Assembly: GCA_018700895.1 (NCBI GenBank)
Contig: JABIUV010000030.1
Location: 1-36,334, forward strand
DNA length: 36,334 nucleotides
Origin: Bacteroidota bacterium
GTDB taxonomy: Bacteria > Bacteroidota > Bacteroidia > NS11-12g > UBA9320
Direction: 5' to 3'
The notes below the pieces were generated by a model. The model was not told the DNA's origin. It ran no database searches and saw only the letters and a program-made list of their open reading frames with translations. The position numbers and the translations under genes are program-made. Shown piece after piece: positions 1-36,334 of the stretch; the stretch's first letter is position 1; the number at the start of each line of letters is the position of its first letter.

Positions 1-509
1 CCAGCCTTGAGCGGCGTTACTAAGTCTACACGCATCATAGTATGATTCACCTTTACGGCATAATCTGCTCCTTTATTATCCTTTACGTGGCCTATGTTAA
101 AACCGCCAGGGAACGTGTGAAACATATTAAAGTACTCATACAGACTCACACCGTCATCCAGCTTCCCTTGTTGTATTTTGAAAGTTTCGGACTCAGGGTG
201 ACGCACATTTTGGTCCAGCTGTATCCATAAGTACTCCAAATCATCGGGAGACACATTGGTATAGGTAATCATTTCTTGGCCATATACACGTTGGTTTTCG
301 TCGTCTAGGCGAAGATCCATTTTGTAATCGGCCGTATTTTGCCAATACTCGTGACCAGGTGCTCCGCTTGCGGTGCGGTACACATTGGGCGTAGGCAAGT
401 CTGGGTCTAACTGGCGAAACTTGTTTTGATTGGTGTTTGGATTTTGAGCTAAAGAGCTAAAACCAATAAGACAAAAGGTGATGCTGAGTATGTATCCTAT
501 TTTTCTCAT
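1..509 (-). CDS. M1-family metallopeptidase, N-terminal part (runs off left edge)
   Basis: The reading frame opens at the ATG whose complement is at 507-509 and stays open to the window edge (169 codons). It begins with a signal peptide (MRKIGYILSITFCLIGFSSLAQ) and continues with a beta-sandwich-like region (YWQNTADYKMDLRLDDENQ, then ENQRVYGQEMITYTNVSPDD) that I recognise as the N-terminal domain of large exported Bacteroidota M1 aminopeptidases. The zinc site (HExxH) would lie beyond the left edge, so the catalytic call is inference from the N-terminal domain only. A near-consensus -7 element (complement of 520-527, TTTCTTTG) sits 11 nt upstream of the start. The nearby DUF6702 gene fits, since I recall the two families being neighbours in this phylum. 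Confidence 0.75.
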   Translation of the reverse strand, partial: MRKIGYILSITFCLIGFSSLAQNPNTNQNKFRQLDPDLPTPNVYRTASGAPGHEYWQNTADYKMDLRLDDENQRVYGQEMITYTNVSPDDLEYLWIQLDQNVRHPESETFKIQQGKLDDGVSLYEYFNMFHTFPGGFNIGHVKDNKGADYAVKVNHTMMRVDLVTPLKA

Positions 510-586
510 AAAAGTGATGCAAAGAAAAGGAAATTGAAGGAATGAAATGAGCAAATAAAAACTTCACGATAGGCATATTCATAGCA

Positions 587-1033
587 ATGCTAATAAAGCA
601 AAGATTTTTGGTAGTTGCAATGCTGTTTCTATTTGTGGCTTGTTATACACCACGCAATGATACTAATGTAAATCTTTCCAAGGAGGAAGCCATGAAAGAG
701 GAATTTCAATCAAAGCCTCAACCCGAATCTGATAGTGCCTTAATAAGAAGTACATTTCTTAATTTTAAAAAGTCATTGCTGACTTTCTCCGCCACAGATA
801 TGACACGGATATCGCAAATGCCTATAAAAGGAGAGTGCGGATATTATAGATTATCTAAAAACGCAAGTACGGGATTAATCACTAAAGAACTAATGCTCAA
901 TAACTGCGAATTTTTGGACAGTATAGAGCTAGCGGTCTTACGCCAATATCAAGTTTTTGCTAAAAATGAAGTTGTGACTTATGATGGGAGACAGTTTGCT
1001 ACAAACCTTTGGGTATCTGGGGATTGCTCTTAA
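587..1033 (+). CDS. small hypothetical lipoprotein
   Basis: A 148-residue protein with a lipoprotein signal peptide: two basic residues near the N-terminus, a hydrophobic stretch and a lipobox ending FVAC, which makes Cys19 the likely lipidated residue. The mature part is polar, starts with an Asn/Glu-rich spacer and contains four further cysteines (C51-C92-C105-like spacing not matched to any family I know). It is divergent from the M1 peptidase and stands alone on its strand, with 217 nt before the next gene. I see no strong promoter motif. I do not recognise the family; an envelope lipoprotein of unknown function is all that can be said. Confidence 0.6.
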   Translation: MLIKQRFLVVAMLFLFVACYTPRNDTNVNLSKEEAMKEEFQSKPQPESDSALIRSTFLNFKKSLLTFSATDMTRISQMPIKGECGYYRLSKNASTGLITKELMLNNCEFLDSIELAVLRQYQVFAKNEVVTYDGRQFATNLWVSGDCS

Positions 1034-1187
1034 TACTCGTGGTCCGTTGGTTGTATAGGCTACATAGCCGAGGAAGATATAGCTGAGTACTCCATTATAT
1101 TTACATTCGAAAAGTTGGATGACACGTACAAACTTACTGCTGTGCACTGTGCAGGTTAAGCTTTTAAAACTAGGCTGTGCGAATTTA

Positions 1188-1218
1188 TTGCTGCCTACAG
1201 CCAAATTCGTTAGATTTG
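1188..1218 (+). promoter_or_regulatory. Bacteroidota-type promoter for the zinc-ribbon/DUF6702 pair
   Basis: TTG at 1188-1190, a 20-nt spacer, then TAGATTTG at 1211-1218, matching the phylum consensus TTG-N17-23-TAnnTTTG. It lies 33 nt before the ATG at 1251, and downstream of the upstream in-frame ATG at 1119, so it supports 1251 as the real start. Confidence 0.6.
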
Positions 1219-1250
1219 TTAATCTTAAAACCAATTTTCAACAAAAACTA

Positions 1251-1517
1251 ATGTGGGCAATATTACTGTGGATACTCTGTGCGGGGCTTGTTGGGATAGC
1301 AGGCTTGGACCGCAAAGGTGGATTTTGGAGAGCGTTCTTAATTGGCCTCATACTCTCACCACTTGTATCGCTAATTTTAGTGACTGGGTCAGCAGCACGA
1401 AACCCAAGAGGGTGTAACCACTGTGGTAACCACGAAAATGAAGCAGAATATTGCGGACTGTGCCATCTAAATTCTGAAGGACTTACACGTGAAGATATTG
1501 CTCATCAAAGCCTATGA
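1251..1517 (+). CDS. small membrane protein with C-terminal zinc-ribbon-like cysteines
   Basis: An 88-residue protein with two predicted membrane segments (about residues 2-18 and 29-47), joined by a short basic loop (GLDRKGGFWRAF), and a cytosolic tail with two CxxC pairs (CNHC and CGLC, 10 residues apart), suggesting a small zinc ribbon. An in-frame ATG at 1119 would add 44 residues, but that extension has no sensible composition and the promoter at 1188-1218 lies inside it, so 1251 is preferred. The stop overlaps the next gene's ATG in an ATGA at 1514-1517, pointing to translational coupling with the DUF6702 gene. Function unknown; the layout resembles small superinfection-exclusion or housekeeping membrane proteins, but I cannot assign one. 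Confidence 0.65.
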   Translation: MWAILLWILCAGLVGIAGLDRKGGFWRAFLIGLILSPLVSLILVTGSAARNPRGCNHCGNHENEAEYCGLCHLNSEGLTREDIAHQSL

Positions 1518-1996
1518 TAAATTTCCTATTAACTTTTGTCTCTATCATAGCCCCCCTACACGACTTTCATACATCGTGGATGAACATGACCTATGATGAA
1601 GGTGCCAAAGCATTTGATGTTACTTGGCGTACTGATACTGAACACTTAGAAGGTGCTATTCAAGCTCGGACTAACAACCCAGAATTTACACTGGATGAGA
1701 TTACGGAGGTGCCAAAAGGTCTCGTGCTTTACCTGAATGAAAATGTAACACTCGACTTGAATGGCAAGAAACAAGCCTTAACCATCGACTTTATAGAATC
1801 TACCTTTGCAGAAACGGTAGTGCATTTCAAACCAATAAAATACCGCCGTAAACTAAAAAGTATGGAGATGAAGAATACGTTATTACTCAAAGCATTTCCC
1901 AATCAGAAAAACATGCTGCAACTCAACTATGAAGGCAAATCCTATAGCATGCTTTTTAGCAGTATGAAAATGTGGCAAGCCTTGGCGATAGAGTAA
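1514..1996 (+). CDS. DUF6702 family protein
   Basis: A 160-residue protein starting with a short hydrophobic segment (MINFLLTFVSIIAPLHDF) that looks like a signal peptide or anchor. The pattern HDFHTSWMNMTYDEGAKAFD followed by a predicted beta strand, TDTEHLE, and a C-terminal NTLLLKAFPNQKNMLQLNYE hairpin agrees with what I remember of DUF6702, a Bacteroidota family of envelope proteins typically about 160 residues long and often encoded near M1 metallopeptidases, as here (the peptidase is 1 kb away on the other strand). Function of the family is unknown to me. It is coupled by a 4-nt overlap to the zinc-ribbon protein upstream. Confidence 0.65.
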   Translation: MINFLLTFVSIIAPLHDFHTSWMNMTYDEGAKAFDVTWRTDTEHLEGAIQARTNNPEFTLDEITEVPKGLVLYLNENVTLDLNGKKQALTIDFIESTFAETVVHFKPIKYRRKLKSMEMKNTLLLKAFPNQKNMLQLNYEGKSYSMLFSSMKMWQALAIE

Positions 1997-2036
1997 ATGT
2001 TTACCGACTAAAAATATCTCATTACCTAACATAAAA

Positions 2037-2044
2037 TATATTTG
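2037..2044 (+). promoter_or_regulatory. -7 element upstream of maeB
   Basis: TATATTTG is an exact TAnnTTTG match 40 nt before the maeB ATG. No clear TTG is seen 17-23 nt upstream, so the promoter is only partly supported. Confidence 0.45.
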
Positions 2045-2083
2045 CCTTCTTACTTCTAGCAGTAGCATAACTTAAAAACAATA

Positions 2084-4351
2084 ATGGATAGTCAATTTGA
2101 CAACGCACTGGATTACCACTCAAAAGGTAGACCCGGTAAAATAGAGGTAGTTCCTACCAAACCTACTCAAACCAAACGCGACCTTAGTTTGGCATACTCG
2201 CCGGGTGTGGCTGAACCGTGTGAGGAGATATACAAAAACCCTCAAGACGCTTATAAATACACTGCCAAAGGAAATCTTGTAGCTGTGATAAGCAATGGAA
2301 GTGCGGTGCTTGGACTAGGAAATCTAGGTCCGCTGGCATCTAAACCGGTTATGGAAGGTAAAGGTGTTCTTTTCAAAATATTTGCCGACATCGACGTTTT
2401 TGATATTGAGGTAGACGCATCAGACCCTCAGAAATTCATAGACGTAGTGAAGGCTTTAGAACCCACCTTTGGAGGAATTAACCTTGAAGACATAAAAGCT
2501 CCCGAGAGTTTCTTAATAGAAGAGACATTAAAAAAGGAAACCAATATCCCGCTCATGCATGACGACCAACACGGCACAGCTATTATAAGCACGGCAGGGT
2601 TACTCAACGCACTGGAAATAGCTGGTAAAAAGATAGACGAAGTACGTGTAGTAGTTAGTGGTGCAGGAGCAGCAGGCATATCATGCGTTAAGCTTTGGGT
2701 AAGCGTAGGTATAAAGAAAGAGAACATCTACATGTTTGACAGAGATGGTCAGGTAAGTGATGACCGCACAGACTTAGATGAGTGGAAAGCCAAGTTTAAA
2801 ACGCCTAAGAAGTATGATAGTCTAGCAGACGCAATGGTTGATGCTGATGTGTTTTTGGGGTTGTCTGTGGGTAATATTGTGAGTCAAGATATGGTAAAAT
2901 CTATGGCTGCAAACCCTATTGTATTTGCTCTAGCCAATCCAAATCCTGAAATTAGATACGACGATGCTCTAGCAGCACGCCAAGACGTGATTATGGCCAC
3001 GGGGCGTTCTGATTATCCTAATCAGGTGAATAATGTGCTTGGATTCCCATTTATATTTCGCGGAGCACTAGATGTACGAGCAACAGCCATAAACGAAGCC
3101 ATGAAACTTGCTGCAGTAAAAGCACTTGCAGCATTGGCCAAGGAACCTGTACCCGATGTAGTACTCATCGCGTATAACAAGCCTGATATGAGTTTTGGTA
3201 AAAATTACATTATCCCAAAACCACTAGATCCACGACTAATTACACGCGTATCGCCAGCAGTAGCCCAAGCTGCTATGGAAAGCGGTGTAGCTCAGCTTGA
3301 TATCACCGACTGGGACAGATACAAAATAGAATTACGCAAGCGTATGGGTCTGGATAACAGGTTCTTACGAGGCATATCGTTACGTGCAAAGCAGAATCCT
3401 CAACGTGTTGTATTTGGCGAAGCCGATAATCCAAAGATCCTAAAAGCAGCTCATCTTGCAAGGGAGGAAGGGAGCTGTATTCCAATATTACTCGGATTTG
3501 AGGATACCATAAGAGCGTCTATAGACGACTTAGGTTTGAACTTGAACGATTGCCAAATCATCGACCCGAGCCGATCACCTGAGCTTGCCGAGAAATACGG
3601 AAAGGTGTACTTTGAAAAAAGACAACGACGAGGACTCACCCTACTTCAAGCTAAGAAAAAAATGCGTCAGCGTACATTCTTTGGTACTATGATGGTGGAA
3701 CTAGGTGAGGCAGATGCTTTTATATCAGGGCAAAGCAGTAGCTATCCCGACACCATACGTCCGGCTTTAGAAATCATAGGTAAGGAAGAAGGTATCAGCA
3801 AGGTAGCGGGTATGTATATCATTATGAGTAAGCAAGGACCACTGTTTTTTGCAGATACTACGGTAAATATCAATCCTAGCTCTGATGACTTAGTAGACAT
3901 CGTAAAGATGACTCAAAAGATGGTAAGCAAGCTACAAATAAAGCCACGTATTGCAATGGTAAGTTACAGTAACTTCGGCTCAGCCAAAGGACCAACCGTA
4001 ACGAATATACAGCAAGCTATAAAACGCCTACATACCGAAAATCCAGAGATTCTCGTAGATGGTGAAATGCAAGCTAACACGGCATTGGATGCTGAATTGC
4101 GTCAGGAGTTATTCCCTTTCAGCAAGCTTGGTGACCAAAATGCTAATGTGTTCATATTCCCAGCTCTAAGCTCCGGTAATATTGCTTACAAAATGGTACA
4201 AAGCCTAGGAATAACAGAGGCTATCGGGCCTGTACTATTAGGATTTAGAAAATCGGTACACGTACTCCAGTTGGGTAGTTCTGTGCGTGAAATTGTAAAT
4301 ATGATAAACCTTGCTGTAGTAGATGCACAGAGTAAGAAGGGGCTTTTTTAG
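2084..4351 (+). CDS. maeB: NADP-dependent malic enzyme with C-terminal phosphotransacetylase-like domain
   Basis: A 755-residue MaeB-type protein that decarboxylates malate to pyruvate with reduction of NADP, feeding pyruvate and NADPH from the TCA cycle. Domains in order: malic enzyme N-domain ([44 protein letters not shown] metal/substrate region, [32 protein letters not shown]), a Rossmann NADP domain ([17 protein letters not shown], then ALANPNPEI), and from about residue 430 a phosphotransacetylase-like domain ([53 protein letters not shown]). The PTA-like part of such fusions usually acts as an acetyl-CoA sensing regulatory domain rather than an enzyme. Length is standard for the family. 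A GNAT gene follows after 19 nt on the same strand, probably in the same transcript. Confidence 0.96.
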
Positions 4352-4370
4352 GAGGTAGCCTGTTCATTGT

Positions 4371-4805
4371 ATGACTGTACAAATAGCACCATTCAACTCT
4401 GATTATCATAAAGCTGCCCGAGAGCTACGAGCTGATGTACTGCGTAAACCGTTGGGCCTTTCTGCTAATGATCCTGCATTTAACGATAGAGAATCAGACG
4501 TACATTTTGTTGCGTTGAAAGAGGGTAAGATAGTTGGTATTGTAGTATTGGTGCTAGACTACAAACCAGGTATTGGTAAGCTTCGCCAGATGGCCACGGC
4601 CAAAGAAGTGCGTGGAAAAGGCTTTGGAATAGCCTTAGTAAATGCTCTAGAAGAATACGCAGTAAATAAGGGGCTAATTGGAATCACACTTCACGCTCGT
4701 CAATATGCCGTAGGTTTCTATGAGAAGTTAGGCTACCAGATTACCTCAGATGTTTTCCAAGAAGTAGGTATGGCCCATTTTGTGATGGAGAAAGAGATAA
4801 AGTGA
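4371..4805 (+). CDS. GNAT family N-acetyltransferase
   Basis: A 144-residue single-domain GNAT. The acetyl-CoA pyrophosphate loop is visible as KEVRGKGFGIALV (R-x-x-G-x-G/A pattern), preceded by the usual beta strand (IGKLRQMAT) and followed by HARQYAVGFYEKLGYQ, the typical motif-B helix and strand. The layout resembles small YjcF/ElaA-like acetyltransferases; the acceptor substrate cannot be told. It lies 19 nt after maeB and probably shares its transcript. Immediately after the stop codon the first REP hairpin begins (4806), so that hairpin could also act as the 3' end of this mRNA. Confidence 0.88.
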   Translation: MTVQIAPFNSDYHKAARELRADVLRKPLGLSANDPAFNDRESDVHFVALKEGKIVGIVVLVLDYKPGIGKLRQMATAKEVRGKGFGIALVNALEEYAVNKGLIGITLHARQYAVGFYEKLGYQITSDVFQEVGMAHFVMEKEIK

Positions 4806-4881
4806 GTTCGTGGGGACACGAACACATAAATCTCTGATTGAAACTTCGTCGATAACAGAATCAGTTCGTGTCCTCACGAAC
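4806..4881. repeat. REP-like double-hairpin element, copy A
   Basis: Two 18-nt hairpins in opposite orientation: GTTCGTGGGGACACGAAC (4806-4823) and GTTCGTGTCCTCACGAAC (4864-4881), each with perfect 7-bp arms and a 4-nt loop. The 40-nt spacer holds a conserved core (TCTCTGATTGAAACTT and GATAACAGAA) shared with copies B and C. The unit is the reverse complement of itself in outline, like a BIME built of two REPs. It starts right after the GNAT stop and ends 25 nt before the transposase ATG. Confidence 0.9.
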
Positions 4882-4906
4882 TTCCAACAATTGTATATTT
4901 AAATCA

Positions 4907-5455
4907 ATGACTCCACATACTCGTAAATCATATATGGATGTTTGTGAAGTCTTTTTTTGGACTGCAACTATTAACGACTGGAAGCCTTTATTGTCCGATG
5001 AAACTTGTAAACAAATCATCATAGATAGTCTTCTCTATCTCAAAGAACGAAAACTCATACATATATTAGCTTATGTCATTATGCCTAATCATATACACCT
5101 CATCTGGAAACTAAATGATTATAATAGTAAAGAGCTTCCATCTTCCTCATTTACTAAATTTACGGGACACTAATTTCAAAAGTATTTGAGAGATATTAAT
5201 CCTGCATTGCTGGAAGAATATGCTGTTGACTTTCCCAATAAACGCTATGAATTTTGGCAAAGAGACTCAAAAGCTATGCATCTCTATACCACAGAGATGC
5301 TACTCCAAAAGCTAGATTACGTTCATAATAATCCACTTCAAGAACATTGGAAGCTGAGTTCTACTCCAGAAGAATACCCATACTCTTCTGCAAGATTTTA
5401 TCTCGATGGTTCTGATGAATATGATTTGGTGGAGAGATACGAAGATCATTTTTGA
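4907..5455 (+). pseudogene. REP-associated tyrosine transposase (RAYT, IS200/IS605-like Y1), broken by an in-frame stop
   Basis: A single continuous frame of 183 codons interrupted once, by TAA at 5171-5173. The first part (89 codons from ATG 4907) has the HUH metal-binding motif in AYVIMPNHIHLIWKL; the second part carries the Y1 region KLDYVHNNPLQEHWKL and YPYSSARFYLDG, typical of transposase_17/RAYT proteins, and ends with a C-terminal aromatic-acidic tail. Codon context is GH-stop-FQKYL, where relatives usually have a Gln, so a CAA to TAA change is the simplest explanation. The rest of the frame is intact, which suggests a recent loss. RAYTs normally act on flanking REP hairpins, and such hairpins bracket this gene (4806-4881, 5471-5551, 5583-5659). 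An ATG at 5186 could restart the C-terminal half, but this half lacks HUH. Confidence 0.88.
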
Positions 5456-5470
5456 AACGGACCTGACGAT

Positions 5471-5551
5471 GTTCGTGAGAACACGAACACGTACGTCTCT
5501 GATAGAAACTTCCTTGGTAGCAGAAACGGTTCATTTACCTACGAGCTGAAC
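5471..5551. repeat. REP-like double-hairpin element, copy B (degenerate second arm)
   Basis: First hairpin GTTCGTGAGAACACGAAC at 5471-5488, perfect 7-bp arms. The spacer repeats the core (ACGTACGTCTCTGATAGAAA, then GGTAGCAGAAA). The second hairpin is decayed: only the outer GTTC (5529) and GAAC (5548-5551) remain around ATTTACCTACGAGCT. Confidence 0.8.
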
Positions 5552-5582
5552 TCTCGACTATCTTTGTACATGATTCAAGAAT

Positions 5583-5659
5583 GTTCGTGAGGACACGAAC
5601 ACGTACGTCTCCGATTGAAACTTTTCTTGATAGCAGAAATGGTTCGTGTCCTTACGAAC
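5583..5659. repeat. REP-like double-hairpin element, copy C
   Basis: GTTCGTGAGGACACGAAC at 5583-5600 and GTTCGTGTCCTTACGAAC at 5642-5659 (one G-T wobble in the second stem). The spacer starts ACGTACGTCTCCGATTGAAA and contains TTGATAGCAGAAA, nearly the same as copies A and B. It lies 31 nt after copy B. Confidence 0.88.
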
Positions 5660-5701
5660 CCTAATGCAAGGCTTTTTAGTAGTTGACTATCAGAATTATA
5701 A

Positions 5702-5893
5702 ATTCTGCGGATCGTACTTCTGAATTACAAAAGACGAAGAGCGGATCAATTCTCTAAACTTCTAACAGCAGCAGGACCTATTGAAGTCAATGGCGGTCTT
5801 ATGCAAATCAAAGTATCATTACGCAGAATAAAAGTCTGTTTAGCTGACAAAAAAAACAACACTGTCCTTGTACTGGATGCAAGAATCTTCTAA
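5702..5893 (+). pseudogene. possible remnant of a transposase C-terminus
   Basis: An open stretch without a start codon, from just after a TAA at 5699 to a TAA at 5891-5893. It reads ILRIVLLNYKRRRADQF, SKLLTAAGPIEVNGGLMQIK and VSLRRIKVCLADKKNNTVLV. The pattern LLxxxGxIxxxxxxLxVxL reminds me of the C-terminus of certain DDE transposases, but this is memory only and it may be chance. Its end overlaps the minus-strand lipoprotein at 5840-6073. It fills the rest of the 380-nt gap between the transposase and that lipoprotein; I see nothing else there beyond the REP copies. Confidence 0.25.
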
Positions 5894-6073
5894 CTGAGCC
5901 TCTGGATTATCTGGATAATTAAATAAAACTTTACTATCATTTATCACTAGTTCACCGTTACTCATTGGAGAGAGCCACTCATAAGTCCCGTTGTAAAAAT
6001 TTTGCCGAGAACAAGACATTATTTCAACTGTGACAATTAAAAAGGTACATATAATGCTGAAATTAATTTTCAT
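5840..6073 (-). CDS. short hypothetical lipoprotein, possibly truncated
   Basis: A 77-residue frame starting 5 nt after the purL stop on the same strand. It has a plausible lipoprotein signal (MKINFSIICTFLIVTVEIMSC, Cys21) and a short mature domain beginning FYNGTYEWLSPMSNGELVI, then VLFNYPDNPEAQLEDSCIQY. The end (KDSVVFFVS) comes in a lysine/phenylalanine-rich stretch right at the border with the REP/transposase debris, so the natural C-terminus may have been lost. I do not recognise the family. The close spacing suggests it is read from the purL transcript. Confidence 0.45.
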   Translation of the reverse strand: MKINFSIICTFLIVTVEIMSCSRQNFYNGTYEWLSPMSNGELVINDSKVLFNYPDNPEAQLEDSCIQYKDSVVFFVS

Positions 6074-6078
6074 AAAGG

Positions 6079-9000
6079 TTAAATTTCCTTAAACCACTCC
6101 ACACCGTTCCGAAAAATATCCATAAACTCCATTTCAGGGATATTCTTCATTAGGCCTTCACGGAAACGCTCTGGGTGTCCCATTCGTCCGTAGATTTGTC
6201 CTGTAGCGTCTGTAATGCCTTCTATGCCGTGTACAGACCCGTTTGGGTTGTATGGCATATCCAGTGCTACGTTTCCTTCAAAGTCGATGTATTGTGTGGC
6301 TATCTGTCCATTAGCTGCCAGTTCTTTTAGCATCGCGTCTTTGGCGTAGAATCTACCCTCTCCGTGAGAGAAGGGTACGATGTATTTCTTGCCTTTCATG
6401 CCGCGTAACCAAGGGCTCTTGTCTGATATCACTTCCACGTGTGCCGTTTGGCTAATGTGTCTACCGATGCTATTGAAGGTCATCGTAGCAGAAGTCTCGT
6501 CTAAGTCTCTGATTTCTCCATACGGAAGCAATCCTGACTTTACCAAGGCTTGGAAACCATTACAGATACCCAATACCAATCCACTTCTAGCAATGAGTCC
6601 GTGAACGGCTTCTTTTACCAGCGGGTTTTTGAGTACCGATACGATGTACTTGGCAGATCCGTCTGGCTCGTCTCCTGCCGAGAATCCACCGGGTATCATT
6701 AAGATATTGGCTGCGTTAAGTTCTGTTACAAAAGCAGAAATCGATTCGGCTATTGCTTCTTCACTGTAGTTCCTGAATAGTGCGGTATGCACATCTGCTC
6801 CTGCATCTACGAACACGTGCTCCGTCTCATACTCACAGTTGGTCCCTGGGAATATCGGTATAAAAACGCGAGGTTTATTTACGCTATTCTTAGACCACGG
6901 TTCTATTTTGCTGTCCTTAGACCACGGTTCTAACCGTGGTCTATCTTCTAACTGCGAGCTACCTGACTTCTTGCTTTTCGACGGGAATATCGACTCCAAC
7001 GTTCCTTCCCAAGCAGCAAGTAATTCTGCCGTATCAAACTGCTCGCCATTGATAGTAAGCGAATCACCTTCTGTCTTACCTAGCAATTCATACCCTTCCA
7101 ACTCCGTTGTAGATTCCAAAATCAGACTACCGATTTGCGAAGCGAAACAGTCTAGACCGTAATTGATATTTGCCCCGATTCCGTTGCCTACCATCATTTT
7201 GAATACCGCTGCTGCTAGTCCACCTTCTTTGATAGTTTGAGCCGACACGATATTTCCATCTTTGATGTGTTGATGAACATCTGCATACACCTTATTAAGT
7301 TGGTCGTAGTCGGGTGTGCCACTTGCAGTTGGCTGGTGATTAGCAAGATAGAGGTAGTTTCCTACCGCTTTTATTTCTGGTGAAATAATATGACTACTAT
7401 CTCCCACAGCACAGGCAAATGAGATAAGCGTAGGTGGTACGCTTATATTCTCAAATGTGCCACTCATAGAATCTTTACCACCTATGGCAGCCGTTTCAAA
7501 TTCCAATTGAGCTTCTAATGCTCCAAGCAATGCCTGTAGTGGCTTGCCCCACTTCTCTGCATCTGCTCCTAGTCTTTCAAAATATTCTTGGAAACTAAGT
7601 CTGGCGTTTTTGTGGTTTCCACCACTCGCTACTAGATTGGCTAATGATTCTACTACGGAGTATGCACCCATTAGGAATGGATTTTCATTGGCTATTGTAG
7701 TAGAGAATCCCCAACTAGATATGGCACATGTTGTTGTACTTTTATTCAGTACAGGTATAGTATTTACACTCGCTAAAGCAGGAGTTTTGAGATACTTTCC
7801 TCCTAGTGGCATCAATACCGTAGTGCGGCCTACGTGCGAGTCAAAGTTTTCAATCAATCCTTTTTGTGAAGTGACATTCAGCCCCGAAAGTTCTTTTGTG
7901 AATTGCTCGGCAGTTAGTGGCGTCAATGCTTGGGTCTTAGCGTGAGACTCGCTCACTACCTTGGCCGTCATACTTTTTTGTGTTCCTGCCGTATCTAAGA
8001 ATACACGGTCTAAGTCCACTATCATTTCTCCTCTCCAGAAAATCTGCATTCTACCACTATCCGTCACTTCTGCTACTTCTACGGCAAGTAGATTTTCTTG
8101 CGAAGCGTGGGCAATGAATGCTTCTACATCTTTAGCTTCTACCACTACAGCCATTCGCTCTTGCGACTCAGAAATAGCCAACTCCGTACCGTTTAGTCCT
8201 GCGTACTTCGTAGGCAGTTTATCTAGGTTAATATTCAGGCTATCAGCTATTTCACCTATGGCTACAGACACTCCACCTGCACCAAAGTCGTTACACTTTT
8301 TTATCAGTCTGGTCACTTCTGGCTTGCGGAAAAGGCGTTGTATTTTGCGTTCTTCTACGGCATCTCCTTTTTGCACTTCGGCACTTAGGGTATTGATAGA
8401 CGTTTCGTCCTGCACCTTACTACTTCCAGATGCTCCACCTACACCATCGCGGCCGGTTTTGCCACCTACCATTATCACACGGTCACCTGTGGCTGGAGCT
8501 TCTCTGCGTACCCAATCCTTAGGCACCGCTCCCGCTACGTAGCCTACTTCCATTCTCTTCGCTTTGTATCCTTGGTCATACACTTCGGCTATGTGCGAAG
8601 TTGCAAGCCCTATCTGGTTACCGTAAGATGAGTATCCTTTGGCAGCGGTTTTGGTTATTTTTTTCTGTGGAAGTTTCCCTTCTAGTGTGTCTGCTATGGC
8701 TTCACGCGGATCGGCAGAACCGGTTACACGCATAGCTTGGTATACGAATGCTCTACCACTCAATGGATCTCTGATAGCACCACCTACACATGTAGATGCC
8801 CCACCAAACGGCTCTATTTCGGTAGGGTGATTATGGGTTTCATTTTTGAATAGCAAGTACCATTCTTGTTTCTCACCCTCTACGTCTACCTCTATTTCTA
8901 TGGTACACGCATTGATCTCATCTGTGATTACGAGGTCGTCTAACTTTCCGTTGGCACGCAAATATTTGGCTGCTATGGTGCCAATGTCCATCAGCGAAAT

Positions 9001-9771
9001 AGGTTTATGTTCTCTGCCCAGTTCTTTCCGCAGTGCTAAGTACCGATTGAATATCTCTTCTATTTTGTTGGCTAAATCACCCTCAAAAGTGATGTCTTTT
9101 AGCTTTGTGAAGAAGGTAGTATGCCTACAGTGATCACTCCAGTAGGTGTCTAGCACCTTGAGTTCTGTTTCTGTAGGATTTCTTTTTTCTGTTTTAAAGT
9201 AGTCTTGCGTGAATTTAAGGTCTGCTAGGTCAAATGAGAAACTCCACTCCTTATGCAAGGCAGCTAATCCTGCCTCATCCAAATCTATAAAACCATCTAC
9301 AGTTGGCACATCTTCGGGTTGAGGAATGCTTGGTTTTACCAGTACATCTAAATCTTTTTCTTGCGAATCTACCGAGTTGATCAAGTAGTTTTTAATGTCC
9401 GCAAGAATGCCGTCATTTACCTTGTCAAACACAAAAAGCTTACCTGTACGAATCATTGGTTTGTTTCCTGTTACCAATTGAATGGCCTGCTCAGCGGAAT
9501 CAGCACGCTGGTCATATTGCCCTGGCAAATACTCTGTAGCAAAGCTCGAAAGTGCAGCATCCGCAGGATTTTGGGCATGCGAAATATCAGCAACCGAGTC
9601 AAGAAGTACATTGAGCAATTTGTCCCAAGACGAATCTTCGGCATCAAATACGTCGTACACCACATACTGCTTTAGACTGGTGAGTGGCGTAAACTCCTGA
9701 AGCTCAGCAAGTACTTTTTGCGAAGCTACATCAAACTCAGATTTCTTTTCTACGAAAATTCTTTGATTCAT
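6079..9771 (-). CDS. purL: phosphoribosylformylglycinamidine synthase (single-chain PurL)
   Basis: A 1230-residue large-type PurL, which makes FGAM from FGAR with ATP and glutamine in de novo purine synthesis. Visible parts: N-terminal PurS-like region, the linker/first synthetase half (DTYWSDHCRHTTFFTKL, LLFKNETHNHPTEIEPFGGA, GDRVIMVGGKTGRDGVGGAS), second synthetase half (AAIGGKDSMSGTFE), and a C-terminal glutaminase domain with IFPGTNCEYETEHV, IPGGFSAGDEPDG, the nucleophile Cys in LVLGICNGFQAL, PFSHGEGRF and GHPERF. Length is normal for Bacteroidota. Odd feature: the linker before the glutaminase domain (about residues 943-965) contains DRPRLEPWSKDSKIEPWSKN, encoded by a palindromic repeat (6889-6943). 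A TACATTTG element (complement of 9794-9801) lies 22 nt upstream of the ATG. Confidence 0.97.
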   Translation of the reverse strand: MNQRIFVEKKSEFDVASQKVLAELQEFTPLTSLKQYVVYDVFDAEDSSWDKLLNVLLDSVADISHAQNPADAALSSFATEYLPGQYDQRADSAEQAIQLVTGNKPMIRTGKLFVFDKVNDGILADIKNYLINSVDSQEKDLDVLVKPSIPQPEDVPTVDGFIDLDEAGLAALHKEWSFSFDLADLKFTQDYFKTEKRNPTETELKVLDTYWSDHCRHTTFFTKLKDITFEGDLANKIEEIFNRYLALRKELGREHKPISLMDIGTIAAKYLRANGKLDDLVITDEINACTIEIEVDVEGEKQEWYLLFKNETHNHPTEIEPFGGASTCVGGAIRDPLSGRAFVYQAMRVTGSADPREAIADTLEGKLPQKKITKTAAKGYSSYGNQIGLATSHIAEVYDQGYKAKRMEVGYVAGAVPKDWVRREAPATGDRVIMVGGKTGRDGVGGASGSSKVQDETSINTLSAEVQKGDAVEERKIQRLFRKPEVTRLIKKCNDFGAGGVSVAIGEIADSLNINLDKLPTKYAGLNGTELAISESQERMAVVVEAKDVEAFIAHASQENLLAVEVAEVTDSGRMQIFWRGEMIVDLDRVFLDTAGTQKSMTAKVVSESHAKTQALTPLTAEQFTKELSGLNVTSQKGLIENFDSHVGRTTVLMPLGGKYLKTPALASVNTIPVLNKSTTTCAISSWGFSTTIANENPFLMGAYSVVESLANLVASGGNHKNARLSFQEYFERLGADAEKWGKPLQALLGALEAQLEFETAAIGGKDSMSGTFENISVPPTLISFACAVGDSSHIISPEIKAVGNYLYLANHQPTASGTPDYDQLNKVYADVHQHIKDGNIVSAQTIKEGGLAAAVFKMMVGNGIGANINYGLDCFASQIGSLILESTTELEGYELLGKTEGDSLTINGEQFDTAELLAAWEGTLESIFPSKSKKSGSSQLEDRPRLEPWSKDSKIEPWSKNSVNKPRVFIPIFPGTNCEYETEHVFVDAGADVHTALFRNYSEEAIAESISAFVTELNAANILMIPGGFSAGDEPDGSAKYIVSVLKNPLVKEAVHGLIARSGLVLGICNGFQALVKSGLLPYGEIRDLDETSATMTFNSIGRHISQTAHVEVISDKSPWLRGMKGKKYIVPFSHGEGRFYAKDAMLKELAANGQIATQYIDFEGNVALDMPYNPNGSVHGIEGITDATGQIYGRMGHPERFREGLMKNIPEMEFMDIFRNGVEWFKEI
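6889..6943. repeat. palindromic repeat inserted in frame inside purL
   Basis: On the plus strand CTTAGACCACGGTTCTA occurs at 6889-6905 and again at 6917-6932 (as TTAGACCACGGTTCTA). The second copy is the left half of a palindrome at 6918-6943 with arms TAGACCACGGTT and AACCGTGGTCTA and a 2-nt loop. It codes, on the minus strand, for a repeated EPWSK peptide in the linker ahead of the glutaminase domain. It resembles extragenic REP hairpins, but sits inside an essential gene without breaking it. Confidence 0.85.
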
Positions 9772-9793
9772 GCTCGTTGGGTAAAATGATTAG

Positions 9794-9801
9794 CAAATGT
9801 A
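9794..9801 (-). promoter_or_regulatory. -7 element of purL
   Basis: The complement reads TACATTTG, an exact TAnnTTTG match, 22 nt before the purL ATG. The short leader leaves no room for a purine riboswitch. Confidence 0.55.
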
Positions 9802-9904
9802 AACGCTACAAGTAAGTGGCGTATATGGATTGGTGAATTGTTGAGAAAAGGTTTAAACAGAAAATTTACACACTAAGTGAAGCTACCACGAGTAAAAATA
9901 TAAA

Positions 9905-9978
9905 CCATTAAGATGTTAAGAAGAAGTAAGGCTAACGCAAGGCAATTACTCTAAATTCACTTAATGCCTTAATAGTGG
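9905..9978. repeat. imperfect inverted repeat
   Basis: CCATTAAGATGTTAAG at 9905-9920 faces CTTAATGCCTTAATAGTGG at 9960-9978, pairing with a few mismatches and a 2-nt bulge around a 39-nt loop. It looks like a worn copy of an AT-rich dispersed repeat. Confidence 0.4.
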
Positions 9979-10229
9979 AAATAGGGTTTATTATTTTTTT
10001 AATTTCAGTTCTACGTATTTAGACTTAAACCAGAAGCATAGAATATCTCATCACAAATGCCCTCTTTTATAAATTGCTACGCTCCGAGACCTCTAAAATT
10101 GGCAAAATAAAAAAGGTCAGCCCATTATGAATAAAACAGACAGTCCTGAAGCAGAAAACTAAGCGGAGCCATTGACCGAGGAAAAACAATAGAAACAGTT
10201 TGTTATTTCTTTTTCCGGGTTTCTTGCTA

Positions 10230-10236
10230 TACTTTG
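10230..10236 (+). promoter_or_regulatory. -7-like element of the TPR lipoprotein
   Basis: TACTTTG ends 9 nt before the ATG at 10246. It lacks one spacer base relative to TAnnTTTG but is the same form as the HU gene element at 13776. The leader would be almost absent. Confidence 0.4.
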
Positions 10237-10245
10237 TAGCCAACA

Positions 10246-11097
10246 ATGATGATAAATAAAGTTTTGAGTATGGTTGCCGCAGGGATAATGGTACTCACCA
10301 GCTGCTCAATAAACCAAGAGCATAAAGATGATAAGAGTACTCCTGAAGCAACCAGTGAAGTCTCTCCCAAAGAAATGCTCAAGCAAGCGTATCAACTTTT
10401 TAAAGAAGGAGACGATGCAGCGTCTATAGCATTGGCAAATAAAGTATTGGCCATAGGCCGAGAAACGAATAACGATACGCTAGTAGGTAGAGCTCTAACC
10501 TCGCTATGTCGCAATGCACAACGGAGTTTGGATACGACTCGCCTTGCAGACCTAAGTGCAGACTTAAGCCAACTGGCAGCGACTTCTGAAGATAAACGAT
10601 GGATCATGTACCGTGCACATATGAATGCTGAAATGTGGAGACTTATTGGCAATATGGACCGAGCTGAGTCTTATTATAATGAGAGTATGGAGATCAGTTA
10701 CAAAATAGGTGCCATGGGCATGTACACCATAGACCACTTCAACAAATCATTCGTTGCTATCGCCAAAGGTGATTATGAATCTGCTAACGCCTTGATAAAG
10801 AAGTACTACGCCTTGCGAGTAGAAGCTGATCCAGAGGCTGAAGATGCCTATGGGCTCATCGCGTTGGCCTATCTGCTAGAGCAACAAGGCGATTACCGCG
10901 GAGCTCACGAAGTTGCAACGGTGACTAGGAGACTGTTCAAAGAACAAAACCTATTCCCTGAGCCACCAGATGAAAAGCCGCTACTGGCTGTAGAAGCTAA
11001 GATAAAAGAGATGGTAGATGTTTCTGTGCAAGAAAAGATAGGAGCAGCTTCTGCCGGTCAGACGGTAAGTCGACTTTTAGATAAATATCTTAGATAG
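10246..11097 (+). CDS. TPR-repeat lipoprotein
   Basis: A 283-residue exported protein: signal peptide with lipobox VLTSC (Cys20), a charged spacer (NQEHKDDKSTPEATSEVSPK), then a helical domain built of TPR-like pairs (KEMLKQAYQLFKEGDDAASI; NMDRAESYYNESMEISYKIG; KGDYESANALIKKYYALRVE; EQQGDYRGAHEVATVTRRLF). The Ala/Gly/Tyr spacing fits degenerate tetratricopeptide repeats. Such lipoproteins act as scaffolds at the outer membrane; the partner is unknown. The FAD oxidoreductase starts 36 nt downstream on the same strand, so they are probably cotranscribed, which does not by itself suggest a shared function. Confidence 0.75.
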   Translation: MMINKVLSMVAAGIMVLTSCSINQEHKDDKSTPEATSEVSPKEMLKQAYQLFKEGDDAASIALANKVLAIGRETNNDTLVGRALTSLCRNAQRSLDTTRLADLSADLSQLAATSEDKRWIMYRAHMNAEMWRLIGNMDRAESYYNESMEISYKIGAMGMYTIDHFNKSFVAIAKGDYESANALIKKYYALRVEADPEAEDAYGLIALAYLLEQQGDYRGAHEVATVTRRLFKEQNLFPEPPDEKPLLAVEAKIKEMVDVSVQEKIGAASAGQTVSRLLDKYLR

Positions 11098-11133
11098 AAG
11101 GTTCTACATTATCAGAGGTTAGACTAAAATACA

Positions 11134-12264
11134 ATGAACTATTCCTATTGGGAAACCGAACATTTACTAGCTGAGATAGACTACCTCATCGTAGGAATGG
11201 GATTAGTAGGTCTGCAGACCGCAGTAGCACTCAAAGAAAAAGAACCAAAAGCACACGTGGTAGTGATAGACCGACATGCTTGGGGACTGGGAGCGAGCAC
11301 ACGCAATGCAGGTTTTGGGTGTTTTGCCAATGTAAGTGAAATACTAGACGACCTTAAAACGGACACCCCCGAAAATGTGTATCAAACCATCCAAAAACGC
11401 TACCATGGGCTTCATAAGCTTAGAAACAAATTTGGAGACCAAGCCATAGACTACGTGGCAAAAGGGTCTTGTGAAATTTTTACCAAACAAAATCGGGACG
11501 ACCTCTCTGCAGCCATCGATAGCATACAAGCTATCAATACCATTCTGCACAGCGAATTGGGCCTAGAGAGAACCTTTACCTATACAAGCAACAATCCGTT
11601 GCCAAATGCTATTGGTGCGATTCGCAATAGCTACGAAGGGCAGCTAAACACTGGCAAACTTTATAAAAGCATTTACTCTTTCGGACAACAATTAGGGATA
11701 AAACTCTATGGTGGAATAGAAGTAAAAGCGTGGGAAAAGGCCGACAAAGTAGCAGTTCAAACTGCAGACGGATTAACAATCAAAACCAATAATTTAATTA
11801 TCTGTACCAATGCTTTTGCTTCGCAATTATTAGATGAGGACATCGCCCCATGCAGAGGACAAGTAATCGTATCAGAACCGCTAGAACAATTGCCTTGCGA
11901 GGGACTGTATATGTACAACCAAGGGTACTACTACTGGCGAGATATCGACAATCGAATTTTGCTAGGCGGAGCTAGAAATATGGATATAAAAGGTGAAACT
12001 TCTTATGAAATAAACTCCAACGACACAATCATTTCAGAGCTCAAACGCTTTATGATGGAAGAAATATTTGGCAAAGACGTCCAGACAGCTATCGGAATAG
12101 ACCACCAATGGAGTGGTATAATGGGAATGGGTAAGGACCACGCCAAAGCACCTCTTGTAAAACGTGTAGAGCCTAACGTTTACCTTGCGGCTAGACTAGG
12201 TGGTATGGGTGTAGCTCTAAGTGCTACAGTGGCAGAAGATGTCGTCACGCTGATGCATTCATAA
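11134..12264 (+). CDS. FAD-dependent oxidoreductase, D-amino-acid/glycine oxidase (DAO) type
   Basis: A 376-residue soluble flavoprotein. The N-terminus has the dinucleotide-binding fold YLIVGMGLVGLQTAVALKEK followed by VVVIDRHAWGLGASTRNAGF, where GASTRNAG is the typical FAD-contact motif of the DAO superfamily. The substrate-domain strand IAPCRGQVIVSEPL and the C-terminal FAD loop HQWSGIMGMGKD and LAARLGGMGVALSATVAEDV agree. Such enzymes oxidise amines or amino acids to imines; the substrate cannot be chosen (gamma-glutamylputrescine oxidase-like enzymes share the NAGF variant). It is the second gene after the TPR lipoprotein and is closed by the terminator at 12299-12330. Confidence 0.85.
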   Translation: MNYSYWETEHLLAEIDYLIVGMGLVGLQTAVALKEKEPKAHVVVIDRHAWGLGASTRNAGFGCFANVSEILDDLKTDTPENVYQTIQKRYHGLHKLRNKFGDQAIDYVAKGSCEIFTKQNRDDLSAAIDSIQAINTILHSELGLERTFTYTSNNPLPNAIGAIRNSYEGQLNTGKLYKSIYSFGQQLGIKLYGGIEVKAWEKADKVAVQTADGLTIKTNNLIICTNAFASQLLDEDIAPCRGQVIVSEPLEQLPCEGLYMYNQGYYYWRDIDNRILLGGARNMDIKGETSYEINSNDTIISELKRFMMEEIFGKDVQTAIGIDHQWSGIMGMGKDHAKAPLVKRVEPNVYLAARLGGMGVALSATVAEDVVTLMHS

Positions 12265-12298
12265 AAGACAAACCATTCATGCGAGTATGGGTATACAA

Positions 12299-12330
12299 AA
12301 AAGACGCACCTCAATTGAAGTGCGTCTTTT
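12299..12330. terminator. bidirectional rho-independent terminator
   Basis: Arms AAAAGACGCAC (12299-12309) and GTGCGTCTTTT (12320-12330) around a 10-nt loop CTCAATTGAA, with A-tract before and T-tract after. It sits between the converging FAD oxidoreductase and acyl-CoA dehydrogenase genes and can serve both. Confidence 0.88.
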
Positions 12331-12387
12331 GATTGACTTAGAATCTAATTCTAATGCTTAATGGGGGTTCATTTAGCTATTAGCCAA

Positions 12388-13530
12388 TTATCCTTTTAAA
12401 ATATTACGTGAAATCACAATACGCTGTACCTCACTTGTTCCCTCGTATATCTGTGTGATTTTAGCATCTCGCATCATACGCTCTACATGGTACTCTTTTA
12501 CAAATCCATACCCACCGTGTATCTGCACTGCTTCGGTAGCAACCCACATGGCAGTCTCAGATGCATATAATTTGGCCATACACGCCGCTTGAAGAAAATC
12601 TTCACCTGCATCTTTTAGTGCCGCTGCTTTCAAACAGAACAGTCTAGAGGCCTCTATACGCGTTGCCATATCTGCCAATTTGAATTGGATGATCTGGTGG
12701 TTCATTATCTCCGTACCAAATGCTTTACGCTCCTTGGCATATTGTAACGATCGCTCATAAGCCCCACTAGCTATTCCCAATGCCTGAGCAGCTATCCCAA
12801 TACGACCACCACTAAGCACCCGCATCGCAAACTTGAAACCAAATCCATCTTCTCCTATCCTATTGGCCTTAGGCACCTTCACATCCTGAAACATCAGTGA
12901 GTGAGTGTCAGAACCTCTAATACCCAGTTTATCTTCTTTTTTACCTACCACAAAACCTTCCATATCCGAAGTTACAATGAGGCAGTTTATCCCTCTATGT
13001 TCTTTGTCTACATCGGTTTGAGCCATTACAAGGAAGGTATCACCCGTTTGTCCATTGGTAATCCAGTTTTTGGTGCCATTTAGTAGGTAGTGGTCTCCCA
13101 TATCTACGGCAGTAGTTTTCTGACTCGTAGCATCACTGCCCGCTTCTGGCTCACTTAGGCAAAAACCACCGTGTATCTTTCCGCTTGCTAATGGTCTTAG
13201 GAACTTTTCTTTTTGCTCCTCAGTACCATATTTTTCTAAGCCCCAGCACACCAAAGAGTTGTTTACGCTCATCACGACACTCGCACTAGCATCTACCTTA
13301 CTTATTTCTTCCATAGCAAGCACGTAGCTAATGGTATCCATTCCGCTTCCGCCGTACTTAGGGTCTACCATCATTCCCATCATACCAAGTTCTCCTAATT
13401 TCTTTATTTGCTCGGCAGGAAACCGTTGTTCATTATCACGGTCTATTACTCCAGGTAGCAATTCTGTCTCTGCAAAATCGCGTGCAGCCTGTTGTATCAT
13501 CAAGTGTTCTTCGGAAAGTTGGAAATTCAT
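12388..13530 (-). CDS. acyl-CoA dehydrogenase (short/branched-chain type)
   Basis: A 380-residue flavoenzyme that introduces the alpha-beta double bond in acyl-CoA and passes electrons to ETF. Signature stretches: GGFCLSEPEAGSDATSQKTT, YLLNGTKNWITNGQTGDTFL, LGIRGSDTHSLMFQDVKVPK, ALGIASGAYERSLQYAKERK, FG then IMNHQIIQFKLADM, and IHGGYGFVKEYHVERMMRDA. The catalytic base is expected at Glu363 in IYEGTSEVQ. Length and the YEGT position fit butyryl-CoA/isovaleryl-CoA-like members; the chain-length preference cannot be read. It stands alone rather than in the fad operon. A TACCTTTG element (complement of 13551-13558) lies 20 nt upstream of the ATG. Confidence 0.93.
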   Translation of the reverse strand: MNFQLSEEHLMIQQAARDFAETELLPGVIDRDNEQRFPAEQIKKLGELGMMGMMVDPKYGGSGMDTISYVLAMEEISKVDASASVVMSVNNSLVCWGLEKYGTEEQKEKFLRPLASGKIHGGFCLSEPEAGSDATSQKTTAVDMGDHYLLNGTKNWITNGQTGDTFLVMAQTDVDKEHRGINCLIVTSDMEGFVVGKKEDKLGIRGSDTHSLMFQDVKVPKANRIGEDGFGFKFAMRVLSGGRIGIAAQALGIASGAYERSLQYAKERKAFGTEIMNHQIIQFKLADMATRIEASRLFCLKAAALKDAGEDFLQAACMAKLYASETAMWVATEAVQIHGGYGFVKEYHVERMMRDAKITQIYEGTSEVQRIVISRNILKG

Positions 13531-13550
13531 ATGCGTAAAAAATATTTGGT

Positions 13551-13558
13551 CAAAGGTA
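13551..13558 (-). promoter_or_regulatory. -7 element of the acyl-CoA dehydrogenase
   Basis: The complement reads TACCTTTG, an exact TAnnTTTG match 20 nt before the ATG. No TTG at the expected upstream distance. Confidence 0.5.
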
Positions 13559-13659
13559 AAACAATAGGCACCTAAACTCGGCGGAGAACAAAGCCTGAAC
13601 GCTTGTTTAGAATGGGCTTAAAATAGAAATACGCGTTTTTAGAGTGAAACTAAATAGTA

Positions 13660-13700
13660 AATCGCTCATAATGCAGCACCTATGGGAGGTATGAGCGATT
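13660..13700. repeat. hairpin between divergent acyl-CoA dehydrogenase and HU genes
   Basis: AATCGCTCAT (13660-13669) pairs perfectly with ATGAGCGATT (13691-13700); inside it ACCT (13678-13681) can pair with AGGT (13687-13690), leaving an 8-nt bulge on one side. No T-tract follows, so it is not an ordinary terminator. Confidence 0.6.
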
Positions 13701-13754
13701 ACCCTCGTTGATAACATCTTAATTACTTTTGGGCAAAAGTAGCTTCAAAACCCT

Positions 13755-13782
13755 TTGTATTCGGGCTTTTGACCCTACTTTG
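13755..13782 (+). promoter_or_regulatory. promoter of the HU gene
   Basis: TTG at 13755-13757, an 18-nt spacer, then TACTTTG at 13776-13782, ending only 8 nt before the ATG. The transcript would be nearly leaderless, in keeping with the lack of a Shine-Dalgarno sequence. Confidence 0.6.
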
Positions 13783-13790
13783 CGAACGTT

Positions 13791-14090
13791 ATGAACAAAA
13801 CAGAATTAATAAACGCAATCAGCAACCAAGCTGGTTTGACAAAAGAAAGTGCAAAAGCAGCTTTAGAAGCAACAATAGGTTCTATACAAGGTGCAGTAGA
13901 AAAAGGTGAGAAAGTATCAATCCCAGGATTTGCTACTTGGTCAGCGACTTATCGTCCGGCTAGAGAAGGTAGAAACCCATCCACTGGTAAAACTATCAAG
14001 ATAGAAGATAGAGTTGCAGTGAAATTCAAAGCGGGCAAAACGTTTGCTGACGCAGTAAACAACCCAGCGTTGAAAAAGCAAATGAAGTAA
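13791..14090 (+). CDS. hup: HU-family DNA-binding protein
   Basis: A 99-residue nucleoid protein of the HU/IHF family. The N-terminal helices (MNKTELINAISNQAGLTKES) form the dimer core, VSIPGFATWSATYRPAREGR contains the turn into the DNA-binding arm, and NPSTGKTIKIEDRVAVKFKA matches the arm and return strand, where Pro after the arm tip normally intercalates DNA. The Lys-rich C-terminus (KKQMK) extends the usual 90 residues a little. It is monocistronic, with a strong promoter and the terminator at 14112-14147, as expected for an abundant protein. Confidence 0.95.
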   Translation: MNKTELINAISNQAGLTKESAKAALEATIGSIQGAVEKGEKVSIPGFATWSATYRPAREGRNPSTGKTIKIEDRVAVKFKAGKTFADAVNNPALKKQMK

Positions 14091-14111
14091 TCATCATTTA
14101 AAATTTAAGGT

Positions 14112-14147
14112 AAATGCTCACGCCACTTGGTGTGAGCATTTTTTTTG
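14112..14147 (+). terminator. rho-independent terminator of hup
   Basis: AATGCTCAC (14113-14121) pairs with GTGAGCATT (14132-14140), the stem continuing inward through CCA/TGG, followed by a run of eight T. It lies 22 nt after the HU stop. Confidence 0.92.
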
Positions 14148-14222
14148 TCTCAGACTCAACATTTGCGTGCGAACTATCTAGGTAAACTAAACCCTACCGC
14201 ATTGGATTCGCTGGACAAAACA

Positions 14223-14903
14223 CTAAATTTTAAAACCAATTCCAAACCTCAACTCCCACATTTTTGGGAATAGACTCACCTGTCTCTCCTTCGTTACTCG
14301 ATCACTAACACCTAATGCCAGATTTTCTATCCGTGATACCACCGAAGTAAAATCAACAACATTCACCACCGTATTTAAATCTAAGAACCACTGGTCATTT
14401 AGGTTATAAGCTACCCTTGGAACTAAGGCAATGGTGGTAGCATAAACCGATTCTCGCGTAGGAAACGAATTAGAAATGACGGGATTTACAGCCACTACAG
14501 ATACTCGTGGAGACACCGCTCCACCTATTCTCAAACTAAAATTATTCTCCTTTTTCAAAACGGGAAGGTTCCCTATAAACTCATAACGCAGACCAAAATC
14601 CATGGTGTTTGTAACAGCTCCTGCCACGGGTAAAGATCCATTACTTGTTTCTACAGTGCTTACCTCATCATTCCGATTGAAGGTGAAATGGGTAAGTGCT
14701 ATTTCCTGAGTGTATGCGTTATTAGAGTACCAACTAAGAGCGGGGGACAAGCTCAGATTGGACCTAACCGTGCTATCAGTCACCGTGCCACTTACGCGAG
14801 AGGATTCTGCGTGTGTGAATTGACTGTATAATTTAAGCGAGACGTTGGTTTGGGCTTGTACACAGCTGGCAAAGCAAAGAAGTGGTACGATGAGATATTT
14901 CAT
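14223..14903 (-). CDS. outer-membrane beta-barrel protein, unknown family
   Basis: A 226-residue exported protein with a signal peptide ending CVQAQ. The mature part alternates hydrophobic and polar residues in strand-length segments (SNLSLSPALSWYSNNAYTQE, NTMDFGLRYEFIG, FSLRIGGAVSPRVSVVAVNP) and ends in an aromatic-rich strand WELRFGIGFKI, as expected for a barrel of about 10-12 strands. Small barrels of this type are common in the Bacteroidota outer membrane; no specific role can be given. It has its own spacer on both sides; the upstream 377 nt are filled with repeats rather than a clear promoter. Confidence 0.6.
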   Translation of the reverse strand: MKYLIVPLLCFASCVQAQTNVSLKLYSQFTHAESSRVSGTVTDSTVRSNLSLSPALSWYSNNAYTQEIALTHFTFNRNDEVSTVETSNGSLPVAGAVTNTMDFGLRYEFIGNLPVLKKENNFSLRIGGAVSPRVSVVAVNPVISNSFPTRESVYATTIALVPRVAYNLNDQWFLDLNTVVNVVDFTSVVSRIENLALGVSDRVTKERQVSLFPKMWELRFGIGFKI

Positions 14904-14962
14904 GATGAACTAATAACGTGGCACATCTGCAAGATAGTATTGGAGAAGCTAACGGACAGTTA

Positions 14963-15123
14963 GGCTAAAGCCAAGATACACTCCTACAACATTTCGGCGG
15001 GCTAAAGCCCACAGAAATGGATTCTGTACATTCCCTATTCACTTTTTCTGTGCTTTAGCTCCGACCAAAAAGTGCTTTAGCTCCGAACAAAAGTGCTGAG
15101 CTACCGATGGCTTTAGCCTCGAC
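14963..15123. repeat. cluster of short palindromic GCTAAAGC repeats
   Basis: GGCTAAAGCC at 14963-14972, GGGCTAAAGCCC at 14999-15010, then TGCTTTAGCTCCGA twice (from 15051 and 15073), a diverged GTGCTGAGCTACCGA (from 15093) and GGCTTTAGCC (15109-15118). The copies with CTCCGAxCAAAA form a short tandem of about 22 nt. They look like worn REP-like hairpins of a family different from that at 4806-5659. Confidence 0.7.
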
Positions 15124-15146
15124 TTAAAAAATCGCTTATAAAAAAA

Positions 15147-15166
15147 GGCGAGTATCCCGACTCGCC
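15147..15166 (-). terminator. rho-independent terminator of the fad operon
   Basis: Stem GGCGAGT (15147-15153) with ACTCGCC (15160-15166), 6-nt loop. On the minus strand the stem is followed by a run of T, 115 nt after the fadE stop. Confidence 0.8.
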
Positions 15167-15280
15167 CTTTTTGTTATTATCATGTGAATTTAAATGAAGC
15201 CGTTCATCCTTCGGTACAAATCATAGTTCAACTATATTTTACTATAATTCACTCAGAATGACAAGCTGCCACTTACTAAG

Positions 15281-17062
15281 TTAAAAACAGTATTTATTCT
15301 CCTTAATCAATGCTTCCGCTACTTGCTTACGAAGCGATATGGTATCCGTCATTGGGTATTTGGTGAATCGCTTCACACCCATATGCATCATCACTAGCAT
15401 ATCATCCTTGGCAAATGCAGCTAAGGCGTGCTTACCGGCTAAGTACGTACGTTCCATAGCATCATTCACATAGCATTTGGTCATGGCTATTTGGTTTATT
15501 GTTGCTTCTTCCCCTTGCTGAGCTATGAGTTTTTCGGTACGTAATACGGTACTTTCGGCGGTAAATACATCTATGGCCATATCCGCAAGATTCATCAGTA
15601 TCTCTTGTTGCTTCTCTAGCTCCATCATATACTTCTGTGCTGCTGCACCTGCTGCCATGAGTATCGCTTTTTTGGCTTGTCGTACGGCCTTTTTTTCTTC
15701 GTATAGTGCACTTCCATCTCCTTCGTCACCAAAGTCTGGAATCTCCATCAACTCTTCCTGTATTTTCATAGCAGGACCCATAAGATCTAGTTCACCTTTC
15801 AATGCTTTTTTCATCAATTGACCTACGGCAAGCATTCTGTTAATCTCGTTGGTGCCCTCAAAAATTCTGTTGATACGTGCATCGCGATACATACTCGCTA
15901 CTGGAAATTCTTCCGAATATCCTGTTCCACCAAAGATCTGTACGGCTTCATCTACTACATAATCCAAAGTTTCTGAACCCAGTATTTTAAGAATAGCACA
16001 TTCTATGCTGTACTCTTCGGCAGCTATGAGTTTTCCTTCTACCTTCGATTTTCCTTCGGCTACGAGTTCTGCTATTTTTTCGGTTATTAATCCTGAAACT
16101 CTGTATGTAGCACTATCAGTAGCATAGGTCTTGATAGCCATTTCAGCTATCTTATGCTGTATAGCTCCAAAACTACTGATGGGCACACCAAACTGGTGAC
16201 GCTCATTGGCATAATTTATCGCTACGTCTATACTTTTCTTACTACCTCCCATTACCATAGCACACAGCTTGTATCTGCCTATGTTGAGCACATTGAAGGC
16301 AATTTTGTGTCCTTTGCCTATCTCACCTAGTAGATTGTCTTTTGGGATACGCACATTGTCCAAAAACACCTGACGGGTACTACTTCCCTTGATACCTAGC
16401 TTTACTTCTTCGTCGCCAAGACTTAGTCCAGGTGTCCCTTTTTCTACCAAAAATCCGGTAAATTTATCGCCATCTACCTGAGCAAATACCGTAAACAAAT
16501 CTGCAAATCCTGCATTGGTAATCCACATTTTAGCTCCGTTTAGCACCCACTCGTCTCCGTCTAATACGGCTTTAGATTTGGCTGCAAGTGCATCACTACC
16601 ACTATCTGGTTCAGTAAGGCAGTACGCAGCTTTTATGGACCCATTGCCTAGTCCTGCTAGGTATTTTTTCTTTTGCTCGTCGGTACCGTAGTATAGGATA
16701 GGTAATGTACCAATACCCATATGGGCAGCGAGTGCCACACTAAAACTTTGGGTTTTCCCCAGCTCTTCGCTGAGCACAGACTCTGTATTGAAATCTACTG
16801 CCATTCCTTCGTACTCCTCTGGTAGAGCAGCTCCTAGTATGCCTAGTTCTGATATTTTCTCCATAAGGTTAGGAATAAGGTCTGGATTCTCAATTTGCTT
16901 ATCTATTTTTTCTCGAAGTGGTTGTACTTCTCTTTCCAAAAAATCACGCGTCATGTCTCTAAACATGCGTTGCTCTTCATTGATTTGCTCTGGAATAAAT
17001 GTGTTTTCTGCTGACTGCTCTTTTACTAAGAACTCGCCTCCTTTTAGGTTGATATTTGACAT
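15281..17062 (-). CDS. fadE: acyl-CoA dehydrogenase with C-terminal helical extension (FadE type)
   Basis: A 593-residue acyl-CoA dehydrogenase, the first step of each beta-oxidation turn. The catalytic core spans about residues 25-420: AAYCLTEPDSGSDALAAKSK, WVLNGAKMWITNAGFADLFT, LGIKGSSTRQVFLDNVRIPK, FGVPISSFGAIQHKIAEMAI, FGGTGYSEEFPVASMYRDAR, and the base Glu in IFEGTNEINRML. About 150 further residues form a helical domain, as in VLCAD-like and Bacillus FadE proteins (Bacillus FadE is also about 594 residues). It is the last gene of the operon, after fadA and the four-helix-bundle gene, and ends at the terminator near 15150. Its start region MSNINLKGGEFLVKEQSAEN is typical of Bacteroidota copies. 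Confidence 0.93.
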   Translation of the reverse strand: MSNINLKGGEFLVKEQSAENTFIPEQINEEQRMFRDMTRDFLEREVQPLREKIDKQIENPDLIPNLMEKISELGILGAALPEEYEGMAVDFNTESVLSEELGKTQSFSVALAAHMGIGTLPILYYGTDEQKKKYLAGLGNGSIKAAYCLTEPDSGSDALAAKSKAVLDGDEWVLNGAKMWITNAGFADLFTVFAQVDGDKFTGFLVEKGTPGLSLGDEEVKLGIKGSSTRQVFLDNVRIPKDNLLGEIGKGHKIAFNVLNIGRYKLCAMVMGGSKKSIDVAINYANERHQFGVPISSFGAIQHKIAEMAIKTYATDSATYRVSGLITEKIAELVAEGKSKVEGKLIAAEEYSIECAILKILGSETLDYVVDEAVQIFGGTGYSEEFPVASMYRDARINRIFEGTNEINRMLAVGQLMKKALKGELDLMGPAMKIQEELMEIPDFGDEGDGSALYEEKKAVRQAKKAILMAAGAAAQKYMMELEKQQEILMNLADMAIDVFTAESTVLRTEKLIAQQGEEATINQIAMTKCYVNDAMERTYLAGKHALAAFAKDDMLVMMHMGVKRFTKYPMTDTISLRKQVAEALIKENKYCF

Positions 17063-17064
17063 TG

Positions 17065-17108
17065 TATAGGATTTAAGATGTATGATATAGGATGTAAGAT
17101 TTAGGACT
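17065..17108. repeat. AT-rich dispersed repeat, copy 1 (fadE / four-helix-bundle junction)
   Basis: TTTAAGATGTATGAT (17072-17086) and TAAGATTTAGGACT (17095-17108) are identical to stretches at 18771-18785 and 18787-18800. The repeat overlaps the end of the four-helix-bundle gene and supplies its stop codon. Confidence 0.75.
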
Positions 17109-17484
17109 GTTTTGATTGATTGTCTAATGTGTTAATGAAACGATAAGCAGAGTTGTCTATCATTACGAGTTGATCGATTAATGTATCTGCTTTTTCTTGT
17201 GATGTAAGGTTTAAGCGAGACGCAACGGTAAGCAATGTAATTACCTCTGCAATGCTGCCTTTGGAAATATAGAGGAACCTAACAAAATCTGCATTAGTAC
17301 CTTTTGCTGAGCCTTCGGCAATGTTTGCAGGAATAGATACACCTGCTCGCTGTATCTGAGAGATTAGACCATACTTTTCATCCGATGGATAGCCAGCTGT
17401 CTCTTTATATAATTCCACTACCAAATCTATGGCATCACTCCATATCTTCAATTTTCTAAAATTATGATTATTCCTATTCTTCAT
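17101..17484 (-). CDS. four-helix-bundle protein (S23 / 23S rRNA intervening-sequence protein family)
   Basis: A 127-residue protein of the TIGR02436 type: FRKLKIWSDAIDLVVELYKE, the hallmark YGLISQIQRAGVSIPANIAE followed by GSAKGTNADFVRFLYISKGS, and a helical tail (EVITLLTVASRLNLTSQEKA). The family was first seen inside intervening sequences of 23S rRNA and includes the Avd accessory protein of retroelements; free copies like this one have no settled function. It interrupts the fadA-fadE order on the same strand and has AT-rich repeats on both sides (17065-17108 and 17511-17570), which suggests it arrived as a small insertion. No reverse transcriptase or rRNA is nearby. Confidence 0.92.
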   Translation of the reverse strand: MKNRNNHNFRKLKIWSDAIDLVVELYKETAGYPSDEKYGLISQIQRAGVSIPANIAEGSAKGTNADFVRFLYISKGSIAEVITLLTVASRLNLTSQEKADTLIDQLVMIDNSAYRFINTLDNQSKQS

Positions 17485-17510
17485 TCTCTATTATGATTTC
17501 TTTAAGTATT

Positions 17511-17570
17511 TATTGATGTAGGATGTAGTTTGCGAACAAAAAGTCCTATACCTTAATCATATATCTTTAT
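17511..17570. repeat. AT-rich dispersed repeat, copies 2 and 2' (four-helix-bundle / fadA junction)
   Basis: TATTGATGTAGGATGTA at 17511-17527 faces an inverted copy at 17541-17570, whose complement reads ATATATGATTAAGG and TATAGGACTT. Related to copies at 17065 and 18771, with more divergence. Confidence 0.6.
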
Positions 17571-17576
17571 AGGTGT

Positions 17577-18758
17577 CTACAGCCGCTCATAAATCGCAGC
17601 AATACCTTGTCCACCGCCGATGCACGCTGTTACCATTCCGTGTTTTTGGTTTCTAAGTTTCATTTCTTCGAGTATTTGTACCGTAAGTTTTGCACCTGTG
17701 CAGCCTAGTGGATGTCCTAAACTAATGGCTCCTCCATTCACGTTTACGATGTCCGGATTGATCTCTAACCCTCTCAATACTGCCAAACTTTGTGAAGCAA
17801 ATGCCTCGTTTAGTTCTATTTGATCGATGTCGTTAAGAGAAAGACCTGCTTTGCTCAATGCTTTGGGTATTGCCTCCATCGGGCCTATGCCCATATAACG
17901 TGGGCTTACCCCTACAGATACTTGACTTACCAGTCTGGCTTTGGGCTCTAGACCGAGGTCTTTTACCATCTGCTCGCTCATTACCAATACAAAACTGGCC
18001 CCATCACTGGTTTGTGAACTGTTGCCCGCAGTTACGCTACCACCATTTTTGAACGCTGGACGAAGTCTGGCCAATGCTTCTATCGTTGTGTCAGCTCTTG
18101 GTCCTTCGTCGGTATCTACTACGTAGCTCGACTTTACTCGTTTATTCGTTTTGGGGTCAAAGTCTACCTGCTCTACCTCAAAAGGCACGATTTGGTTTTT
18201 AAATTTGTTTTCAGCCAAGGCTTTCAGTGCTTTTTGGTGCGAGCCTAGTGCAAATGCGTCTTGATCTTCGCGACTGATATTGTACTTCACAGCTACTTCT
18301 TCTGCTGTAAGTCCCATTCCTATAAAATAGTCTGGATGCTCCGCCGCTATGGTGTAGTTGGGTACGGTCTTATAACCTACCGTAGGCACTAGACTCATAC
18401 TCTCTGTACCGCCTGCTATGATGCAGTCTGCTAAACCTGCTTTTATCTTAGCCACGGCCATAGAGATTGTTTCTATTCCGCTACCGCAATATCTATTTAC
18501 CGATACGCCCGGCACTTCTTGAGGCAACTTACTGCGGACGACTACCCATCTACCCATTTGTAGTCCTTGCTCTGCCTCAGGCACTGCGTTTCCTACTATG
18601 ATGTCTTCTACTACACTTGGGTCAAATCCCGGAGTATTATCTATGATGTGGTCTATTACCGCTGCTCCTAGGTCTACAGGACTGGTAAATCTAAATCCAC
18701 CTCTTCCTGCTTTTCCTACTGCTGTTCTGTATCCGTTAACTATGTATGCTTCTGCCAT
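17577..18758 (-). CDS. fadA: acetyl-CoA C-acyltransferase (3-ketoacyl-CoA thiolase)
   Basis: A 393-residue thiolase, the last step of beta-oxidation, cleaving 3-ketoacyl-CoA with CoA. The nucleophile is Cys91 in SVNRYCGSGIETISMA, the acid/base pair is His349 in GGAISLGHPLGCTGAKL and Cys379 in TACIGGGQGIAAIYERL, and NEAFASQSLAVL is the usual substrate-loop motif. Length equals that of Bacillus FadA (about 391). It lies 94 nt downstream of fadN, the gap holding an inverted AT-rich repeat, and upstream of the four-helix-bundle gene and fadE. Confidence 0.95.
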   Translation of the reverse strand: MAEAYIVNGYRTAVGKAGRGGFRFTSPVDLGAAVIDHIIDNTPGFDPSVVEDIIVGNAVPEAEQGLQMGRWVVVRSKLPQEVPGVSVNRYCGSGIETISMAVAKIKAGLADCIIAGGTESMSLVPTVGYKTVPNYTIAAEHPDYFIGMGLTAEEVAVKYNISREDQDAFALGSHQKALKALAENKFKNQIVPFEVEQVDFDPKTNKRVKSSYVVDTDEGPRADTTIEALARLRPAFKNGGSVTAGNSSQTSDGASFVLVMSEQMVKDLGLEPKARLVSQVSVGVSPRYMGIGPMEAIPKALSKAGLSLNDIDQIELNEAFASQSLAVLRGLEINPDIVNVNGGAISLGHPLGCTGAKLTVQILEEMKLRNQKHGMVTACIGGGQGIAAIYERL

Positions 18759-18770
18759 TTCTTCTAATAA

Positions 18771-18834
18771 TTTAAGATGTATGATTTAAGATTTAGGACT
18801 TATGCTTTATTGATTCTCTTAAATCCTAAATCAT
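18771..18834. repeat. AT-rich dispersed repeat, copies 3 and 3' (fadA / fadN junction), inverted
   Basis: TTTAAGATGTATGATTTAAG and ATTTAGGACT (18771-18800) are followed by an inverted copy at 18817-18834. ATGATTTAAGATTTAGGA (18781-18798) pairs with TCTTAAATCCTAAATCAT with two mismatches. In the transcript this would form a hairpin between fadN and fadA. Confidence 0.75.
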
Positions 18835-18852
18835 GCGTCCTAGGTCAATCTT

Positions 18853-21240
18853 CTAATTTCTCAACGGTTTCCCTGTTTTAAGTATATGTTGTATTCTCTC
18901 CAATGTTTTTCTCTCTCCGAGCAAGCTCAAAAATGCTTCTCGCTCTAAATTTAGCAAGTACTGCTCTGTGACTTTGGTTGGTTGAGTAAGATCTCCTCCC
19001 GCCATTACGTAGGCTAGTTTTCTACCAATGAGCATATCGTGCTCGCTGGCATATGCACTTATACCAAAGGCTTCTACCCCAGAGTAAAGTGCTCCCAATG
19101 CTGTTCTACCCAATACAAGGATATCGTCACGCTGTGGTTTTTGAACATAGCCATTGTTGTGCAACTCTAACACCTTGCGTTTTGCTTCTGACAGTACACG
19201 GTCTCCATTTCCTACTACTTCATCTTTGTCGTGGTGCATTACGCCTATTTCAAACGCCTCGTGTGCAGATGTAGCTACTTTTGCGGTAGCTATAGTCTGA
19301 AAACGCTCGATCAATTTAGGCAACTGGGGATCTCCTGCATAAAAACTATCACTGGTACGGACCACAAATTCTTTGGTACCGCCACCGCCAGGAATAAGTC
19401 CCGCTCCTGCCTCCACAAGCCCAATATAGGTCTCTGCTGAAGCTACTGCGGCATCAGAATGGAGTGTTAATTCGCACCCCCCACCGAGTGTCAAACCACG
19501 TGGTGCCATAACAACAGGAATGCTGCTGTATCTGAGTCGCATTACGGTCTTTTGGAAATATCCAATCACCATATTCAACTCATCAAACTCTTGCTCTATA
19601 GCGAGCATTAGCATCATCGCTAGGTTAGCTCCTGCGGAAAAGTTGGGTGCGTCGTTTCCGATGACCAATCCTTTCCAACCGTCTTTTTCAGCTATGTCTA
19701 TTGCTTTGTTTATGCCTGCAAGTGTTCCACTACCTATCGCATTCATCTTAGAGTGAAACTCCAAACAAAGTACCCCATCACCAATATCGTGGAGCGTAGC
19801 TTCTTTATTTTTGTAAACGGGTTCTGGCGTTCTAAAGTTATCTAGTACTATAAATGTTTCTGTACCAGGTATTACTTCATACTCGCCTTTTGTAATGTTG
19901 TAGTATTTACGCTTTCCGTCTTCTGACTTGTAGAAAGAAGAGTTGCCTTTGGCTTTGAAATCCGTAATCCACTGCGGAATGACATATCCGGCTTTTTCTA
20001 AATTGCTAAGGACTTTATCAAAACCAATTAAATCCCACGTTTCAAACGGACCAACATCCCAACCAAATCCTGCTCGAAGTGCATCATCTATCTGATACAA
20101 TTCATCTGCAATTTCTGGAATTCTATTCGCGGAATATGCTGCTATCGCCGTAATTACATCTTGGTAAAAATCTGCCGCTGCATCTCCGCCGTCGTAGAGT
20201 ATTCCTAGTTTACTGCTTAGTCTATTTGCTTTTCTAGCTTTGCCAATAGAATCATACCGTGCACTTTCCTTTGGCTTGTACTCCATAGTGGCAAGGTCTA
20301 GAGCTTCTATTACTCTATTGCCCTCAGCATCTTTCCCTTTTTTGTAGAATCCTTGCTTGGTCTTATCTCCTAACCAATTGTTCTCCTGCATTTTTTCTAA
20401 GAATGAAGGGATTTCAAACCAATCCTTCATCTCATCTTTCGGGCAATTTTGTCCTACACCGTTGGCTACTTTTACCAAGGTATCTAGTCCTACAAGGTCA
20501 GAGGTACGGAATGTAGCCGACTTTGGTCTACCTGAAACTGGTCCGGTAACGGAGTCTACTGCCTCTATGCTCAAGTTGTGCTTTTGCATCATCTTGAAAA
20601 TTGCCATAATGCTATACACACCTATTCTATTAGCGATAAATGCTGGTGTATCTTTTGCCTTTACGGTTGTTTTCCCAAGGAAAAGGTCTCCATAGTGCAA
20701 GAAGAAATCCACCACTTCTGGTTTGGTTTTCGTTGATGGTATGATCTCTAAAAGCTTGAGGTAACGTGGCGGATTGAAAAAGTGTGTGCCGCAGAAATGT
20801 AAAGCAAAATCTTCACTTCTACCCTGTAGCATCATCTCTATCGGGATACCCGAAGTATTACTAGTAATTAATGTTCCAGGTTTGCGGTATTCTTCTACTT
20901 TATTGAATAGGTCGATCTTGAGGTCTAGACGCTCTATGATTACTTCTATTATCCAATCGCAGTCTTTTATTTTATGAAGGTCATCTTCAAAGTTCCCTGT
21001 TTTTATTCTGTTCGCAAACTTCTTGCTATATATTGGACTTGGGTTGCTTTTTAATGCAGCCTTTAGTGCTCCTGCAGCCACCTGTGCATCCTTCCCTGAC
21101 TTTTTCTCTTCGGAATTAGGGAAGTTCTTGAGATCCAACAAAAGAACATCCAAACCAATATTGGCAAAATGACATGCAATTCGGCTCCCCATTACTCCTG
21201 AGCCTAGTACAGCTACTTTTTTTATATGTCTTGTACTCAT
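18853..21240 (-). CDS. fadN: 3-hydroxyacyl-CoA dehydrogenase / enoyl-CoA hydratase fusion (FadN type)
   Basis: A 795-residue bifunctional enzyme for the hydration and NAD-dependent oxidation steps of beta-oxidation. Order is dehydrogenase first: Rossmann motif VAVLGSGVMGSRIACHFANI, catalytic-type FALHFCGTHFFNPPRYLKLL and TPAFIANRIGVYSIMAIFKM, then two C-terminal HCDH lobes (RAGFGWDVGPFETWDLIGFD). The crotonase domain follows (SAGANLAMMLML, APRGLTLGGGCELTLHSDAA, GLVEAGAGLIPGGGGTKEFV). This order and length match Bacillus FadN (about 789) rather than E. coli FadB, which has hydratase first. The start codon follows the TetR stop codon without a gap, so the regulator and enzyme are translated from one message. 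Confidence 0.95.
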   Translation of the reverse strand: MSTRHIKKVAVLGSGVMGSRIACHFANIGLDVLLLDLKNFPNSEEKKSGKDAQVAAGALKAALKSNPSPIYSKKFANRIKTGNFEDDLHKIKDCDWIIEVIIERLDLKIDLFNKVEEYRKPGTLITSNTSGIPIEMMLQGRSEDFALHFCGTHFFNPPRYLKLLEIIPSTKTKPEVVDFFLHYGDLFLGKTTVKAKDTPAFIANRIGVYSIMAIFKMMQKHNLSIEAVDSVTGPVSGRPKSATFRTSDLVGLDTLVKVANGVGQNCPKDEMKDWFEIPSFLEKMQENNWLGDKTKQGFYKKGKDAEGNRVIEALDLATMEYKPKESARYDSIGKARKANRLSSKLGILYDGGDAAADFYQDVITAIAAYSANRIPEIADELYQIDDALRAGFGWDVGPFETWDLIGFDKVLSNLEKAGYVIPQWITDFKAKGNSSFYKSEDGKRKYYNITKGEYEVIPGTETFIVLDNFRTPEPVYKNKEATLHDIGDGVLCLEFHSKMNAIGSGTLAGINKAIDIAEKDGWKGLVIGNDAPNFSAGANLAMMLMLAIEQEFDELNMVIGYFQKTVMRLRYSSIPVVMAPRGLTLGGGCELTLHSDAAVASAETYIGLVEAGAGLIPGGGGTKEFVVRTSDSFYAGDPQLPKLIERFQTIATAKVATSAHEAFEIGVMHHDKDEVVGNGDRVLSEAKRKVLELHNNGYVQKPQRDDILVLGRTALGALYSGVEAFGISAYASEHDMLIGRKLAYVMAGGDLTQPTKVTEQYLLNLEREAFLSLLGERKTLERIQHILKTGKPLRN

Positions 21241-21825
21241 CTAATTTACTACGTTTTGTGTTTCTAATTTTTTAAATTCAGCAAGCATTTTGCTATTTGT
21301 TCTACTTAAAAATGTGGGATCTTCTAAGAGTTTCATAAGTATCACCGAGCCCTCTATTTCAGCTACCACAATTTCAGCCTTTACCTTTGCTTCTTCCTTA
21401 TCCATTACAGCAGAAAAAATACTGTGCATTGCTTTTAACCATTCAGCAAAAAACTCTTGAATCACCACAGTGAAAGCAGGAACGGTGTTTTTTGTTTCAA
21501 GTCCAATATTTACGAAAAAATCTCCGCCCTCTTCAAACATAAAGACTTCTTCTGCCTTCTTTGCCAATAACGCAAGCCTGTCATAAGCAGAAAGCTTGAC
21601 ATCATAAGCGATGACAAAAATTCTTTTAGTGTAATGCTCCTTTAACGATTGTAGCACTTCTAGCATCAACGCTTCTTTACTTTCTATGTAGTGATAAAAA
21701 CTGCCCTTCAAAAGACCATTTGCAGATGCTAAATCTTGCATGGACGTTCCATTATACCCCTTGGTTTTAAAAACCGAGAGTGAATTTTGGATAAGCGTTT
21801 TTCTATCTAACTTAGGTTTTGCCAC
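21241..21825 (-). CDS. TetR/AcrR-family regulator of the fad operon (GTG start proposed)
   Basis: A 194-residue TetR repressor. The N-terminal HTH reads LIQNSLSVFKTKGYNGTSMQ, DLASANGLLKGSFYHYIESK and EALMLEVLQSL; the C-terminal helical half (FFVNIGLETKNTVPAFTVVI and onwards) is the ligand/dimer domain. An in-frame ATG at 21858 would add 11 residues, but a strong promoter (21840-21869) lies across that stretch, with its -7 element inside it, so translation from GTG at 21825 (V/M-AKPKLDRKTL) fits better. It is the first gene of the operon and directly abuts fadN. By analogy with Bacillus FadR it would release DNA on binding long-chain acyl-CoA; this is inference. Confidence 0.85.
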   Translation of the reverse strand: MAKPKLDRKTLIQNSLSVFKTKGYNGTSMQDLASANGLLKGSFYHYIESKEALMLEVLQSLKEHYTKRIFVIAYDVKLSAYDRLALLAKKAEEVFMFEEGGDFFVNIGLETKNTVPAFTVVIQEFFAEWLKAMHSIFSAVMDKEEAKVKAEIVVAEIEGSVILMKLLEDPTFLSRTNSKMLAEFKKLETQNVVN

Positions 21826-21839
21826 TGTGCTTGTGTGCA

Positions 21840-21869
21840 CAAAGTTACGAAAAAGCATGTCATAAACAA
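21840..21869 (-). promoter_or_regulatory. promoter of the tetR-fadN-fadA-fadE operon
   Basis: On the minus strand TTG (complement of 21867-21869), a 19-nt spacer, and TAACTTTG (complement of 21840-21847): a full match to the Bacteroidota promoter. Its expected start of transcription is about 21833, just before the GTG at 21825. Confidence 0.75.
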
Positions 21870-21878
21870 ACGGTTGGT
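21866..21878. promoter_or_regulatory. candidate TetR operator
   Basis: ACAAACGGTTGGT is an inverted repeat of form ACnAACnGTTnGT, five of six pairs matching around a central G. It overlaps the -33 TTG of the operon promoter, the usual place for autorepression. The target protein is inferred from position only. Confidence 0.5.
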
Positions 21879-21965
21879 AGATTAAAAGTGTGCATTCTTA
21901 CAATCATCAAAATCACAGATCCTTCGCGGCCATTTTAGTAAGTAGTTTTTTTAACGCAACTTCCA

Positions 21966-21973
21966 TACTTTTG
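21966..21973 (+). promoter_or_regulatory. -7 element of metK
   Basis: TACTTTTG, an exact TAnnTTTG match, 22 nt before the metK ATG. The leader is too short for a SAM riboswitch. Confidence 0.55.
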
Positions 21974-21995
21974 CACTCCTTAAAAATTCGAACAT

Positions 21996-23255
21996 ATGGC
22001 ATATTATTTTACATCAGAATCAGTATCAGAAGGACATCCAGATAAGGTAGCAGATCAAATATCTGACGCACTTATAGATCATTTTTTGGCCTTTGACCCA
22101 AGTAGCAAAGTAGCTTGCGAAACACTCGTAACTACTGGACAAGTCGTTCTGGCTGGGGAGGTGAAAAGCAGTACATATCTTGATGTGCAAAAAATAGCTC
22201 GTGAAACCATCAACAAAATAGGTTACACCAAAGGCGAATATATGTTTGACGGGAATTCGTGTGGTGTGCTTAGTGCCATACACGAGCAAAGTCCAGACAT
22301 AAACCAAGGTGTAGAACGCAGCAATCCAGAAGACCAAGGAGCTGGAGACCAAGGCATGATGTTTGGCTATGCAACCAACGAAACGGAAAGCTACATGCCT
22401 CTTCCATTGGAATTGAGCCATATGCTACTCAAAGAGCTAGCTGAGCTCAGAAGGGAAAATAATGAGATAACCTACCTAAGACCAGATAGCAAATCACAAG
22501 TGACCATCAAATATGATGACAACAATAAACCGATTGCTATAGACGCCATTGTAGTATCTACTCAGCACGATGATTTTGACAACGAAGAGGCGATGCTTGC
22601 CAAAATAAAAGCTGATTTAATCAATATTCTAGTACCAAGAGTGAAGAAACTATTGCCTGCTGAGACGCAAGCATTGTTTACAGACGATATAACCTACCAC
22701 GTAAACCCAACAGGCATTTTCGTAATAGGTGGCCCACACGGCGACACAGGTCTTACAGGAAGAAAAATAATAGTAGATACTTACGGAGGTAAAGGTGCTC
22801 ACGGTGGTGGTGCTTTCTCAGGAAAAGACCCGAGTAAAGTAGACCGCAGTGCTGCTTATGCAACACGCCATATCGCAAAAAACCTAGTTGCTGCCGGCAT
22901 ATGTGACGAAGCACTGGTGCAAGTAGCATATGCTATAGGTGTAGCTGAGCCAATGGGTCTATATGTTAATACCTACGGAACGTCTAAAGTAGATAAGACT
23001 GACGGTGAAATTGCCGAGATCCTAATGGGTATGGACAAGTTTGATATGCGTCCTTACTTCATCGAGCAACGCTTCAATTTACGTAGTCCCATATATTCAG
23101 AATCTGCAGCATATGGCCATATGGGTCGTAAGACAGAGACCGTAACCAAAACATTTGTAGATGGTGGCGGAAAGTCGATTACTATAGATGTAAAACTTTT
23201 CCCTTGGGAAGAGCTAAATGGTGTAGCAGACCTAAAAGCCAAATTTGGACTCTAA
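21996..23255 (+). CDS. metK: S-adenosylmethionine synthetase
   Basis: A 419-residue MetK, which makes SAM from methionine and ATP. Motifs: [20 protein letters not shown] (ATP-binding His), [16 protein letters not shown] (adenosine loop), [20 protein letters not shown] (phosphate loop), and [20 protein letters not shown], all intact. Length fits Bacteroidota copies, which are longer than the 384 residues of E. coli by an insertion in the middle (around residues 150-215). glmS follows after 54 nt on the same strand with no strong promoter between, so the two may share a transcript. Confidence 0.97.
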
Positions 23256-23309
23256 AAACTCCCTCCAATTGAAAACGACTAATATTGTAACTTAAAGACA
23301 GAAAAAATT

Positions 23310-25154
23310 ATGTGTGGAATTGTAGCCTACTACGGACCAAACCAAGCGTATGACTTCTTAATAAAAGGACTACAGCGACTAGAATATCGCGGATATGACA
23401 GTGCAGGAATTGCACTGCTAGACGATAAACTTAATATCTATAAGAATAAAGGAAAAGTGTCTGACCTACAAGCTGTTGCCGAAGGTGAAAACCTAAACGG
23501 GAATAGGGGCATGGGCCACACAAGATGGGCGACTCACGGCGAACCCAATACCGTTAATGCACATCCTCACTTATCACAAAGTGGAGATATGGCTCTAATT
23601 CATAATGGAATCATAGAAAACTACGCAACTATTAAGAAAGTTCTTGAGGAAAGAGGTCACGAGTTCAAAAGTGATACAGATACAGAAGTACTTACGCACC
23701 TCATAGAGGAAATCAAAGAAAAAGAACAAGTAGACTTGCTAGAAGCGGTGCGTTTGGCGCTCAATGAAGTGATAGGTGCATACGCTATAGTTGTATTAAG
23801 TAATAATGACCCCAATACACTAATAGCTGCTCGTAAAGGGAGTCCGCTTGTGGTAGGAATAGGCGATACTCCTGGCGAATTTTTCTTAGCAAGCGATGCT
23901 ACTCCTATTGTAGAATATACCAAAACGGTTACCTACCTTGATGACAATGAAATAGTAGCTATACAAGATGGCGAAATGACCATCAAGACCATAGACAATG
24001 TTAAAAAATCACCGTTCATACAAGAACTCGAGATTAGCATAGATGCTCTGGAAAAAGGTGGTTATGAGCACTTCATGCTCAAAGAAATTTTTGAGCAGCC
24101 AAAGTCTATCTATGACTCTATGCGAGGAAGGTTCGACCCTCAAAACCTCACCTTCGCAATGCGTAGCTTGGAGGAATACGAGAGTAAGATCAAAAATCTG
24201 GATCGAATCATCATCGTAGCCTGCGGTACATCGTGGCATGCTGGCTTGGTAGGCGAATACTTGATAGAAGAATTCGGGAGAATACCTGTAGAGGTCGAAT
24301 ACGCATCAGAGTTTAGGTACCGAAATCCGATAATCACAGAAGATGATTTGGTAATTGCTATATCCCAAAGTGGAGAAACAGCAGACACCCTAGCAGCTCT
24401 AGAAATGGCCAAGGAAAAAGGTGCTACCATATATGGAATATGTAACGTAGTAGGAAGCAGCATACCTCGTATCACGCACGCTGGTGCATATACGCACGCT
24501 GGTCCTGAGATAGGAGTTGCGTCCACTAAGGCATTTACTGCTCAAGTAACAGTGCTTACTCTGCTTGCTCTCGGCATTGCCGACATACGAGGCAAGATAG
24601 CTCGAGAAAGACTGAGAGAAATGTTTGCAGAGCTCAATACCATACCACAAAAAGTAGAACAACTGCTCGCAAGCTGTAACGATAAGTGTAAAGAAATAGC
24701 TGCTAAATATAAAGATGCTCCAAACTGCCTATACTTAGGTAGAGGATATAATTTCCCTGTGGCCCTAGAAGGAGCACTAAAGCTAAAAGAAATTTCGTAC
24801 ATACACGCAGAAGGGTATCCTGCTGCTGAGATGAAACACGGGCCTATTGCCCTTATAGACGAAGAAATGCCAATAGTAGTGATTGCGACTAAACGCAATT
24901 ACTATGAAAAAGTAGTTTCTAATATTCAAGAAGTAAAGGCTCGTAAGGGTAAGATCATAGCTATTGTAACAGAAGGTGATGAGAAAGTAGCAGAGATAGC
25001 GGACCATTACATCGAAATACCAGATACCGAAGATGCACTTACACCACTACTCGCGACTATTCCACTTCAACTCCTATCATACTACATAGCGGTAATGAGG
25101 GGATGTAACGTAGACCAACCGAGAAACCTTGCAAAATCCGTAACTGTGGAATAG
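23310..25154 (+). CDS. glmS: glutamine--fructose-6-phosphate aminotransferase (isomerising)
   Basis: A 614-residue GlmS, making glucosamine-6-phosphate for peptidoglycan and LPS. The class II glutaminase domain begins with the N-terminal nucleophile in MCGIVAYYGPNQAYDFL and has GHTRWATHGEPN and HNGIIENY. Two SIS domains follow (VACGTSWHAGLVGEYL, ISQSGETADTLAALEMA, STKAFTAQV; EGYPAAEMKHGPIALID). The C-terminus NVDQPRNLAKSVTVE is the universally conserved tail. There is no glmS ribozyme in the 54-nt gap. The last 78 nt overlap, antisense, with the response-regulator gene. Confidence 0.97.
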   Translation: MCGIVAYYGPNQAYDFLIKGLQRLEYRGYDSAGIALLDDKLNIYKNKGKVSDLQAVAEGENLNGNRGMGHTRWATHGEPNTVNAHPHLSQSGDMALIHNGIIENYATIKKVLEERGHEFKSDTDTEVLTHLIEEIKEKEQVDLLEAVRLALNEVIGAYAIVVLSNNDPNTLIAARKGSPLVVGIGDTPGEFFLASDATPIVEYTKTVTYLDDNEIVAIQDGEMTIKTIDNVKKSPFIQELEISIDALEKGGYEHFMLKEIFEQPKSIYDSMRGRFDPQNLTFAMRSLEEYESKIKNLDRIIIVACGTSWHAGLVGEYLIEEFGRIPVEVEYASEFRYRNPIITEDDLVIAISQSGETADTLAALEMAKEKGATIYGICNVVGSSIPRITHAGAYTHAGPEIGVASTKAFTAQVTVLTLLALGIADIRGKIARERLREMFAELNTIPQKVEQLLASCNDKCKEIAAKYKDAPNCLYLGRGYNFPVALEGALKLKEISYIHAEGYPAAEMKHGPIALIDEEMPIVVIATKRNYYEKVVSNIQEVKARKGKIIAIVTEGDEKVAEIADHYIEIPDTEDALTPLLATIPLQLLSYYIAVMRGCNVDQPRNLAKSVTVE

Positions 25155-25499
25155 GCGGGGCTTGGTAACATAGTCGATTACTAGACCATTTGCTTCTGCT
25201 CTTTGCATATCCTCTGGATTGACGGAAGAACTTAACATGTAAATATGGACATTCTTCGTTTTCTCCTTAGGAAGGTCCTTGAATAATTCTATAAAGTCCC
25301 ATCGACCTATGACAGGCATATTAATATCTAACAGCAAAGCGTTGGGCAAATCATCATAATCTCCGGATTTTACAAACTCAAACGCCTCCTCACCATCACT
25401 GAATATGGACACCTTAATGGCCAGTTTCAACTTCTGAAATCTCACCCGAGTCGTAAATTGAAATATCTCGTCGTCATCTATAATAACTACATGCTTCAT
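25077..25499 (-). CDS. single-domain response regulator (REC), tail antisense to glmS
   Basis: A 140-residue receiver domain without an output domain. The acidic pocket (Asp8-Asp9 in VVIIDDDEIF), the phosphorylation site Asp58 in LLLDINMPV, the Ser pair in YMLSSSVNPEDMQRAE and Lys113 in DYVTKP are all present, so the fold is intact up to that point. The usual Asn-Gly after the phosphosite (MNGW) is replaced by IGRW. From residue 116 on, where helix 5 should be, the frame is antisense to the last 26 codons of glmS and reads like no REC domain. It is coupled by an ATGA overlap to the small frame upstream. Similar Bacteroidota REC proteins relay phosphate from hybrid kinases; no kinase is adjacent. 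Confidence 0.7.
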   Translation of the reverse strand: MKHVVIIDDDEIFQFTTRVRFQKLKLAIKVSIFSDGEEAFEFVKSGDYDDLPNALLLDINMPVIGRWDFIELFKDLPKEKTKNVHIYMLSSSVNPEDMQRAEANGLVIDYVTKPRLFHSYGFCKVSRLVYVTSPHYRYVV

Positions 25500-25693
25500 T
25501 TTACGTTCAGGCTATTTTTTGTTAAAAAGAATTCACCATTATAAAACATTTCAATTTTGTGTACAGCCACATTAATCCAATAATTCTTAATAATAAGAAA
25601 TTCTGTTTGGACATTAATTTTCTGTGATTGATGATTACTGGATATAAGATAAGGGATGAGACTATCACATAAAGTATAATAAACCTTGCTCAA
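25496..25693 (-). CDS. small hypothetical protein upstream of the response regulator
   Basis: A 65-residue frame (starts MSKVYYTLCDSLIPYLIS, ends FFLTKNSLNVK) that overlaps the response-regulator ATG in an ATGA at 25496-25499. The overlap is the main reason to accept it. Composition is AT-driven (Ile, Asn, Lys, Tyr, Phe) and I know no relatives; it could also be the worn 3' end of a sensor gene. Confidence 0.35.
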   Translation of the reverse strand: MSKVYYTLCDSLIPYLISSNHQSQKINVQTEFLIIKNYWINVAVHKIEMFYNGEFFLTKNSLNVK

Positions 25694-25763
25694 TAGTTCT
25701 TTTCTTACTTCATAAATTTAGACCTAAACTTGCAAAACGATTGTTTCATCTATTTCGAATATA

Positions 25764-27815
25764 ATGCACATTAAAAAATCAGTATACGAAGATGCCTTGA
25801 AAGATATGCTTACTGCTAGAGCCATGGCTGTTATATATGATGAGCATAGGGGGATAACAAGTTACGTGCACTCTACATCAAAAGGGCATGAGGCTATACA
25901 GCTAGCAACCGCATACCATCTCAAAGAAATAGACTGGGTCGCTCCATACTATAGAGATGAGTCTTTATTACTTGGCATAGGTATGAGTCCTTATGAGCTT
26001 ATGTTACAGCTATTAGCTAAAAAAGACGACCCATTTTCAGGAGGTAGAACATACTATGCTCATCCATCATTATTACAAGAAGATAAACCTAAAATAGCAC
26101 ATCAAAGCAGTGCCACGGGTATGCAAGCTATACCAACCACAGGCATAGCTCACGGCCTGCAATACCTTAAAGAAAACAAACTAAACGAAGTAGGTACTAA
26201 CGGCTCCATGGTAGTATGCTCCATAGGGGATGGATCTATGACCGAGGGCGAAGTGTCCGAAGCTCTACAAATGGCTGTTTTGCATCAATTACCTATCTTA
26301 TACCTGGTACAAGATAATGACTGGGGTATCTCCGCAAGTGGTGAGGAGATGCGAGCTATGAACGCATATGAATTTGCAGCAGGTTTCAAGGGACTACGAA
26401 GAGGAAGAGTAGATGGAAGCAACTTTACGGAAAGTTATAGCGAGGTAGGCAAAGCAGTGAAGTGGGTTCGTAAGAATCAAAAACCTATGCTACTTCACGC
26501 TAAGGTTCCACTGTTAGGTCATCATACTAGCGGAGTGCGAAGTGAGTGGTACCGTGACGATCTAGAAGAAGATAAAAAAGAAGACCCGCTACCTATTCTC
26601 ATAGAACAAGCTCTAAAAAAGGGGATAAAGCAAGCAAAAATAGCCCAATGGAACGAAGAAGCTATAGCCCGTGTGGCTGATGCTTTTGCCCGAGCCAAAG
26701 CTGCCGAATCACCTGAGCTTCACACTGTGACAAATTTTGTTCTTGCGGAGACACCCATCAACAAAGAACAGGGTGAAAGAAGCCCAGCAAAAGGTGAGAA
26801 AATTATTATGGTAGATGCAGCTCTGCACGCCGTAGATGAGATATTAGCAGATCATCCTGAGGCTTTGCTTTATGGTCAAGACGTGGGACACAGACTAGGT
26901 GGTGTATTTCGCGAAGCGGCTACTCTCGCCCAAAAACACGGAAGACATCGTGTGTTCAACACACCAATACAAGAAGCATATATTATAGGCTCTACCGCTG
27001 GAATGAGTGCCGTGGGGTGCAAACCTATTGTGGAGGTTCAATTTGCAGATTACATATGGCCTGGCGTAAATCAGCTTGTAACAGAGCTCAGTAAAAGTAG
27101 CTATCTAAGTGGAGGCAAATTTCCTGTACAAAGCGTTATACGTGTGCCAACTGGAGCATACGGAGGTGGAGGCCCATACCACAGCGGGACCAATGAGAGT
27201 AGTATTTTACCTATCAAAGGAATAAAAATTGTGTACCCAAGCAACGCTGCCGATATGAAAGGGCTGATGAAAGCCGCTTTTTATGACCCCAATCCTGTTG
27301 TAATGTTTGAGCATAAAGGTATATACTGGAGCAAAGTGCCGGGTACCGAAGGAGCTAAATCAATAGAACCTTCCAAAGACTACATTATTCCGCTAGGCAA
27401 AGCAAGGATACACTTACAGACAAGTGAAGAACACTTAGAAAACGGAGAAACACTGAGTATCATCACCTACGGAATGGGTGTATGGTGGGCTACAGCTGCA
27501 GCTAAAAATTTCGAAGGACAAATAGAAATTATCGACCTCAGAACTCTCAGCCCCTGCGATGATGAAGCCATATACGACAGTGTACAACGCCATGGGAAAG
27601 TTATTGTACTCACAGAAGAGACCATCAACAATTCGTTTGCTCAAGCCCTAGCCGGTAGAATTCAAGAACATTGCTTTCAGTCACTTGACGCACCTGTGAA
27701 ATGCATAGGCTCGCTTGATGTGCCTGCTGTACCGCTCAACGTAGAACTAGAGAAGGAAATGCTACCGAATGCCGAAAAGGTAAGTCAAGCCATCAGCGAT
27801 TTATTGCACTACTAA
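25764..27815 (+). CDS. 2-oxo acid dehydrogenase E1, alpha and beta subunits fused
   Basis: A 683-residue thiamine-diphosphate enzyme, the decarboxylating E1 of a 2-oxo acid dehydrogenase complex. The alpha part (about 1-320) has HSTSKGHEAIQLATAYHLKE, WVAPYYRDESLLLGIGMSPY and the ThDP motif GDGSMTEGEVSEALQMAVLH with the closing Asn in YLVQDNDWGIS. The beta part (from about 350) has LLYGQDVGHRLGGVFREA, PIQEAYIIGSTAGMSAVG, VEVQFADYIWPGVNQLV and RVPTGAYGGGGPYHSG. The HxxxxEAIQ and YYRD patterns favour branched-chain oxo-acid E1 over pyruvate E1. E2 and E3 are not in the window. A -7-like TAAACTTG lies at 25725-25732. The next gene starts 6 nt downstream. Confidence 0.92.
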   Translation: MHIKKSVYEDALKDMLTARAMAVIYDEHRGITSYVHSTSKGHEAIQLATAYHLKEIDWVAPYYRDESLLLGIGMSPYELMLQLLAKKDDPFSGGRTYYAHPSLLQEDKPKIAHQSSATGMQAIPTTGIAHGLQYLKENKLNEVGTNGSMVVCSIGDGSMTEGEVSEALQMAVLHQLPILYLVQDNDWGISASGEEMRAMNAYEFAAGFKGLRRGRVDGSNFTESYSEVGKAVKWVRKNQKPMLLHAKVPLLGHHTSGVRSEWYRDDLEEDKKEDPLPILIEQALKKGIKQAKIAQWNEEAIARVADAFARAKAAESPELHTVTNFVLAETPINKEQGERSPAKGEKIIMVDAALHAVDEILADHPEALLYGQDVGHRLGGVFREAATLAQKHGRHRVFNTPIQEAYIIGSTAGMSAVGCKPIVEVQFADYIWPGVNQLVTELSKSSYLSGGKFPVQSVIRVPTGAYGGGGPYHSGTNESSILPIKGIKIVYPSNAADMKGLMKAAFYDPNPVVMFEHKGIYWSKVPGTEGAKSIEPSKDYIIPLGKARIHLQTSEEHLENGETLSIITYGMGVWWATAAAKNFEGQIEIIDLRTLSPCDDEAIYDSVQRHGKVIVLTEETINNSFAQALAGRIQEHCFQSLDAPVKCIGSLDVPAVPLNVELEKEMLPNAEKVSQAISDLLHY

Positions 27816-27821
27816 GCAGTT

Positions 27822-28685
27822 ATGAAAACCATTAATATCGGAGGCGTACCAGAACATTTTAACTATCCGTGGCACTATGCCATACAGCACAATCTTTTTG
27901 CAGACAAGGATATCAACCTAAACTGGACCAATGTAAAAGGAGGCAGTGGTGCTATGTGCACTATGCTAGAGCAAGGCCAACTAGACTTTGCTCTCGTGCT
28001 TACCGAAGGCATAGTAAAACACATACACAAAGGTGGCAAATCCAGAATTGTTCAGCTTTACGTGAAATCACCATTAACTTGGGGTATACACAGCAGGCCC
28101 AATAGCAACTTACTTGCTTCCGACCTCAGTAAGGCCAGAATAGCCCGCAGCAGAGTAGGAAGCGGAAGCCACCTGATGGCATACGTACACGCACAGCAAA
28201 AGGGATATACCATTTCCGAACAAAACTTTGAAACAGTAGGGAATATAGATGGAGCCATGGATGCTTTTAGAACCAACACTGCAGACATATTGCTTTGGGA
28301 AAAATTCATGACCCAACCCTATATAAATAATGGTCATGCAGAGCGTATAGGCTTATGCGTAAGCCCTTGGCCGTGTTTTGTATTGGTAGCCTCCGAGGGG
28401 GCTCAAAAAGACCTAGAAACCATAGATAGAATCAGTAAGGGAATCATTCAAAGTGTGGAGGCTATTAGTGAGCAACAGGACACCATTGAGCAAATAGCTA
28501 AAATGTACGAACTAAAAACCGAGCAGGTAGCGGAGTGGTATTCGTCGCTTGAGTGGCAAACATCTCCTTGGGTATCTAAGAAAATGCTTCACAATGTAAT
28601 TACGACCTTAGACCGAGTAAACTTATTAGGAACCCAACCTTTACTTCCTTATGAGATGTGTTTTGAGAATGCGAGGCTTTACTAA
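27822..28685 (+). CDS. cytoplasmic periplasmic-binding-protein-fold protein (SsuA/THI5-like, CA3427 type)
   Basis: A 287-residue protein with the fold of NMT1/SsuA substrate-binding proteins: INIGGVPEHFNYPWHYAIQH and NLFADKDINLNWTNVKGGSG at the N-terminal lobe, LEQGQLDFALVLTEGIVKHI, then VKSPLTWGIHS, VGSGSHLMAYVHAQQKGYTI, and NTADILLWEKFMTQPYIN. It starts directly at the first strand with no signal peptide, so it should be cytosolic. I recall this signal-less group from Bacteroidota and from fungi (Candida CA3427); its function is not settled. It is 6 nt after the E1 fusion, surely in the same transcript, hinting at a role in oxo-acid or thiamine-related metabolism. Its stop overlaps the converging PorP-like gene. 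Confidence 0.75.
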   Translation: MKTINIGGVPEHFNYPWHYAIQHNLFADKDINLNWTNVKGGSGAMCTMLEQGQLDFALVLTEGIVKHIHKGGKSRIVQLYVKSPLTWGIHSRPNSNLLASDLSKARIARSRVGSGSHLMAYVHAQQKGYTISEQNFETVGNIDGAMDAFRTNTADILLWEKFMTQPYINNGHAERIGLCVSPWPCFVLVASEGAQKDLETIDRISKGIIQSVEAISEQQDTIEQIAKMYELKTEQVAEWYSSLEWQTSPWVSKKMLHNVITTLDRVNLLGTQPLLPYEMCFENARLY

Positions 28686-29650
28686 AATTCTACTCGCAAA
28701 TTTGCTTCAAATGAAGGCACGAGACCAGCTGTTTTGTAAAGCTTGGCCTGTTCATCATAATTAAAATCATCGCCTATAAAGGCATTTACTTCCAGCTTTA
28801 TGTTATTAGTAAATCCAACTCCTGCACTGGCTACGTAACCCAAGTTTCCATTGTTATATACACCTAAACCCAATGAATGCCGATCATTAATTTCTACAAA
28901 ATTTTGAAAGGAGATAAAGTTATTACCGCCAGTACCTACGCCGTTCATATGAAAAGAGTGTGTAAAATTTAGTTTCTTAGTAGCATACCAATTATAAATC
29001 AAATTAATACTTACCTCAGCAGGTACTTCATCTAACGCTACGTTTATTGCAGTATCCTTTAGGTTCTTAGATGTATTGGATTCAAATTCTGCCTGCGGAA
29101 AAGGATATGCCTTAGGTGATGTAATCTTTCTAAAATCTATAGCACCAATGAACCCATTATATGCGTAGGCTAATCCAAGTCCTACATCTAGGGCTCTCGC
29201 ATCTCCTATCGCTACTGAATCCTCACCAAAAGAAAATCTATTCGGTGCGAGCACCTTGTTAAACTCAGGACTCTTAGTCCCAAGCGAAAAAAGACCGACG
29301 TCTACTCCTATCGTAAAATAGTTTCCATTGTCCAATGGCAAACGATAAGACGCGTATACCATATTGGATGTTTTTGCAACTAGTCTATTCTCCATCGAAC
29401 TAGAGTAAGCACCTACTCTAAAATCATCATTTATCTTATACTCAAAGATACCTATGTATGCCAATGGAACTTCTTCTTGTGTTAATGGGCTTACCAAGCC
29501 CGAAATACTCAGCACTCCTTTTTCCGTATCGTAATTTTGAATGGCTGGATTGAGATGAGCTAAGGGTTTATTGTAACTAAGGGTATTTACCTGAGCACTT
29601 GCCGCTGTTATGCTTAATGCCGCTATGGCAATTAATATCGTTCTTCTCAT
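28682..29650 (-). CDS. PorP/SprF-like outer-membrane protein (type IX secretion family)
   Basis: A 322-residue exported barrel protein: signal peptide ending SAASAQ, then the family hallmark near the mature N-terminus NKPLAHLNPAIQN, followed by repeated strands (FRVGAYSSSMENRLVAKTSN, MVYASYRLPLDNGNYFTIGV, RALDVGLGLAYAYNGFIGAI, SLGLGVYNNGNLGYVASAGV) and a C-terminal FEANLRVEF ending in Phe. PorP/SprF proteins sit in the outer membrane and help type IX secretion or attach its cargo; many paralogues have unknown cargo. No gliding or T9SS partner gene adjoins it. It follows tdh after 14 nt. The 4-nt convergent overlap with the binding-protein gene leaves no room for a terminator. Confidence 0.7.
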   Translation of the reverse strand: MRRTILIAIAALSITAASAQVNTLSYNKPLAHLNPAIQNYDTEKGVLSISGLVSPLTQEEVPLAYIGIFEYKINDDFRVGAYSSSMENRLVAKTSNMVYASYRLPLDNGNYFTIGVDVGLFSLGTKSPEFNKVLAPNRFSFGEDSVAIGDARALDVGLGLAYAYNGFIGAIDFRKITSPKAYPFPQAEFESNTSKNLKDTAINVALDEVPAEVSINLIYNWYATKKLNFTHSFHMNGVGTGGNNFISFQNFVEINDRHSLGLGVYNNGNLGYVASAGVGFTNNIKLEVNAFIGDDFNYDEQAKLYKTAGLVPSFEANLRVEF

Positions 29651-29664
29651 TGATTTTAAGGGTT

Positions 29665-30621
29665 TTAAGTTGATGTGCGGGTGGCTGAGACGTTTTCTAA
29701 CATATTCACGACTAATTTTTCTATGTTATATTTTTCCTGCCAGTCCCAATCTGCTCTAGCCACGCTATCATCTATACTTTGCGGCCAACTGTCTGCTATA
29801 GTTTGACGGCTGTCTGGCTCATAAGTCACCACAAAATTTGGTATATGTTTGCGTATCTCACTTGCCAGCTCATCCGGATTAAATGAAACCCCCGAAATAT
29901 TATATCCACTACGCAGTTTGATTCTATCTTGAGGAGCATCCGTAATTTCTAATGTCGCTCTTACAGCGTCTTCCATGTGCATCATTGGCAAGCTCGTATT
30001 AGGTCCTAAGAAACATTCATACGACTGTGATTTCAATGCTTGATGAAAAATATCTACGGCATAATCTGTAGTACCACCACCGGGTAATGATTTCCAGCCT
30101 ATAAGTCCAGGATAACGGATAGAACGAACGTCTAATCCATAACGCATGTTATAATATTCACAATACCGTTCACCTGCCAACTTGGTGATTCCATATACCG
30201 TATTAGGCTCTAGGATAGTGCTTTGGGGGGTATTTATTCGCGGTGTTGTAGGGCCAAATACAGCTATAGAGCTTGGCCAAAATATTTTGGCAACGCCGTA
30301 TTCCAAGCAAGCATCAAAGATATTAAATGTACCATCCATATTGAGCTGCCAAGCAAGTTTGGGTTTAGCCTCAGCAGTAGCCGATAGCATAGCAGCAAGG
30401 TGATAAACCACCGTTGGCTTGTACTTTGCAAAAACTTCGGCAATGCGTACCTTATCCAGTACGTCTAAAATTTCGAATGGGCCGTTTGCAAAAATGGGGT
30501 GTTCCGCTTGTCGTATATCACTAGCCACCACATGAGCGGCACCGTATATTTTTTGGAGATTTTCTACCAACTCAGTGCCTACCTGTCCGCAGGCTCCTAT
30601 TACAAGTACTGTATCCGTCAT
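29665..30621 (-). CDS. tdh: L-threonine 3-dehydrogenase, short-chain (SDR/epimerase-like) type
   Basis: A 318-residue extended SDR that oxidises threonine to 2-amino-3-ketobutyrate with NAD. The nucleotide motif is VLVIGACGQVGTELVENLQ, followed by VVYHLAAMLSATAEAKPKLA, the Ser in WPSSIAVFGP, and the catalytic YxxxK in VYGITKLAGERYCEYY. The stretch SIRYPGLIGWKSLPGGGTTD and YAVDIFHQALKSQSYECFLG is diagnostic for the GalE-like threonine dehydrogenases known from Flavobacterium, as opposed to zinc-type Tdh. Expected partner Kbl (glycine C-acetyltransferase) is not in the window. It has its own -7 element (complement of 30640-30647) 18 nt upstream, inside the string of minus-strand genes. Confidence 0.93.
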   Translation of the reverse strand: MTDTVLVIGACGQVGTELVENLQKIYGAAHVVASDIRQAEHPIFANGPFEILDVLDKVRIAEVFAKYKPTVVYHLAAMLSATAEAKPKLAWQLNMDGTFNIFDACLEYGVAKIFWPSSIAVFGPTTPRINTPQSTILEPNTVYGITKLAGERYCEYYNMRYGLDVRSIRYPGLIGWKSLPGGGTTDYAVDIFHQALKSQSYECFLGPNTSLPMMHMEDAVRATLEITDAPQDRIKLRSGYNISGVSFNPDELASEIRKHIPNFVVTYEPDSRQTIADSWPQSIDDSVARADWDWQEKYNIEKLVVNMLENVSATRTST

Positions 30622-30639
30622 TGGCTAATAAATTGGAAA

Positions 30640-30647
30640 CAAAAGTA
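30640..30647 (-). promoter_or_regulatory. -7 element of tdh
   Basis: The complement reads TACTTTTG, an exact TAnnTTTG match in the 43-nt gap after the DUF1684 gene. It suggests tdh can be expressed apart from the genes upstream. Confidence 0.5.
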
Positions 30648-30664
30648 GCAAAAACACGTGGACT

Positions 30665-31303
30665 TTAGTGCCATGTCTTTTCTCCTGCTGTAATGGGTAC
30701 TTGCAGGTGATTTTCGATAGGGGGTATGGGGCACGAATACTCCTTGTTATAGGCACAATAGGGGTTATACGCATAATTAAAATCGAGTATCGGGTTGTCT
30801 AAATCAGCCAATTGGAAATCTAAATATCTTCCTGCTCCATAAGTGTCTTTCCCATTAGTCAAATCCTTGAACGGGCAAAAGAGGTAATCTGGTTGTTCCA
30901 CATTTTGGTAAAGTGTAAGCTCCAGCGTGGTATCTGCCATCTTAAAACTAAGAACGCCATAGTAACGGTACTCTGGCAATCGGTCGGTGTTGGTTTGCAT
31001 CTCAAATACTTCTCCATTTTCGATAGGTGTAAAGGTAGCTTTCACCTTAAAGACCTCCTCCACAGGATAATAATTCAGTTTTCCTACAGGCGACAAGTCA
31101 CTCTTGGGCATCACACCATTAGCTCCACTCAGAAACATAGCACTCATACTGTCTCTATGTCGCATTACTTGCTTGCCGTAGGGAGACAAGTCTACGTAAA
31201 TACCCGATTCTGATATGACTTCTTGCGTAGGTTTCCACTTGCTGCTGGTATCGCAGGCGGTGAAAACAAGAGCTATAGCTATGAGTTGTATTAGTCTATT
31301 CAT
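30665..31303 (-). CDS. DUF1684 family lipoprotein
   Basis: A 212-residue lipoprotein (lipobox VFTAC, Cys17 from the chosen ATG). The C-terminal half is a clear DUF1684: YLFCPFKDLTNGKDTYGAGR, then YLDFQLADLDNPILDFNYAY, NPYCAYNKEYSCPIPPIENH and ITAGEK, with the conserved Cys-rich NPYCAY and SCP motif. The N-terminal half (RHRDSMSAMF, LNYYPVEEVFKVKATFTPIE) also fits. The family is widespread and of unknown function. ATG at 31303 overlaps the upstream stop by 8 nt; an alternative ATG at 31312 adds three residues. The tight overlap indicates translational coupling with the outer-membrane protein upstream. Confidence 0.88.
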   Translation of the reverse strand: MNRLIQLIAIALVFTACDTSSKWKPTQEVISESGIYVDLSPYGKQVMRHRDSMSAMFLSGANGVMPKSDLSPVGKLNYYPVEEVFKVKATFTPIENGEVFEMQTNTDRLPEYRYYGVLSFKMADTTLELTLYQNVEQPDYLFCPFKDLTNGKDTYGAGRYLDFQLADLDNPILDFNYAYNPYCAYNKEYSCPIPPIENHLQVPITAGEKTWH

Positions 31304-32126
31304 TTTTAGCATTAAATAGGTGTGCGTAACCTAGTTGTATGGTTAAATTTCTTGGAAGTATAAAGGCTGTAGAGTGCACTACTGAGCCTACAGTCAAATC
31401 AATTGCATCTCGTTGGGTAAGGGCGTATTGGCTAGATAAATTTAATGTGTAATAATTCACATTATACCTCGAATTTTCATATAAATAGTTTTCAGACACC
31501 GCCTCAGCTTGGAGCCAGAGTCGATTATTAATTTTAGTACCTATCAATGCAGCAGCATTTACAGCGTACGCGTCTTTACCATTACCAAAGCCTAATGTTC
31601 CAGCCATTTTAGACTTCTCATTAAATCTATACTCCCATATCAAATCATTAAAAAGACCAAAAGTCAGTTCTCTCTCCGATTCAGGAAAATTATCTCTTTC
31701 CGTTCTGAGCGTTGCCAAATAAGAAAGGGTAAACTTATCCTTATCCAAAATTTGAAACTTTAACCCCATGCCTACTTGTCTGTTCCACAGATCTGTGGCA
31801 TATCTAGATTGTGAATCATTGGCCAGTTTGTAACGAGATAAACTGAACTGAGGCACTTCAAATCTGACTTCGGCTCTACTAGTGATACCATACCTAAAAA
31901 CAGCTTGAGGAAGTGTATATGTCTCTAACCTTTTTAAGCTTCTACCGTTGTTTAGTATGGGTACAACATTGGTGGCTTGTAGAGTGTAGGCCATTCCTCC
32001 TTCAAACTGCAACCTGTTTTGAGGCACCACATTTACACTGTTGGTAAAAGCTGGTCTATCCGTATCTATCTGAGCGTAGCTCGCTAAACTCAATAGACAA
32101 AGGACTAAGATTGGAGAGAATCTCAT
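31296..32126 (-). CDS. outer-membrane transporter-like barrel (MetA-pathway/Phenol_MetA_deg type), paralogue 2
   Basis: A 276-residue exported barrel: signal peptide ending ASYAQ, then IDTDRPAFTNSVNVVPQNRL and QFEGGMAYT, the start typical of the family annotated as transporter or putative meta-pathway phenol degradation protein. The rest is alternating strands (AVFRYGITSRAEVRFEVPQF, RDAIDLTVGSVVHS, LTIQLGYAHLFNAKNE). The annotation about phenol is historical; substrate unknown. It shares the opening motif I(D/E)TDRP-FT with the neighbouring gene, so the two are tandem paralogues. Overlaps: 4 nt with the gene upstream and 8 nt with DUF1684 downstream. Confidence 0.72.
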   Translation of the reverse strand: MRFSPILVLCLLSLASYAQIDTDRPAFTNSVNVVPQNRLQFEGGMAYTLQATNVVPILNNGRSLKRLETYTLPQAVFRYGITSRAEVRFEVPQFSLSRYKLANDSQSRYATDLWNRQVGMGLKFQILDKDKFTLSYLATLRTERDNFPESERELTFGLFNDLIWEYRFNEKSKMAGTLGFGNGKDAYAVNAAALIGTKINNRLWLQAEAVSENYLYENSRYNVNYYTLNLSSQYALTQRDAIDLTVGSVVHSTAFILPRNLTIQLGYAHLFNAKNE

Positions 32127-32971
32127 TTGTTAAATAACAAAAACGATGCTCCGCAGTTTATGAAATTATCTGGTGTCGCCTCATTGAGTCCAAAACCACC
32201 CGTGAGATCTACTTGAAAATCATCATTGATGAGATACGTAAATCCACCATTAATAAGGTGAAGCTCATCTCCATTATTGGTTAGGAAACCGTAGGGCTCT
32301 ACATAAAAACTGAGCTTATCGGTAATACCGTAGCCTAGTGCCAGTGTATAACTGGTAGTAGGATTAGGCGTGAGACCATCCCAAGAGAGTCCGTATTGCA
32401 CCGCTATCCCAAACCTATCTGTGATATCGTAAGTAAGTGGGATAAGAAACTCAGGTGCTACTTTTTGTCCGCTCAATTTGGCAAAATCTCCCGAGGCCAA
32501 TTCTGGAATGTAGAGGTGTCCCAAGAAACCGATGCTCATTTTTTCAGATTTGAACAAGTTAGTCTTGAATCCGATGAAAGAGGTGGAGAAGCCACTTACA
32601 GGATCAAAAAACGAGTCAGCTGGTTGAAAATTAGCAGGCAACCAAGGGCCCGATTCTAATACATTATATTCATTTAGGCTATTTGAGTTAAAAGCTGTAT
32701 TCAATCTTAATTCTATTCTATCAGTAAGTCCAAAACGAAATAGTGTCGTATTCATCGTAATGTTCTGTCTCTTTTCTTCCCACTTACCTGTTCCTGGAAA
32801 CTTTCCTGTCATCTCCACTTTATTATTCTCTAAAATAAAACCAGTCTCTATCTGCAACGCTCCCTTTGGCACTACATTGGGACTTTCGGTAAAATCTGGG
32901 CGGTCGGTTTCTATCTGTGCGTAAAGTGCGGTACTCGTAAGCAAGAGTAATCCGATAAGTATCTTTTTCAT
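32123..32971 (-). CDS. outer-membrane transporter-like barrel (MetA-pathway/Phenol_MetA_deg type), paralogue 1
   Basis: A 282-residue exported barrel: MKKILIGLLLLTSTALYAQ signal, then IETDRPDFTESPNVVPKGAL and QIETGF, matching the family start. Strands follow (LFRFGLTDRIELRLNTAF, EKMSIGFLGHLYIPELASGD, FLIPLTYDITDRFGIAVQYG, ALGYGITDKLSFYVEPYGF), ending INCGASFLLFNK. The ATG at 32971 is chosen over 32980 because it gives a standard MKK signal peptide and leaves a 13-nt gap to the oligopeptidase gene. The stop overlaps the start of paralogue 2 (ATGA at 32123-32126). Confidence 0.75.
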   Translation of the reverse strand: MKKILIGLLLLTSTALYAQIETDRPDFTESPNVVPKGALQIETGFILENNKVEMTGKFPGTGKWEEKRQNITMNTTLFRFGLTDRIELRLNTAFNSNSLNEYNVLESGPWLPANFQPADSFFDPVSGFSTSFIGFKTNLFKSEKMSIGFLGHLYIPELASGDFAKLSGQKVAPEFLIPLTYDITDRFGIAVQYGLSWDGLTPNPTTSYTLALGYGITDKLSFYVEPYGFLTNNGDELHLINGGFTYLINDDFQVDLTGGFGLNEATPDNFINCGASFLLFNK

Positions 32972-32984
32972 AACTGTCACAAAT

Positions 32985-35090
32985 TTATTGATTTATCCCT
33001 TCTAACAAGAATAAAAACGCAAACTCCTTGGCGGTTTCCCGCAGGGCTTCAAATCTTCCACTCGCTCCGCCATGGCCTGTTTCCATATTGCAATCCATGA
33101 TGAGAATATTTTCGTCTGTTTTTTGCTCACGTAGCTTGGCTAGCCACTTGGCTGGCTCCCAATACTGCACCTGACTATCGTGCAATCCTGTGGTAATGAG
33201 CATATTGGGATAATCCTTTGCCTCTATATTATCATACGGCGAGTAGCTTTTTATGTAGTGGTAATACTCCTTATCGTTGGGGTTTCCCCACTCATCGTAC
33301 TCGCCCGTGGTAAGCGGTATAGTGTCATCTAGCATAGTGGTAACCACATCTACAAACGGTACTTGTGCTATGACTCCTTTCCACAACTCGGGGCGATAGT
33401 TGATCACCGCACCTATAAGTAATCCACCTGCACTTCCGCCTTGGGCATATAGCTTTTGGGGTGTGGTGATTCCTGCTGTAATGAGGTGTTCGGCACAATC
33501 TATAAAATCGTAAAACGTATTTTTCTTGTTGAGTAATTTTCCGTCGTCATACCACTGTCTACCCAAATCCTCGCCACCACGTATGTGTGCTATCACGTAT
33601 ACAAATCCTCTATCTAAAAGTGTAAGCCGTATAGAGCTAAAATACGGGTCTAGCGAGTGCCCGTAAGAACCGTATGCGTAGAGTAAGGTCGGTCTCTGTA
33701 CAATTTCACCTTCGGCAAAATCACTCAGAGTGACATCATCTCCATTTACCTTTTGGCTTTCACCCCTCAGCTGTTTTCTGTACACCACGCTCATTGGCAC
33801 TTTAGCTCCGTCGCGAGCGGTAGCCCACATCCGCTTGCTTTCGTACAAGCTCTCGTCATAGCCGCCCAGTACTTCTTGCTGTTTTAGTAGGGTTTTGTCT
33901 TTGGTATCCAAGTGGTAGTCGAACACACTGCTTGGTGTGGTCATACTTGTATAGCCAAAACGGAGGATATCCGTTTCAAACTCCGGATTAGTGCTGCTCC
34001 AGCAGTCATACGTCTCCGACTCAAACTGCATATAATGCTCCTCCTTGGTAGTCTGGTTTATGATTCGAATGTGATTTTGACCATTGCTACGCTCTTCTAC
34101 CACCATATGATTTCGGAAGAGTTCGACTCCTTCTAGCAGGGTATCTTCCCTGTGAGCGATAACCTCCTGCCAATGCTCACGCTCGGTGCGTACTTCATCT
34201 GTTTGCATCAGTCTAAAGTTTTGAGCATCCCAATTGGTGACGATGTACCATCTGTCTTTGTAATGGGTGATACCGTACTCCAATCCACGTATTCTAGACT
34301 GAAAAAGCTTGAACTCGTCCTCCGGTTGAGATGAAGCAATCACCTGATATTCAGATGTAATACTCGCACCACTGCTTATCACTATGTACTTTTGGCTTTT
34401 GCTCTTGTACACTCCACAGTTGAATGTATCATCCGTCTCCACATACCTTACCTTGTGCTCTTTGGTCAAGATATTGTAGGACATTATCTTGTAGCTACGC
34501 AAAGTTTTTTCGTCTTTGAGCGTATAAAAAATCGTCTGATTATCAGCAGCCCAAGTCGCTCCCCCGGTAGTGCCCGGTATTTCCATTTCTTGCTTTTCGC
34601 CAGTCTTTAGGTTTTTGAGGTAGAGCGTATAGATTCTTCGGCTCACGGTATCTTCGGAGTACACACATAGCTCATTATTCTCGCTTATGGTAAAACTGCC
34701 TAGCTTATAGTAAGCGTGGTCTTTGGCCATTTCGTTTACATCAAAAACGATTTCTTCCTCGCCCGCATCTTCTAGCTTTCCATCGCCTTTTTTGCGACAG
34801 TAGATGGGGTACTCACCTTCGGTTATAAATCGAGTGTAGTACCAATAGCCATTTTTGCGGTATGGTACGCTGGCATCATCTTTTTTTATACGGCCCACCA
34901 TCTCCTCGTAAAGGTCCTCCTGCAATTTTTCTGTGGGCTTCAGCACCTCTTTGGTATAGTCATTCTCCGCATTCAGATAATCCAGCACTTCTTGGTCTTC
35001 ACGCTGATTGAGCCAGAAGTAATTATCAATACGTGTATCACCGTGTATTTGGAGTTCTTTGGGTGCTTTTTTCGCTTTTGGTGCTTGCAT
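32985..35090 (-). CDS. ptrB: oligopeptidase B-type prolyl oligopeptidase (S9A)
   Basis: A 701-residue serine peptidase that cuts small peptides, in oligopeptidase B after basic residues. The N-terminal propeller domain starts with KELQIHGDTRIDNYFWLNQR and the C-terminal hydrolase has RPTLLYAYGSYGHSLDPYFS, IAHIRGGEDLGRQWYDDGKL, the nucleophile Ser in YAQGGSAGGLLIGAV, the Asp in TTGLHDSQVQYWEPAKW and the His in METGHGGASGRF. The ATG at 35090 is chosen: an upstream ATG at 35195 would add 35 residues that cross the divergent promoter, and the revised protein has normal length (E. coli OpB about 686). There is no signal peptide, so it is cytosolic. First of six same-strand genes. Confidence 0.92.
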   Translation of the reverse strand: MQAPKAKKAPKELQIHGDTRIDNYFWLNQREDQEVLDYLNAENDYTKEVLKPTEKLQEDLYEEMVGRIKKDDASVPYRKNGYWYYTRFITEGEYPIYCRKKGDGKLEDAGEEEIVFDVNEMAKDHAYYKLGSFTISENNELCVYSEDTVSRRIYTLYLKNLKTGEKQEMEIPGTTGGATWAADNQTIFYTLKDEKTLRSYKIMSYNILTKEHKVRYVETDDTFNCGVYKSKSQKYIVISSGASITSEYQVIASSQPEDEFKLFQSRIRGLEYGITHYKDRWYIVTNWDAQNFRLMQTDEVRTEREHWQEVIAHREDTLLEGVELFRNHMVVEERSNGQNHIRIINQTTKEEHYMQFESETYDCWSSTNPEFETDILRFGYTSMTTPSSVFDYHLDTKDKTLLKQQEVLGGYDESLYESKRMWATARDGAKVPMSVVYRKQLRGESQKVNGDDVTLSDFAEGEIVQRPTLLYAYGSYGHSLDPYFSSIRLTLLDRGFVYVIAHIRGGEDLGRQWYDDGKLLNKKNTFYDFIDCAEHLITAGITTPQKLYAQGGSAGGLLIGAVINYRPELWKGVIAQVPFVDVVTTMLDDTIPLTTGEYDEWGNPNDKEYYHYIKSYSPYDNIEAKDYPNMLITTGLHDSQVQYWEPAKWLAKLREQKTDENILIMDCNMETGHGGASGRFEALRETAKEFAFLFLLEGINQ

Positions 35091-35094
35091 TGTG

Positions 35095-35126
35095 CAATGA
35101 TAGTGAGGAGAGCTCAATTTGAGCAA
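35095..35126 (-). promoter_or_regulatory. promoter of the ptrB gene cluster
   Basis: On the minus strand TTG (complement of 35124-35126), a 21-nt spacer and TATCATTG (complement of 35095-35102; one mismatch to TAnnTTTG). It ends 4 nt before the ATG at 35090, implying a leaderless or nearly leaderless message. Confidence 0.5.
35112..35124. promoter_or_regulatory. inverted repeat between divergent promoters
   Basis: GCTCAATTTGAGC, a perfect palindrome with 6-bp arms around a central T. It falls in the spacer of the ptrB promoter and about 50 nt upstream of the divergent gene's -7 element, a place where an operator could act on both. Confidence 0.4.
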
Positions 35127-35162
35127 CTGAATACTTGCAATGCTCTGCTCAACTATTCTCCG

Positions 35163-35170
35163 TAACTTTG
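35163..35170 (+). promoter_or_regulatory. -7 element of the right-hand lipoprotein pair
   Basis: TAACTTTG, an exact TAnnTTTG match, ends 5 nt before the ATG at 35176. It rules against the in-frame ATG at 35140 and suggests leaderless translation. The nearest TTG (35135-35137) is a little far, 25 nt. Confidence 0.55.
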
Positions 35171-35175
35171 TGTCG

Positions 35176-35793
35176 ATGCGAAATTTAACCATCATTATTT
35201 TTCTTGTGTCGAGCCTATGGGGTTGCTACTCTGGCGAAGAGATTGTATTCACGCCCGATGATGAGTTTATAGACGGTGGTTTGATACCGCTTACAGATTC
35301 TATACTTTCACTGGAAGCCTATCGAGTAGACGGTCAATGGAAATTTGAACATACCAACGGTCAAAAATGCGATTATCGCTTAACTGAAGATGCTAGAGAG
35401 AAGAGTGCAGATGCGTTTCCCGGCCCTGGCATAGACACTATATATACCATAGAGAAAATCAGATACAGAATGCTGACCACAGACCTAGGGCCCAAAATGA
35501 CTATGAGAATACAGACCCATAGGAATCATAATCTTCTAGTAAATATTGCTATAAGTGACTATTTCAGCAACTCCCTTCAAATAGACGACAGTGTAAAAAG
35601 TACTTTTACTAACAGATCTGTGAGCTATCACGATACACTATTCCTCACCAATCATGATTTATATGACGTATATGAAATATCAGTAGCATCAGCAGCTACC
35701 GGAAGGTTAAAAGGCTTTTTCTATTCCACACAACGTGGGGTTATGGGGTTTTACGAAAATAGAGAAACAAACTATTGGGCACGGGTAGACTAA
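35176..35793 (+). CDS. hypothetical lipoprotein
   Basis: A 205-residue protein with signal peptide MRNLTIIIFLVSSLWGC (Cys17). The mature part has acidic N-terminal sequence (SGEEIVFTPDDEFIDGG), then predicted beta strands (AYRVDGQWKFEHTNGQKCDY, KMTMRIQTHRNHNLLVNIAI, ISVASAATGRLKGFFYSTQR) and ends GVMGFYENRETNYWARVD. I do not recognise the family. An ATG at 35140 adds 12 residues but precedes the promoter element. Its end overlaps a second lipoprotein frame, so the two are probably coupled. Confidence 0.7.
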   Translation: MRNLTIIIFLVSSLWGCYSGEEIVFTPDDEFIDGGLIPLTDSILSLEAYRVDGQWKFEHTNGQKCDYRLTEDAREKSADAFPGPGIDTIYTIEKIRYRMLTTDLGPKMTMRIQTHRNHNLLVNIAISDYFSNSLQIDDSVKSTFTNRSVSYHDTLFLTNHDLYDVYEISVASAATGRLKGFFYSTQRGVMGFYENRETNYWARVD

Positions 35794-36334
35794 ATATTGT
35801 ACTCGCTTTCTTTGTTTTGCTATCGTGGGCCTGCGATAGAAGTCCTAAGTGTGTTCCTATAATATCTGATTTTGAGCAAGCTTACGATACTTTCCCATTT
35901 GGGAAAACAAAGTTTGCCACTTCATCATCTGGCATGAGAATAGCATACGGAACAAATCTAGGTGGTGGCTACACCTCTTATGATCAAGTAAATTGTCCTC
36001 GAGTTATCAAAAGAGTGAAATCCGCTTCACACTATTTCCAACTTCTGGGTATGGGAATATCTATCCGATTAGACGCAGCACCAAATGGTAACCACGTCAC
36101 ACTAATACAATACGTGAATAATGGACCCAATGAGGGGCATCAGCACGTCATATCTCATAACGTAGAAAGCAACAAACCGATGAGCCTAAAAAACAATGGC
36201 TATACGGGACTAAGGAACGACCACACATTCTATTCAGATATAGAAGCATACTTTGCTTCGGATATTACCTTACTTGATGAAACTTTCGAGGATATACTTG
36301 TTGTGAATATAAAAAGCGGTCTTCCACAAGAAAA
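35775..36334 (+). CDS. hypothetical lipoprotein with TTG start (runs off right edge)
   Basis: An open frame begins after a TAG at 35760 and continues to the window edge (at least 186 codons). No ATG or GTG occurs before the signal peptide, so TTG at 35775 is the likely start: MGTGRLNIVLAFFVLLSWAC, with lipobox LSWAC. The mature part starts DRSPKCVPIISDFEQAYDTF and includes MRIAYGTNLGGGYTSYDQVN, HYFQLLGMGISIRLDAAPNG and EAYFASDITLLDETFEDILV. It overlaps the preceding lipoprotein gene by 19 nt. Both proteins may be distant members of one group, but I cannot align them convincingly. Family unknown. Confidence 0.65.
   Translation, partial: MGTGRLNIVLAFFVLLSWACDRSPKCVPIISDFEQAYDTFPFGKTKFATSSSGMRIAYGTNLGGGYTSYDQVNCPRVIKRVKSASHYFQLLGMGISIRLDAAPNGNHVTLIQYVNNGPNEGHQHVISHNVESNKPMSLKNNGYTGLRNDHTFYSDIEAYFASDITLLDETFEDILVVNIKSGLPQE

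Follow-up and report, generated by a model that had tools for sequence, protein, structure and literature searches.

Genes of the locus and kinship of the regulator

We analysed a stretch of 36,334 bases from a Bacteroidota bacterium (the window), whose minus strand carries a gene for a TetR-type regulator followed by genes of beta-oxidation. The tetR gene (21241..21825, 194 aa) ends with TAG at 21243-21241 and fadN (18853..21240), encoding a 3-hydroxyacyl-CoA dehydrogenase / enoyl-CoA hydratase, begins with ATG at 21240. There is no gap between them, and the sequence-only reading that preceded this work was right to describe the repressor as the first gene, abutting fadN. After 94 nt (18759-18852) follows fadA, a thiolase (acetyl-CoA acyltransferase; 17577..18758), then after 92 nt (17485-17576) a gene for a protein of the 23S rRNA-intervening-sequence type (IVP; PF05635; 17101..17484) and, after 38 nt (17063-17100), fadE (15281..17062), an acyl-CoA dehydrogenase scoring 787 bits against the NCBIfam model of Bacillus-type FadE (cut-off 600). 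A terminator-like hairpin at 15147..15166 is the probable end of the operon; the terminator scan listed it on the plus strand, and the minus-strand sequence also has a T run.

The 94- and 92-nt gaps leave room for further promoters, though a search of the operon's gaps gave no TTG combined with a -7 box close to the consensus. The same gaps hold iterated ATCYTAHAT-like repeats, which are concentrated there (7 of the 8 matches in the window); at one related locus (L194) a similar-looking gene lies between fadN and fadA and is free of such repeats. No RNA family was detected in 12000-26000. On the other side of tetR lies the divergent metK, whose probable -7 box, TACTTTTG (21966..21973, plus strand), is accompanied by no good -33 box and falls outside the switch described below; in some relatives about 1 kb separates metK from tetR. 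Between metK and tetR there is also a 17-codon minus-strand frame, MEVALKKLLTKMAAKDL, at about 21902-21955, preceded by AAGGAG, which looks like chance.

The regulator matches PF00440 with 41.2 bits (cut-off 24) and PF21993 with 32.6 bits (cut-off 27), the C-terminal domain being of the LmrA/YxaF type. Its AlphaFold model is all helical (pLDDT 91.9), and TetR structures in general match the fold: the Z-scores (VIA-align) of FasR (18.8), the R. sphaeroides TetR 3bru (17.9), AibR (16.7) and FadR (15.9) do not stand out from those of TetR structures at large, and the fold leaves the ligand unsettled. FadR, FasR and AibR are binders of acyl-CoA. We take 3bru to be AcuR. AibR (isovaleryl-CoA) and FasR (C20-CoA), both with solved structures, have the fold in common with the window TetR and differ from it in identity (14-17%), in the genes that accompany them and in taxa. 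The curated model of Bacillus FadR (NF053878) gives 23.2 bits against a cut-off of 200; AcuR (NF051457), the best of 16 models, gives 58.8 against 247. Judged by these scores, the regulator is a member of neither curated family.

From the neighbouring genes, and from a fold common to TetRs of many ligands, we infer an acyl-CoA as the inducer. A different ligand has to be considered, namely that TetR acts on its own promoter and senses an acyl compound that is not long-chain, either short or unsaturated, as AcuR senses acrylate, with the operon serving the catabolism of that compound. Indeed, AcuR is the nearest NCBIfam model, above that of Bacillus FadR, and 3bru is among the fold matches. The R. 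sphaeroides operon acuR-acuI-dddL, with its leaderless message, is also the nearest characterised analogue of the operon in the window. According to the available parts of PMC3017554, acuR too stands first in its operon, which is autorepressed and leaderless, its operator lies over the promoter, and the autorepression is relieved by a catabolic compound, acrylate. The same parts of that paper describe a different promoter type, an ATG exactly at the end of the message, acrylate/DMSP genes, and an operator of the form TAATAGAC-n6-GTCTATTA, whereas the site in the window is TACCAACCGTTTGTTT. Furthermore, the genes downstream of the window tetR encode general beta-oxidation enzymes and not acuI or dddL, and FadE exceeds the Bacillus-type cut-off. 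In our opinion such a ligand is rather unlikely, and we continue with an acyl-CoA of beta-oxidation as the probable inducer.

Promoter and operator

Read on the minus strand from 21879 downwards, the DNA is TACCAACCGTTTGTTTATGACATGCTTTTTCGTAACTTTGTGCACACAAGCACAGTGGCAAAACC and contains TTTG-N19-TAACTTTG. The -33 box TTTG (21867..21870) is thus followed after 19 nt by the -7 box TAACTTTG (21840..21847), an exact match to the sigma-A promoter of Bacteroidota (TTTG near -33, TAnnTTTG at -7) as given in the accessible sections of PMC7366714 and PMC9723704. It is the single match to TTTG-N17..23-TAnnTTTG in the window. About half a promoter of the N19/20 form is expected by chance (0.48 per window in first-order Markov sequences; 1 seen), and the whole genome has 112 matches to the N17-21 pattern against 75 for a control pattern. 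Taken alone, the promoter match is within chance. A generic sigma-70 scan was uninformative, with 16 promoters found and 14.7 expected. The inverted repeat noticed earlier, ACAAACGGTTGGT at 21866-21878 (plus strand), has arms that match at 5 of 6 positions; the window holds 182 similar 13-mers, and taken alone the repeat is meaningless. It is because of their conservation in relatives that we judge both promoter and repeat to be real.

The 13-bp repeat is part of a 16-bp site on the minus strand, TACCAACCGTTTGTTT at 21864..21879, which is a form of TACCAA-N4-TTGGTA with a degenerate right half (TTGTTT for TTGGTA). We regard it as the probable operator. The TTTG at 21870-21867 lies within its right half, in agreement with the earlier statement that the inverted repeat overlaps the -33 element.

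Relatives were collected at two distances. Among 38 family genomes, TetR is followed by fadN in 25 loci, to which a contig ending inside tetR (L027) is added; in 12 of the 37 other family genomes, some of them incomplete, TetR had no strong match. Of the 226 relatives found on scanning 84,980 named species genomes, 80 were kept; judged by record titles they come mostly from Bacteroidota MAGs (Bacteroidia, Chitinophagales, Saprospirales), with Emticicia and some labelled Proteobacteria. In 60 of these 80 named loci fadN lies downstream of tetR; the other 20 have no fadN in the available sequence, and some of the contigs end first. The 26 family and 80 wider loci represent 81 distinct upstream regions after removal of duplicates.

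Conservation of the inverted repeat upstream of tetR-fadN had been set as a test beforehand, and it was found: the operator is present (at least 15 bits in the 150 nt upstream) in 76 of the 81 distinct loci, a count that is partly circular for distant loci, since 57 of their sites trained the position weight matrix. The five loci under 15 bits are L122, L139 (13.3), L145, L150 (13.7) and L152, and in L122 a site stands at about -166, beyond the scanned 150 nt. The strongest single test is the score of the window site itself, because the window's genus was absent from training: the 57 training sites each belong to a TetR less than 50% identical to that of the window, and the matrix built from them gives 22.31 bits at 21864-21879, the next best site in the window reaching 9.96.

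In most of these loci a promoter accompanies the operator, which encloses its -33 box. A perfect TAnnTTTG occurs 17-22 nt after the operator's NTTG in 37 of the 76 operator loci, compared with a mean of 0.2 and a maximum of 2 in 200 mononucleotide shuffles, which preserve base content and not dinucleotides; with at least 5 of 6 positions matching, the count is 58 of 76 (shuffles: mean 4.0, maximum 12).

Someone could argue that the conserved bases are nothing but the -33 region of the promoter, that there is no operator, and that the palindrome arose by chance. The window palindrome is indeed weak, with 5 of 8 pairs matched (the window contains 926 16-mers of this kind), and the -33 box makes up half of it. 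However, one would expect no promoter element upstream of the -33 box, and yet the left half, TACCAA, which lies there, has been retained in almost every locus. Three loci with a Proteobacteria label (L148, L156, L158) have kept the operator and show no TAnnTTTG box. The operator is also unseen in the loci read of six family genomes whose fadN is without the TetR. In these (G031-G035 and G037, with FadN 67-70% identical and no strong TetR match) fadN comes after fadE, and the loci read, which reach upstream as far as fadE, hold no site of at least 15 bits, the best (14.5) being inside coding sequence. The remaining six of the family genomes that lack a strong match to TetR have either no FadN match (five) or one of only 33% (G021). 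We consider a promoter without an operator very improbable. An activating role of TetR is to our mind very improbable too, because the operator covers the -33 box, and a site over the -33 box is a position typical of repressors.

A repressor binding this operator is thus the reading we keep, and the operator appears to go with the regulator. In six loci (L110, L113, L140, L153, L154, L157) it precedes more distant TetR genes, and the next forward frame encodes a transketolase-type, DinB or HPP membrane protein. Since the operator precedes other genes in several loci, it marks the TetR group and not fatty-acid genes as such.

By the spacing of their half-sites, the 76 sites divide into a 16-bp form (22 sites), a 20-bp form (39 + 14, for the two orientations) and 1 of another kind; L008 and L011 were sorted as 20-bp and look like 16-bp sites whose right half has decayed. 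Most relatives have TACCAA-N8-TTGGTA, and most of the distant ones show TACCAAACAAACGTTTGGTA. TACCAA-N4-TTGGTA belongs to the window's genus, whose 16-bp form has ATCTACCAA, and to a few others. A CG-centred 16-mer is common to both forms, so either it is the real core or the spacing of the dimer has changed.

The autoregulation proposed earlier is supported by the conservation of the operator in front of the gene for the regulator itself, the single convincing target in this genome. WWMCAANCGNTTGKWW has one match in the 2.4-Mb genome, and this is the tetR promoter. TACCAANCGNTTGGTA has 15 matches when 2 or fewer mismatches are allowed (control: 10); 13 of these sites were rejected as targets, since open frames of 100 codons or more contain them, and one other is the tetR promoter itself. 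We found no second convincing target in this genome, and no site in the window other than 21864-21879 exceeds 10 bits, which leaves metK and a second acyl-CoA dehydrogenase (12388-13530) without one. The fifteenth site (C42:40013, L043), operator-like with 15.5 bits, falls between frames and precedes, by about 150 nt, a response regulator called NtrC-like by eye from its first residues. Further sites in relatives were rejected as well: all 25 that were read (13 + 12, among the matches listed) overlap an open frame. Perfect or near-perfect look-alikes of the operator occur in L064-L071, L181 and L182 within one conserved coding gene, presumably nadC-like and with codons for TKRLVD, a trap for motif scans. 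Overall, TetR looks like a local single-target repressor and not a global FadR.

Start of tetR and its leader

It had been proposed from the sequence that a full promoter lies across the first codons of the longest TetR frame, and that translation probably begins at GTG 21825. Both parts held. The -7 box covers codons 4-7 of the frame that begins at ATG 21858. The GTG at 21825 is in frame with that ATG, and since the promoter is inside the longest frame, the ATG is ruled out as a start on a message from this promoter and the GTG is possible. Comparison with relatives places the start at the GTG: all 26 family loci have a start codon there or within 3 codons, and their TetR N-termini are mostly ATGGCAAAACC. 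Translation from ATG 21858 by way of a promoter further upstream, with the in-frame promoter arising by chance, would fit the longest frame and the chance expectation given above, and is hardly believable given that the position of the promoter is conserved, that the starts of relatives cluster at the position of GTG 21825, and that the 26 family loci show no conserved equivalent of the 11 extra residues and no conservation as protein upstream of the start.

We thus keep GTG 21825, and the leader of the message would be very short. In F. psychrophilum the TAnnTTTG box is located at -12 to -5, as stated in the available text of PMC9723704, and on this basis we expect the message to start near 21835 (21834..21836, minus strand), with a leader of about 10 nt (9-11 nt). 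Over 59 loci the predicted leader, measured to the nearest start codon, has a median of 12 nt. It falls below 10 nt in 25 of the 59, among them L022 and L023, whose values (-3) are wrong, since a 3-codon frame was picked; the leader of 102 nt in L117 is probably also due to a wrong start. In several relatives, L009, L100 and L106 among them, the message is predicted to begin at the A of the ATG itself, a leader of 0 nt. The accessible sections of PMC9723704 and PMC7366714 give median leaders of 24 nt for F. psychrophilum and 32 nt for B. thetaiotaomicron, with about 3.7% below 10 nt.

The case of acuR suggests what such a start could do. In the available parts of PMC3017554, acuR reaches about 7.5% of the translation of acuI, and expression fell, without being abolished, when the start was GTG. 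By analogy, the GTG start and the short leader of the window tetR may hold the repressor low relative to the enzyme.

The proposed switch and what it means

Put together, we believe, with a probability of roughly 85%, that tetR-fadN-fadA-(IVP)-fadE is an autorepressed beta-oxidation operon. The switch is of an ordinary kind, with a textbook mechanism, in a little-studied bacterial group. When there is no inducer, a TetR dimer would sit on the operator, cover the -33 box and keep RNA polymerase off the promoter. When a fatty-acyl-CoA or an intermediate of beta-oxidation rises, it would bind TetR and the dimer would leave the operator; one message, beginning at about 21835 and ending at the hairpin near 15150, would then span tetR, fadN, fadA, the IVP-type gene and fadE, and tetR would be translated from the GTG behind its short leader. 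Because tetR would be translated from the same message as the fad genes, the repressor would be made whenever the enzymes are made, and once the substrate is spent, repression would return.

The wiring was earlier contrasted with that of Bacillus, where fadR and fadNAE are apart. That much is correct, and B. subtilis FadR, like the window TetR, is a TetR-type regulator in a beta-oxidation operon, with the same kinds of enzymes, FadN, FadA and FadE, in its system. The Bacillus FadR system comprises several operons, compared with the one found here, and its operator probably differs from that of the window. The contrast goes too far, however, in one respect: fadR of B. subtilis is itself within a beta-oxidation operon, lcfA-fadRB-etfBA, according to the available parts of PMC6529636. 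In B. subtilis, too, the repressor therefore shares a transcript with beta-oxidation enzymes, and only the partner genes differ.

A literature search of open-licence papers returned no title on the control of fatty-acid degradation by a TetR regulator in Bacteroidetes/Bacteroidota. We would only tentatively suggest that this is a fatty-acid repressor with a single target, not described before, widespread in Bacteroidota and made from near-leaderless messages, whose dimer has been re-spaced (N8 vs N4) without a change of half-site. The natural operators with two spacings form a set for testing how far a TetR dimer tolerates re-spacing. A mis-set tetR start would add 11 residues to the protein and hide the promoter within the gene, and this start is now corrected. 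Further, the operator is a concrete and searchable signature for such a switch. It appears that a DNA site over a shared start signal has been kept in many relatives, by means of which the repressor would silence its own gene along with the fat-degrading genes that follow.
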